Positions 1 through 49,808 of a stretch of 49,808 nt of DNA are shown here, piece by piece (position 1 is the first letter of the stretch; every line of letters starts with the position of its first letter). This DNA comes from an uncultured Lachnoclostridium sp. (GTDB lineage Bacteria; Bacillota; Clostridia; Lachnospirales; Lachnospiraceae): positions 1-49,808 of the forward strand of contig CAMIWE010000010.1 of assembly GCA_946402335.1 (NCBI GenBank). The letters run 5' to 3'. The position numbers and the translations under genes are program-made. The notes beneath the pieces were generated by a model. That model saw nothing but the letters and a program-made list of their open reading frames with translations. It ran no database searches and was not told where the DNA came from.

Positions 1-222
1 AGAGCCACCATTCCGGAGAATGAGAGCCACTGATTCCGGAGTTTTGGAGCCACCTTGCGGCCACTGAATCATATATTCCTTTATACTGTACGTGCACGCC
101 TTCAGCGTGACTACAGATAAAGGAGGGTCAAATCTATGACCAAGTATCGTGAGATCCTTCGGCTAAAAAACCAGGGATCATACAGCACTCTGGCATCTCA
201 GGATGATATGGATCGATTCTAG
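1..222 (+). mobile_element. IS21-family element remnant (end repeats plus 5' stub of istA)
   Basis: GAGCCAC recurs at 2-8, 24-30 and 47-53 with ATTCCGGAG between the copies, giving a 22-23 bp spacing like the multiple terminal repeats of IS21-type elements. A ribosome site (AGGAGGG, 121-127) precedes an ATG at 136. It opens a 28-codon frame starting MTKYREILRL, which resembles the first residues of IstA transposases. The frame then leaves the family sequence and stops at 220-222. No DDE domain and no istB are present, so this is a deleted, non-autonomous remnant. The assignment to IS21 is from remembered family features; the repeats and the short frame are seen directly. Confidence 0.6.
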
Positions 223-239
223 AAGGGATAATCGTACCT

Positions 240-279
240 TGTTGTGACTATTGAAATTACAACGAAAATGATTTAAGAT
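240..279 (+). promoter_or_regulatory. Promoter and operator of the Rrf2 regulator gene
   Basis: TTGAAA at 251-256 and TAAGAT at 274-279, separated by 17 bp, form a sigma-A type promoter. The -35 box lies inside an inverted repeat at 240-264: TGTTGT, 13 bp, then ACAACG. The same half-site and spacing occur twice in front of the cupin gene, so this is probably the operator through which the Rrf2 protein represses its own gene. A GGAGG ribosome site follows at 289-293. Confidence 0.7.
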
Positions 280-300
280 AGAGTCGATGGAGGTGTCAGA

Positions 301-735
301 ATGCAGATTTCAAGCAGATTTACAATAGCGGTTCATGTGCTTATAGCAATTGAAACATTTAAGAATGACCATAAAATCACCAGTGAATTTCTTGCGTCCA
401 GCGCAAATGTAAATCCGACGGTAATCAGAAGACTCTTGCAGCAGCTGAAGAAGGCGGAGATTGTAACAGTGAAGCGGGGAAGCGGCGGTGCCGATATAGA
501 GAAATCCTTGACGGAGATAACGCTTCTGGATGTTTACAATGCCGTGGAGCCTGTCGAAAATGGACAGTTGTTTCATTTCCATGAGAATCCGAATGAGTTA
601 TGCCCTGTGGGACGGAACATTCACAGGATCATGGATCACAGGCTTGAAGAAATACAGAATGCCATGGAAGATAAAATGCGGCGAATAACCATAGCTGATG
701 TAATGGCGGATGCGAACAAGCTGATAGAATCTTAA
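301..735 (+). CDS. Rrf2 family transcriptional regulator
   Basis: This 144-residue protein has the usual length and layout of small Rrf2 regulators such as YwnA. A winged helix-turn-helix occupies about residues 1-80, opening MQISSRFTIAVHVL, with a recognition region NPTVIRRLLQQLKKA and a wing around RGSGGA. A dimerisation helix follows (DHRLEEIQNAMEDKM). Only one cysteine is visible (in ELCPVGRN), so the three-cysteine Fe-S site of IscR/NsrR is absent; sensing by a single thiol or a small ligand is possible but not shown. The start is fixed by GGAGG eight bases upstream. It probably binds the three TGTTGT-N13-ACAAC repeats at 240-264, 743-767 and 785-809, controlling itself and the cupin. 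Confidence 0.9.
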   Translation: MQISSRFTIAVHVLIAIETFKNDHKITSEFLASSANVNPTVIRRLLQQLKKAEIVTVKRGSGGADIEKSLTEITLLDVYNAVEPVENGQLFHFHENPNELCPVGRNIHRIMDHRLEEIQNAMEDKMRRITIADVMADANKLIES

Positions 736-742
736 AAAGTTT

Positions 743-809
743 TGTTGTAACACTTGACATCACAACAGGACAGTGGTACACTTCTGTTGTATCAATCAAT
801 ATCACAACA
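743..809 (+). promoter_or_regulatory. Cupin promoter with two Rrf2-type operators
   Basis: TTGACA at 754-759 and TACACT at 777-782, 17 bp apart, form a near-consensus promoter. Two 25-bp inverted repeats, each TGTTGT-N13-ACAACA, lie at 743-767 (covering the -35) and 785-809 (around the expected transcription start). Their start points are 42 bp apart, about four helical turns, so two dimers could sit on the same DNA face. The layout predicts tight repression. Confidence 0.8.
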
Positions 810-825
810 AATGGAGGTATCAAAA

Positions 826-1179
826 ATGTCTAACTATAGTAAGGTAAGTGTTGCAAACGATCCGAGAACTGAACTTCATGATCAGCTGGGACTTACAGGG
901 GCTGAGATCAGCATCAACCATCTTCCGGCAGGTGCGAGTGTTCCTTTTGTTCATTATCATAAGACCAATGAAGAGATTTACATCATTCTTTCCGGCAAGG
1001 GAAAAGCGGTAGTTGACGGTGAGGATATAGAGCTTTCTGCCGGTGATATCGTGCGTATTGCGCCGGATGGGAAAAGACAGTTCTTCGCGGCAGATGATTC
1101 TGAGATCAGCTATGCCTGTATCCAGGTGAAGGCAGGTTCTCTTGAAGCGTATACCGCCGACGATGCAGTAATCGAGTAA
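826..1179 (+). CDS. Small single-domain cupin protein
   Basis: A 117-residue protein filling one cupin barrel. Motif 1 is clear: GASVPFVHYH, then EEIYIILSGKG, giving two histidines and a glutamate as likely metal ligands. Motif 2 (GDIVRIAPDGKRQFF) lacks the usual histidine, so the metal site may be three-ligand or altered. The ATG at 826 was chosen because GGAGG lies at 813-817; an in-frame TTG at 754 is part of the -35 box and cannot be the start. The gene has its own Rrf2-regulated promoter and a terminator follows. The substrate cannot be told from sequence; similar small cupins are often annotated only by fold. Confidence 0.85.
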   Translation: MSNYSKVSVANDPRTELHDQLGLTGAEISINHLPAGASVPFVHYHKTNEEIYIILSGKGKAVVDGEDIELSAGDIVRIAPDGKRQFFAADDSEISYACIQVKAGSLEAYTADDAVIE

Positions 1180-1190
1180 GTATGAGTTTT

Positions 1191-1232
1191 AAAGTTGTGG
1201 GCATTTCTGCAAGCAGATGTCCATAACTTTTT
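1191..1232 (+). terminator. Terminator-like hairpin between cupin and radical SAM genes
   Basis: AAAGTTGTGGGCAT (1191-1204) pairs with ATGTCCATAACTTT (1217-1230) through 14 pairs including two G-U pairs. An inner CTGC/GCAG stem extends it, and a short T run follows. It ends the cupin transcript. Because it ends just before the ribosome site of the next gene (1237-1240), it may also dampen or gate expression of the radical SAM pair. Confidence 0.7.
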
Positions 1233-1244
1233 ATGTGGAGAGCT

Positions 1245-1934
1245 ATGAGTGTTTGTATAAAAGACAATATCCAGAATATGAACCTTGTCATCGGCTGCAC
1301 GGTAGGCTGCGATTATTGCTATGCGCGGAATAATGTGAAGCGGTGGCATACGATACCGGATTTCAGTAAGCCTGAATTTTTTGAAGGCAAGCTTAAAATG
1401 ATGGACAAGGCAAGACCGCAGAATTTCCTTCTGACCGGTATGAGTGATCTTGCGGGATGGAAAGAAGAATGGCGAGAAGAGGTGTTTGAAAAGATCCGGA
1501 AAAATCCGCAGCATCAGTTTTTATTTTTGTCAAAAAGGCCTGATCTCCTGGATTTTGAAACGGATCTTGAGAACGCCTGGTTTGGGGTGACGGTTACCAG
1601 AAGATCAGAACTCTGGCGCATTGAAGCATTGAGGAATCATGTAAGGGCAAAGCATTATCATGTGACCTTTGAGCCGCTTTTTGATGATCCTGGAGAGGTC
1701 GATCTTTCTGGTATTGATTGGATCGTTGTAGGAACCATGACAGGCGCTCAGAGCAGAAAAATCCGTACTGAGCCGGAATGGGCATGGTCGCTTACGGATC
1801 AGGCGCATCAAAGGAATATACCTGTTTTTATGAAGGAAGATCTTGAATCGATCATAGGCGATGGAAATATGGTGCAGGAATTTCCTGAAGCATTTGAGAA
1901 GGTATTGGAGGTACAGCGGGCATGGAAGAAGTGA
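1245..1934 (+). CDS. Radical SAM protein, first of a pair (DUF5131/phage Gp37-Gp68-like)
   Basis: A 229-residue protein with an N-terminal radical SAM iron-sulfur motif, CTVGCDYCYA (C-x3-C-x2-C), near residues 15-25. It is followed by FLLTGMSDL and a (beta/alpha) pattern including FLFLSKRPDL, ENAWFGVTV, HVTFEPLFDD and DWIVVGTMTGAQ. This pattern resembles the family annotated as DUF5131 or 'radical SAM mobile pair protein A'; the name is from memory. It should use a [4Fe-4S] cluster and S-adenosylmethionine; the substrate is unknown. An ATG at 1233 is in frame, but 1245 has GGAG just upstream and fits the conserved start. The gene overlaps the second radical SAM gene by 13 bp, which implies translational coupling. 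Confidence 0.85.
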   Translation: MSVCIKDNIQNMNLVIGCTVGCDYCYARNNVKRWHTIPDFSKPEFFEGKLKMMDKARPQNFLLTGMSDLAGWKEEWREEVFEKIRKNPQHQFLFLSKRPDLLDFETDLENAWFGVTVTRRSELWRIEALRNHVRAKHYHVTFEPLFDDPGEVDLSGIDWIVVGTMTGAQSRKIRTEPEWAWSLTDQAHQRNIPVFMKEDLESIIGDGNMVQEFPEAFEKVLEVQRAWKK

Positions 1935-2836
1935 GAACGGAAGATATCCTGATAAGGGATGTGGAAACCAAAAATATCATGACAAAGTCAAACTTGCCGG
2001 TGGGAGGGTATTCTGTGAATCCGTATGTCGGATGCACGCACGCCTGCAAGTATTGTTACGCTTCTTTCATGAAAAGGTTTACAGGACATACGGAAGAGTG
2101 GGGAACATTTCTTGATATCAAGCACTGGCCTGAAATCAAGCACCCTGAGAAATATGCCGGACAGCGCGTTGTGATCGGCTCCGTGACAGACGGGTATAAT
2201 CCGCAGGAAAAAGAGTTCGGAAACACAAGGAAACTGCTTGAACAGCTGCGGGGGAGCGGAGCAGATATTCTGATCTGCACAAAATCCGACCTTGTGGTGA
2301 GAGATATTGACCTGCTAAAAGAGCTCGGACAGGTAACAGTATCGTGGTCGATCAATACGCTGGACGAGAAGTTCAAGGACGATATGGATGCAGCGGTTTC
2401 CATTGAACGAAGGATTGCTGCGATGAAGCAGATATATGACGCCGGTATCAGGACAGTATGCTTTGTATCCCCGGTATTTCCGGGCATTACGGATTTTGAG
2501 GCTATCTTTGAACGTGTAAAAGACCAATGTGATCTGTTTTGGCTGGAGAATCTTAATCTGAGAGGCGGATTTAAGAATACCGTTATGGACTATATCGCTG
2601 AAGAGTATCCTGATTTAGTGCCGCTCTATGATGAGATTTATAACAAGCATAACAGAAGCTATTTCGAGGCTCTGGAAAACAAAGCCGAGAAACTTGCCGA
2701 GAAGTATGATTGCCCGTTTGTGGATAATGAAATGCCTTATGGAAGGGTTCCGCAGGGGCATCCGGTAATCGTGGATTATTTTTATCATGAAGAAATCCGC
2801 GGATCCGATAATACAGGAAAAAGAAAGCGCAAATAG
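1922..2836 (+). CDS. Radical SAM protein, second of a pair (spore photoproduct lyase-like family)
   Basis: A 304-residue radical SAM enzyme. The cluster motif CTHACKYCYA lies at about residues 38-47 after NPYVGC, a layout shared with the SplB/Rv2578c-like family. Further along are VVIGSVTDGYNP, DILICTKSDLVVRD, VTVSWSINTLDE, FVSPVFPGITDFE and LFWLENLNLRG, typical of the barrel strands. It matches what is annotated as 'radical SAM mobile pair protein B' (recalled, not searched). The start has GGAGG at 1907-1911 and overlaps the upstream radical SAM gene, so the two are made together and may act on the same substrate or as a complex. No substrate is known, and a DNA-repair role like SplB would be speculation. 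Confidence 0.85.
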   Translation: MEEVRTEDILIRDVETKNIMTKSNLPVGGYSVNPYVGCTHACKYCYASFMKRFTGHTEEWGTFLDIKHWPEIKHPEKYAGQRVVIGSVTDGYNPQEKEFGNTRKLLEQLRGSGADILICTKSDLVVRDIDLLKELGQVTVSWSINTLDEKFKDDMDAAVSIERRIAAMKQIYDAGIRTVCFVSPVFPGITDFEAIFERVKDQCDLFWLENLNLRGGFKNTVMDYIAEEYPDLVPLYDEIYNKHNRSYFEALENKAEKLAEKYDCPFVDNEMPYGRVPQGHPVIVDYFYHEEIRGSDNTGKRKRK

Positions 2837-2854
2837 CGCGTATAAACAAAGTGA

Positions 2855-3277
2855 AATGTTTTTGAGAAGAATCGGGAGACCGGTTCTTTTCTCACCACAG
2901 AAGACGATGTTGAACTTACAGACTATCTTTGGCCAATCGTTCGAGAGATAATAAAGACTGCTATTGAGAATGAGCAGAACCTTATTGTTGAAGGCTGCTA
3001 TATACCTTTTGATTGGAGGAATAGTTTTGGTGAGCAGTATCTTCAGTCGATAAGATTCATCTGCCTTGCTATGTCAGATGAATATATAGATTCGCATTTT
3101 GAAGAAATAAAATCACATGCCTCTGATATCGAAACAAGGCTTGATGATTCTTATTGTACAGCTGAACAAATGAAACAAGATAATCATCAGGTCATAGATG
3201 GTTACAGATCTAATGGAGAACAGATTACCCTAATCACAGAAAACTATGATGATTCGATAAGGGAAGTTTTTGATTAA
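2855..3277 (+). pseudogene. Truncated P-loop kinase/ATPase-like gene (C-terminal part only)
   Basis: An open frame runs from just after a stop at 2852-2854 to the stop at 3275-3277. It contains NLIVEGCYIPFDW, IRFICLAMSDEYI and HFEEIKSHASDIETRLDD, resembling the C-terminal half of adenylate kinase-like AAA proteins of Clostridia. The N-terminal P-loop is missing; upstream there is only the end of the radical SAM gene. No ribosome site supports a start, and the internal ATG at 3071 would give only 68 residues. It is best read as a decayed gene joined to the island by deletion. Base composition is AT-rich like the rest of the island. Confidence 0.6.
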
Positions 3278-3351
3278 CAAATTCGGATTTATCGAGATGA
3301 ACGGCGGAACGTTATCTCGCAATTTTCCTGCATAAGCTTTATGCTCTAACA

Positions 3352-3417
3352 TAACAAACCCTTGTTACACAAAATAACGAATATAATGTAACAAGCCTTG
3401 TTACGCAAAAATCACGA
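3352..3417 (+). repeat. Two tandem inverted repeats (TAACAA/TTGTTA), 36-bp period
   Basis: TAACAA-N4-TTGTTA at 3352-3367 is followed 36 bp later by a perfect GTAACAAG-C-CTTGTTAC at 3388-3404. The bases after each palindrome are also alike (CAAAA...ACGAA), so the unit is a direct repeat of an inverted repeat. A TATAAT at 3382-3387 lies between them without a good -35. This may be a regulator-binding region whose gene was lost, or a fragment of a small repeat element. Apart from this and the leader below, 3278-3645 holds nothing recognisable. Confidence 0.5.
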
Positions 3418-3645
3418 AGAGAGTTAAAAATAGCAGGTAACGTGGTGGTTTCCGCCTCGGTGCCTGCTTGTTTTATTGCGCACCCTGTCTCCGAATAAGA
3501 GCCTGCTGAGCCTGGAACCGTAAAAATATCTGTCAAAAACCGGATACTTCTTCCTACGGAAGAAAGAAATCCGCTCTGAAATGCCGGAAAACTTGTTTTT
3601 TGCACGTTTTTTCTCATTTTCCCTATGGAATTTTCTGCCTAAACT

Positions 3646-3730
3646 TGGTATTATGATAGATAGGCATAGTATGCCTATGGGGTCGGGCCTGTTTTCATTG
3701 ACAGGGCCGGTACCGCGAGAAGGTGCGGTT
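3646..3730 (+). promoter_or_regulatory. Possible promoter, palindrome and structured leader of the MORN gene
   Basis: TGG-TATTAT (3646-3654) could be an extended -10 element; no convincing -35 is seen. A perfect 17-bp palindrome TAGGCATA-G-TATGCCTA lies at 3661-3677. Two possible RNA stems follow: GGCCTGT/ACAGGGCC (3686-3708) and ACCGC/GCGGT (3712-3729), just before the ribosome site GAAGGAGGG (3735-3743). The palindrome may be an operator. No known riboswitch class was recognised. Confidence 0.35.
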
Positions 3731-3750
3731 ATTTGAAGGAGGGTTGCTGT

Positions 3751-6700
3751 ATGGCGGAATTGTTATGTATCGTTTGCAAAGAAAACAAAGCCGGCGGGGA
3801 TGGCTTGTGTGTAAAATGTCGTTTCAAGATGAATACACAGCAGGAGACTGCCCCTCTTGAAGAGCAGGAACTGTTGCTCCCGGAAGGCCGGTATTACGGA
3901 AAGACGAGAAACGGAATTCCGAACGGACGCGGCGAGCTGACATATAATGAAGGGGACTCCCGGAAGTATTACCGCGGAGAATTTAAGGACGGTATGCGGC
4001 ACGGCAAGGGGAAGCTTGTGTTCCGCAACGAAGCTTATTACGACGGTGAGTGGGTTCACGACAAATACGACGGCTACGGCGAAGAGTCGCTTCCGGGCGG
4101 AAATGTTCTCGAGGGATATTATGAGCAGGGACGCCTGATCAGCGGGCATGTTTTTTTCGGTGACGGACGTGAATATGACGGTGAATGGAGCAATGATCTG
4201 CCGAACGGCATGGGAAAGATGTTCTTCCATGACGGTCATGCGGAGGAAGGCTTCTGGATTAACGGTGTCTGCGCGTTCCGTGAGAAACCTGATGACGAGC
4301 AGATTCAGTCGTTCCTCAGAAAACAGGAAGAGCTTGCGCGTCAGGAAGAGGAAGAACTTGCAGAAGAGAATGAACGCCGTCGTCTGGCAAAGGAGAAGCG
4401 CGACCGGATGATCGCGCAGCTTCGTGAGCAGCAGGCAGCACAGAAGGAAGGCGGAGACCGCTTCTATGCCGCAGAACCTGTGAGCGACGTTGAGGATGAA
4501 ATCAATAACGCAATCCGCGGAACCAAACCCGAGGACGAAAATGCAGAGGAAGAGGCTGAAACGGAAGTTTCGGCTCCTGATGTTGATGTAAACGGCGTTT
4601 CTGAGGAACAGCCGGCCGAGGCATCCGAAGAGCAATCGGTAGAGCCTGCCGAAGAAGTAACATCGGAGAAGACTGACGGACCGGTTTCGGACGAGGCAGC
4701 CGAAGAGAACGATGAGAATTATCTGATTCCGGATCAGCCGGTTGAGAAGGAAGAGTTTGAGGAAAAGGCGAAGGAAGAGGCTCCGGTTGCCGTATTTATG
4801 CGTGACGGATTCCCTCCGGCCTACGAGGAGAATCCCGCAGAAGATTCCTTCCTTGAGACGGCACTTTATAAGCCGGGAGACGAATTTCCTTCCTTTGACG
4901 CACTGTTTGATGATGAAGAGGAGGAAAAGCAGCCGGCGGAAGAGACTAAGCCCACTGAGACTCCGATCGTTATAGAGGATAACACGATTTACGGTGACGA
5001 CGGCATGTCCGCCGAAATAGTTTATGATTCGCCAATCGAAAGCCCTGTTCCCACGGTATCTTATGGCAGAACGGCGGACAACATGGAAGAAACTGTTAAC
5101 GAAGCGGTTGAAGAACCTGTAGAAGAAGCTGTTGAAGCAGTGGAAGAAACCACTGAGGAAGTTGCAGAAGCGGTAGCGGAAACCGCTGAGGAAACTAATG
5201 AAGCAATAGAAGAAACTGCGGAAACAGTTGAAGAAGCTGCGGAAAATGTAGAAGAAACCGCTGAAGAAGCAGCCGAAGCGGTAGCGGATACGGTTGAAGA
5301 AGCAACCGAAGTTGTTGAAGAAGCTATGGAAACCGTTCCGGAGACGGTCGACGAAGTTGCAGAAAAGGTTGAGGAAACCATTGAGGAAGTAACCGAAAAG
5401 GCCGAAGAAACGGTTGATACTGCTGAAGAGTCCGTTGAACAGACAGCGAAGGCTATTGAGGAAGCTTTTGAAGAAATCACTGCAAACGCTGAAACCGCGG
5501 AAGTTGCTGAAACCGCTGAAGAAGTGAAGGAAGAAACTACTGAGGCGGTTGAAGCCACTGAAGAAGTGAAGGAAGAAACTACTGAGGCGGTTGAAGCCAC
5601 TGAAGAAGTGAAGGAAGAAGTTGCCGAGGCGTTTGCTGATACGGCTGAAGAAACGAAGGAAGAAGCTGCTTCTACAGAAACGGCAGCGGAAGAAGTTAAG
5701 GAAGCAATTCCCGAAACGGTTGCGGAAACTGTTAAGGAAGAGAATAACGAAAAGCCCGCAGAACCTCTCGGAAAGACCGGATACTTCTCCGAGACATACG
5801 CAAACGGCCAGATGTATGAAGGCGATTTCTATGACGGACGCCGTCAGGGAATCGGCCTCATGATCTATCCGAACGGAGATATTTACGAGGGCGGATATTA
5901 TGCCGGCAAGCGTCACGGCCAGGGCGTTCTGACATATGGTAACGGCAGCATCTACGAAGGAAACTGGGAGAACGGCATGAAGTCCGGCCAGGGCAAATTC
6001 ACCAAGAAGAGCGGTGAAAGCTACCAGGGTAACTTCGAAGCCGGCGCATTTTCCGGACACGGAATTCTTCGTTACGAGAATGGCGACGTATTTGAAGGAG
6101 AATGGAGCAACAATCGTCAGAACGGCGAAGGCCTCATGATCTATGCGGACGGAACCCGTGAGAAGCAGGTTTGGGAGAATGGTGTTAAAATCTCCGCTGA
6201 GCCTTATGTGGACGAAACTGTTAAGGAAGAGCCTGTTGCAGACGCTATCGTCGCTCCGGTTACGGAAGATGTTGTTGCAGACGCCATCGTCGCTCCGGTT
6301 GCGGAAGATGTGATTGCTCCTGTTGAGCAGATCGCGGAGACGGTTGAAGAGACGGTTGAGGAAGTAACCGAGAACGCTGAAGAGGTTTCAGAAGAGGTTG
6401 CAGAAACAGTTGAAGAGACCGTAGAGGAAGTAAAGGAAGCGGCTGAGGAGACGGTAGAAGAAGTTACCGAGGCTGTTGAAGAAACTGCTGAAGAGACTGT
6501 TGAAGAAGCCATCGAAACCGTTGAAGAAGTAACCGAAACGGTTGAAGAATCTGTAGAAGATGTTACGGAAACAGTTGAAGATAAGGATGAAGAAGTTGCT
6601 GAAACGGTTGAAGAAACCGTAGAAGATATTGTAGAGGCAGTTGACGAAAAGGTTGGCGACGTCACGGAAGCAGCTGAAGAGACTGCTGAAGAAGTAACCG

Positions 6701-7818
6701 AAACCGCTGAAGAAACTGTTGAAGATGTTGCGGAAGCAGTTGAGGATAAAGTTGAAGAAGCCACGGAAACGGTTGAAGAAACTGTAGAAGATATAGCTGA
6801 AACAGTTGAAGATAAGTACGAAGAAGTAACCGAATCAGTTGAAGAAACGGCTGAAGAAGTTACAGAAACGGTTGAAGAAACTGTTGAAGATGTTGCGGAA
6901 ACAGTTGAGGATAAGGTTGAGGAAGCCACGGAAGTAGCTGAAGAGACTGTCCAAGATGCTGCTGAAACGGTTGAAGAAACGGCTGAAGAAGTAACCGAAA
7001 CAGTTGAAGAGACTGTGGCAGCAGTTGAGAATGCGGTTGAAGCAACCGAAGAAACTGTCGAGGAGACAGCGGAAGAGACTTCTGAAGAAACCGCAGAGGA
7101 GACTTCCGAAGAAACTACCGAGGAAACTGCTGAGGAAACCACGGAAGAAACCGCAGAGGAGACTGCAGAGGAAACTACCGAGGAAACCGTTGAGGAGACC
7201 ACGGAAGAAACCGCAGAGGAGACTTCCGAAGAAACTACCGAGGAAACCGTTGAGGAGACCACGGAAGAAAACACAGAAGAAACTGCTGAGGAAACCACGG
7301 AAGAAACCGCTGAGGAGACCGCTGAGGAGACCGCAGAGGAGACCGCAGAGGAGACTTCCGAAGAAACTACCGAGGAAACCACGGAAGAAACTGCTGAGGA
7401 AACTGCTGAGGAAACCACGGAGGAAACCTCCGAAGAAACTTCTGAAGAAAATGCTGAAGAGATTCCTGAGGAGCCTGCACTGGTTGCGGAGGAGCCTGCA
7501 CTGGTTGCGGAGGAGCCGAAGCCGGTTCGCGAGACGAAGACCATCTCGTATAAGAACGGCAACCGTTATGCCGGTCAGGTGAATGAGAAGGATCTGCCGG
7601 ATGGTGTCGGTATTTATACATATGCAAACGGCAGCCGCTATGAAGGAAGCTTCCGCGCAGGTATGCGTGACGGTGTCGGCCGCTTCACCTGGTCCACCGG
7701 AGACTACTATGAGGGTGACTGGAAGGACAATAACCGTCACGGAAACGGACGTATGGTATTTGTCAGTGGCCGGGTACGGGAAGGTCGCTTCGTGAACAAT
7801 GAGTTTAAGCCCGAGTAA
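3751..7818 (+). CDS. Giant MORN-repeat protein with acidic 11-mer and 4-mer repeat regions
   Basis: A 1355-residue protein without signal peptide or membrane segment, so probably cytosolic. It opens with a four-cysteine zinc-ribbon-like knuckle (C6, C9, C20, C23). Three MORN blocks follow at about residues 45-180, 678-818 and 1264-1355, with motifs such as YEGDFYDGRRQGIG and YEGSFRAGMRDGVG. Between them are very acidic regions rich in E, T, V and A: hendecads at 452-583 and 864-1094, and [TAVS]EET tetrads from 1099 on. A charged helical stretch (about 195-240) and a disordered acidic linker separate block one from the first repeat region. The ATG at 3751 is seven bases after AAGGAGGG; the TTG at 3733 precedes that site. 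The next genes encode a tyrosine phosphatase, an adaptor and a BY-kinase, suggesting a scaffold at the membrane or cell surface machinery, which is inference. I do not recognise this architecture. Confidence 0.85.
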   Translation: MAELLCIVCKENKAGGDGLCVKCRFKMNTQQETAPLEEQELLLPEGRYYGKTRNGIPNGRGELTYNEGDSRKYYRGEFKDGMRHGKGKLVFRNEAYYDGEWVHDKYDGYGEESLPGGNVLEGYYEQGRLISGHVFFGDGREYDGEWSNDLPNGMGKMFFHDGHAEEGFWINGVCAFREKPDDEQIQSFLRKQEELARQEEEELAEENERRRLAKEKRDRMIAQLREQQAAQKEGGDRFYAAEPVSDVEDEINNAIRGTKPEDENAEEEAETEVSAPDVDVNGVSEEQPAEASEEQSVEPAEEVTSEKTDGPVSDEAAEENDENYLIPDQPVEKEEFEEKAKEEAPVAVFMRDGFPPAYEENPAEDSFLETALYKPGDEFPSFDALFDDEEEEKQPAEETKPTETPIVIEDNTIYGDDGMSAEIVYDSPIESPVPTVSYGRTADNMEETVNEAVEEPVEEAVEAVEETTEEVAEAVAETAEETNEAIEETAETVEEAAENVEETAEEAAEAVADTVEEATEVVEEAMETVPETVDEVAEKVEETIEEVTEKAEETVDTAEESVEQTAKAIEEAFEEITANAETAEVAETAEEVKEETTEAVEATEEVKEETTEAVEATEEVKEEVAEAFADTAEETKEEAASTETAAEEVKEAIPETVAETVKEENNEKPAEPLGKTGYFSETYANGQMYEGDFYDGRRQGIGLMIYPNGDIYEGGYYAGKRHGQGVLTYGNGSIYEGNWENGMKSGQGKFTKKSGESYQGNFEAGAFSGHGILRYENGDVFEGEWSNNRQNGEGLMIYADGTREKQVWENGVKISAEPYVDETVKEEPVADAIVAPVTEDVVADAIVAPVAEDVIAPVEQIAETVEETVEEVTENAEEVSEEVAETVEETVEEVKEAAEETVEEVTEAVEETAEETVEEAIETVEEVTETVEESVEDVTETVEDKDEEVAETVEETVEDIVEAVDEKVGDVTEAAEETAEEVTETAEETVEDVAEAVEDKVEEATETVEETVEDIAETVEDKYEEVTESVEETAEEVTETVEETVEDVAETVEDKVEEATEVAEETVQDAAETVEETAEEVTETVEETVAAVENAVEATEETVEETAEETSEETAEETSEETTEETAEETTEETAEETAEETTEETVEETTEETAEETSEETTEETVEETTEENTEETAEETTEETAEETAEETAEETAEETSEETTEETTEETAEETAEETTEETSEETSEENAEEIPEEPALVAEEPALVAEEPKPVRETKTISYKNGNRYAGQVNEKDLPDGVGIYTYANGSRYEGSFRAGMRDGVGRFTWSTGDYYEGDWKDNNRHGNGRMVFVSGRVREGRFVNNEFKPE
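5104..5499 (+). repeat. First hendecad region in the MORN gene
   Basis: About twelve imperfect 33-bp units encode 11-residue repeats such as AVEEPVEEAVE and AVEETTEEVAE. The register of small and charged residues shifts after the third unit but the 11-residue spacing holds. An acidic right-handed helical rod is likely. Confidence 0.65.
5518..5622 (+). repeat. 42-bp tandem repeat in the MORN gene
   Basis: GAAGTGAAGGAAGAA begins at 5521, 5563 and 5605. The first two units are followed by identical sequence to the next unit; the third is partial. Each unit encodes 14 residues (EVKEETTEAVEATE). Near-identity at synonymous positions suggests a recent in-frame duplication. Confidence 0.85.
6340..7032 (+). 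repeat. 21 consecutive 33-bp units encoding hendecads
   Basis: Twenty-one units of 11 codons run without a register break, for example TVEETVEDVAE, TVEDKVEEATE and SVEETAEEVTE, covering residues 864-1094. Position 2 is V or A and the unit usually ends in E. DNA of the units differs at many third positions, so the array is older than the 12-bp array that follows it. Confidence 0.85.
7045..7452 (+). repeat. 34-copy 12-bp array encoding [T/A/V/S]EET tetrads
   Basis: Thirty-four consecutive four-codon units encode TEET, AEET, VEET or SEET (two end in N instead of T). A 60-bp higher-order repeat is visible: 7141-7200 and 7201-7260 differ only in a short stretch in the middle. All units are multiples of three, so copy-number changes by slippage would keep the frame and alter protein length. 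Confidence 0.85.
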
Positions 7819-7838
7819 GGAGTTTGTTTTCTAACGGT

Positions 7839-8558
7839 ATGTATTACTTTGACATTCATTGCCACATTTTAAACGGAATTGATGATGGAGCGCGGAATCC
7901 CGAGGTCACAGCCCAGATGTTAAAGATGGCATATGACGACGGAATCCGCGGCATCATCTGCACACCGCATTATCAGCCCGGAACATTCGATACCGGCAAA
8001 GCGGAGCGCGTGATCCGCGTGAAGCATCTGCGGGAGATTGCGCAGAAGTTCTTTCCGGACCTCAGAATCTACGAGGGCTGCGAATGCTTTGCCGCGTCCG
8101 GCAGTATTGTCGATGATATTGACAGAGGCCTGAGCGGTACGCTCGCTGACAGCAGGTATTTCCTGGCGGAGTTTTCCCCTTATACGCCCGGAAAGATTAT
8201 CGAAAGACGCCTGATGGACATTCTGGCAGCAGGATACTGGCCGATTGTGGCTCATGCAGAACGGTATTTCGCCTTTGAGGAGGAAGCGTTCCGCAGCCAT
8301 ATTGCTTCATTCTGTTATATTCAGATGAACGCCGACAGCATCATGGGGGAGGACGGTCCCAAGATCCGGAAACTGGCAAGAAAAATGCTTTCCGAGAAGA
8401 TCGTCTCCTTTGTCGCAACCGATGCGCACGGCGCTCATCACAGGATTCCGAAGCTTTCGGAATGCGCAGATTATATAAGTTCGAACTTCGGGGAAGAATA
8501 CGCGGAAACAGTTTTGTGCCGCAATGCCGAATCGATTATACAAAATGTGAAAATTTGA
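7839..8558 (+). CDS. CpsB/YwqE-type protein-tyrosine phosphatase (PHP domain)
   Basis: A 239-residue metal-dependent phosphatase of the PHP superfamily that removes phosphate from BY-kinases. Metal-binding motifs are in the expected order: DIHCHILNGIDDG at the N-terminus, ICTPHY, the EGCEC region, IVAHAERY and ATDAHG. Length fits the family (about 240-255). The start is uncertain: AAGGAG at 7817-7822 overlaps the stop of the MORN gene and is 16 bases from ATG 7839 but only one base from TTG 7824. The ATG was chosen because family members begin just before the DIHCH motif. It is followed by an adaptor and a BY-kinase, its probable substrate. Confidence 0.88.
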   Translation: MYYFDIHCHILNGIDDGARNPEVTAQMLKMAYDDGIRGIICTPHYQPGTFDTGKAERVIRVKHLREIAQKFFPDLRIYEGCECFAASGSIVDDIDRGLSGTLADSRYFLAEFSPYTPGKIIERRLMDILAAGYWPIVAHAERYFAFEEEAFRSHIASFCYIQMNADSIMGEDGPKIRKLARKMLSEKIVSFVATDAHGAHHRIPKLSECADYISSNFGEEYAETVLCRNAESIIQNVKI

Positions 8559-8592
8559 CTGTCATGGCAGGAGCTTCGCCTGCTATGGCAGT
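8558..8592 (+). terminator. Long hairpin between phosphatase and adaptor genes
   Basis: ACTGTCATGGCAGG (8558-8571) pairs with CCTGCTATGGCAGT (8579-8592) over 14 pairs with two G-U pairs and a 7-base loop. There is no strong T run after it (TATTTAAGG), so it may be a partial terminator, an RNA processing site or a 3' stabiliser that sets the ratio between phosphatase and kinase rather than a full stop. Confidence 0.5.
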
Positions 8593-8608
8593 TATTTAAG
8601 GAGGAACA

Positions 8609-9412
8609 ATGGATAACAAACCAAACTCTTCAGAACAGACGGATACCATAAATCTTTCCGAACTGTTCTACGTATTATTGTCGAGAATTCTGACAATTAT
8701 CTGCGTCACCGTTGTATGCGGTGCGGTTGCATTTGCCTACAGCAGATTCTTTGTTTCACCGGAATATACCGCCGGCTGTACGCTTTGCGTGTTGAACCGT
8801 AACAATGAGAACTCCCTGACATCTTCGGATATCGCCGCCAGTAACGCACTGGTAAAGGACTACGAGATTCTGGCAGGAAGCCATGCCGTTATCGAGCAGG
8901 TTATTGCCGATCTGAATCTGCAGTATGATCCGGCCGACCCGAACAAAGCAACATATACTTATGCACAATTGAAGAGTGAAATCCATGTTTCCGTTCCAAG
9001 CGATTCCCGTATGCTTGTGGTTAGCATTCAGGATAAGAACCCGAACAACGCCAAGAAACTTGCGGACGCGCTGGCTGACGTGCTGGTACGCGCGATCAAT
9101 TCGAAGATGAAGACCGAAGCGAGCATCATTGATTACGCGGTTGTTCCGACAAGTCCTTCTGCCCCGAACGTTAAGAAGAATACGGTTATCGGCGCGGCAA
9201 TCGGTTTCCTGATCGTCTGCGGCATCATCGTTCTTCGGTTCATCACCGACGATACGATCAAGACCGATACCGACGTGGAAAAATATCTGCGTCTTCCCGT
9301 ACTCGGAACGATTCCGCTTGATGAGAACGAAGCTCCCAAGAGAAAGCGTTCGGAATACCGTGCGGATATGAAGAAAGCCAAGAGACTGTATTTCGGAAAG
9401 GGGGATAAATAA
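8609..9412 (+). CDS. Wzz/YveK-type chain-length determinant and BY-kinase activator (CpsC-like)
   Basis: A 267-residue membrane protein with two transmembrane segments, about residues 27-48 (LTIICVTVVCGAVAFAY) and 190-212 (VIGAAIGFLIVCGIIVL). They flank an extracellular Wzz domain containing PEYTAGCTLCVLNR. The cytosolic C-terminus after the second segment (DDTIKTDTDVEKYLRLPVLG) is the part that activates the separate BY-kinase in Firmicutes. A strong AAGGAGG precedes the ATG. It is two bases upstream of the kinase gene, as expected for the two-part Firmicute kinase. It would normally control polysaccharide length, but no glycosyltransferase is in this window. Confidence 0.9.
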   Translation: MDNKPNSSEQTDTINLSELFYVLLSRILTIICVTVVCGAVAFAYSRFFVSPEYTAGCTLCVLNRNNENSLTSSDIAASNALVKDYEILAGSHAVIEQVIADLNLQYDPADPNKATYTYAQLKSEIHVSVPSDSRMLVVSIQDKNPNNAKKLADALADVLVRAINSKMKTEASIIDYAVVPTSPSAPNVKKNTVIGAAIGFLIVCGIIVLRFITDDTIKTDTDVEKYLRLPVLGTIPLDENEAPKRKRSEYRADMKKAKRLYFGKGDK

Positions 9413-9414
9413 TC

Positions 9415-10179
9415 ATGCAGAGCGTTGTTTTTCTGGAGAAACCCTCTGAAGAATTTGCACAAAAGGAAGCTATTAAAAACTTCCGTACCAATGTTCAGTT
9501 CTGCGGCACCGATATGCGTGTCATCATGCTGACCAGTACCTTCCCCGGTGAAGGCAAATCCAACACCTCCCTGAACCTTGCCCGCTCCATCGCGGAACTC
9601 GGAAAGCGTACGATTTATGTCGACTGCGACCTTCGTAAGTCGGTTGTATTAAACAAATTCTCGGCGGACAGCAAGATTTACGGTCTTACGCATTTCCTGA
9701 CCGGCATGCAGAGCCTTGAAAACTGCATCTGTGAGACGGACGTAAAGAACCTGCATATTCTTTTCTCCGGCGCATATCCGCCGAACCCCGTTGAGCTGTT
9801 CAATACGAAGCGGTTCAGTGCCATGCTGAATGCACTCAGAGAGCATTACGACTATGTTATCTTAGATACGCCTCCGATGGCCAATGTAACTGATGCCGCC
9901 GTGCTTTCCCAGTACTGTGACGGCGCGATCTTCGTTATCAGCCAGGGTAATGTTAAGTATCATTTGGCTCAGAAGATGTTAGAGCAGCTCGGACGAAGCG
10001 GCTGTAAAGCACTCGGCGTCGTACTCAACAAGGTGGATTACAAGCAGAACTACCTGCAGAAGAGCTATTACGGCAAATACTACGGCAAGAAGTACTCCCG
10101 TTACGGCTACGGCTACGGTTACGGCGAGGAGAATCAGCCGAAGAAAGATAAGGAAAAGGAAGAGGAAACGAAGGAATGA
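9415..10179 (+). CDS. BY-kinase, CpsD/CapB-type tyrosine autokinase
   Basis: A 254-residue P-loop tyrosine kinase. Walker A is TFPGEGKSNTS, Walker A' TIYVDCDLRKS and Walker B YVILDTPP. NPVELFNTKRF follows the family pattern. The C-terminus is a tyrosine cluster: YLQKSYYGKYYGKKYS and then four further GY/RY units, eleven tyrosines in all from residue 205 on, then a charged tail. The cluster is where these kinases autophosphorylate and where the CpsB-type phosphatase acts. It is translated just after the CpsC-like adaptor and overlaps the next gene by ATGA. Targets may include proteins outside capsule synthesis. Confidence 0.92.
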   Translation: MQSVVFLEKPSEEFAQKEAIKNFRTNVQFCGTDMRVIMLTSTFPGEGKSNTSLNLARSIAELGKRTIYVDCDLRKSVVLNKFSADSKIYGLTHFLTGMQSLENCICETDVKNLHILFSGAYPPNPVELFNTKRFSAMLNALREHYDYVILDTPPMANVTDAAVLSQYCDGAIFVISQGNVKYHLAQKMLEQLGRSGCKALGVVLNKVDYKQNYLQKSYYGKYYGKKYSRYGYGYGYGEENQPKKDKEKEEETKE

Positions 10180-11366
10180 TCAGCGAAGTGGTATTAAACC
10201 TGAACCGCAACGGTTCCGCAATCCGCGCCATGTTTGAAGAGGGCGCCCGGATGGCGAAGGAAGTCGGTAAGGAAAATGTATATGATTACAGCCTCGGAAA
10301 CCCGAGCGTTGAGCCCCCGAAGGAAGTAAAGGAAGCCATGCTTGCCGTCCTCACGGAGGAGAATCCGAACACCGTACACGGCTATATGAACAATGCCGGA
10401 TACGAGGATGTCAGAGAGGCTGTTGCAGAGCATCTGAACAGCAATTTCGGAACGAATTTCCATGCAAGAAATATCCTTATGACTGTCGGCGCAGCAGGCG
10501 GATTGAACGTTATCTTTAAGGTTTTGCTGAATCCCGGCGACGAAGTTCTTACCTTTGCACCGTTCTTCGGCGAATACCGCAACTATGTGAACAACTTCGC
10601 AGGCAAGCTTGTTACGGTTGCTACCGATCCCGATACGTTTATGCCGGTTGCTGATAACCTTGCTGCGGCAATTACGCCTAAGACGAAGGCTTTGATCATT
10701 AACAACCCGAACAACCCGACCGGCGTTGTATACTCCGAGGAGATTATCCGCATGGTTGCCTCCGTTCTGGAGACGAAACAGAAGGAATTCGGAACCTCGA
10801 TCTATCTGATTGCGGACGAACCTTACCGCGAACTCGTATACGACGGCGTTACCGTTCCGTATCTGACCAAATACTATCGCAATACGATTGTAGGATATTC
10901 CTACAGTAAGTCCCTTTCCCTTCCGGGCGAGCGTATCGGATACCTGGTTATGCCCGACGAGCTGGACGATGCCGATGAGATTATCCCCGGCGCAGCAGCA
11001 AGCAACCGTGTACTCGGCTTCGTAAACGCTCCGTCCTTAATTCAGAGAACGATCAAGCGTGTTCTTGATGCTAAGGTTGACGTTGAGATTTACAACCGTA
11101 ACCGCGAACTGCTTTACACGAAACTTACCGAATACGGCTACACCTGTATTAAGCCGCAGGGCGCATTCTACCTGTTCGTGAAGGCACCGGGCGGAGACGA
11201 TAAGGCATTTGTTGCCGCGGCGAAGAAATACCATCTGCTTTTGGTTGCAGGCAGCGGTTTCGGCGGTCCGGGATATCTGCGTATCGCATATTGCGTGGAT
11301 TATGACATGATCGTCCGTTCCCTTCCGGCATTTGAAAGCCTGGCAAAGGATTACGGCTTAAAGTGA
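10176..11366 (+). CDS. PLP-dependent aminotransferase, class I (aspartate aminotransferase-like)
   Basis: A 396-residue fold-type I aminotransferase. Motifs include YSLGNPSVEPP, NPNNPTGVVYS, an aspartate that binds the pyridine nitrogen in LIADEPYRE, and the lysine of the Schiff base in YSYSKSLSLPGERIGY. Length is normal. It overlaps the BY-kinase gene by four bases, so it is in the same operon, although a shared process is not obvious. The amino donor and acceptor cannot be fixed from sequence; NCBI-type annotation would be 'pyridoxal phosphate-dependent aminotransferase'. Confidence 0.9.
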   Translation: MISEVVLNLNRNGSAIRAMFEEGARMAKEVGKENVYDYSLGNPSVEPPKEVKEAMLAVLTEENPNTVHGYMNNAGYEDVREAVAEHLNSNFGTNFHARNILMTVGAAGGLNVIFKVLLNPGDEVLTFAPFFGEYRNYVNNFAGKLVTVATDPDTFMPVADNLAAAITPKTKALIINNPNNPTGVVYSEEIIRMVASVLETKQKEFGTSIYLIADEPYRELVYDGVTVPYLTKYYRNTIVGYSYSKSLSLPGERIGYLVMPDELDDADEIIPGAAASNRVLGFVNAPSLIQRTIKRVLDAKVDVEIYNRNRELLYTKLTEYGYTCIKPQGAFYLFVKAPGGDDKAFVAAAKKYHLLLVAGSGFGGPGYLRIAYCVDYDMIVRSLPAFESLAKDYGLK

Positions 11367-11397
11367 TCCGAATTCTTCGGAAAGGTCACAGGAGACA

Positions 11398-12462
11398 ATG
11401 AGTAATACATTTATGGACAATATCCGCAGGGTTGTACCCTATGTTCCGGGCGAGCAGCCTGCGGGGAAGGTCATCAAGTTAAATACGAATGAGAATCCGT
11501 ATCCGCCGGCGCCTGCCGTGCAGGAGATTCTCAACACCGACGATGCGGAGCTTCTCAGAAAATACCCGGATCCGTCCATCGGTCCGCTTGTCAGGGCTTT
11601 GGCGAAGGAATACAATCTGGAGCCCGAGCAGATTTTCGTCGGAGTCGGTTCGGACGACGTTATCGGAATGAGCTTTCTGACCTGCTTTGCGGGCGAGAAG
11701 CCGATTGCATTTCCCGATATCACCTATTCGTTCTATGACGTGTGGGCGGAACTCTTCCGGATTCCGTACAAGATGATCCCGTTAAAGGACGATTATACGA
11801 TAGACATTGACGATTATGACGGGCAGTGGGGCGGTATCATTATCGCCAACCCGAACGCACCGACGTCAATTGAACTCGGCATCGACCGCGTGGAGGAACT
11901 TGTAAAAAGACATCCGGAATGCGTCGTGATCGTGGATGAAGCATATGTGGATTTCGGCGGTACGAGCGCAATTCCGCTTGTGGCGAAATACCCGAATCTG
12001 CTTGTTACGCAGACGTTTTCAAAATCCCGCTCGTTAGCAGGACTCCGGATCGGTTTTGCAGTCGGGAACCCCGAGCTGATCAAAGCCATCAATGATGTTA
12101 AATATTCCTATAATTCCTATACGCTGAACCGTCCGAGCATTGTTGCCGGCGTTGCTTCCTTAAGCGACAGGCCTTACTTTGAGAAGATCTGCGCAAAGGT
12201 CATTGCAACGAGGGAAGCGGCTAAGAAAGAGATGGCAGCTTTGGGATTTTCCTTCCCGGATTCGAAGACGAACTTCCTGTTCGTAACGCATAAATCGGTT
12301 CCGGCCGAGTACCTTCAGAAGGAACTGAAGAAGCGGAATATTTACGTCCGCTACTGGAAGAAGCCGCGGATAGACAACCGCCTTCGCATTACGATCGGTA
12401 CCGATGAAGAAATGGCAGCATTGTATGCCGCGTTAAAAGAGATTATCAGCCAATGCAAGTAA
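11398..12462 (+). CDS. hisC: Histidinol-phosphate aminotransferase family (HisC-like)
   Basis: A 354-residue class II aminotransferase close to HisC in length and motifs: LNTNENPYPPAP near the N-terminus, GVGSDDVI, ANPNAPTS, VIVDEAYVDF, the PLP lysine in TFSKSRSLAGLRIGFA, and NRLRITIGT at the end. It would convert imidazole acetol phosphate and glutamate to histidinol phosphate. No other his genes lie nearby, so a related role (for example phenylalanine/tyrosine or cobalamin side-chain metabolism by homologues) cannot be excluded. AGGAGAC precedes the ATG. It overlaps queH by 10 bp. Confidence 0.85.
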   Translation: MSNTFMDNIRRVVPYVPGEQPAGKVIKLNTNENPYPPAPAVQEILNTDDAELLRKYPDPSIGPLVRALAKEYNLEPEQIFVGVGSDDVIGMSFLTCFAGEKPIAFPDITYSFYDVWAELFRIPYKMIPLKDDYTIDIDDYDGQWGGIIIANPNAPTSIELGIDRVEELVKRHPECVVIVDEAYVDFGGTSAIPLVAKYPNLLVTQTFSKSRSLAGLRIGFAVGNPELIKAINDVKYSYNSYTLNRPSIVAGVASLSDRPYFEKICAKVIATREAAKKEMAALGFSFPDSKTNFLFVTHKSVPAEYLQKELKKRNIYVRYWKKPRIDNRLRITIGTDEEMAALYAALKEIISQCK

Positions 12463-13118
12463 GAAATTATCAAAAAGAACTGGATCAGACGATTGAACGC
12501 ATACAAAAAGAGGGCTCTGTGCCCTCTTTGCTGTTACATGCCTGTTGTGCGCCGTGCAGCAGCTACGTGCTTTCGTATCTCTCGCAGTATTTCCGGATTA
12601 CGGTATGTTTCTATAACCCGAATATTACGAGTCCCGATGAGTTTGAAAAACGCGCCCGTGAGATTGAACGGCTTATTTCCGAGATGCCCGTTAAGTATCC
12701 GGTAACGCTTCAGATCGGCGCGTATGACCCGAAGGAATTCTTCGAGGCGGTCAAAGGGCTTGAGAACGAGCCCGAGGGCGGAAAGCGGTGTGAGGTATGC
12801 TTTCGTTTGCGGCTTAATTACGCGGGACGGCAGGCGGCGGAAGAGGGCTTTGACTACTTTACGACGACGCTTTCCATCAGCCCGTTAAAAAATGCTCCCC
12901 TTCTCAATACGATCGGGGAGCAGATTGCTTCTGAAATCGGTGTTCCGTATCTGACTTCGGATTTTAAGAAGAAGGGCGGATACCTTCGTTCCATCGAATT
13001 GTCCCGCGAGTACGATCTGTACCGCCAGGACTATTGCGGCTGCGCATACAGCCTACGGGACCGGAATGAGCGCCTTAAGGACCGAAGCGGCGATCTCGCC
13101 GGCGACACGACTGCCTGA
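12453..13118 (+). CDS. queH: Epoxyqueuosine reductase QueH
   Basis: A 221-residue protein of the QueH (formerly DUF208) family, which performs the last step of queuosine synthesis in tRNA. Cysteine motifs are in place: LLHACCAPCSSY near the N-terminus, KRCEVCFRLRL in the middle and DYCGCAYS near the C-terminus; these hold iron-sulfur cluster and metal sites. The conserved TTTLSISPLKN is present. Its last 66 bases overlap the 3' end of the converging penicillin-binding protein gene, so the tail after CGCAYS (about 20 residues) is coded on DNA also used on the other strand. Translation is probably coupled to hisC by overlap. Confidence 0.9.
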   Translation: MQVRNYQKELDQTIERIQKEGSVPSLLLHACCAPCSSYVLSYLSQYFRITVCFYNPNITSPDEFEKRAREIERLISEMPVKYPVTLQIGAYDPKEFFEAVKGLENEPEGGKRCEVCFRLRLNYAGRQAAEEGFDYFTTTLSISPLKNAPLLNTIGEQIASEIGVPYLTSDFKKKGGYLRSIELSREYDLYRQDYCGCAYSLRDRNERLKDRSGDLAGDTTA

Positions 13119-14420
13119 GCCGCCGTGTTCGACGAATACGACAAATGCATACGGATACTCTTCGGAGTCCACGAAACCGGCAAACCAGCTGTTGGATTTG
13201 CCGGTATTCTGTTCTACGGTGCCCGATTTTGCTCCGATCGGAACATTCGGAAAACGCGTCCGGTCATAAGACGCAATCAGGTTATTCTTCAAATAATAGG
13301 CTAAGGTAGAGGCTGTCGAAGGATTCACGAGTTCCTCCGTGAAAACAGGATCCGGAATCGCAAGGAGACGGTCTTTTTCATCCCGTACTTCATGCAGATA
13401 AGTGGGAACCGCGGCTTTTCCGCCTCCCGCAATCGCCCCGTAATAGATCATCAAAGCACAGGGATTGACCAGGTCGTGGTACAGTCCGACGCCGCCCCAG
13501 CCGAGGCGGTTCACCGTTGCGGAGGCAAGCTCAAACGACCCCTTTGCGGTGGTGATTCCGTGAATCTTATAGGAGGAGGTGAGACCGGTTTTTTGTACAT
13601 ATTCGCTCATCTTGTCGCCGCCAATCTCTACGGCCAGCTGTGCAAACGTACAGTTGCAGGAGCAGGCATAGGCTTCCGCCAGCGTCAGACTGCCGTGTTT
13701 CTGCGGACAGTTTACGGTATTGTCGCCGACGCGGACGCTTCCTTCACAGACAAATGTGCGTGCCGTAAGCCCCGGAATCTGTTCCAGCGCGGCCTGCAGC
13801 GTCACCGTTTTAAAGACTGAACCGGGAGCGTAGGTGGAGTGGAAGAAGCGGTTCACGTAGACGCCCTGATAGGCTTCCGATTCTTCAATATTCTCCGGAA
13901 TGTTGTCCGGATCAAAGGTCGGGGTCGAAACGAGGCACAGAATCTCACCGGTCTTATAATTGTATACGCCGACGCAGCCGGACCGCCCGTCGAGGGCGGT
14001 ATAAGCAGTCGCACAGGCGTCGGCCGCAAGGCTTAACGAAACGGTATTTCCCTGATCGGTAATGGCCGCCGCACCCTTTTTCGTATCGTAAGAAACCAGA
14101 TATTCGCGCAGATTGGTAAGCGCTCCGGTACCGATTTTGTTATTCCTGTCGCCAATGGTATGAAGCGTTGAAAGACGCACGGAAGGAAGGGCGGAATAGT
14201 ACCGGTGCCCGTCTGTAACACCCGAAAGAATGGCCCCATACCGGTCTGTGATCGTACCGGTCAGAAGTTCTCCCGACTGAGCATACAGGTTCTTATTGTA
14301 CGGCTGCGTATACCATTCTTCGGAATGCTTTGCAAAGCGGACGAGAAATGCAAGGATGCCGAAGACAAATGCGAGCAGGATCAGTTTACAAAAGCGGACG
14401 CGCTGTTCAATTTTCCTCAT
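13053..14420 (-). CDS. Penicillin-binding protein (PBP2/FtsI-type transpeptidase)
   Basis: A 455-residue class B-like penicillin-binding protein. One N-terminal membrane anchor (LILLAFVFGILAFLV) is followed by a short non-catalytic region and the transpeptidase domain. The catalytic motifs are APGSVFK (serine and lysine), SCN and KSGT. It is short for a class B enzyme and resembles the PbpA type that pairs with FtsW/RodA in Actinobacteria and Clostridia. The start at 14420 is supported by GAGG eight bases upstream and overlaps the FtsW/RodA gene by 14 bp; the longer frame up to 14504 has no ribosome site. It crosslinks peptidoglycan made by the upstream gene product. Confidence 0.92.
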   Translation of the reverse strand: MRKIEQRVRFCKLILLAFVFGILAFLVRFAKHSEEWYTQPYNKNLYAQSGELLTGTITDRYGAILSGVTDGHRYYSALPSVRLSTLHTIGDRNNKIGTGALTNLREYLVSYDTKKGAAAITDQGNTVSLSLAADACATAYTALDGRSGCVGVYNYKTGEILCLVSTPTFDPDNIPENIEESEAYQGVYVNRFFHSTYAPGSVFKTVTLQAALEQIPGLTARTFVCEGSVRVGDNTVNCPQKHGSLTLAEAYACSCNCTFAQLAVEIGGDKMSEYVQKTGLTSSYKIHGITTAKGSFELASATVNRLGWGGVGLYHDLVNPCALMIYYGAIAGGGKAAVPTYLHEVRDEKDRLLAIPDPVFTEELVNPSTASTLAYYLKNNLIASYDRTRFPNVPIGAKSGTVEQNTGKSNSWFAGFVDSEEYPYAFVVFVEHGGSGSRVAGEIAASVLKALIPVP

Positions 14421-16194
14421 TGCCATCACCTCGCTCGGGCAGGGTAGAATCCTGCGTCTTGTTGTTCTTCGCTTTGCGTCTTCGATAATATACGGCGTTC
14501 GCAAAGCTTGCGTTCGGGCGCGTATCGGTTGCCTTCAAAAAGGCGAGAAGACCCCATGCGAACATCATGGAAGACCCTCCGTTGGAAACGAAGGGGAAGG
14601 TTACGCCGGTCAGCGGCAGCATATCCACCGAACCGAAGATATTAAGGGCAGTCTGGAATATAATCATCGAAGTGGCGGAGCAGGCCGCAATGGAATAGTA
14701 GCTCGAGCGGCTCATCTCGCAGGAGCGGATGGCAAATGCCGCAAGAGCAATGATACACCCGACGATCAGGCAGCCGACGATCAGTCCCCATTCCTCGCAG
14801 ACAAGTCCGAACACGAGGTCCGTATCCGAAGCCGCAACACGCTTTAAAAAGCCTGCGCCGGGGCCTACGCCGTACAGTCCGCCGGAGGCAATCGCCGTCA
14901 TGGTCCTTACCTGCTGGTAACCGCCCGAAGAAGCATATTCCCAGGCATGCCGCCAGGTTGCAAAACGCTGCCAGATGTAAGGCTTCGCGATCAAAACCAT
15001 GGCACCGCCCGAAAAAGCGCCGCCCGTGATCAGAAGAAGCGTTGCAAAATCTCCGGAGCGGAGATAGGAAATAACGAGAAATGTTATAAAGAAGATGGCC
15101 GCGCCGCCGAAATCGCTCATAAGGCCGAGAAGCATCATCATGACAAGGGACATGACCATGAACAGGCTTAAGTTACGCTTTCGGAACAGACGGTCCATCG
15201 TGGATGCGCCGGCGAAAATATAGCAAAGCTTTGCGATCTCGGAAGGCTGGAAACTGAAAGATCCGATGTTGATCCAGTTGGTCGCGCCGTATTTGGTGTG
15301 TCCGAGGAGCAGCGTCAGCCCGAGCAGTCCGATTCCGGCTGCAGCGGCGAACCAGCGCAGCTTTTTCACGAGATTCAGGTCCTTTAAGACGATACCGAGG
15401 GCAAGAAACAGGATGATTCCGCAGATGACCGAGAGCAGTTGCTTGAAAAGAAGCGTATAGTTACACGAAGTCGTCACGGAAAGGGAGATTGTCGTCAGAA
15501 AGAAGGCAATCAGCTCAAGCTCAAAGCCGACCAGCTTAAAGAAATGCATGACAATGAAATATACCCACATAACAACCGTGAATACGGCAAATGTGGGGAT
15601 GATATAGCGGGCGGCCGGCACCTGCTTCGATATCACAAGCTGGAAGCATAAAAGAATCTGCAGGATGGTTAAGAGCACAACCGGACCCCAGGGCGATACA
15701 GGGCGTGCAAGACCGCGTTCCGAGTTGGTTTCGCGTCGTTCTTCCTCGCTGATCGCGGTGAAGGTAAGCTCGCTGTTTCCGACCATGATGAGGTCGCCGT
15801 AATGTAGCTCCGCTTCACCGTCAATCTCGTGGCCGTTCAGAAACGTGCCGCATTTCGAGTCAAGATCATAGATGTGCCAGCGGTCCTCGGCGCCGCGTGC
15901 GATAACGGCATGCAGACGGCTTATGGACGAATCGTGCACGGTTATGTCCGCGGAGCGGGAGCGGCCGATAATGCTTTCCCAGTGCGTAAGGCTTAGGTCG
16001 TGTCCGTTCCGTCTGCAAAGGCGCGCGAAGATTTCAGGCTTCCTCGGGAGGCGGAACAGTGACAGTACGGCCGAGGAAAGAAACAGCAGGGAAATGACGA
16101 TGAAGACAATGCGGACAACCCCCGTATACGCCTGCGTAAAACCGGGGTTGGCATCCAACGTCTGTTTGATCAAATCGCATAATTCGTTCATCAT
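14407..16194 (-). CDS. FHA domain fused to FtsW/RodA/SpoVE-type glycosyltransferase
   Basis: A 595-residue protein. One membrane segment (about residues 25-45) precedes a cytosolic FHA domain at about 58-140 with the phosphothreonine-binding features IIGRSRSAD, SSISRLHA and GTFLNG. About ten membrane segments of a SEDS polymerase follow, with GATNWINIGSFSFQPSEIAK and the late VTFPFVSNGGSSMM motifs. It polymerises lipid II glycans, and the FHA domain suggests control by a Ser/Thr kinase. GGAGTGA precedes two adjacent ATGs (16194, 16191); the second is equally possible. It is cotranscribed with the penicillin-binding protein from the promoter at 16233-16261. Confidence 0.92.
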   Translation of the reverse strand: MMNELCDLIKQTLDANPGFTQAYTGVVRIVFIVISLLFLSSAVLSLFRLPRKPEIFARLCRRNGHDLSLTHWESIIGRSRSADITVHDSSISRLHAVIARGAEDRWHIYDLDSKCGTFLNGHEIDGEAELHYGDLIMVGNSELTFTAISEEERRETNSERGLARPVSPWGPVVLLTILQILLCFQLVISKQVPAARYIIPTFAVFTVVMWVYFIVMHFFKLVGFELELIAFFLTTISLSVTTSCNYTLLFKQLLSVICGIILFLALGIVLKDLNLVKKLRWFAAAAGIGLLGLTLLLGHTKYGATNWINIGSFSFQPSEIAKLCYIFAGASTMDRLFRKRNLSLFMVMSLVMMMLLGLMSDFGGAAIFFITFLVISYLRSGDFATLLLITGGAFSGGAMVLIAKPYIWQRFATWRHAWEYASSGGYQQVRTMTAIASGGLYGVGPGAGFLKRVAASDTDLVFGLVCEEWGLIVGCLIVGCIIALAAFAIRSCEMSRSSYYSIAACSATSMIIFQTALNIFGSVDMLPLTGVTFPFVSNGGSSMMFAWGLLAFLKATDTRPNASFANAVYYRRRKAKNNKTQDSTLPERGDGNEEN

Positions 16195-16232
16195 TCACTC
16201 CGAATCGGCCCGTTGGGGCATTTGAGAACCTT

Positions 16233-16261
16233 ATTATAGCATTTTTCTTCAAAAAATACAA
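16233..16261 (-). promoter_or_regulatory. Promoter of the ftsW/rodA-pbp operon
   Basis: Read on the minus strand: TTGTAT (16261-16256), a 17-bp spacer ending in TGC, and TATAAT (16238-16233). This is an extended -10 sigma-A promoter, leaving a leader of about 30 bases before the start. The divergent dgt gene lies on the other side; no equally good promoter was found for it in 16262-16350. Confidence 0.8.
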
Positions 16262-16362
16262 AAAGGAAAAAGGAAATCCCTGTTCCATATTGAATAAAGT
16301 ATATAGCGGTATCGCGAAAAACGGATCGGTGCAGGGTTTAAGAAAGGGGAGTGCGGGAGTTT

Positions 16363-17373
16363 ATGGAGAACATTCGTATCATGTTAGAACGCAGGGAACA
16401 TGAAATGCTGAGCGAGTACGCCACATTTTCCGACTGCTCGAAAGGACGTGAGCGGGAAGAGCCGCAGTGCGACATCCGTCCGGTATTTCAAAGAGACCGG
16501 GACCGGATCATTCATTCAAAGGCATTCCGCCGTCTGAAGGATAAAACGCAGGTATTTCTTACGCCGAACGGAGACCATTACCGGACGCGTATGACGCACA
16601 CCCTGGAGGTTTCCCAGATTGCGAGGTCCGTTTCGAAGGCATTACGTTTGAATGAGGATCTTACGGAAGCCATCGCGCTCGGACATGATCTCGGGCATAC
16701 GCCCTTCGGACATGCGGGCGAGAGAGCGCTGGCGCGGGTTTGTGAAGGCGGTTTCCGGCACAACGAGCAGAGCGTGCGTGTCGTAAAATATTTAGAGAAG
16801 AACGGACAGGGGCTGAACCTCACAAAGGAAGTACTGGACGGCATCCTGAACCATCAGACAAGCGGCCATCCGTCAACCCTTGAAGGCTGCGTGGTACGGC
16901 TTTCCGATAAGATTGCCTATTACAATCACGATATCGACGACGCCATCCGCGGACAGATCATCCGCGAAGAGGATATTCCTTCCGACCTGACCGGATATCT
17001 CGGGCATTCCTTAAAGGAACGCCTGAATACGATGGTGCACGACATCATCTCGGAAAGCTACGGAAAGGCCGAAATCCTGATGTCTTCGGAGATGAGCAGG
17101 GCAATGGCGGACCTTCGGAAATACATGTTTGAGCAAGTTTATACCAATCCTGCGGCCAAAGGGGAGGAATACAAGGCCGAAGCGATGGTGGAATACCTGT
17201 TCAATTACTATATGGGGAAGCCCGATCTGCTGGGCGGCGAGTATCAGATGCTTCTTGAGAAGGGCGAGAAACTCTCCGTTGTGGTGGCAGACTATGTGGC
17301 GGGCATGACAGACAAATACGCCGTATCGAAGTATATGGATCTGGTGATCCCGAAAGCCTGGGGTGTTTATTAA
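16363..17373 (+). CDS. dgt: Deoxyguanosinetriphosphate triphosphohydrolase-like protein
   Basis: A 336-residue HD-domain phosphohydrolase that splits dNTPs into deoxynucleoside and triphosphate. The family signature QRDRDRIIHSKAFRRLKDKTQVF is present, followed by the metal-binding RMTHTLEVSQIA, GHDLGHTPFGHAGE and the distant DKIAYYNHDIDD. The ATG at 16363 fits the family N-terminus (MENIRIMLERREHEM); a GTG at 16351 is also in frame, and GGAG spacing is short (3) for the ATG. It abuts dnaG without a gap, an order common in Clostridia, linking nucleotide pools to replication. Confidence 0.9.
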   Translation: MENIRIMLERREHEMLSEYATFSDCSKGREREEPQCDIRPVFQRDRDRIIHSKAFRRLKDKTQVFLTPNGDHYRTRMTHTLEVSQIARSVSKALRLNEDLTEAIALGHDLGHTPFGHAGERALARVCEGGFRHNEQSVRVVKYLEKNGQGLNLTKEVLDGILNHQTSGHPSTLEGCVVRLSDKIAYYNHDIDDAIRGQIIREEDIPSDLTGYLGHSLKERLNTMVHDIISESYGKAEILMSSEMSRAMADLRKYMFEQVYTNPAAKGEEYKAEAMVEYLFNYYMGKPDLLGGEYQMLLEKGEKLSVVVADYVAGMTDKYAVSKYMDLVIPKAWGVY

Positions 17374-19158
17374 ATGTATTATGACGAAAAACTGATTGAC
17401 GAGATCCGGAGCAGGAACGAGATCGTCGGCGTGATCGGCAGCTATGTTTCTCTGAAACGGGCGGGCAGCAACTATCAGGGACTCTGCCCGTTCCACAGTG
17501 AGAAAACGCCTTCGTTCAGCGTGAATCCGGCCCGTCAGACCTATAAATGTTTCGGCTGCGGCAAAGGCGGCAACGTATTCACATTCCTGATGGAATACGA
17601 GAACATCACCTTCCCGGAAGCCGTTGAAAACCTGGCGGGACGCGTCGGGATCACTCTTCCGAAATACAATATGACGGAAGAGGCAAGACGTGCGGCGGAC
17701 CGCAGGGAGAGGATGTTTGAACTTTATAAGAAGGCCGCAACCTATTATTACCGGATGTTTTATTCGGAAAAGGGAAAGTACGCGAAGGAATACATCGAAA
17801 ACCGTGGACTCAGCCCGGAAACGATGAAAAACTTCGGTATCGGATACAGCGACGGCTCTTTATACAAGTATCTGAAGGAAGAGGGATACGATGATGCATT
17901 CCTCGCAAAATCGGGGCTGTTCACCTTTGATGAGCGCCGCGGCGTGAACGACAAGTTTTTTAACCGCGTTATGTTCCCGATTTTTGACCGGAACGGCAAG
18001 GTCATCGCATTTGGCGGACGCGTCATGGGGGACGCCCTTCCGAAATACTTAAATTCGCCCGAGACGGACATTTTTGATAAGGGACGTAATCTTTACGGGC
18101 TACACCTTGCAAGAAAGACGAGACAGCCTTACATGCTGTTGTGCGAGGGTTATATGGACACGATCGCACTGCACCAGGCAGGATTCGACAATGCAGTCGC
18201 TTCCCTGGGCACTTCCTTAACGGGAATGCAGGCAAGACTGCTTTCGAGGTATACGAAGGATGTTGTGATCACCTACGACAGCGACGGCGCGGGACAGGCG
18301 GCAGCCAACCGTGCCATCCCGATTCTCGCCGAGGCGGGCATCCGGGCGAAGGTTTTGAACATGTCGCCGTATAAGGACCCGGATGAGTTCATCAAAGCGC
18401 TCGGAAGGGAAGCCTATGAGGAACGGATCAAAAACGCGAGCACGAGTTTCGTGTTTGAGGTAAAGGTGATCGAGCAGCGGCACGATCTGAACGACCCGCA
18501 GGATAAGACAGCATTCCAGACCGAAGTCGCGGAGCGGATTCTCGGGTTCAGCGAGGACATCGAGCGGACCAATTACATCGATGCGTTCTGCAGGGACTAC
18601 GGATTTGACCGGAAGGAATTCCGGAGTCTTGTCAATAAGCTCGGTGCACAGAACGAATTCCGGGCGGCAGCCAGGGAGACGTACACCGTGCCGGAGGAAA
18701 GAACGGAGCAGAAGGCGGCAGGGCCTGATTCGGCGGTACGCAAATCCCAGAGAATCATACTGACGCGCTGCATCGATGATCCCGGGCTTATGGCTTTGAT
18801 CAAGGATTACCTCGGGCCGGAGGACTTTGAGGAAGGCACGTACCGAAGCGTTGCCGAACTCGTCTTTGAACAGTACCAAAAGAACGGAAAGATCGACCCG
18901 GCGGCAATCATCAGCAGATTTGACGCAAAGGAGGAGCAGACGCTCGTCGCGGAAATCTGCGAGACGGGTGTGGCTCTTCGGGAAGCGTCCGACGAAGACC
19001 GCAAAAAGGAACTTGCAGACAGTATCATAAGGCTTTGCAAGGACAGCCTCGACCGTAAGAAGAACGAGGCTGTGGCGAAAGGCGCGGCTGCGGAAATACT
19101 GCAGCTTGCGAAGAAGCGTAAAGAACTGGATCAGATCAGAACAAAACTGATGAAATAG
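17374..19158 (+). CDS. dnaG: DNA primase
   Basis: A 594-residue primase. The N-terminal CHC2 zinc domain is clear ([15 protein letters not shown] then [12 protein letters not shown]). The catalytic core contains [12 protein letters not shown] and the TOPRIM domain with [20 protein letters not shown] and [10 protein letters not shown]. The C-terminal helicase-binding region is helical and divergent. It makes RNA primers for the replication fork together with DnaB. The ATG follows directly on the dgt stop, so initiation is likely coupled to termination of dgt. rpoD follows, giving the macromolecular-synthesis arrangement. Confidence 0.97.
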
Positions 19159-19175
19159 AAGGGAAGGGGAATACT

Positions 19176-20477
19176 ATGGCAACGAGAAAGAAGAAAGAGC
19201 AGGTACCGGAAGAGGTTTTGATGCAGGACGAAGAAGTCCGCACGGAACCGGCGCGGGAAGGCGGAATGTCCGCAGATCTTGTGGAGACGGCGCTTGAGGA
19301 CGAAGCGGCCGACATCGAGCCCCTCGAGAAGAAGGACGAGGAGATGATGCGTTTCCAGGAGAAACTGAAGGAGCTGTCCGCATTTGCCCGCAAGAAGAAA
19401 AATGTGCTTGAGTATCAGGAAATCGTGGATTTCTTCAAGGACATCGAACTGCAGCCCGGCAGCATGAACCGGATTTACGATTATCTGGAAAGCAATGGCG
19501 TGGACATCCTTCGCGAAGAAACCATGGCGGAGATTGATGATGACATCCCGATGCTTGATGACGACGCCGATCTTGCAGGGGAAGACCTTGAGACGCTTGA
19601 GAATCTCGGAAACCTGGATGACCTTGACCTTACCGTTCCGGAAGGCGTGAGTATCGAAGACCCCGTCCGCATGTACTTAAAGGAAATCGGCCGCGTGCCG
19701 CTTCTTACGGCGGAGGAGGAAAAGGATCTCTCAAGACGTATGGAGGACGGCGACGAGGCAGCCAAAAAGCGTCTTTCCGAAGCTAACCTCCGTCTGGTTG
19801 TCAGCATTGCGAAGCGTTATGTGGGGCGCGGCATGCAGTTTCTGGACCTGATTCAGGAAGGCAACCTCGGTCTCATTAAGGCCGTAGAGAAATACGACTA
19901 TAAGAAGGGATTCAAATTCTCGACTTATGCGACATGGTGGATCCGCCAGGCGATCACGAGAGCAATCGCAGACCAGGCACGTACCATCCGTATTCCGGTT
20001 CATATGGTTGAGACAATCAACCGTCTGATCCGCGTACAGCGCCAGCTCCTGCAGGATTACGGCCGTGAGCCGAGCCCGGAGGAGATTGCTAAGGAGATGA
20101 AGATTCCGGTAGAGCGTGTTCTTGAGATTCAGAAGATTTCCCAGGAACCCGTATCCCTGGAGACGCCTATCGGCGAAGAGGAGGACAGCCATCTCGGTGA
20201 CTTCCTTCCGGACGATCATCTTCCGATGCCTGCGGACGCCGCATCCTATTCGATGCTTCGCGACCAGCTGTACGAGGTTTTGGAGACGCTGTCCGACCGT
20301 GAGCAGAAGGTTATCCGCCTTCGTTTCGGCCTGGATGACGGACGGCAGCGCACCCTTGAGGAAGTCGGCAAGGAATTTGAAGTAACCCGTGAGCGTATCC
20401 GTCAGATCGAAGCTAAGGCACTGCGTAAGCTTCGCCATCCTTCGAGAAGTCGTAAGCTTCGGGATTATCTGGAGTAA
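19176..20477 (+). CDS. rpoD: Primary sigma factor RpoD/SigA
   Basis: A 433-residue sigma-70 group 1 factor. Region 1.1 is acidic and helical (about residues 45-150), region 1.2 includes [16 protein letters not shown], region 2 has [16 protein letters not shown] and [17 protein letters not shown] (-10 recognition), region 3 has [13 protein letters not shown], and region 4 ends with [17 protein letters not shown] (-35 recognition). It directs RNA polymerase to the TTGACA/TATAAT promoters noted elsewhere here. AAGGGGA precedes the ATG. It lies between dnaG and trmK. Confidence 0.97.
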
Positions 20478-20480
20478 TAT

Positions 20481-21170
20481 ATGAGATTATCCGATCGTAT
20501 GCATATGGTTGCGGACATGGTATCAAAGGGCGAAGCCCTCGCGGATATCGGCTGTGACCACGGATATCTTTCCGTCTGGCTTGTAAGGGAGGGTACCGTA
20601 AACCGGGCAATCGCCATGGATGTCCGGGAAGGCCCGCTTGCGCGTGCAGCGGAAAGCATCCGGTTCTTCCATCAGCAGGAGCGGATCGAAACGAGGCTTT
20701 CAGACGGAATGGACGAACTGAAGCCCGGCGAAGCGGACCGTATCGTGATCGCCGGCATGGGCGGCATCCTGATGAGCGATATCCTTAGGCGCGGCCGTGA
20801 ATGTGTAAAGGCGGCGGAACAGCTGGTGCTGCAGCCGCAGTCCGACATCCATCTGGTCCGGGAAGCGGTGCACGGCCTCGGATTTAAGATTACGGACGAG
20901 CGTGCCTGCAGGGAAGGCGGCAAATACTATATCGCATTTGCCTGCGGGAAGGGAGCCGAGGAAATCCCGTATACCGGGGCGGAATACCGCTACGGAAGGA
21001 TTCTCGTTGCAAGACGGGACGAGACCTGGCTTTCGTTTCTTAGGCAGGAACTCGGGAAGAAAGAAAAAATGCTTGAGCGGATCCGCATAAAGGATCCGGA
21101 ATGCATCGGTAAGAGGGCTTCCGAAATCGCCGCGGAAACGGCGGAACTTCGGGAGATTCTCAATCAATAA
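20481..21170 (+). CDS. trmK: tRNA (adenine-N1)-methyltransferase TrmK
   Basis: A 229-residue SAM-dependent methyltransferase of the TrmK/YqfN family, which makes m1A22 in bacterial tRNA. It starts LSDRMHMVADMV and has the SAM-binding LADIGCDHGYLSVWL, the acidic AIAMDVREGPL and the family motif VIAGMGGILM, with a C-terminal coiled coil (GKKEKMLERIRIKDPE). The position directly after rpoD is the normal one in Firmicutes. Only three bases separate it from rpoD, so the genes are cotranscribed. Confidence 0.92.
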   Translation: MRLSDRMHMVADMVSKGEALADIGCDHGYLSVWLVREGTVNRAIAMDVREGPLARAAESIRFFHQQERIETRLSDGMDELKPGEADRIVIAGMGGILMSDILRRGRECVKAAEQLVLQPQSDIHLVREAVHGLGFKITDERACREGGKYYIAFACGKGAEEIPYTGAEYRYGRILVARRDETWLSFLRQELGKKEKMLERIRIKDPECIGKRASEIAAETAELREILNQ

Positions 21171-21188
21171 CAGAGGAGAGGTAATGTT

Positions 21189-22847
21189 ATGGCAGATATT
21201 ATGGTAACCGTAAACGGGGTGAGCAAGGAATTTCCGGAAGGCGTATCCTTAGAGAGTGTATACCGCGAGATGGATCCGAAAGGACCGGAGCCGATTCTTG
21301 CTATGGTAAACGGTACGCTTAAGGAACTGTTTAAGAAGCTTTATTCCGACTGCGAAGTGTCGTTTCTGGACATTTCTTCAAACCCGGGATATAAGACTTA
21401 CGAGCGAGGACTGACGTTTCTGATGCTGGCGGCATTGTACCGCCTGTACGGTCAGGACGAGTGTAACAATCTTCGCGTTGAGCACAGCATCGGGCAGGGA
21501 CTTTACTGCGAGATCATCGGACGAACGAGCATCAGCAGGGAGTTTCTCGAGACTCTTCGCAAGGAAATGATCGCGATGACGAAGGAAGACCGGATGATCG
21601 AGAAGAAGTCGATGAATACCGGCAATGCGATCAAACTTTTCGAGAAGGCCGGCATGGAGGACAAGGTAAAGCTTCTTTCGTACCGTCTTGACTCGAAAAC
21701 CAATGTGTATATGCTTTCGGGCTATACCGATTATTTCTACGGCTTTATGCCTGCCTCCACGGCGTGCCTGACCGTATTCGATCTGGTGCCTTATGAGGAA
21801 GGTTTCCTTCTGATGCTTCCCGATAAGGAGAATCCTTCGGTTCCCGCGAAGCCGGTAGACCGTCCGAAGCTGTACCAGACGCTTCAGGAAGCCAACAAAT
21901 GGGGCAAATCCTTAGAGGTTGATACCATCGGCGATCTGAACCAGCTGATCGCGGAAGGCAGAACCGAGGAACTGATCCTTGTGCAGGAAGCCCTGATGGA
22001 GCAGAAGATTGCCGATATGGCAAAGCAGATCAAGGAAGCCGGCACGAAGAAATTCGTCATGATCGCCGGACCATCCTCTTCGGGCAAAACGTCCTTCTCG
22101 TACCGCCTGTCGGTTCAGCTGAAGGCGCTCGGCTTAAAGCCGCACCCGATCGGACTTGATAACTATTACTGCAACCGCGAATTCTGTCCGAAGAACCCCG
22201 ACGGTTCCTACAACTTCGAGTGTCTGGAGGCACTGGACGTCGAGCTGTTCAACAAGCAGATGCTGCAGCTTTTAAACGGCGAGAAGGTAGGTCTTCCGAC
22301 CTTCAACTTTAAAACCGGCAAGCAGGAATTCCGCGGCAATACGATGCAGCTCGGACCGGATGATATTCTGGTTATCGAAGGCATTCACGGCTTAAATGAC
22401 AAGCTTTCCTATTCGCTTCCGAAGGAAAGCAAATATAAGATTTACATCAGCGCCCTGACGGAACTGAACGTAGACCGCCACAACCGGATCCCGACGACCG
22501 ACGGCCGTCTGCTCCGCCGTATCGTGCGTGACGCGAGAACCCGCGGCACGCAGGCAAAGGATACGATCGCGATGTGGGGTTCGGTCCGCAACGGGGAGGA
22601 GAATTACATTTTTCCGTTCCAGGAAGAGGCGGATTATATGTTCAATTCGGCATCCATCTATGAGCTTGCCGTTTTGAAACTGTACGCAGAGCCTTTGCTG
22701 TTCGGAATCCCGAAGGACTGCCCGGAATACGTGGAAGCGAAGCGGCTGCTTAAGTTCTTCAGCTACTTCTTAAACATTCCGGACGACGCAATCCCGAGAA
22801 ACAGCATTTCCCGTGAATTTGTGGGCGGAAGCTGCTTCGACGTATAA
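21189..22847 (+). CDS. Nucleoside kinase with TGS and uridine kinase domains
   Basis: A 552-residue protein. The N-terminus (residues 1-60) is a TGS-like domain (MVTVNGVSKEFPEG). The next part resembles the editing region of threonyl-tRNA synthetase (VEHSIGQGLYCEI). The C-terminal half is a uridine kinase/phosphoribulokinase P-loop domain with GPSSSGKTSFSYRL, HPIGLDNYYCNRE, LVIEGIHGLND and RLLRRIVRDARTRG. Such fusions are widespread in Clostridia; the nucleoside used is not settled from sequence. AGAGGAGAGG precedes the ATG. It is the last gene before rnpB. Confidence 0.88.
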   Translation: MADIMVTVNGVSKEFPEGVSLESVYREMDPKGPEPILAMVNGTLKELFKKLYSDCEVSFLDISSNPGYKTYERGLTFLMLAALYRLYGQDECNNLRVEHSIGQGLYCEIIGRTSISREFLETLRKEMIAMTKEDRMIEKKSMNTGNAIKLFEKAGMEDKVKLLSYRLDSKTNVYMLSGYTDYFYGFMPASTACLTVFDLVPYEEGFLLMLPDKENPSVPAKPVDRPKLYQTLQEANKWGKSLEVDTIGDLNQLIAEGRTEELILVQEALMEQKIADMAKQIKEAGTKKFVMIAGPSSSGKTSFSYRLSVQLKALGLKPHPIGLDNYYCNREFCPKNPDGSYNFECLEALDVELFNKQMLQLLNGEKVGLPTFNFKTGKQEFRGNTMQLGPDDILVIEGIHGLNDKLSYSLPKESKYKIYISALTELNVDRHNRIPTTDGRLLRRIVRDARTRGTQAKDTIAMWGSVRNGEENYIFPFQEEADYMFNSASIYELAVLKLYAEPLLFGIPKDCPEYVEAKRLLKFFSYFLNIPDDAIPRNSISREFVGGSCFDV

Positions 22848-22852
22848 TCGGA

Positions 22853-22881
22853 TTGCTTTTCCGTAAAAACATTGGTATTAT
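22853..22881 (+). promoter_or_regulatory. Promoter of rnpB
   Basis: TTGCTT (22853-22858), 17 bp, TATTAT (22876-22881). The expected start lies six bases on, exactly where the RNase P RNA 5' strand of helix P1 begins (22887). Confidence 0.8.
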
Positions 22882-22886
22882 TGACA

Positions 22887-23247
22887 ATCGAGTGATGCGG
22901 ATGATCGCGCCGGCTTAGCCGGTGAGGAAAGTCCGGGCTGCACAGGGCAGGGTGCCGGATAACGTCCGGTGGAGGCGACTCCAAGGAAAGTGCAACAGAA
23001 AAGAAACCGCCGTCTTCGGACGGTAAGGATGAAATGGCAGTGTAAGAGACTACCGCTTCTCTGGTAACAGAGGAGGCTGTGTAAACCCCACTCGCAGCAA
23101 GACCGAACAGGGAACGATACGGCTGCCCGTCGTGTTCCCGGGTGGGTTGCGTTCCGCTTTCGGAAGGATGCGGAGGAACTGCATGGCAACATGCAGTCAA
23201 GACAGATGATCATCTTCGACAGAACCCGGCTTACAGCATCACTCGAT
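22887..23247 (+). ncRNA. rnpB: RNase P RNA, class A
   Basis: The catalytic RNA of RNase P, which trims tRNA 5' ends. The conserved 5' core GAGGAAAGTCCGGGCT and the 3' core ACAGAACCCGGCTTA are both present in the right order. Helix P1 is visible as ATCGAGTGATGC (22887-22898) with GCATCACTCGAT (23236-23247). The internal AGGAAAGTGCAACAG is also typical. P1 is followed by TTTT, so it may help end transcription. Length is about 361 nt. The layout matches class A rather than the Bacillus class B, but this was judged by eye. Apparent minus-strand frames here are not genes. Confidence 0.93.
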
Positions 23248-23266
23248 TTTGAATTGGGAGAGAAAC

Positions 23267-24448
23267 ATGCTTCGTAAAATGACGGAAGAGGAAATACGCA
23301 TCCGCAGGATGGAGAATCTTCGGATGGTATCCTTATACGAGTTTACCGATGCCGTACGAACGTCGGACGCCGCCCGGGCGAAAAAGGGCGGAAAGCCGGC
23401 CGGATGTACGGCTATAACGGTTTTGTGCGATGAAGGAGAACAGTTCACGTTAAGCGAACTGGACCCGTACTTCGAAGAGCTGGCCGAGCAGGTCATGAAA
23501 CTCTACGAGGAAGCCGAAAACCGTGACTCGATTTTAATGAATCCGCCCACGCGGGCCGTTCTGGAAGCGGGAATCACTTCCGGTGAAGAGCCGTTTCTGA
23601 AACCGTTTTTCGAACTTCAGGGAGTACGTACACCGGCGATTCCGTTTGCATCCCGCCTGGGGCTTCGGTTTCTGCCGCTTACCGTATATCTGGTCAACGA
23701 ACTGGAAGGGCTGATCGGCCGGAACGGAACGGTTGTCGGACAAACCGTCGGCTGGAGAGGAAAAGCGGTCCTTCGCCTGAAGGTGCTTCGCGCCATTACC
23801 GAACATCCGGTGATCATCCGGCAGGTATCGGACGGGGAACTTCGGATTTCGGTCGGAAACTATCCGCGGAATCTGGAAAATCTGACTATGGATATCGTGG
23901 TGGATGCCGAACGGATCGAGATCTCATTTGCCGCGGAGAAGATGGAACTTTCCGGGCATTGGGGCCTGTTCTTCGGCATGAAGGAGATGGAATCGAGAAT
24001 TTCCGTTAAGATTAAGGGACGGGAAGTCAGTTACGAAGTAAAGAAATACACGCCCTCCCCGGAAGGACTTAAGGACGAGGAGCGTAAACTTTTGCAAAAA
24101 GGCGTTGAGCCTTCCGTCGTATACCGCCTTCCATGGGGCATGGTATATGCGCTCGGCGAGAAGGAGGAACTTCTCGGAAATGTGCAGAAGAAGACCTATT
24201 TGCGGACGATTCTGAGTCCGGATGCGGAATACTCCGAAACGGTCAGCTGGACGATGATACGGAATCAGGAAACCGGCGTCATCCTTAAGAAGAACAATCT
24301 GTGTATGCTCCGCATGCTGTTAAAGGACGGACGCGTGCAGACATTCTTCGGAAACAGCGGGGGAGGAATGAGCGGACGTTACCGCACTTCATTGGCAGAC
24401 AAATACTATATTTCGCAGGCAGGGGAACAAAATGGGACTGATCAATAA
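23267..24448 (+). CDS. Uncharacterised protein at head of the MoxR/TelA module
   Basis: A 393-residue protein that I do not recognise. No signal peptide or membrane segment is visible. The N-terminus is helical and charged (KMTEEEIRIRRMENLRM) and contains a small hydrophobic domain; the middle has LPLTVYLVNELEGLIGRNG and a strand-rich region (IVVDAERIEISFAAEKMEL) that could be a beta-sandwich. The ATG at 23267 has GGGAGA upstream; the in-frame TTG at 23249 is part of the rnpB 3' end. Its 3' end overlaps the AAA+ ATPase gene by 17 bp, so the two are coupled and it is probably an accessory or adaptor of the ATPase. It sits 19 bp after RNase P RNA with no clear promoter of its own. Confidence 0.8.
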   Translation: MLRKMTEEEIRIRRMENLRMVSLYEFTDAVRTSDAARAKKGGKPAGCTAITVLCDEGEQFTLSELDPYFEELAEQVMKLYEEAENRDSILMNPPTRAVLEAGITSGEEPFLKPFFELQGVRTPAIPFASRLGLRFLPLTVYLVNELEGLIGRNGTVVGQTVGWRGKAVLRLKVLRAITEHPVIIRQVSDGELRISVGNYPRNLENLTMDIVVDAERIEISFAAEKMELSGHWGLFFGMKEMESRISVKIKGREVSYEVKKYTPSPEGLKDEERKLLQKGVEPSVVYRLPWGMVYALGEKEELLGNVQKKTYLRTILSPDAEYSETVSWTMIRNQETGVILKKNNLCMLRMLLKDGRVQTFFGNSGGGMSGRYRTSLADKYYISQAGEQNGTDQ

Positions 24449-26732
24449 TAAAAAGAACAACGATCCGGATGAGCTTAGGTACGACAAATTATACGAATTG
24501 CTCGACAATGAAAAAGCGCCCAAACTGAAGGCGCTGTTTCAGGAACTGAAGTATTATCACGAGAATCCGGAATTGTGTCCGATCAAGCCGTTCGGACTGT
24601 ATCTCGAGGTTCTTGAGCGGATTTCAAACAACACGACGAACTTTCGAAAGGTTGTATGGGGCGACGTCATGAAATATGCGGTCAGCATGTATGCGCATAT
24701 GTTCGTGCTGGAAGAGAGAACGCCCGATTTTACGAACCTTTCGATTCTGTATGCCTCCATGTTTGAGCCGAACAACATGGTGGCTTTGTACGGATTTATC
24801 CCGACGCTGTTCCATCTGTTTACGGACAAGCTGAACTATGTCCGCTGGGGAATGTCGTTTTTAAAGAACAAGTTTTCCCAGGATGAACTGGATGCGATCA
24901 CGGATTTCGGTACGAAGATCCGTCCGTACTGCGCGGAAGAGGACCTGTTTACGGCCGAACTGATCCAGTACAGCCGCCGGATTGCGGGCGGAGAAGACCC
25001 GAAACAGATTGCGGAGCAGGAATACGAAAATATGCGCCGCATGAGCGGTGTTTACGATGTTTCCGAGGAGCGCATTCTGGTCGCCGAGCAGAAGCTTGAT
25101 ATGGTGCAGGCTTCCCTTGACCGTCTGCAGGATTCCCTGAAACTTTCGACGGAACGCGCAGACATCCTGGTCGGCCTTTCCGACAAGATCATCAAGGACG
25201 TTGACAAGCATTGCAAGGCCGAAGTAAGCAACGCAAAGGAAATGGTCGAAAACCTGACGCGCGAGATGGGCAAGAGCCACAGCGACTTCATGGAAGCCCA
25301 GCGCAAAGAGGTGCTTGCGGATAAGGACATGCTTGTAAACAGCGTGATCACGGATAGCAATGAAGCCCTTCGTTCCCTTAAGAAGGAAATCGATTCCGTC
25401 GTGCAGAGCGCCCGCAGGGACATCCTTCGGATCAACCGCGAATCCGGTGACGTGATCACCCGGGTGGAGGAGTATCTGTCCGGAAATGAGCGGATTAAGG
25501 ACATTCTTGCCGACGAGACCTTCTCGAAGGAACTGAACGATAAGATTGACCATTTGATGGACATCTACGAAGAAAATATGAAGGCGAAAGAGACGGTAAC
25601 CGTACTCGAGTCCGTTCCTTCCGCGACCGTAACGAAAAAGGGCGGAAAGAACATGCAGACCGTTCCGGTTACGGCGGTTTCGGGATCCGTAGCTACGGTT
25701 GAGTACCAGACGGCTCCGTCCATGGAAATGCCTCCGGCATCCGTGGTCGTTTCCGCGTCTGCGGTCGAGGAAACCATGAAGCCCACGAGCGTTTTGTTAG
25801 ATGAATCCGTCAGCTTCAAGGACCGCCTTGCCCTTGCCATGAAACGCAAGAAGGAAATGATGAAGAACGGCGTGCATTTCCATAAGATGTTTGACGATGT
25901 GCTTGTTGCGGTTATGGAAAATGCGAACCCTTACCTGATCGGGCCTTCCGGCTGCGGCAAGACCTTTATGGTGCAGCAGATCGGCGACATTCTTGATGTG
26001 GAAAGTGTTGATATCGGCTATATCAACGAGGAATATGACATTCTCGGATTCCAGACCGCGAACGGCGGCTACAGCTGCCCGAATTTCTACCGCTGTTACA
26101 AATATGGCAAGATTGCGTTTTGTGACGAGCTTGATAACGGTAACAGCCGCGCCACGGTCAAACTGAATTCGTTCCTTTCCAATACGACCAACGGCATGTA
26201 CAGCTTCCCGCACGGTGAACGTGTGGCCCGTCATCCGAACTTCCGGATCATTGCCGCAGGCAATACGACCGGTAACGGCGCGGATGCCAACTACAGTACC
26301 CGTGAGAAGATCGAGGAGTCCGTTCAGCAGCGTTTTACGCCGATCTTCGTAGGATATGACAACGAAGTGGAGAAGAGCATTCTGAGCGGCTTTAACAACT
26401 GGTACTCATTTGTCTGCGCTTTCCGCGAAGCAACCAATGCGTGGACGAAATATTCCCGCTCCGGCGCACCCGGAATCATCACGACGCGTGACGTTACGAG
26501 AATCCGTAAATACCTGGAGAACGGAAGCTTTAATCAGAATAAGATCATTGAATACGAGTTCGTTCAGACAAAGGACCCGGATTACCTGGCATTTCTCGCA
26601 AAGGAAATGCGCAGAACCATTGAAGAAACGAAGATTCCGGATCCGTCCTATAACTGCAACACGCTGTATAACATTTTTGCTAAGCGCGTGAAGGATATCT
26701 GCGACGGCCTGGATAAGGACAGAATCTATTAA
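24432..26732 (+). CDS. MoxR-like AAA+ ATPase with N-terminal helical and coiled-coil region
   Basis: A 766-residue protein. The N-terminal 210 residues are helical without a recognised domain. Residues about 215-385 form a long coiled coil (heptads around KLDMVQASLDRLQDSLKLS and EALRSLKKEIDSVVQSARRD). A Pro/Ser/Val-rich linker (about 390-455) leads to an AAA+ domain of the dynein-related MoxR/CobS class: Walker A GPSGCGKTF at 504-512, Walker B IAFCDELDN with D565 and E566, then FRIIAAGNTTGNGAD as sensor 1. Such ATPases usually work with VWA-type partners as chaperones; a likely partner is encoded next. AGGGGA precedes the ATG. Cellular role unknown. Confidence 0.85.
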   Translation: MGLINNKKNNDPDELRYDKLYELLDNEKAPKLKALFQELKYYHENPELCPIKPFGLYLEVLERISNNTTNFRKVVWGDVMKYAVSMYAHMFVLEERTPDFTNLSILYASMFEPNNMVALYGFIPTLFHLFTDKLNYVRWGMSFLKNKFSQDELDAITDFGTKIRPYCAEEDLFTAELIQYSRRIAGGEDPKQIAEQEYENMRRMSGVYDVSEERILVAEQKLDMVQASLDRLQDSLKLSTERADILVGLSDKIIKDVDKHCKAEVSNAKEMVENLTREMGKSHSDFMEAQRKEVLADKDMLVNSVITDSNEALRSLKKEIDSVVQSARRDILRINRESGDVITRVEEYLSGNERIKDILADETFSKELNDKIDHLMDIYEENMKAKETVTVLESVPSATVTKKGGKNMQTVPVTAVSGSVATVEYQTAPSMEMPPASVVVSASAVEETMKPTSVLLDESVSFKDRLALAMKRKKEMMKNGVHFHKMFDDVLVAVMENANPYLIGPSGCGKTFMVQQIGDILDVESVDIGYINEEYDILGFQTANGGYSCPNFYRCYKYGKIAFCDELDNGNSRATVKLNSFLSNTTNGMYSFPHGERVARHPNFRIIAAGNTTGNGADANYSTREKIEESVQQRFTPIFVGYDNEVEKSILSGFNNWYSFVCAFREATNAWTKYSRSGAPGIITTRDVTRIRKYLENGSFNQNKIIEYEFVQTKDPDYLAFLAKEMRRTIEETKIPDPSYNCNTLYNIFAKRVKDICDGLDKDRIY

Positions 26733-26753
26733 TCCTAAGCGGGAGAAAACGGT

Positions 26754-27665
26754 ATGAGTGAGACATTTGATGCCCCGCCGTATGAGTTTTTAAGTATCCG
26801 GAAGATCCGAAGCATGACCATATACCATCTGGTATTTGAGTCCATGTTGGAGATTGAAAGGTTCTTAGAGAAGAATCCGCCGATCAATACCGACAGTTTT
26901 TCCATGATGATGAGCGCCAAAGCGGACGAGGATTTCGCCGGTCCGCCGCTCCCTCAGGCAATCGCGTACTGCTCGGGCGGATATCAGGAGGGGCTTAAAA
27001 ACTTCATGCAGATGAGCAGGCAGATGGAAGCCATTACCTGGCAGTCCTACCGCCAGAGAACCGCCGCCCCTGCCATTGTCGGAAGCCGGCCGAACGTCCC
27101 CGCATATATTGCCGGGGAGCCGAAGAGTATGTACCGTCTGTCGCGATCGGTTGAGAAAAAGGTCATAAAGATGTTTATGAACCTCAGTTACAACCGGAAC
27201 ACGACCGAGGGACAGATTCTTGTGCGCGGCGTATTGACGCTCAATCTGATCCAGCTGCTTGAGCAGAACGGATATATTGTGGATTTCCGTGCCGTTACGG
27301 CAAGCACGGAGAAAAATGAGACCTTTATCTGCGAGATCCGGATGAAAAAGCCGGGTGCCAAGATAGACATCGGAAAGGTTTTCTATCCGATGTGCGGCAA
27401 GTCTTTCTTAAGGCGCGTAATATCGCGGCTGAAGGAATCCATGCCGTTTGAGCAGGAGTGGGGGTCCACTTACGGCAAAGTAGCCAATCAGGATTTCTTA
27501 AGGGCAGTCCTGAACATTGATAAATCATCGCTTTTTATCGGAACGCCCCAGGAGATGGGAATCATCGGGAAAAACATCCTTGAAGATGCGGACGCATTTC
27601 TCGGTACCCTGAATCTCGGTAACCGGATTGCCGTTCCGAAGTATAATGTGAGCAAAGAGAATTAA
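26754..27665 (+). CDS. DUF7192-like partner protein of the MoxR ATPase
   Basis: A 303-residue soluble protein. The segment QSYRQRTAAPAIVGSRPNVPAYIAGEPKSMYRL, given here as QSYRQR, GSRPNVPAYIAGEP and MYRL, followed by MFMNLSYNRNTTEGQIL and a hydrophobic LTLNLIQLLEQNGY, resembles the DUF7192/CobT-like proteins that accompany CobS-like ATPases in phages and bacteria. That family keeps a Rossmann-like VWA shape without a full metal site; here the DxSxS motif is replaced by NLSYN. The assignment is from memory of the family pattern. It lies 21 bp after the ATPase gene and is probably its adaptor or substrate receptor. Confidence 0.6.
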   Translation: MSETFDAPPYEFLSIRKIRSMTIYHLVFESMLEIERFLEKNPPINTDSFSMMMSAKADEDFAGPPLPQAIAYCSGGYQEGLKNFMQMSRQMEAITWQSYRQRTAAPAIVGSRPNVPAYIAGEPKSMYRLSRSVEKKVIKMFMNLSYNRNTTEGQILVRGVLTLNLIQLLEQNGYIVDFRAVTASTEKNETFICEIRMKKPGAKIDIGKVFYPMCGKSFLRRVISRLKESMPFEQEWGSTYGKVANQDFLRAVLNIDKSSLFIGTPQEMGIIGKNILEDADAFLGTLNLGNRIAVPKYNVSKEN

Positions 27666-27685
27666 CGGATTGTAAGGAGCCGGGG

Positions 27686-28723
27686 ATGAACAAAGACAAG
27701 GAAATCGAATATCTGAAAGTCATTGCGGATAATCCGACGCTGGAGCTGGATGCGGCGGATATTCCGAAGATTGAATCGAGCATTGCGGAACTGAACAGTA
27801 ATGATATCAACAGCATTACCAAGTACGGACTGGATACCCAGAAGAAGATGGCGGAGATTTCGCAGGTTATGATCAACAACCTGAACAATTCCTCCATCGA
27901 CGAAGTGGATGACACGCTGAAGGAAACCATCAGTTATCTTTACGGGATCGACAGCGATGACAACGACCGCCGGATTCTGTTCTGGAAGCGCAAGAACGAT
28001 ACCGTGGCCATCCGCAAAAAATACGACCAGGCGTCGAAAAACGTCGATCAGATTGCAAAGGCGCTTGAGGACCATCAGGTTCGTCTGATCCGCGACTGCG
28101 CGTTTTTAAATCAGATGTACGACATGAACCAGGAGTATTTCCGCCAGGCCGGCATCAAGATTGCCGCGCTTAAGATGAAGACCGACGAGATCCGCTCCAA
28201 ACGGAGCCTTGCCGAGAACGCCGTGGAGGATTCCTGGATCAACAACATCATCGACCGGCTGGAGAGAAAGGCTGTAGAACTGGAGCTTTCCCGCACCATT
28301 TCGATGCAGCAGGCATCCCAGATCCGTATGTTGCAGACCAACTTTGCGATTATGGCGGACAAACTGCAGTCCACCCTTTACAGTACGATTCCTCTTTGGA
28401 AAAACCAGATCATTCTTGCCCTTGGCGCGGAGCATGCCCGTCAGGCTGCCGTTACCGACAAGAGCATCAATGAAATGACCAACCGTCTTCTGATCCGTAA
28501 CGCGGAAAATCTGAAGATGGTAACTGCCGAAACCCAGCGCGCCGCAGGCGATGCTTCGATTGATCCGAAGACGCTTGCCGAAACCAACCGCCTCCTGATC
28601 GAGAGTCTGGATGAGGTTGCCAGAATCCAGTCCGAGAACAAGAGCAAACGTGACGACGTGGAGCGGGAACTGGAACGGATCGGACAGGAGATGAAATTCG
28701 GCGTTCTGCTGGAAGATAACTAA
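27686..28723 (+). CDS. TelA/KlaA family toxic anion resistance protein
   Basis: A 345-residue helical protein. The C-terminal half has the family pattern: RIMLQTNFAIMADKL-like region (here IRMLQTNFAIMADKLQ), TIPLWKNQIILALG, then NEMTNRLLIRNAENLK, and ESLDEVARIQSENKSKR near the end. TelA proteins are linked to tellurite and other toxic anion or envelope stress resistance, with an unknown mechanism, and often sit beside AAA+, VWA and TPM proteins. It is 20 bp downstream of the DUF7192-like gene, in the same operon. Confidence 0.88.
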   Translation: MNKDKEIEYLKVIADNPTLELDAADIPKIESSIAELNSNDINSITKYGLDTQKKMAEISQVMINNLNNSSIDEVDDTLKETISYLYGIDSDDNDRRILFWKRKNDTVAIRKKYDQASKNVDQIAKALEDHQVRLIRDCAFLNQMYDMNQEYFRQAGIKIAALKMKTDEIRSKRSLAENAVEDSWINNIIDRLERKAVELELSRTISMQQASQIRMLQTNFAIMADKLQSTLYSTIPLWKNQIILALGAEHARQAAVTDKSINEMTNRLLIRNAENLKMVTAETQRAAGDASIDPKTLAETNRLLIESLDEVARIQSENKSKRDDVERELERIGQEMKFGVLLEDN

Positions 28724-28734
28724 GCTTTAACGCA

Positions 28735-28749
28735 GCCCGCTCTGCGGGC
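28735..28749 (+). terminator. Short GC hairpin after telA
   Basis: GCCCGC-TCT-GCGGGC follows the telA stop codon. There is no T run, so it is more likely a weak attenuator or RNA 3' protector than a full terminator. The next gene starts 45 bases on with its own GGAGG. Confidence 0.35.
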
Positions 28750-28793
28750 AGGATTGGGATTTCAGGAGAGTCGGCATATCGGAGGAACAAAGC

Positions 28794-30422
28794 ATGCTTT
28801 ATTGCCCGGAATGCGCCAACAAAGTGCTTTATGACATCGAGTCGAAGACGATGCGGTGTTCTAAGTGTATGCAAAAATTCTCCTTTGACCAGCTGGAGAC
28901 AATCCGAAGAAACAAGCGCCTGCAGCAGAAGGTGGAGCATCTGGCCGACAGCCTCGAACAGCGTCCGGAAGGCCTGATCCTGCCGGAGGACCGCGGCATA
29001 GAGGTTACCCTTTATCACTGCCCGGAATGCGGCAGGGATATTGTCGCCGATGAAGACGAAAAGGTCACCGGATGTTCCTATTGCGGCTTTGACGGGGATT
29101 TGGTTCCCCGGCATGGAGGAATTCACCGCCCCCAGGGCATTATTCCATTTGCCGTAACCGAACAAAGCGCAAAAGAGCAGTATAACAAAGTTGTCCGGTG
29201 GCAGATTTACCGTCCTACCGGACTGATCCATAAAGCGAATAACGGCGGATTCCGCCCGGTTTATATGCCATTTCGCTCGTATACGGTCAAACGTGCGGGC
29301 TTTTTTGAGTTTATCGGTGTTACGCGGGAAGCCGGCGAGACGCAGACGACGATATATTCGTATTACAAAGTGAACGGCCGTATGAAGAGCGAGTACAGCG
29401 GACTTCTTTCAACGGCTACCGATACGATGGACAACCAGGTCGCCGGCCAGGTAATGCCGTTTAAACAGGGAGACGTTGTCCCGTTTGATGAGTTTTATCT
29501 GAACGGCTATTATGCTTTTCCGGAGAACAAAGTGGAAAAGGCTGCCCGCAATGAAGTTTTAAAGATTGAGCCCGAGCTGGTATTAAGGGATGCGAAGGAA
29601 GAATTCGTGGATATCGGTCTTGACCTGAAAACGGCGAGAAACCAGCTGATCGGCCAGGAGGGAACCAATGTCGAGGTCGAAGAGCGCGTGGATATGAATC
29701 CGGTATGGTATATGCCGTTTCGGATGGGTAAGCGCGTCAGCTTTGCCATGGTGAACGGCCAGACCGGAAAAGTCGCGACCGACATCCCGGTATCCAAGCG
29801 GAAGTTCTTTGTATTTTCCCTGCTGACGGCAATTCCGCTGTTTCTTTTGTTCCAGAAGATTGGAAAGACGACGCCGTCTTATCTTTATTTTGCTATCGTT
29901 CTGGCGTCCATGATCATGTCCTGGATCTGCTCCATGCAGGTAAAGGACATCTTCAAAAAGAAGATTAAGCTGAACCTCCCGTTCCGGGAGAGCAGAATCG
30001 CGGCCGGATGCAGCTGGGGCGTTGCTCTTTTCGGTGCGTTTTTATTGCTTTGTTACGGACACGCGGATGGACTGCGAAACATGTTTCCGGACAGTGTACT
30101 GCATTATGCGGAAGTCTACCGCAGGGTCTACTGTCTGCTGGCAGTCGGAATGGTTGCGTTCCGGTTCTGGGAGATGAAATCGACTTATCAGGCGGTCAAT
30201 GAGCTGCAGCTTACGAAACCGAACGTCATATTTGTCGTAATATCTACTCTGGCAACCGTTTTGTACTGCTTAAACGTACCGGCGACCATTGCCTATTACC
30301 TGCTGGCGCTTGCCATGGCGGGGTATCTTGTCACCGCCGTAATTTATATGATCGATACACATAACCTGCTGGATTCCATTCTGCCGAAGGTGCAGATCGC
30401 GGAAGGAGGCGAGGAAGCATGA
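28794..30422 (+). CDS. Double zinc-ribbon multi-pass membrane protein (copy 1)
   Basis: A 542-residue protein. Two zinc ribbons occupy the N-terminus: CPECANKV...RCSKC (C4, C7, C22, C25) and CPECGRDI...GCSYCG at about 75-100. A soluble domain follows (FAVTEQSAKEQYNKVV, VYMPFRSYTV, LNGYYAFPENKVE), then about six membrane segments from residue 335 to 520. Automatic pipelines sometimes call such zinc ribbons 'TFIIB-type' or 'PriA-like', but there is no helicase domain. It closely parallels the protein at 33304-34908. It overlaps the downstream lipoprotein gene by ATGA. Function unknown. Confidence 0.8.
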   Translation: MLYCPECANKVLYDIESKTMRCSKCMQKFSFDQLETIRRNKRLQQKVEHLADSLEQRPEGLILPEDRGIEVTLYHCPECGRDIVADEDEKVTGCSYCGFDGDLVPRHGGIHRPQGIIPFAVTEQSAKEQYNKVVRWQIYRPTGLIHKANNGGFRPVYMPFRSYTVKRAGFFEFIGVTREAGETQTTIYSYYKVNGRMKSEYSGLLSTATDTMDNQVAGQVMPFKQGDVVPFDEFYLNGYYAFPENKVEKAARNEVLKIEPELVLRDAKEEFVDIGLDLKTARNQLIGQEGTNVEVEERVDMNPVWYMPFRMGKRVSFAMVNGQTGKVATDIPVSKRKFFVFSLLTAIPLFLLFQKIGKTTPSYLYFAIVLASMIMSWICSMQVKDIFKKKIKLNLPFRESRIAAGCSWGVALFGAFLLLCYGHADGLRNMFPDSVLHYAEVYRRVYCLLAVGMVAFRFWEMKSTYQAVNELQLTKPNVIFVVISTLATVLYCLNVPATIAYYLLALAMAGYLVTAVIYMIDTHNLLDSILPKVQIAEGGEEA

Positions 30423-31120
30423 AGAGACTGATTTGCGGATTGCTACTTGTCCTGCTTGCGGTTACGCTTTCGGGCTGCGGTACGGAAGGAGAATATGCCG
30501 GAACCGTTAAGATTTATTATGTGAACGGAGATGCGGACACCGCCAGGTATCATCTCACAAAGGACGAAAAGATTCCGAAAGCGGCGAAGGGGTTCGACGT
30601 TATTGTTGTCATTGAGGGAACGGATTATGAAATCGAGACGTCGGCCGAAGACCGGCTGGATGTTTATCTGACAAGGGATGCGGTCCTCGTGGAAATCGAT
30701 CCCGATAAGAAGGAAACCTGCATCAAAACCCGCGGAACGGCGGCCAAAGCCCTCAGCGGCGGACAGTGCCGCACCATAGCGGACAATACCGTTCCGGCGC
30801 TTATAAACGGCGATGTAGACGGAGCGTGGACCGAAGCTGTGAAGGAAATCTATAAGGCTGCGGAAGGAAAGGCACTTTCGCCCAATGTGCTGCAGATCAC
30901 GGTCAGTATTGTGACCGCGCTGTTATTCGGTCTGCTGCTCAATGTGATCCTTCTGCGGTATCTTAGCAGCAAGCAGAAATCAATGGTGGAAAATGTTACG
31001 AAGGCACCCGTCGGGAAAGCCAAATTCCTTCGGGGCAAGACGGATGTACGCCTGCGTTACGATAACAGCGGATTAGACGAAACGCTGATCGGAACGGTTT
31101 GGAATTTCTTCCGGGATTAA
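30419..31120 (+). CDS. Divergent TPM-domain-like lipoprotein (copy 1)
   Basis: A 233-residue protein with a lipoprotein signal: hydrophobic LLLVLLAVTL and lipobox LSGC. The extracytoplasmic part resembles a degraded TPM (YgcG/Psb32) domain: GTDYEIETSAEDRL, LTRDAVLVEIDP, and GQCRTIADNTVPALINGDVDGAW. A C-terminal membrane segment (SIVTALLFGLLLNVILLRYL) and a short cytosolic tail follow. The same order of parts is seen in the better-conserved TPM protein at 34895-35656. It lacks the Gly/His-rich tail of that protein. Coupled to the zinc-ribbon membrane gene by a four-base overlap. Confidence 0.65.
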   Translation: MKRLICGLLLVLLAVTLSGCGTEGEYAGTVKIYYVNGDADTARYHLTKDEKIPKAAKGFDVIVVIEGTDYEIETSAEDRLDVYLTRDAVLVEIDPDKKETCIKTRGTAAKALSGGQCRTIADNTVPALINGDVDGAWTEAVKEIYKAAEGKALSPNVLQITVSIVTALLFGLLLNVILLRYLSSKQKSMVENVTKAPVGKAKFLRGKTDVRLRYDNSGLDETLIGTVWNFFRD

Positions 31121-31124
31121 TCAC

Positions 31125-31153
31125 TTGAGGGAATGGGATATGTGTGATATACT
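31125..31153 (+). promoter_or_regulatory. Promoter of thrC
   Basis: TTGAGG (31125-31130), 17 bp, TATACT (31148-31153), with TGA directly before the -10 as an extended element. It starts a leader of about 85 bases in front of threonine synthase and separates thrC from the upstream module. Confidence 0.7.
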
Positions 31154-31246
31154 ATCCCCGATTTATTATGCAATATGATATTCCTCATACATGTCCTGCG
31201 GCGGGAAGCCCGGGGCGATGGAGGATGGAAAGAAGGATATATACCG

Positions 31247-32749
31247 ATGGACATTTTATACCGGAATACGAGAGGACTGGGCAGCGAGGTAACGGCCTCA
31301 CAGGCAATTCTTAAAGGACTGGCCGAGGGCGGCGGACTGTATGTGCCCGTTAAATACCCGAAGCTTGAAAAGAGCCTTTCGGAACTTGCAAAGATGGATT
31401 ACAGAGGCGTGGCTTACGAAGTCATGAAGCTGTTCTTTACGGATTATACCGAAGCGGAACTCCGCGGCTGCATCGAGAAAGCTTACGATGAGAAGTTCGA
31501 CACGGAGGAGATTGCTCCGATGGCCGAGGCGGACCATGCTTATTATCTTGAGCTGTTCCACGGGCAGACGATCGCGTTTAAGGATATGGCTTTGTCCATC
31601 CTGCCGCATCTGCTTACGACGGCTGCGAAGAAGAACAACCAGAAGGACGAGATCGTTATCCTGACGGCTACCTCCGGCGATACCGGAAAGGCTGCTTTGG
31701 CAGGATTTCGTGACGTGCCCGGAACGAAGATCATCGTATTTTACCCGAAGAACGGCGTGAGCCGCATCCAGGAACTGCAGATGGTTACCGAGAAGGGAGC
31801 CAATACGACCGTTATCGGCGTAAACGGCAACTTTGACGACTGCCAGACCGGTGTTAAGAAGATGTTCACCGATGAAAATCTGAAGAAGGATATGGCGGCA
31901 AAGGGGATGGTTTTCTCGTCCGCAAACTCCATCAATATCGGACGTCTGATCCCTCAGGTTGCTTATTATGTATTTGCCTATACAAGACTTCTTGCGGAAG
32001 AGCGCATTGCGGAGGGTGACCCGGTGAATTTCGTTGTTCCTACCGGTAACTTCGGAAACATTCTGGCATGCTTTTATGCAAAGAAGATCGGCCTTCCCGT
32101 TGCAAAGATGATCTGTGCATCCAATGAGAATAAGGTTCTGTATGATTTCTTTACGACCGGAACCTATGATATCCGCAGAAAGTTCATCCTGACGAGTTCT
32201 CCTTCGATGGATATTCTGATCTCGAGCAACCTCGAGCGTCTGATCTACCACAGCGCTGGCGACGATGCCGCAAAGAACGCGGAACGTATGGAGAACCTTA
32301 AGAAGGACGGCGTATATACCGTTACGGAGCAGATGAAGAAGGAAATGGCCGATTTCGTTCCCGGTTTTGCAACCGAGGCGGATACGGCTGCCGAAATCAA
32401 AGAACTGTACGAGCGCACCGGCTATGTGATCGATACCCATACGGCGGTTGCTTCGGCGGTTTACCGCCGCTACCGCAAAGAGAGCGGGGATACGGTTCCT
32501 GCGGTGATCGTTTCCACGGCGAGCCCGTTCAAATTTGCCCGAAGCGTTATGGAAGCAATCAACGGAAAGAAAGATGACCGCGAGGATTTTGCGGTAATCG
32601 ACGACCTTTCGAAGACGGCCAATGTGGCAGAGCCTCCGGCAATCCGTGAGATCCGCACGGCTCCCGTTAAGCATGACACGGTATGTGAAATCGCCGGCAT
32701 GGAGCAGGAAGTACGCCGCGTTCTCAAAATCGGGAAGGCAGAGGTATAA
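31247..32749 (+). CDS. thrC: Threonine synthase
   Basis: A 500-residue PLP enzyme that turns O-phosphohomoserine into threonine. The N-terminal YRNTRGLGSEVTASQAI is typical of the longer threonine synthase class. The PLP lysine is in GQTIAFKDMALSIL, the phosphate-binding region in TATSGDTGKAAL, and NSINIGRLIPQ and PTGNFGN complete the family motifs. The ATG at 31247 has GAAGGAT upstream; in-frame codons back to 31175 lie in the leader. It is inserted between the two copies of the zinc-ribbon/TPM pair and followed by a membrane protein four bases on. Confidence 0.95.
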   Translation: MDILYRNTRGLGSEVTASQAILKGLAEGGGLYVPVKYPKLEKSLSELAKMDYRGVAYEVMKLFFTDYTEAELRGCIEKAYDEKFDTEEIAPMAEADHAYYLELFHGQTIAFKDMALSILPHLLTTAAKKNNQKDEIVILTATSGDTGKAALAGFRDVPGTKIIVFYPKNGVSRIQELQMVTEKGANTTVIGVNGNFDDCQTGVKKMFTDENLKKDMAAKGMVFSSANSINIGRLIPQVAYYVFAYTRLLAEERIAEGDPVNFVVPTGNFGNILACFYAKKIGLPVAKMICASNENKVLYDFFTTGTYDIRRKFILTSSPSMDILISSNLERLIYHSAGDDAAKNAERMENLKKDGVYTVTEQMKKEMADFVPGFATEADTAAEIKELYERTGYVIDTHTAVASAVYRRYRKESGDTVPAVIVSTASPFKFARSVMEAINGKKDDREDFAVIDDLSKTANVAEPPAIREIRTAPVKHDTVCEIAGMEQEVRRVLKIGKAEV

Positions 32750-32752
32750 TCC

Positions 32753-33256
32753 GTGGCTGAATCATTAGTAAACTGGTATAACAATTCCCTCGGAACGTTT
32801 CTGCCGAAGGAAGTGTTCATATTCCTGGTTTCCATGGTGCCGCTCGTGGAACTCCGCGGCGGGTTGATCATTGCGAAACTGCTTGGAATCGGACTGCTGA
32901 AGGCTAATATTATCTGTATTATCGGCAATATCATTCCGATTCCGTTTATTCTGTTGTTTATCAAGAAGATTTTCGCTTTTATGAAGGACCACAATATCTT
33001 AAAGGGGTTCGTTGAAAAGCTGGAGGCCCGTGCAACGAAAAAGCGCGAAGAGGGTGCGGAAAAGGGAGAGTTCCTGTTTCTGTTACTGTTCGTCGGCATA
33101 CCGGTTCCCGGAACCGGAGCCTGGACGGGTTCGTTAATCGCATCGCTGTTTGAATTTGACATTAAGAAGGCTTCCGTTGCCATCTTCCTTGGAATTCTGC
33201 TGGCGGCCCTTTTGGTGAGCATATTCAGCTACGGATTCCTCGGACTTGTGGTATAA
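32753..33256 (+). CDS. COG2426 small multi-drug export-type membrane protein
   Basis: A 167-residue inner-membrane protein with about four hydrophobic segments. The family signature PLVELRGGLIIAK near residue 30 and VGIPVPGTGAWTGSLIA near residue 115 are both present. It starts at GTG with AGAGG upstream, four bases after thrC, so it shares that transcript. Homologues are annotated as small multidrug exporters on weak grounds; the true substrate is unknown. An extended -10-like TGG-TATAAT overlaps its stop codon (33249-33257) and could help express the next gene. Confidence 0.85.
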   Translation: MAESLVNWYNNSLGTFLPKEVFIFLVSMVPLVELRGGLIIAKLLGIGLLKANIICIIGNIIPIPFILLFIKKIFAFMKDHNILKGFVEKLEARATKKREEGAEKGEFLFLLLFVGIPVPGTGAWTGSLIASLFEFDIKKASVAIFLGILLAALLVSIFSYGFLGLVV

Positions 33257-33303
33257 TAGCGGATGCGCTTAGGCGTTATTGAACTTGTGGGAGGAGCGTA
33301 TCG

Positions 33304-34908
33304 ATGGTAGGATGCCCCGGATGCGGAAGCAAGCTGGTATTTGACATTGCGACCCAGCAGATGAAGTGCGTCTACTGCGGGCAGTTTTACCTTGTCAGCG
33401 AGGTGGAAAAGCGATCAAAAGACGCCGAGGAGCATGACGGTCTGCAGGACGATGCGATCATGCAGGCGCAGGATATGGAAGTGACCGTCTTTACCTGTTC
33501 CCAGTGCGGCGCGGAAATCGTAGCCGATTCCGACGAAGCGGTAACCTGGTGCAGTTATTGCGGTTCTCCGGCAACCCTTAAGAGCCGTTTGTCCCGTATC
33601 CGCAAGCCGGAGAGGGTCGTTCCGTTTAAGATTACGAAAGAGGAGTGCGTGGAACGCTACCGCGCAATTGCCAAAAAGCAGTTTTATGCCCCGCATGATC
33701 TTTTAAAACTCGGAAAAGCAGACAGTTTCCGGGGAATCTATATGCCGTTCTGGTCATTTGACGTCAGACGGAACGGGGAATTCCGTTTCCCGGCAAAGAA
33801 AGTCATCACGACACCCAATCAGACCATTACAACCGAATATTTGGCGAAAGGCAAACTGGACGCCCGTCACGAGGGGCTTTCGCATGATGCGTCCCTTTCC
33901 TTTGAGGATGCGATCAGCGAGAAGATTATCCCGTACGAGCAGGCGGGAAAAGTGCGCTTCAGCGAATGCTATCTGAACGGTTTTTATGCAAACGCTGCCG
34001 ACCAGACCGCGGAGGATTGTCTTCCGCAGGTAATGAACATGGAGCGGGCGATGATCGTGGATTCCGCGAAGCATGCCTTTGACGATATCGGACTTTTGGA
34101 GGACAAAGCCGAATCCCAGCTTCATGATAAAGACGCTTATACGATTAATCCGATCCCGAGCATGGATATGTATCCGGTCTGGTTCCTTTCCTATCGTCAC
34201 AAAGACCGTGTATCCTATGCAACGGTGAACGGGCAGACCGGAAAGGTGTACGCGGATTTCCCCGCGTCACCGTTCAAATACCTGTTGTTCTCCCTGCTTA
34301 CGGCGGTACCGGTATTCCTGTTTTTGAATCTGTTCCTGACGGCATCCCCTTCAATCGTGATGTTTTTTGCGATGATCGTAGCGCTTTGCTTCTCCACCAT
34401 GTATAAGCATGAGGTGGAAGATATCTACGAGCGGGTGTTTAGGGTGAACTACAGCGAACAAGACCGGAAGCGCTTTAACATGAAGAAACTGTGGGAAATC
34501 GTGATGACGGTTTTCGTCACGATGTTATGCTGTATTCATGTTGTCATTCTTTTGATCATGGGGCTGAAGCAGCTCGGGTTCTTCGGAACGGATAAAGCCA
34601 GTATCATCTTTTCGGGAGCTTGCGTTGTCCTTTTTGCAATCCGTTTCTTTAAGATGCGCGGCCGCTTTATGGCCCTCACGGAAGTGAAGACCGGACTGAC
34701 CAACGGGTTGTTCCTCCTGGCTTCCATTGTGGCTTTGGTGATGTCGATTGTTCGTCCGGCTGACGATATGTTTTACTATGCGGTGGCATATGCCACAGTC
34801 GGAATCGTCGCATTTTCCGTAGTCAGCCTGATTTCCTGTTATAATAAACTTTCGTCACAGAAGCCGAAGCAGTTCAACCGAAGCGGAGGTGATGATGACA
34901 ATGCGTAA
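33304..34908 (+). CDS. Double zinc-ribbon multi-pass membrane protein (copy 2)
   Basis: A 534-residue protein with the same order of parts as 28794-30422. Ribbon one is CPGCGSKL...KCVYCG (C4, C7, C22, C25) and ribbon two CSQCGAEI...WCSYCG. Shared soluble motifs include YMPFWSFDVRR, CYLNGFYANAADQ and YPVWFLSYRHKDRVSYATVNGQTGK, of which the NGQTGK element is also in copy 1. About six membrane segments follow from residue 325. GGGAGG precedes the ATG. It overlaps the TPM lipoprotein gene by 14 bp. The zinc ribbons face the cytosol if the usual positive-inside rule holds. Confidence 0.82.
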   Translation: MVGCPGCGSKLVFDIATQQMKCVYCGQFYLVSEVEKRSKDAEEHDGLQDDAIMQAQDMEVTVFTCSQCGAEIVADSDEAVTWCSYCGSPATLKSRLSRIRKPERVVPFKITKEECVERYRAIAKKQFYAPHDLLKLGKADSFRGIYMPFWSFDVRRNGEFRFPAKKVITTPNQTITTEYLAKGKLDARHEGLSHDASLSFEDAISEKIIPYEQAGKVRFSECYLNGFYANAADQTAEDCLPQVMNMERAMIVDSAKHAFDDIGLLEDKAESQLHDKDAYTINPIPSMDMYPVWFLSYRHKDRVSYATVNGQTGKVYADFPASPFKYLLFSLLTAVPVFLFLNLFLTASPSIVMFFAMIVALCFSTMYKHEVEDIYERVFRVNYSEQDRKRFNMKKLWEIVMTVFVTMLCCIHVVILLIMGLKQLGFFGTDKASIIFSGACVVLFAIRFFKMRGRFMALTEVKTGLTNGLFLLASIVALVMSIVRPADDMFYYAVAYATVGIVAFSVVSLISCYNKLSSQKPKQFNRSGGDDDNA

Positions 34909-35656
34909 GATTCTGATCCTTTTATGCCTGCTTACGGTGTTCTCCATGACCGCCTGCACAAAGCACGAAAAGCCGACCGAACCGGGCAAGATCATCATTG
35001 ACGATACCGCGAAGCTGCTTCGTGATTCGGATGAGCTCTACAAGCTGTCCATGACGATGGAGAAACTGGCCCAATACGGAAATGTGGGTTTTTGCACGGT
35101 GGAAGACCGCTACCGCCTGAAATCTACAGAAGACTATGCAGTCTCCGCATATTATATGTATTTCGGGACGGAGAGCGGCATTCTGTTTCTGATCGATATG
35201 GAGTATGGGGAAATCTACATCGAGACCGACGGTTATATCGGGGATTTTATCGGGCCCGGCAAGGCGAGAGCCATTACCGACAATGTTTATAAGCTCGCGA
35301 CCAACGGCAAATACTATGAGTGCGCGGATAAGGCGTTCAACCAGGCGCTGACCGTGTTAGAAGGCGGCAGGATTTCCCAGAAGATGAAGTACTATTCCAA
35401 TGCGGCATTTGCCGTGCTTCTCGGGTTCCTTTTAAACTTTATGTTCTTAAGACGTCTGAACCGGAAGCAGGCCGCTACGGCGGAGGAGCTTCGGAAAGCC
35501 AACCGCAGCAAATGTGAATTTAACAACCGGGACATTACGATTGTCAAAAGAGAGGTTGTGAGACACAGTTCCTCCTCGGGAGGACACCACGGCGGCGGCC
35601 GCGGAGGCTTCGGCGGCGGAGGGCACATCAGCCACGGCGGAGGCCACAGATTCTAG
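34895..35656 (+). CDS. TPM-domain (YgcG-like) lipoprotein with Gly/His-rich tail (copy 2)
   Basis: A 253-residue protein. A signal peptide ending in SMTAC (possible lipobox) is followed by a TPM domain at about residues 33-150: IIDDTAKLL, GNVGFCTVEDRY, GILFLIDMEYGEIYIETDG and ARAITDNVYKLATNGKYYE. One membrane segment lies at about 168-188. The C-terminus is rich in Gly, His and Ser (GGHHGGGRGGFGGGGH), as in many TPM proteins. Four start codons are in frame (34889, 34892, 34895, 34901) after GGAGG at 34885-34889; 34895 has the best spacing. TPM proteins act in the envelope, in photosystem repair in plants, and in bacterial stress; the role here is unknown. Confidence 0.85.
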   Translation: MTMRKILILLCLLTVFSMTACTKHEKPTEPGKIIIDDTAKLLRDSDELYKLSMTMEKLAQYGNVGFCTVEDRYRLKSTEDYAVSAYYMYFGTESGILFLIDMEYGEIYIETDGYIGDFIGPGKARAITDNVYKLATNGKYYECADKAFNQALTVLEGGRISQKMKYYSNAAFAVLLGFLLNFMFLRRLNRKQAATAEELRKANRSKCEFNNRDITIVKREVVRHSSSSGGHHGGGRGGFGGGGHISHGGGHRF

Positions 35657-35786
35657 GAATGGCGCCTGTGAAACTGCCTTTTCCGTGAAAAAGGATGCCG
35701 ATTGTGTTCATTTTCAGGAACCTTTGCAAAAGAAATCATACGAAAGACGGAATAGCGTCATTTTGGTATGAACCCGGATATGATAA

Positions 35787-35833
35787 AAGCCCACGAGACT
35801 TCAGTAATTTGAAGTTTCGTGGGCTTCTTGTTT
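35787..35833 (+). terminator. Bidirectional terminator between TPM and typA genes
   Basis: AAGCCCACGAGACTTC (35787-35802) pairs with GAAGTTTCGTGGGCTT (35811-35826) with an 8-base loop. TTGTTTTATT follows on the plus strand and TTTTATCA on the minus strand, so it can end both converging transcripts. The rest of 35657-36011 shows no gene; the short frame at 35908-36270 is the complement of typA. Confidence 0.85.
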
Positions 35834-36011
35834 TATTATGATGCCTACTGATTTGTTTTGAATTGATAAATTGTAGGAAAAAGACGAATCCGGTTTCCTA
35901 CTGAATCTTGAAAAGAGAAGAACAGGTGGGTTATCCCGGGGGTATCCGGAGGAAAACGGACAGGACACGATGGTTGACCGTTACATCCGGGAATAAGGCG
36001 GCCTTTGCTTC

Positions 36012-37832
36012 CTATTTTCTGTTAGCTCTCTTACGCATCAGCGAATCGAGGATCTTCTTACGGATACGCAGGCTCTTGGGGGTTACCTCGAGGAGCTCGT
36101 CGGTATCGATGAACTCGAGGCACTGCTCAAGGCTCATTTCTACGGGAGGGATGAGGCGGAGCGCTTCGTCGGCAGCGGACGAACGGGTATTGGTCAGCTG
36201 CTTCTTTTTGCAGACATTTACTTCAACGTCTTCCGCTTTGCCGTTCTGGCCGACAACCATGCCGGCGTAAACCTTCTCGCCGGGGCCGATGAACAAAGCA
36301 CCGCGCTCCTGGGCATTGAAGAGACCGTAGGTAACGGCCTCGCCGCTCTCAAAGGCAATCAGGCTGCCCTGGGAACGGTAGGAGAGGTCTCCCTTGTAAG
36401 GCTCATAACCGATGAACGTCGTGTTCATGATGCCTTCGCCTCTGGTATCGGTCAGGAATTCGCCACGGTAGCCGATCAGACCGCGGGACGGGATCTGGAA
36501 GATCAGTCTCGTATGGCCGGCACCGAAGGAATTCATGCCCTTCAGTTCGCCTTTTCTTGTGGAAAGCTTCTGGATGACGGTGCCGGAGTACTCGTCCGGA
36601 ACGTCTACGTAGCATTCCTCCATAGGCTCAAGCTTCTTGCCGTTCTCGTCGTAGTGATAGATAACCTCGGCCTTGCTTACGGCAAATTCAAAGCCTTCCC
36701 GGCGCATATTCTCAATCAATACCGAAAGATGCAGCTCGCCACGGCCGGATACCTTGAAGGCCTCGGTCGTCTCTGTTTCCTCCACACGGAGGGAAACGTC
36801 GGTATTCAATTCGCGGAACAGTCTCTCGCGAAGATGACGGGAGGTGACGAATTTGCCTTCCTGTCCGGCGAGCGGGCTGTCATTTACGATAAAGTTCATG
36901 GCGATGGTAGGCTCGGAAATCTTCTGGAACGGAATCGCCACCGGATTCTCGGGAGAGCAGAGCGTATCGCCGATATGGATATCGGAAATTCCGGAGATCG
37001 CAACGATCGATCCGACGGTCGCTTCCTGAACCTCCACCTTCTTAAGGCCGTCAAACTCATAGAGCTTGCTGATCTTAACCTTGCGCATCTTGTCGGGATC
37101 GTGATGGTTCACGATGACGCATTCCTGATTGACGCGGATCGTACCGTTGTCCACTTTGCCGACGCCGATACGGCCGACATATTCGTTATAATCGATCGTA
37201 CTGATCAAAACCTGCGTGCCTGCAGTTTCGTCGCCCTCAGGAGCAGGAATGTAGTCGATGATCGTCTCAAACAGCGGCTCCATGCTGACAGGCTTGTCAT
37301 TTAACTCAAGAATTGCAATACCGGTCTTGGCTGAGGCAAATACGAACGGGCACTCAAGCTGGTCCTCATCCGCATCCAGATCGATCAGAAGATCGAGTAC
37401 CTCGTCAATAACTTCCTTCGGACGTGCCTCGGGACGGTCAATCTTGTTGATGCAGCAGATTACCGGCAGCTTCAGTTCAAGTGCCTTCTTTAAAACGAAT
37501 TTGGTCTGGGGCATCGGGCCTTCAAAGGCGTCTACAACAAGAATAACACCGTTTACCATCTTAAGAACACGTTCCACCTCGCCGCCGAAATCGGCATGGC
37601 CGGGGGTGTCGATGATGTTGATCTTGATTCCCTTGTAATAAACTGCCGTATTCTTCGAAAGTATCGTGATTCCGCGTTCACGCTCGATATCGTTCGAGTC
37701 CATGACGCGTTCCTCGACAACCTGTCCGGTACGGAATACGCCGCTCTGTTTCAAAAGCTCATCCACCAGGGTCGTTTTACCATGGTCTACGTGAGCAATA
37801 ATCGCAATGTTTCTTACATCTTCCCGCTTCAT
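36012..37832 (-). CDS. typA: Ribosome-associated GTPase TypA/BipA
   Basis: A 606-residue translational GTPase that binds the ribosome under stress and in assembly. G motifs are complete: [16 protein letters not shown] (G1), RGITILSKN (G2), [11 protein letters not shown] (G3), [10 protein letters not shown] (G4) and ASAKTG (G5). EF-G-like domains III and V follow, including [20 protein letters not shown] and the BipA-specific C-terminal domain with [19 protein letters not shown]. Length is normal. The start has GGAGG and its own promoter at 37883-37910. Confidence 0.96.
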
Positions 37833-37882
37833 AAAAACCTCCGTTTAATGCGGTAATATCACTTTTCGTTCACAACCTTTAC

Positions 37883-37910
37883 ATTGTAACATATCCTTTT
37901 CGATTTGCAA
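37883..37910 (-). promoter_or_regulatory. Promoter of typA
   Basis: On the minus strand: TTGCAA (37910-37905), 16 bp, TACAAT (37888-37883). It leaves a leader of about 45 bases ahead of the typA start. Confidence 0.7.
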
Positions 37911-37920
37911 GTATTTCCTT

Positions 37921-37953
37921 AAGAAAAAAAATCCCGGGAGTGCACCCCCGGGA
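37921..37953 (-). terminator. Rho-independent terminator of the small membrane/glycosidase operon
   Basis: Read on the minus strand, TCCCGGG pairs with CCCGGGA around an 8-base loop and is followed by ATTTTTTTTCTT. It lies between the end of the operon at 37998-39306 and the typA promoter. A second GC stem (CGGGAG/CTCCCG, 37969-37987) sits directly after the upstream stop codon. Confidence 0.9.
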
Positions 37954-37997
37954 AAAGGATATGAAAACGGGAGTGTCCTTCTCCCGGAAACGGCCGG

Positions 37998-38375
37998 TTA
38001 TTTGCGGTAGATAAAGGCAAGAACCGCAAATACGATGCCGATCAGAGCATATACATACGACCAGGCACTCTGCGTACCGTAAATCTGCACGACACCCGTG
38101 AAAAGGCTTCCTAACGTAAGGACGGCAACGGCATCATGCCATAAGCGCCGGCCTGCGTCACGGATGGCTACGTGCTTTTTCGAGCAGGCAAGAAAGACGG
38201 ACGGGAGAACACCCATGACAAAGGGAACCATCCAGGCATAGAGCATGAAGTAAGAATATACGCCGAAACTGAAGTGCTCGTAAACCGCGCCGAACACCGC
38301 AACGAAGAGGGTGATCAGCACATAGTTCCGAACGTTCCGAAAAGGAGTATCACTCCGGGTATCCGATGCATACAA
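37998..38375 (-). CDS. Small four-helix membrane protein, uncharacterised
   Basis: A 125-residue hydrophobic protein with four predicted membrane segments (VLITLFVAVFGAVYEHF, YAWMVPFVMGVLPSVFLA, AVAVLTLGSLFTGVVQIYG, VYALIGIVFAVLAFIY). No family recognised. The only start allowing the full frame is TTG at 38375 with GGAG 11 bases upstream, which is weak; a GTG further in (in NYVLITL) is an alternative. Its first 26 bases overlap the end of the upstream glycosidase-like gene, so it is translated in coupling with it. Confidence 0.65.
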   Translation of the reverse strand: MYASDTRSDTPFRNVRNYVLITLFVAVFGAVYEHFSFGVYSYFMLYAWMVPFVMGVLPSVFLACSKKHVAIRDAGRRLWHDAVAVLTLGSLFTGVVQIYGTQSAWSYVYALIGIVFAVLAFIYRK

Positions 38376-39306
38376 TGTCGCTCACGCTCCTTTCCGAGGT
38401 ATTCCTTCCGCTGGTGGTGGGGTGGTTGATGACGTTCCCCATGAAAACCATGGTGGAGGACCCGCCGCCGTCTAAGTTATAGGCGGTCGTTGCGCCGAGT
38501 TCCTTAAGAAACTGCGCGAGTTCATAAAGGGTAAGACCGTCGTTGTCGCTGGTCCGTCCGTCGCTCACAACGAACAGATAATGGTTCTTCTCGATGATTC
38601 CGATCGCGGTCCGCGGGTTCGAATTGGTTGCCTGCCGTACTTCCTGGTTCTTCGAGATCGTAATCGTTCCGTCGGAGAGAAGACCGGGGCCGAAGGACCA
38701 TACCTGCGTCGCACCCTGTTCCACAAGGTCCTGCGCACTGTAATCGGCTTCCTTCACGACCTTCATGCTACCGTCCTGGAAGAAGGCCAGATCCTGGTTG
38801 CTCTTCGAACCGTTTGAGCGGTACAAAACGCTGTTCCGGATTACGTAGCCCTGCGTCCTTGCACCGTAAAAGTCGCCGTTGACCGCTAAGATCGAGCCGG
38901 CTTCTTCGGCAATGGCGGAGGTCGTATCCTTGATGTTGCGGCCGTAGGTGTTTTTGGCAAATGCGGTATAAAGATATTCCGGGGAGGAGACAAGCACGTC
39001 GGCGACATAAACATTGGTGTCATTCACGCGGTATTCCGAGATTGTTACGGAAATGTTTGCATCCCGGTAGGAGCGGTCGGTGATGACGGGTTCCTCGTCC
39101 TTCCAAGAAAGAGCGGATCCGTCCGAACCGTCCTGCGTATCGCCATTCTTCACAGGCGTTACGCGCAAGGTTCCCGGTTTCTTCCCTTCCTCGTATTTGT
39201 ACGGCTGGGGAATCACGAAAACGTCCAAAAGGGTATACGCGGTGAACAACGCGATCAGGATTCCCGACACGATTCCGTATCGGTATTTCTTTAACCCGGA
39301 CATCAT
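38350..39306 (-). CDS. Phosphodiester glycosidase (NAGPA) domain protein, membrane-anchored
   Basis: A 318-residue protein. An N-terminal anchor (GIVSGILIALFTAYTLL) places the rest outside the cell. The NAGPA-type domain covers about 90-318: NGDFYGARTQGYVIRN, WSFGPGLLSDG, NPRTAIGII, LFVVSDGR and the hallmark YNLDGGGSSTM. Relatives cleave sugar phosphodiester bonds in exopolysaccharide or wall polymers. The start at 39306 (or 39303, adjacent ATGs) has AAAGGAGGAG upstream; the longer frame to 39369 lacks a ribosome site. It could modify surface polymers made elsewhere in the genome. Confidence 0.88.
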   Translation of the reverse strand: MMSGLKKYRYGIVSGILIALFTAYTLLDVFVIPQPYKYEEGKKPGTLRVTPVKNGDTQDGSDGSALSWKDEEPVITDRSYRDANISVTISEYRVNDTNVYVADVLVSSPEYLYTAFAKNTYGRNIKDTTSAIAEEAGSILAVNGDFYGARTQGYVIRNSVLYRSNGSKSNQDLAFFQDGSMKVVKEADYSAQDLVEQGATQVWSFGPGLLSDGTITISKNQEVRQATNSNPRTAIGIIEKNHYLFVVSDGRTSDNDGLTLYELAQFLKELGATTAYNLDGGGSSTMVFMGNVINHPTTSGRNTSERSVSDIVCIGYPE

Positions 39307-39510
39307 AAGGCTCCTCCTTTGTTTCATTGCCTTTATACCATCATATTCTTTCGGAAAATGCAACCGCATTCACAAAAAATCCGCAAAGATTTACGGCATT
39401 CGCCACATTTTCCGTGTTATGATTGAAATGTATGAGCAAACGGGGAGAGAAGCGTATCGTTACGGACCGGACGGAAGGCCCGAAAAGGGACGGAACATCC
39501 GCCTGTTTTC

Positions 39511-39539
39511 TTGATTTTTCGGCGGTTTTTTGGTATACT
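39511..39539 (+). promoter_or_regulatory. Promoter of the CPBP protease gene
   Basis: TTGATT (39511-39516), 17 bp, TATACT (39534-39539), with TGG before the -10. It is a strong extended -10 sigma-A promoter. The region 39307-39510 shows nothing else clear. Confidence 0.8.
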
Positions 39540-39579
39540 GTCTGACAGTTGTTTAACGGATACGGACGGGGAGGAAACC

Positions 39580-40266
39580 ATGAAGGAACGGGACCGGTCG
39601 GGACATTTTTATATCGCGGGACTTCTTCTTGCGGCAGTCGCGCTGACGGTTGTCTTTTTGATCGAGCAGATCGTGATGCCCGGGTACTGGGTGAAGAGCG
39701 CCGTAAAGGTTACATGCTTTGCTGGCGCGGTAGTTCTCTATGCGTTCCTGTCGGGACGGAAGGTCCGGGATCTGATCCATCTGCACCGCCCGAAGAGCAT
39801 CCGGAAGCTTGTGTTCTGCATCCTGTTGTTCTTCCTCGGCATCGGCGTTTTGTTTCTAATCTTTCGGAATAGCATTGACCTTTCCTCCATCCGGCAGAGT
39901 CTTGTGACAAAGGAAGGGCTTACGAGGAAGAACTGTTTCTTCGTATTTGCCTACATCATCCTGATGAATTCCTTTTTGGAGGAGGCTTTCTTCCGGGGAT
40001 TTATTTCGGGGCTTATTCCGAACCGGAAGGTCGGTTTCCCGCTCAGCGCTCTGTTGTTTTCGCTGTATCATATCGGAATCATCGGAACCTGGTTCAACCC
40101 GTTTATCCTTTGCCTCTGCATCGTCGGGCTTGCGGCGGTCGGGCTGTTTTTACAATTCCTGTGCGAACGGTATCAGTCGGTAGTTGCAAGTTATATCGTT
40201 CACGCAAGCGCCAATGTGGCGATCAACACGATCGGGGCGCTTCTGATCTTTGAAGTATTGAAATAA
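39580..40266 (+). CDS. CPBP family intramembrane metalloprotease (CAAX protease-like)
   Basis: A 228-residue membrane protein with about seven hydrophobic segments. The three CPBP motifs are present: EEAFFRG (glutamates of the active site), FSLYHIG (histidine) and HASANV near the C-terminus. Such proteins cleave substrates in the membrane or protect against self-made bacteriocins; the substrate here is unknown. The ATG at 39580 has GGGGAGG upstream; the frame extends further back but only into the promoter. A weak stem (CGCCG/CGGCG) follows the stop codon. Confidence 0.9.
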   Translation: MKERDRSGHFYIAGLLLAAVALTVVFLIEQIVMPGYWVKSAVKVTCFAGAVVLYAFLSGRKVRDLIHLHRPKSIRKLVFCILLFFLGIGVLFLIFRNSIDLSSIRQSLVTKEGLTRKNCFFVFAYIILMNSFLEEAFFRGFISGLIPNRKVGFPLSALLFSLYHIGIIGTWFNPFILCLCIVGLAAVGLFLQFLCERYQSVVASYIVHASANVAINTIGALLIFEVLK

Positions 40267-40309
40267 CCGCCGGTTTTTACGGCGTAAAACGAAAGGGGTT
40301 ACATTTTTT

Positions 40310-41101
40310 ATGGCACATTTCAGCGGTACATTTTTCTCAAAGGCATTGAGCCGTCCGGTTCATTTTACGGCGGTACTCTGTAACGACGTTGCGTACGGAT
40401 CGGAGAACAATCCGCATTTCAAGCGGCCTGCAAAGTCGGTATACCTGCTGCACGGATTCAGCGGCTGTGATTCGGACTGGTTTACGAACGCACCGCTCGG
40501 GGAGATCGCAAACCGGTTTAACGTGAATTTCTTTATGCCGAACGGCGATAACAATTTCTATCTGGACCAGCCGCAGACCGGCTGCAAATACCAGACCTTC
40601 GTCGGGCAGGAATTTGTCGAATATACAAGAAAGACGTTCGGTCTTTCCGACAAGAGAGAGGATACCTATATCGGCGGTCTTTCGATGGGCGGTTTCGGCG
40701 CACTGCATACCGCATTTGCCTATCCCGAAACCTTCGGAAAGGTTATGGCGCTTTCCTCGGCGCTGATTCAGAACGGACTGTCGTTCTTCCGTCCGGATAT
40801 GCCGAACGGCATGGCCAATTACGAGTATTATACCTGGGTATTCGGCGAGCTGCAGAATGCGGCGAAGACCGATATCAATCCCGAGGTGCTTGTTAAGAAA
40901 CTGAAGGAGAGCGGAGCGCAGATTCCGGATATCTTCATGGCCTGCGGCACCGAGGATTTCCTGATCCAGCCGAACCGCGATTTCAAGGCATTTCTGGATT
41001 CCATTGAAGTTCCGGCCACATTTGTCACGGCTCCCAGCGTGCATGATTTCAATTTCTGGCGCACGCATCTTGTAAAGGGACTTGAGTGGGCGCTTGAATA
41101 A
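40310..41101 (+). CDS. Alpha/beta hydrolase, esterase D/tributyrin esterase type
   Basis: A 263-residue esterase. The oxyanion region is YLLHGFSGCDSDW, the nucleophile serine is in GLSMGGFGAL, the acid probably the aspartate in GTEDFLI, and the histidine in SVHDFNFWR. This pattern is close to the EstA/FrmB group that hydrolyses short-chain esters and deacetylates plant-derived oligosaccharides in gut Clostridia; which applies is unknown. No signal peptide, so it acts in the cytosol. AAAGGGG precedes the ATG. Confidence 0.9.
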   Translation: MAHFSGTFFSKALSRPVHFTAVLCNDVAYGSENNPHFKRPAKSVYLLHGFSGCDSDWFTNAPLGEIANRFNVNFFMPNGDNNFYLDQPQTGCKYQTFVGQEFVEYTRKTFGLSDKREDTYIGGLSMGGFGALHTAFAYPETFGKVMALSSALIQNGLSFFRPDMPNGMANYEYYTWVFGELQNAAKTDINPEVLVKKLKESGAQIPDIFMACGTEDFLIQPNRDFKAFLDSIEVPATFVTAPSVHDFNFWRTHLVKGLEWALE

Positions 41102-41112
41102 GCGGCCTTGCA

Positions 41113-41141
41113 TTGACAGAATCCGGGGAAAATGCTAAAAT
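41113..41141 (+). promoter_or_regulatory. Promoter of dapA
   Basis: TTGACA (41113-41118), 17 bp, TAAAAT (41136-41141) with TGC before the -10: a near-consensus extended promoter. It gives a leader of about 100 bases. Confidence 0.85.
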
Positions 41142-41203
41142 AAACCGAAATATGGGTTCCTGTTTCCATTCGGGGCCCGTAGGAATTCGGACAGAAGAAA
41201 GAT

Positions 41204-41224
41204 GATCGGCGAAAAAGCCCGATC
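41204..41224 (+). promoter_or_regulatory. Hairpin in the dapA leader
   Basis: GATCGGC (41204-41210) pairs with GCCCGATC (41217-41224) with one bulged C around GAAAAA. It is followed by GTTTGG and then the ribosome site GGAGG (41236-41240). It is too small to be part of a lysine riboswitch, and no T-box core was found, so its function is unknown. Confidence 0.4.
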
Positions 41225-41248
41225 GTTTGGAATACGGAGGTGTCGCAC

Positions 41249-42139
41249 ATGTCTATTTTTAAAGGTTCGGCAGTGGCCATTATTACACCGTTTCAGAATG
41301 ACGGCAATGTGGATTTTGATCAGTTCGGTGCATTGATCGATTATCAGATCAACCATAAGACCGATGCTATCGTTGTTATGGGAACGACCGGAGAGGCTTC
41401 CACCATGACGCATGAGGAGCATATTGAATGCATCCGTTTCTGCTGCGAGAAGGCAGCCGGCAGAGTACCGGTTATCGCGGGAACGGGTTCCAACTGCACC
41501 GAAACGGCGATTTATCTTACCAAGGAGGCGGAGAAGGCGGGCGCTGACGCCATGCTTGTTGTTACGCCTTACTATAACAAGGCTACCCAGAAGGGTCTGA
41601 TCGCGCATTTTACGGCGATTGCGAACAGCACCACGAAGCCGATTATTTTGTACAACATTCCCGGACGTACCGGCTGCAAGATGACGGCCGAGACGGTGGC
41701 GAAGCTGTATAATGAAGTTCCGAACATCGTCGGTGTGAAGGACGCAACCGGAGATTTCAGCGAGATGGCTAAGCTGATGAGTCTTGTTGACGATAACTTT
41801 GAGCTTTATTCCGGCAATGATGACCAGATCATTCCGATTCTTTCCCTCGGCGGAAGCGGCGTTATTTCGGTATTGGCGCACTGTGCACCCGAGGATACCC
41901 ACGAGATGGTTGCAAGCTATCTGCGTGGCGATACGAAGAAGGCAAGAGAGCTTCAGCTGAAGTACATTCCGCTGATCAAGGCTTTGTTCTGCGAAGTCAA
42001 TCCGATTCCCGTTAAGGCGGCATGCCAGATGCTCGGGTTCTGCAACGGCGTTGTCAGAATGCCTCTTTCCGAGATGGAACCGGACAACCAGGTGGTTCTC
42101 TGGGATGAGATGAAGAAACTCGGAATCGTAAAAGACTGA
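41249..42139 (+). CDS. dapA: 4-hydroxy-tetrahydrodipicolinate synthase
   Basis: A 296-residue (beta/alpha)8 aldolase that condenses pyruvate and aspartate semialdehyde in lysine/diaminopimelate synthesis. GTTGEASTM binds pyruvate, VVTPYYNKATQKG carries the catalytic tyrosine, and VGVKDATGD carries the Schiff-base lysine; LYNIPGRTG and GNDDQIIP are also typical. The ATG at 41249 lies eight bases after GGAGG; the GTG at 41240 overlaps that site. dapB follows after 71 bp, giving two consecutive pathway steps. Confidence 0.95.
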   Translation: MSIFKGSAVAIITPFQNDGNVDFDQFGALIDYQINHKTDAIVVMGTTGEASTMTHEEHIECIRFCCEKAAGRVPVIAGTGSNCTETAIYLTKEAEKAGADAMLVVTPYYNKATQKGLIAHFTAIANSTTKPIILYNIPGRTGCKMTAETVAKLYNEVPNIVGVKDATGDFSEMAKLMSLVDDNFELYSGNDDQIIPILSLGGSGVISVLAHCAPEDTHEMVASYLRGDTKKARELQLKYIPLIKALFCEVNPIPVKAACQMLGFCNGVVRMPLSEMEPDNQVVLWDEMKKLGIVKD

Positions 42140-42210
42140 TAATTAATGCACCGGCCGGAACGGACGGGCAGGATTTCAAACCTGATTTCGAATAACAGAA
42201 GAGGGATTTT

Positions 42211-42972
42211 ATGACGAAGATTATCATGCGTGGCTGTAACGGCCACATGGGTAGAGTAATCGCGGACATTGTCGCTTCCGACAAGGACGCGGAAATCGTT
42301 GCGGGAATTGATCTGACCGGCCAGAGCGACCGGCCGTTCCCCGTTTATGAAAGCCTTGCCGAGGTAAAGGAGCAGGCTGACGTTGTGATTGATTTTACGT
42401 CTCCGAAGCTCTTGACCGAACTGCTTCGGGACGCGAAAGCAAAGAACCTGCCTTTGGTCCTTTGCTCGACCGGCTATACAAAAGAGCAGATTGAAGAGAT
42501 TAACGAGGCATCCAAAGACCTGGCGGTATTCCGTTCCGCCAATATGTCGCTCGGAATCAATACCCTTTTGAAACTGGTAAAGGCCGTTACGGCGGTTCTG
42601 GCACCGGAGGGCTTTGATATCGAGATTGTGGAGAAACACCACAAACTGAAACTGGATGCACCGAGCGGCACGGCACTTGCCATTGCGGATGCCATTGACG
42701 AAGCGCTTCCGGAACCGTATGAACGCGTTTATGACCGCTCGTCAAGAAGAGAGCAGCGTCCGGCTAAGGAAATCGGCATCTCGGCCGTCCGCGGCGGTAC
42801 GATCGTCGGGGAGCACGAGATCATATTTGCCGGAACCGATGAGGTAATCGAGATTAAGCATACCGCATACTCGAAAGCCATCTTCGGCAAAGGAGCGGTG
42901 ACAGCCGCCAAGTTCCTCGCAGGCAAAGGCCCGGGCCTTTATAACATGCAGGACGCAATTGATATGGAATAA
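42211..42972 (+). CDS. dapB: 4-hydroxy-tetrahydrodipicolinate reductase
   Basis: A 253-residue NAD(P)H-dependent reductase. The N-terminal nucleotide-binding motif is IIMRGCNGHMGRV, the sugar-nucleotide region VIDFTSPKLL and STGYTKEQ, and the catalytic part EIVEKHHKLKLDAPSGTAL. It reduces the DapA product. Length is normal. It is the second gene of a dapAB unit, and a terminator follows right after its stop. Confidence 0.95.
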   Translation: MTKIIMRGCNGHMGRVIADIVASDKDAEIVAGIDLTGQSDRPFPVYESLAEVKEQADVVIDFTSPKLLTELLRDAKAKNLPLVLCSTGYTKEQIEEINEASKDLAVFRSANMSLGINTLLKLVKAVTAVLAPEGFDIEIVEKHHKLKLDAPSGTALAIADAIDEALPEPYERVYDRSSRREQRPAKEIGISAVRGGTIVGEHEIIFAGTDEVIEIKHTAYSKAIFGKGAVTAAKFLAGKGPGLYNMQDAIDME

Positions 42973-42973
42973 G

Positions 42974-43011
42974 AAGAAAGGGGCGGTCTTAACCGGCAGC
43001 CCTTTCTTTTA
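42974..43011 (+). terminator. Terminator after dapB
   Basis: AAGAAAGGGGC (42974-42984) pairs with GCCCTTTCTT (42999-43008) with one bulged G, then TTAG. It separates the dapAB unit from the ABC transporter operon. Confidence 0.7.
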
Positions 43012-43028
43012 GTATTACGGAGCATATT

Positions 43029-43973
43029 ATGATTGAAGTTAAAAACCTGGTAAAACGATACGGGAGCTTCGCCGCGGTGGACGATCTGTCCTTTACCGTT
43101 GAGGACGGCGAGATTCTCGGATTCCTCGGACCGAACGGCGCCGGTAAGTCTACCACGATGAATATGATTACCGGTTATATTTCGGCCACCGAGGGCGACG
43201 TCATCATTGACGGCTACAACATGTTCGATGAACCGGAAAAGGCAAAGCAGTGCATCGGCTATCTGCCCGAGATTCCGCCCGTGTACCCGGATATGCGGGT
43301 CCGCGAGTACCTCGGCTTTGTTGCCGCGCTCAGAAAGGTTCCGAAAAAGGACCGGAAATCCGAGATTGACCGTGTTATGGGACTGGCCCGTGTCGAGCAT
43401 ATGCAGAAGAAGCTGATCAAGCACCTCAGTAAAGGTTACCGGCAGCGTGTCGGTCTTGCGCAGGCGCTTCTCGGGAATCCGAAGGTGATTATCCTTGATG
43501 AGCCGACGGTCGGTCTTGACCCGATGCAGATTTCCTGGATGCGTGAGTTTATCCGAAGCCTTGCGAAAGAACACACGGTTATCCTCAGCTCGCATATCCT
43601 GTTTGAGGTCAATGCGGTCTGCGACCGTGTCCTGATCATCAATCACGGCAAGAAGATCGTTTTAGATACGCCGGAGCAGATTATCCGCACCATCGGCGGT
43701 ACGGAAGGCATTTATGTTGCCGCAAGAGCGGACAAGAGCCGCGTGGACGAGGTCATCGCAAAGGTGGAAGGCATCCAGACCATCCGCGAAGAGCGTGCAC
43801 CCGAGGAAGGCGTATATGCATGCTCGGTATTCCCGAAGCCGGACTGCGATATCCGTGAGACGCTGTTCCGCGCACTGGCGCAGGCAGATCTTCCTGTCCT
43901 CGAGATGCGTTCCGAGACGAAAACCCTGGAGGAAGTGTTCATTACGCTTACCGGAGAGGAGGGTACATGTTAG
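43029..43973 (+). CDS. ABC transporter ATP-binding protein (GldA/NatA-like)
   Basis: A 314-residue ATPase. Walker A GPNGAGKST, Q-loop near YLPEIPPVYP, signature LSKGYRQRVGLAQAL, Walker B VIILDEPTVGLDP and the H-loop in ILSSHILFE are all present. A C-terminal domain of about 85 residues follows (GGTEGIYVAARADKS), common in ABC-2 type exporters. It overlaps the permease gene by 7 bp. The next genes encode a permease, a GldG-type protein and a DUF4340 protein, the arrangement first described in gliding Bacteroidetes but widespread in Clostridia. Confidence 0.93.
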   Translation: MIEVKNLVKRYGSFAAVDDLSFTVEDGEILGFLGPNGAGKSTTMNMITGYISATEGDVIIDGYNMFDEPEKAKQCIGYLPEIPPVYPDMRVREYLGFVAALRKVPKKDRKSEIDRVMGLARVEHMQKKLIKHLSKGYRQRVGLAQALLGNPKVIILDEPTVGLDPMQISWMREFIRSLAKEHTVILSSHILFEVNAVCDRVLIINHGKKIVLDTPEQIIRTIGGTEGIYVAARADKSRVDEVIAKVEGIQTIREERAPEEGVYACSVFPKPDCDIRETLFRALAQADLPVLEMRSETKTLEEVFITLTGEEGTC

Positions 43974-44830
43974 CAGTTTATAAGAAAGAGATGCGGCAGG
44001 CGTTTACCTCAATCTTCGGATACATTTTCCTGACCTTCCTGCTTGCTCTGTTCGGTATTTATACTTACATTTACAACCTGAAGCTCGGCTATGCGAGCTT
44101 TGCCTATGCGGTAAGCAGCGTTTCGACGTTCTTTCTGTTCCTCGTTCCGATGCTTACCATGCGCTGCCTCTCGGAAGAGAAGAAGCAGAAGACCGACCAG
44201 CTTGTATTTACCTCCCCGGTCAGCATTACCGGCATTATCTTAGGCAAATACCTTGCGCTTGTTTCGATCCTGTTCTTCGCGGTAGTGATCGTTTCGGCCT
44301 ATCCGTTTGTGCTTTCGAAATACGGCTCGGTTAACATGAAGGTTGCCTACAGCAACCTCGGCGCATTTTTCTTCTTAGGATGCGCGTATCTTGCAATCGG
44401 AATGTTCCTTTCCGCTTTGACGGAAAGCCAGATTGTTGCCGCCATTACGACGATCATCGTAATTCTGTTCACGCTGCTTGCGGACGTGATGAAGGATATG
44501 ATTCCTTCGGATCATTCCATTTCCGTGATCGTGATCGCAGTCCTGATCCTGATCCTTGTCGTGATCAGCTTCGTTATGATGCGGAATATCATTCTGTCGG
44601 TTGTGCTTGCGGTTGCCGGCTTCGGCGTTATGATCGGAACCTATATCAGCAAGCCTGCGCTTTATGACGGATTTTTGACAAAACTGCTCGGCTGGTTTTC
44701 GCTCGTATCGAGATTTGAAGATTTCCAGTACGGACTGTTTGACCCTACCGCGTTCGTTTATTATTTCAGTATTACCGTGCTTTTTGTGTTCCTGACGATT
44801 CAGGCAATCAAAAAGCGCCGGTGGAGTTAG
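43967..44830 (+). CDS. ABC-2 type permease (GldF-like)
   Basis: A 287-residue membrane protein with six to seven hydrophobic segments. It starts LAVYKKEMRQAFTSIFGYIFLTFLLAL, typical of this permease group, and has LRCLSEEKKQKTDQLVFTSPVS-type motif (seen as RCLSEEKKQKTDQLV) in the first cytosolic loop. It pairs with the ATPase before it. GAGGAGGG precedes the ATG. The transported substrate is unknown. Confidence 0.92.
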   Translation: MLAVYKKEMRQAFTSIFGYIFLTFLLALFGIYTYIYNLKLGYASFAYAVSSVSTFFLFLVPMLTMRCLSEEKKQKTDQLVFTSPVSITGIILGKYLALVSILFFAVVIVSAYPFVLSKYGSVNMKVAYSNLGAFFFLGCAYLAIGMFLSALTESQIVAAITTIIVILFTLLADVMKDMIPSDHSISVIVIAVLILILVVISFVMMRNIILSVVLAVAGFGVMIGTYISKPALYDGFLTKLLGWFSLVSRFEDFQYGLFDPTAFVYYFSITVLFVFLTIQAIKKRRWS

Positions 44831-44842
44831 GGGGTGCGCGGC

Positions 44843-46246
44843 ATGAGTTCAAAAATCAACAATCGGAAATTCAAAGGCGGCGCGTACACGACCGTATTGT
44901 CGCTGCTTGTCATCGTTATGATCCTGGTCGTAAACCTGATCGTTTCGGGCGTATTCCATTCGAAGGACCTTACCGCAACGGGACAGTATTCCCTGCATCA
45001 GGAAACGGTGGACTTCTTGAAGAAGTACGATACGCCGGTCGACATGTATTATATCTGTGAAGTCGGCCAGGAGATGAAGATGTTGCAGAGCGTTGCAGAG
45101 AATTTTGCGGCAAATGGCAACGATTTCACCCTTACTTACAAGGACCCGAGCGTATATCCCGGATTTGCCCTGCAGTACAGTGAAAAGGCCGTCGGAGACC
45201 AGATCAACAATAACAGTATTGTTCTTGTTAACCATAACAATCCCGACCTGTACGCCTATGTCGACCGGGATGATATGATCACCTACGAGATCAGCCAGGA
45301 GGACTTCAAGACCAAGCTGATTTCGGGATATTGTGCGGAAGCGGCTCTGGCAAGAGCGCTTGTAAAGGTTTCCAACGCTCCGGAGACGGTTGTTTATGTG
45401 GCAACCGGTCACGGCGAGGAACTGATTGAGAACGGGACAGTGAATGCGGAACTGGTGAACCTGCTTTCCCTGAATTCCTATTCCGTTAAGACAATTGATT
45501 TAAAGACGGCTTCCGTACCGGAAGACTGCGGCGCTTTACTTCTTCTTGGCATGAAGAACGATCTGACGCAGGCAGAGAGCGATAAGATCAAAGATTATAT
45601 CTCAAACGGCGGAAGAGTTGCGTGGTTCCTCCGGATTGTCGGCTCCGAGCGTCCCGTACAGAAGGCTCTTTTGAACTATTACGGCCTGACGGCGGACGAG
45701 AGACTGTTATGTGAATCGGATGCAAACTATTACGCAAACGAGAATCCAAGCTACGTGCTTGCAAGAAAGGACGGAAAGACTTCGCTGTGGCCTCTCGGTG
45801 TCGGCGTATCGAGAATTGCCGGAGCAAGGGATTCCATTACCTTTGAACCGCAGTATCTTACCAAGAAGGCATATCTTGCAAAGGATTCCAACAATACCGC
45901 TTATGATAAGAGCTTAGAGAGCGGTACCTATGCCCTGTCCATCAAGGTATCCGAGACGTTCCGCGGCAATGAAGGCGTTATGTATGTATTTAATACTTCG
46001 TTCCTTCTTGATAAAAACCTGATCGTAAAGAATTCCTCCTATTCGAACAGCGAGGTTTTCATTCAGGCACTCGGCGACCTGTGCAACAAGGACAGCGCGC
46101 TTTCCATCGCCGATACGGCGGCAAGAGAGGAAGCTCTGGTCATGACGACGCAGCAGAAGCGCGTGCTTCTTACGGTTCTGGTCGGCGTGATCCCGGGAAT
46201 CATTCTTTTGCTCGGAATTGCGGTATTTATTATGCGGAGAAGATAA
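44843..46246 (+). CDS. GldG-type ABC transporter auxiliary protein
   Basis: A 467-residue protein anchored at both ends: an N-terminal segment (VLSLLVIVMILVVNLIVSG) and a C-terminal segment (VLLTVLVGVIPGIILLLGIAVFIM). Between them is the extracytoplasmic GldG/IFT52-like region: ATGQYSLHQETVDFLKKYD, TVVYVATGHGEEL, VKTIDLKTASVPEDCGALLLLG and RVAWFLR. The ATG at 44843 has GGGGG eight bases upstream; a GTG at 44834 is in frame but within the ribosome site. It probably binds substrate or wall polymers for the transporter. Confidence 0.9.
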   Translation: MSSKINNRKFKGGAYTTVLSLLVIVMILVVNLIVSGVFHSKDLTATGQYSLHQETVDFLKKYDTPVDMYYICEVGQEMKMLQSVAENFAANGNDFTLTYKDPSVYPGFALQYSEKAVGDQINNNSIVLVNHNNPDLYAYVDRDDMITYEISQEDFKTKLISGYCAEAALARALVKVSNAPETVVYVATGHGEELIENGTVNAELVNLLSLNSYSVKTIDLKTASVPEDCGALLLLGMKNDLTQAESDKIKDYISNGGRVAWFLRIVGSERPVQKALLNYYGLTADERLLCESDANYYANENPSYVLARKDGKTSLWPLGVGVSRIAGARDSITFEPQYLTKKAYLAKDSNNTAYDKSLESGTYALSIKVSETFRGNEGVMYVFNTSFLLDKNLIVKNSSYSNSEVFIQALGDLCNKDSALSIADTAAREEALVMTTQQKRVLLTVLVGVIPGIILLLGIAVFIMRRR

Positions 46247-47647
46247 ATGAAGAAGAACCAGATAGTTATGATTGCCGTGCTGGCCGTTGTCGCAATCGGC
46301 CTGTGCGTGCTTTATTTCCTGCTTAAGGACAATTCGAAGCTTACCGAACCGGAAAAGGCCAAATTCCTTACCGTTGCCTCCATCGATTCCTCCAAGGTAA
46401 ACCGGGTGCAGCTGCAGAACGGCACGTTTAACGGTGTTTTTGTGAAGGAGAACGGCGGATGGGTCCGGGAGGAGGAAGGCGTATTTCCCGTTAAGCAGGC
46501 TGCGGTTGAGAATATTGTTTCCGTAATCGGCGGAAACCTGCGGGCATTTTCCAAAATCGACAAGCCTGCTGACCTCGGAGAGTACGGACTGGACAACCCG
46601 GCAGCTGTTTTGAAACTGTATGACGGCGATGTGCTGCTTGTGGAACTTTCGGTCGGACGGAAACATCCGACGCAGCAGGACCGCTATTTCATGAAAATCG
46701 CGGGAGACGACAGCGTATATATCGTTTCCGACAACTATAACCGCTATCTTGTCCTCAAGCGGGAAGATTTTCTCGAGGACATTAAGCTTCCGTACATTTC
46801 CGATAAAACGCTCCTTCGGGAGATTTATATTACGGGGCAGGACGTTCAGCCTCTGCATGCCATCTACGACGAGAACAACCCGTATGATTATTCCTCCACG
46901 AAATCGTTCCGGTGGTATTTTACGGAGCCGTTCCAGACGCATGTAAATGCCGACCTCGGATCGGATACCTGGGAAGGCGTGATTGACCGGTACCGTACCG
47001 TTAGTTACGAGAAACTGGTTGCATTCCGGCCTTCCGATTATGCCCGCTACGGTCTCAGTGAGCCGTCTGCCACCGTTTATGTCCGCTATGCGGCATCGGT
47101 CGGCACAAGCGAGCAGGATTATACGCTTCATATCGGTTCCAAGACCGACGACGGATATTATTATGCAAGAGTAAAGGGAATCGACTGGGTATTCCTGATG
47201 AAAGAGGATACCGTCAATAACCTTTTAAAGACCGATGTTTCCGCATGGTATTACAAGACGATTTTCTTCCCGGGCATCAACGAGTTTGAGAAGATGACCG
47301 TGAAGACGCCGAAGGATACGTGGGTATTTGTCGGAAAAACGGGTTCCGAAGACGAGACCGTCTATGTATTGAACGGTCATGATCTGGCAGACGAGGACCG
47401 TGAGGCCTGGGTTCGCCAGTTCCTGCTCTTAAAGTACAGAGGCATTTCAAAAGAGGAAATCACCGGCAAAGAGGTGCTTTCCATCGAAATCATCGCGAAG
47501 AATCCGCAGACGCATGCCAATATGACACTGGCCTTTTACGAAAAAGACGAATCCGTATATCTCGTCACGATTGACGGGAAGACGGAGTTTACGATTGATG
47601 TGCGTGACGTGAATGACTTTATTGACTTTATGGAAAGTTTTCGCTAG
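46247..47647 (+). CDS. DUF4340 domain-containing protein
   Basis: A 466-residue protein with an N-terminal membrane anchor (IVMIAVLAVVAIGLCVLYFL). The extracytoplasmic part contains repeated DUF4340-type features: NGGWVREEEGVFPVKQ, LGEYGLDNPAAVLKLYDGD, YARYGLSEPSATVYVRY and LHIGSKTDDGYYYARV. It usually accompanies GldG proteins. It starts directly after the gldG stop codon, with CGGAGAAG as ribosome site, and completes the transporter operon. Role unknown. Confidence 0.9.
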   Translation: MKKNQIVMIAVLAVVAIGLCVLYFLLKDNSKLTEPEKAKFLTVASIDSSKVNRVQLQNGTFNGVFVKENGGWVREEEGVFPVKQAAVENIVSVIGGNLRAFSKIDKPADLGEYGLDNPAAVLKLYDGDVLLVELSVGRKHPTQQDRYFMKIAGDDSVYIVSDNYNRYLVLKREDFLEDIKLPYISDKTLLREIYITGQDVQPLHAIYDENNPYDYSSTKSFRWYFTEPFQTHVNADLGSDTWEGVIDRYRTVSYEKLVAFRPSDYARYGLSEPSATVYVRYAASVGTSEQDYTLHIGSKTDDGYYYARVKGIDWVFLMKEDTVNNLLKTDVSAWYYKTIFFPGINEFEKMTVKTPKDTWVFVGKTGSEDETVYVLNGHDLADEDREAWVRQFLLLKYRGISKEEITGKEVLSIEIIAKNPQTHANMTLAFYEKDESVYLVTIDGKTEFTIDVRDVNDFIDFMESFR

Positions 47648-47667
47648 CACGCACCGTTCACCGGACC

Positions 47668-47683
47668 GCCTGCAGATGCAGGC
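47668..47683 (+). terminator. GC hairpin after the DUF4340 gene
   Basis: GCCTGC-AGAT-GCAGGC, followed by ATAAAAC. Without a T run it is a weak terminator at best. Confidence 0.35.
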
Positions 47684-47725
47684 ATAAAACGCCTGCGGAA
47701 GCAATCGGGCAGGCAGGAGAGACGC

Positions 47726-48067
47726 ATGGATCCTATTTTTGATAAACCGCTGAAAGAAGAGAGTACCATCCGCTACCGCGGGCGCAGCCATTCCGCAATG
47801 GGACGGCTTTCGCTCGGTATCGGCGTGATCGGCTGGGTGATTTTTCTGATTCTCATCTGGGAATCCAGAACGGCCTCGCCGGATTCCATGAAGATCGGTA
47901 CAACGGCGCTTCTTGATTTCGTACTCGCCGTTTTCGGCCTGCTGTTCGGCGGAAGAGGACTTCGGGAAAGCAATGTGTTTTACCGGTCCGCGCTTTCAGG
48001 CGTATGCCTTTGCGCGGGCCTTGCGGCAACACTGTTCGGCCTGTTTTTAAGCGGTACGGTGATCTAG
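47726..48067 (+). CDS. Small membrane protein (DUF6142-like)
   Basis: A 113-residue protein with three hydrophobic segments (LGIGVIGWVIFLILIW, LLDFVLAVFGLLFGG, SGVCLCAGLAATLFGLFLSG). It resembles a small Clostridia family annotated as DUF6142, which I recall next to GldG-type operons; this was not searched. GGCAGGAGAG precedes the ATG. Possibly an extra subunit of the transporter, but only by position. Confidence 0.75.
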   Translation: MDPIFDKPLKEESTIRYRGRSHSAMGRLSLGIGVIGWVIFLILIWESRTASPDSMKIGTTALLDFVLAVFGLLFGGRGLRESNVFYRSALSGVCLCAGLAATLFGLFLSGTVI

Positions 48068-48103
48068 CTTGTTTCGGCGTAAGCCGGAAAGGAGATGGTT
48101 TTT

Positions 48104-49808
48104 ATGAAAAAGCCGGATTTGTTTATCTGGACGGAATATGAGGCGGAACGCCTCGAGCTTGCACTCGGCAGACTGACGGAGATTCTTTCCGAAGAGTCCG
48201 ACGTAACAAGCGTTACCTATGTTGATTTCGGCAAAGAAGCCGCGGAACAGGCCCTCTGCATGGCCAAATTCGCCGCCGATATCGCCAAGAAGGGCATGAA
48301 CGCCCTTACGGAGGAGGAACTCCGCACCTATAACAGAAAACTCTATCTGTGCGCCGATAAGGACGTTTACGAGACATCGTTTCTGAATCCGGCTTATGCC
48401 GTTTCGGTATTCGGAAAAGCAAAGGGACGTATCGTTTCGGCTGTTTTTTCTGGTCTGGTTGCCAAGGTGCCGGATATTTATCAGGGCGTCCTGCGTCCGT
48501 TTTTGTACAGTACGGAGCTGGTACTTGAAGTGTATTCCCTTTTGGAGAGCGGTGCCGATGCCAATGCATTGAAGCGGGCATTATTCTATCACCGCCACGA
48601 TTACTGCGAGGAGCGTACCATTGCCGGCAACTATAAGCTGTACACCCCGGAATTCCGTTATTTTTATGACATTGCCATGAATGCGGATCTTACGAATCCC
48701 GCTTATCTTTATACGATCGGTTGTCCCGTAACCGACAATATGATTCAGGTTTCGTCATTTCTCGCGACGCTTCCCGAAAAGGACATCGAGGCGATGGCGG
48801 AAACGTTTGTGAACGGTTATGTGGAGGGCTTTACGGTTACCGGAACGGACTTCAGCACGAAGAAGTATGTTCAGGTTGTAACCGGATACGGCTTTGAGCG
48901 TATCACGAGAGCGGCAATCCGCAAGATTGAGGCACTCGGCAAAGAAGCTATCGTATTGTACTATGACGACGTATACGGTGATAATTGGCTCGGTGAAAAC
49001 CGTCAGGCGGTATATGACCACCGGAACGATATGCTGCTTACGCTTAATAAGCGGATGGTTGAAACGATTGTCCGTGCCGAGAAGAAAAGCTTTGACAATG
49101 TGGCTGAGTGCATGCGCCTGGTCGGCGGGCCTGCCGTACAGGAAAGCTTCGGCGACCCCGATTTCGATCCCGTAAATAAGCCCGAAGTATTGTCGACCGA
49201 TGCAAAGATGAACAAACTCCAGGTAGAGATGAAGACCCGCGTTTTTATGCTTCGGGAACAGTATATGCCGAGCGAGGAGCGCAGCTTTACGATCATCAGC
49301 TATCCGGTTCCGTCCATCGGACCGAAGTTCAAGGATATCTTTAAAGCAACAATCCGTGTAAATACGTTAAGCAGTGCCCGGTATAAAAAGATTCATCAGT
49401 GCATCATTGATGTTCTTGATCAGGCTTCCTACGTTACCGTAAAGGGAAGCGGAGAGAACAAAACGGATATGCGCGTGATGCTGCATACGCTTACGGATCC
49501 CGCAAAGCAGACCAATTTCGAGACCTGTGCGGCCGACGTTAACATTCCGGTCGGCGAGGTATTTACCTCACCGGTTCTTAAAGGAACGGACGGCGTCCTT
49601 CATGTCAGCAAAGTTTATCTTGAGGGCAGGCTGTTCAAGGATCTTTGCATTACCTTCAAGGACGGTAAGATTGCCAAGGCAAGCTGCGCGAATTTCCCGA
49701 CCGAAAAGGAGAACGCAGATTATATCAACGAAAATATTCTGGATTATCATGAGACGCTTCCGATCGGCGAATTTGCCATCGGAACCAACACGACGGCATA
49801 CGAGATGG
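48104..49808 (+). CDS. M29 family aminopeptidase with long N-terminal extension, cut by window end
   Basis: An open frame of 568 residues with no stop before the window end. The last part has M29 (AmpS/AmpT-like) metal-site motifs: VNIPVGEVFTSPVLKG, where E485 should bind metal, then LHVSKVYLEGRLFKD, and LPIGEFAIGTNT, where the glutamate is the second ligand. The later histidine and aspartate ligands would lie beyond 49808. In classic members the first ligand is near residue 250, so about 235 residues are extra here. The extension is rich in helix and aromatic residues and not recognised. AAGGAGAT precedes the ATG. No signal peptide, so cytosolic peptide breakdown is likely. Confidence 0.85.
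   Translation, partial: MKKPDLFIWTEYEAERLELALGRLTEILSEESDVTSVTYVDFGKEAAEQALCMAKFAADIAKKGMNALTEEELRTYNRKLYLCADKDVYETSFLNPAYAVSVFGKAKGRIVSAVFSGLVAKVPDIYQGVLRPFLYSTELVLEVYSLLESGADANALKRALFYHRHDYCEERTIAGNYKLYTPEFRYFYDIAMNADLTNPAYLYTIGCPVTDNMIQVSSFLATLPEKDIEAMAETFVNGYVEGFTVTGTDFSTKKYVQVVTGYGFERITRAAIRKIEALGKEAIVLYYDDVYGDNWLGENRQAVYDHRNDMLLTLNKRMVETIVRAEKKSFDNVAECMRLVGGPAVQESFGDPDFDPVNKPEVLSTDAKMNKLQVEMKTRVFMLREQYMPSEERSFTIISYPVPSIGPKFKDIFKATIRVNTLSSARYKKIHQCIIDVLDQASYVTVKGSGENKTDMRVMLHTLTDPAKQTNFETCAADVNIPVGEVFTSPVLKGTDGVLHVSKVYLEGRLFKDLCITFKDGKIAKASCANFPTEKENADYINENILDYHETLPIGEFAIGTNTTAYEM

Follow-up and report, generated by a model that had tools for sequence, protein, structure and literature searches.

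A recurrent four-gene cassette joins a MoxR-like ATPase, a predicted vWA-fold adaptor and a TelA protein in Lachnospiraceae and Ruminococcus

Which of the tightly packed genes downstream of rnpB in an uncultured Lachnoclostridium sp. belong to one system, and what would that system do? The question arises from a 49,808-nucleotide stretch of DNA, analysed here as a whole and called the window, in which a gene for a TelA family protein lies in one run with a gene for a MoxR-like AAA+ ATPase. TelA has been linked to the tolerance of tellurite and of cell-wall antibiotics, by a mechanism that the accessible part of one account describes as unknown, and a Listeria telA mutant is reported there to show 4-fold greater sensitivity to nisin and 2-fold greater sensitivity to tellurite (PMC12791056, citing Collins 2010). 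MoxR and TelA proteins are both treated in the available text of a second source, but in separate passages (PMC7824862). A sequence-only reading of positions 23267–35656 had proposed that a head gene, the ATPase, a DUF7192 protein, TelA and the zinc-ribbon and TPM genes beyond them form one system, with an ATP-driven cytosolic chaperone serving a membrane component.

The core cassette occupies 23267–28723 on one strand in the order head, MoxR-like AAA+ ATPase, DUF7192 and TelA, and every ORF and family named in the sequence-only reading was found in its place among the window ORFs and Pfam matches. The head gene (23267–24448, +; 393 aa, no family assignment) starts 17 nt past the end of the RNase P RNA gene rnpB (22889–23249, +; Rfam RF00010, E 5e-95), which forms the left boundary of the insert. 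It overlaps the ATPase gene (24432–26732, +; 766 aa; Pfam AAA_5, 1.9e-8; PHROG 249, 1.6e-32) by 17 bp, and gaps of 21 bp and 20 bp separate the ATPase from the DUF7192 gene (26754–27665, +; 303 aa; Pfam DUF7192, 2.8e-22) and the latter from telA (27686–28723, +; 345 aa; Pfam PF05816, 7.6e-67); the ORF coordinates thus bear out the tight packing described earlier. By hydropathy, all four cassette proteins of the window lack hydrophobic membrane segments. A gap of 70 bp leads from telA to ZnR1 (28794–30422, +), a YdjG-like protein with two zinc ribbons (CxxC at 4, 22, 76 and 94) and about five hydrophobic segments, which overlaps by 4 bp with TPM1 (30419–31120, +), a YdjH-like TPM-domain lipoprotein (Pfam TPM, 1.5e-5; lipobox LSGC); both are classed as accessory. 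Threonine synthase (thrC, 31175–32749) and a small multidrug-export protein (32753–33256), which the earlier description left out, separate this pair from a second one outside the cassette, namely ZnR2 (33304–34908, +), the resident YdjG-like protein of the thrC locus, and its paired TPM-domain lipoprotein TPM2 (34889–35656, +; Pfam TPM, 6.8e-9). Both zinc-ribbon proteins possess two CxxC pairs, and neither matches a Pfam zinc-ribbon model above cut-off.

A consensus scan called no promoter or terminator on the + strand from 22700 to the head gene, so the cassette may be read through from rnpB. With 17 nt between the RNase P RNA and the cassette (23249–23267), transcription of the head gene could come via rnpB. 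A strong terminator-like hairpin 3′ of TPM2 (35787–35826, +; 18 pairs, T-rich tail) probably ends the whole gene run. Elsewhere in the window, a 1361-aa ORF (3733–7818, +) encodes MORN repeats followed by long acidic repeats, with strong purine skew and 26 tandem-repeat rows between 5086 and 7527.

Recurrence of the arrangement was evaluated by scanning named genomes with an ATPase alignment. The best 80 of 87 loci were kept, in which the ATPase is present by construction, and denominators of 76 refer to those of the 80 with room, meaning that the contig is long enough at the relevant side. They derive from Lachnospiraceae and Oscillospiraceae/Ruminococcus, including Eubacterium ruminantium ATCC 17233 and Ruminococcus albus. 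Within this best 80 of 87, a head gene adjoins the ATPase and a DUF7192 gene is present, each on the same strand, in 76/76 loci with room. The fourth gene is of the TelA family in 68/76, and the remaining eight are short homologues whose family profile matches TelA (best 8.8e-16). Median gene spacing across loci is 3, −1 and 1 nt with automated starts. In a comparison of 67 loci, the four proteins showed correlated pairwise distances (0.72 to 0.95), the pattern expected of genes travelling together. Beyond the cassette, the commonest neighbour family occurs in only 11/80 loci. Rather than being unlinked in most genomes, homologues of the four genes are linked in all 76 loci with room, and the claim that head, ATPase, DUF7192 and TelA form one unit stands; the linkage data support one system for four genes, possibly six, and not for all.

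Genomes of the same genus gave a consistent picture. The same 12 of 22 genus genomes, window included, carry head, full-length ATPase and DUF7192, and all 39 other genomes searched lack them; short, weak matches to the AAA domain only (~20 bits) in further genomes were left uncounted. The order head–ATPase–DUF7192–TelA is unchanged in 11/11 other genus carriers. When 13 same-genus genomes were searched for TelA, seven had it, and these seven are precisely the ones that carry the cassette. The genus genomes and the 80-locus set overlap, locus L110 being genome G008 and L120 being G017. Recurring in the same order in 11 further genus genomes and in the genome-collection loci, the four-gene arrangement is far beyond chance. 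The cassette follows rnpB in the window and two carriers, has an EF-G-like gene as its neighbour in five (BipA matches are weak; EF-G domains in two flanks), and is elsewhere or in a setting not visible in four. Counted by DUF7192, it was found in 4/397 family genomes, the window genome among them, and in 1/398 evenly drawn phylum genomes, where the Pfam DUF7192 model and a 12-row alignment each matched the window genome only. This single match marks the cassette as rare, and the sample missed relatives present in the 80-locus set. Overall, gut and rumen bacteria carry the cassette patchily.

The ATPase comprises a variable, coiled-coil-like N-terminal half and a C-terminal AAA+ domain at about residues 455–766. 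Its Walker A motif GPSGCGKT (residues 504–511; 25941–25964, +) is invariant in a 12-row alignment, and among 80 relatives the Walker A pattern was found in 79 (L176 being the exception), Walker B and sensor 1 in 80 each, and an arginine-finger-like QQRF/QSRF in 50. Pfam placed AAA_5 above cut-off and bpMoxR only below it, and profile searching found no solved relative at E 0.001.

The fold of DUF7192 was assigned through a structure model alone, with no sequence route: the protein matches no Pfam vWA sequence model, and its profile returned only two nuclear-receptor chains from PDB sequences (E 0.16 and 1). The closest match to the model is the vWA domain of NorQ-bound NorD, followed by the Rea1 MIDAS domain; the top seven structural matches are all NorD or Rea1 entries, and before residue 118 only these two align among 50 structural-match rows. 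NorD and Rea1 are vWA partners of AAA+ rings, and most rows below the top seven are proteins with vWA or vWA-like domains, Ku70 and integrins among them. The partner adjoining the ATPase thus has a vWA fold in the predicted model, and DUF7192 most likely serves the ATPase as a vWA-fold adaptor that had gone unrecognised. The adaptor in the earlier scheme of ATPase plus adaptor plus TelA thereby gains structural support, since the predicted fold is closest to that of NorD, itself the adaptor of a MoxR ATPase.

The MIDAS motif DxSxS, which partners in the MoxR/vWA pairs studied usually have, was found in only 1/75 DUF7192 members, which makes the protein a variant and not a member of the NorQD or RavA-ViaA groups. 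A conserved segment (residues 109–128; 27078–27137, +) holds 7/18 invariant columns of a 75-row alignment, is of low confidence (block pLDDT 52–60 over residues 101–130) and stands directly before strand 136–143 of the model; it is predicted to be a finger entering the ATPase pore. In position and conservation it would fit the pore finger of NorD, given as residues 403–448 in the accessible part of PMC13036017. According to the available text of PMC9976466, the NorD finger is linked to the MIDAS site through one strand, and NorQ co-purification stays intact upon changes to the NorD MIDAS, so a MIDAS-free adaptor is plausible.

The same two protein families are found in phages, with PHROG 249 matching the window ATPase and PHROG 1909 the window DUF7192. 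A search of 50,697 phage records afforded 266 DUF7192 matches (E up to 1) and 410 ATPase matches (E up to 0.001), and we inspected seven loci, each picked through a hit of one or the other, from phages of Staphylococcus, Rhizobium, Enterococcus, Mycobacterium, Listeria, Lactobacillus and Sinorhizobium. ATPase and DUF7192 stood together in 7/7, sometimes the one and sometimes the other coming first; two small genes intervene in the Rhizobium phage, and one does in the Lactobacillus phage. Neither the head profile nor the TelA profile gave a match at any of these loci (0/7). A loose finger-like pattern was present in six of the seven phage DUF7192 proteins, and none of those six has DxSxS in the 40 residues after it. 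At L106, L107, L219 and L220 the PHROG 249 phage ATPase is annotated as ‘porphyrin biosynthesis’; the DUF7192 neighbour suggests a MoxR-vWA pair, and the label is probably misleading. No plasmid matched DUF7192. In viral contigs, the DUF7192 scan confirmed no locus, and the ATPase scan gave eight with weak ATPase matches, all of them devoid of DUF7192, TelA and head matches.

The fourth protein is a clear TelA family member in the window (226.2 bits vs a Pfam cut-off of 30) that diverges and shortens in distant loci. Short TelA relatives occupy the fourth place in Ruminococcus-type loci, where the Ruminococcus albus copy passes Pfam at 30.8 vs the same cut-off of 30, and these short forms point to trimming of TelA within the cassette. 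Forms near 200 aa were observed in many Lachnospiraceae loci, and a ~230-aa TelA-like fourth gene in L156, L159, L163, L170–L172, L174, L176, L177 and L179. Sequence searching for a solved relative of TelA gave none, with one hit at E 0.26. Bearing no membrane segments and present in every locus in some form, TelA is the best candidate, as judged from sequence, for the target or scaffold.

The window head protein matched nothing in Pfam, NCBIfam, PHROGs or PADLOC, and 73 head members gave only two single-member Pfam hits (E 0.005–0.01). Its sole match in a PDB sequence search, Ran-specific GTPase-activating protein 1 (E 0.01–0.03), was taken as chance. The head profile did not match that of a 4-sequence TerD alignment (probability 0.3%), and its comparison with TelA likewise failed. 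Head members are 13–49% identical to the window copy, with a mean column identity of 24% vs 47% for DUF7192, and this strong divergence makes the head protein the best candidate for specificity.

Taken together, we lean towards reading the cassette as a MoxR-type AAA+/vWA remodelling machine. The ATPase would form a hexamer, the DUF7192 segment (residues about 100–131) would enter its pore like the NorD finger, and ATP cycles would twist the adaptor, passing force to a target. TelA would be that target or a membrane-side scaffold, with the head protein as substrate-specific subunit, and the machine would rebuild TelA assemblies or membrane complexes in envelope or toxic-ion stress. A YdjG-like zinc-ribbon protein, found in two lineages and joined by a TPM lipoprotein in that of the window, could dock the machine at the membrane. 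The envelope or stress role is suggested by the TelA and RavA-ViaA literature, and the substrate is likewise conjectural; for RavA-ViaA, itself a MoxR/vWA pair, the accessible text of PMC9489729 places its action at the inner membrane. A bolder version is speculative, and we give it little credence: a new class of MoxR-vWA machine with a MIDAS-free adaptor, its engine common with phages, would assemble or dismantle polymers of TelA on the cytoplasmic membrane in the manner of ESCRT/Vps4, with the head conferring specificity and, in certain lineages, an anchor of the YdjG type taken over from the PspA pathway.

The sequence-only reading had instead counted the zinc-ribbon and TPM genes as fixed members, that is, an obligate system of six to ten genes. 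ZnR2-TPM2 is ruled out as a cassette part, as the pair accompanies thrC and the export gene at L199, L201 and L202, all lacking the cassette at the rnpB–thrC place, where the two genes are about 400 bp, 1.35 kb and 33 bp apart, respectively. The pair sits with thrC in G004, which has no cassette, and in G001 and G013, whose cassette is elsewhere; in these three genomes the order is rpoD, trmK-like, uridine-kinase-like, rnpB, thrC, export gene, ZnR2, TPM2 (the first three putative, named from their sequences), and ZnR1-TPM1 is absent. That ZnR1-TPM1 forms part of the stretch missing at empty sites favours its membership, as do L144, L160 and L169, which carry a ZnR and/or TPM gene several kb upstream. 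A zinc-ribbon gene lies directly 3′ of TelA in 8/81 loci (the window plus 80, a few of which end too early to reveal what comes next), in two lineages. At five distant loci (L153, L154, L161, L165 and L188) it belongs to another clade and is followed by a gene of one family; the L153 member of that family matches neither TPM nor anything else in Pfam. With two distant clades in this place, recruitment seems to have occurred at least twice, and this suggests a working link. Against an obligate system, the other loci have no ZnR directly downstream of TelA, and ZnR1 looks like a derived duplicate: in a tree of 40 proteins it forms a long branch inside the genus ZnR2 clade (support 95/99; exact position unsure), making local duplication likely, and ZnR1 is probably a derived local paralogue of ZnR2. 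Most hosts do without the ZnR/TPM pair beside the cassette, and we regard the obligate system as decidedly improbable.

Three further readings look beyond gene content to function. Anti-phage defence or superinfection exclusion, in which ATPase and adaptor sense or disrupt phage assembly or entry and TelA provides a sub-membrane barrier, would suit the patchy occurrence (4/397 family genomes, 12/22 in the genus), the ATPase–DUF7192 pair common to phages and the proposal, in the available text of PMC7824862, that TelA-containing Ter systems block incoming phages. However, PADLOC matches were only fragmentary for six window proteins (E 6e-4 to 2e-2) and scattered for 89 flanking proteins (at most three members per model), and the insertion sites identified are housekeeping loci (rnpB–thrC; the EF-G-like gene), leaving defence unlikely, with somewhat more to commend it than the other rival readings. 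Ter-type metal or oxyanion (tellurite) resistance with TelA as main effector is improbable: TelA family membership and the 2-fold tellurite sensitivity of the Listeria mutant (PMC12791056, citing Collins 2010, in its accessible part) are set against TerD in 0/13 same-genus genomes searched, on which identity as a Ter system was rejected, and against the poor agreement of head and TerD profiles noted above. A phage morphogenesis module, domesticated and now working on a phage-like particle, could explain the related phage pair, and another phage MoxR-vWA pair has been suggested to act in virion assembly in the available text of PMC7824862; yet the 25 Pfam families listed for the flanks include no phage structural genes, no neighbour family outside the cassette is common, and TelA and head are absent from the seven phage loci, so we consider it highly improbable.

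The favoured remodelling machine resembles several described systems in part. As in NorQ/NorD, a MoxR-class ATPase gene adjoins that of its partner, the DUF7192 model best matches the NorD vWA domain with NorQ, and a conserved segment stands at the finger position, whereas the cassette adaptor has no MIDAS, the ATPase carries a long coiled-coil-like N-terminal half, and two extra genes, head and TelA, are fixed. RavA/ViaA and CbbQ/CbbO likewise combine a MoxR ATPase with a vWA-fold partner, but DUF7192 has no Pfam vWA sequence match and the other partners differ. Phage PHROG 249 and PHROG 1909 proteins are the same two families together in 7/7 loci inspected; the phage ATPases are shorter, and head and TelA are absent there. 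TelA family membership links the cassette to Ter systems and the xpaC-telA operon, in contrast to which there is no TerD in 13 genus genomes and TelA is tied to a MoxR-vWA-like pair.

The zinc-ribbon partner, which had seemed undescribed in this role, has known counterparts in the YdjG/YdjH pair (PMC11237479, PMC8581546). In the accessible parts of these sources, YdjG combines two zinc ribbons with one more domain and a membrane segment and is partnered by the TPM protein YdjH (PMC11237479), and both are required to recruit PspA and YdjI to the membrane (PMC8581546). The Bacillus subtilis pspA-ydjGHI set, by description a zinc-ribbon membrane protein beside a TPM protein, is matched in the window by two N-terminal zinc ribbons, a membrane segment and a TPM neighbour, a likeness likewise drawn by description. 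It differs in that the ten window proteins include no PspA or SPFH protein by Pfam; the PspA match of the same genome is on another contig, C9. Four such zinc-ribbon genes occur in the window genome, two in the window, one near SPFH and DUF6935 genes and one beside a triple TPM protein. At L005 (3725–7296, −) of this genome, a Band-7/SPFH protein with zinc ribbons, DUF6935 and a YdjG-like protein lie close together.

In the literature searched there was no description of the cassette and none of DUF7192, which is not proof of being unpublished. The engine is of a known kind; what is new is that the adaptor is MIDAS-free, that TelA and head are fixed partners and that phages share the pair. A MIDAS-free adaptor, if true, separates ring coupling from target binding in MoxR machines, and DUF7192 as a vWA adaptor, if true, assigns a role to the unannotated neighbour of a phage ATPase. 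For TelA, residence in one operon with an ATPase and a predicted adaptor provides a defined partner set that is purifiable and testable.
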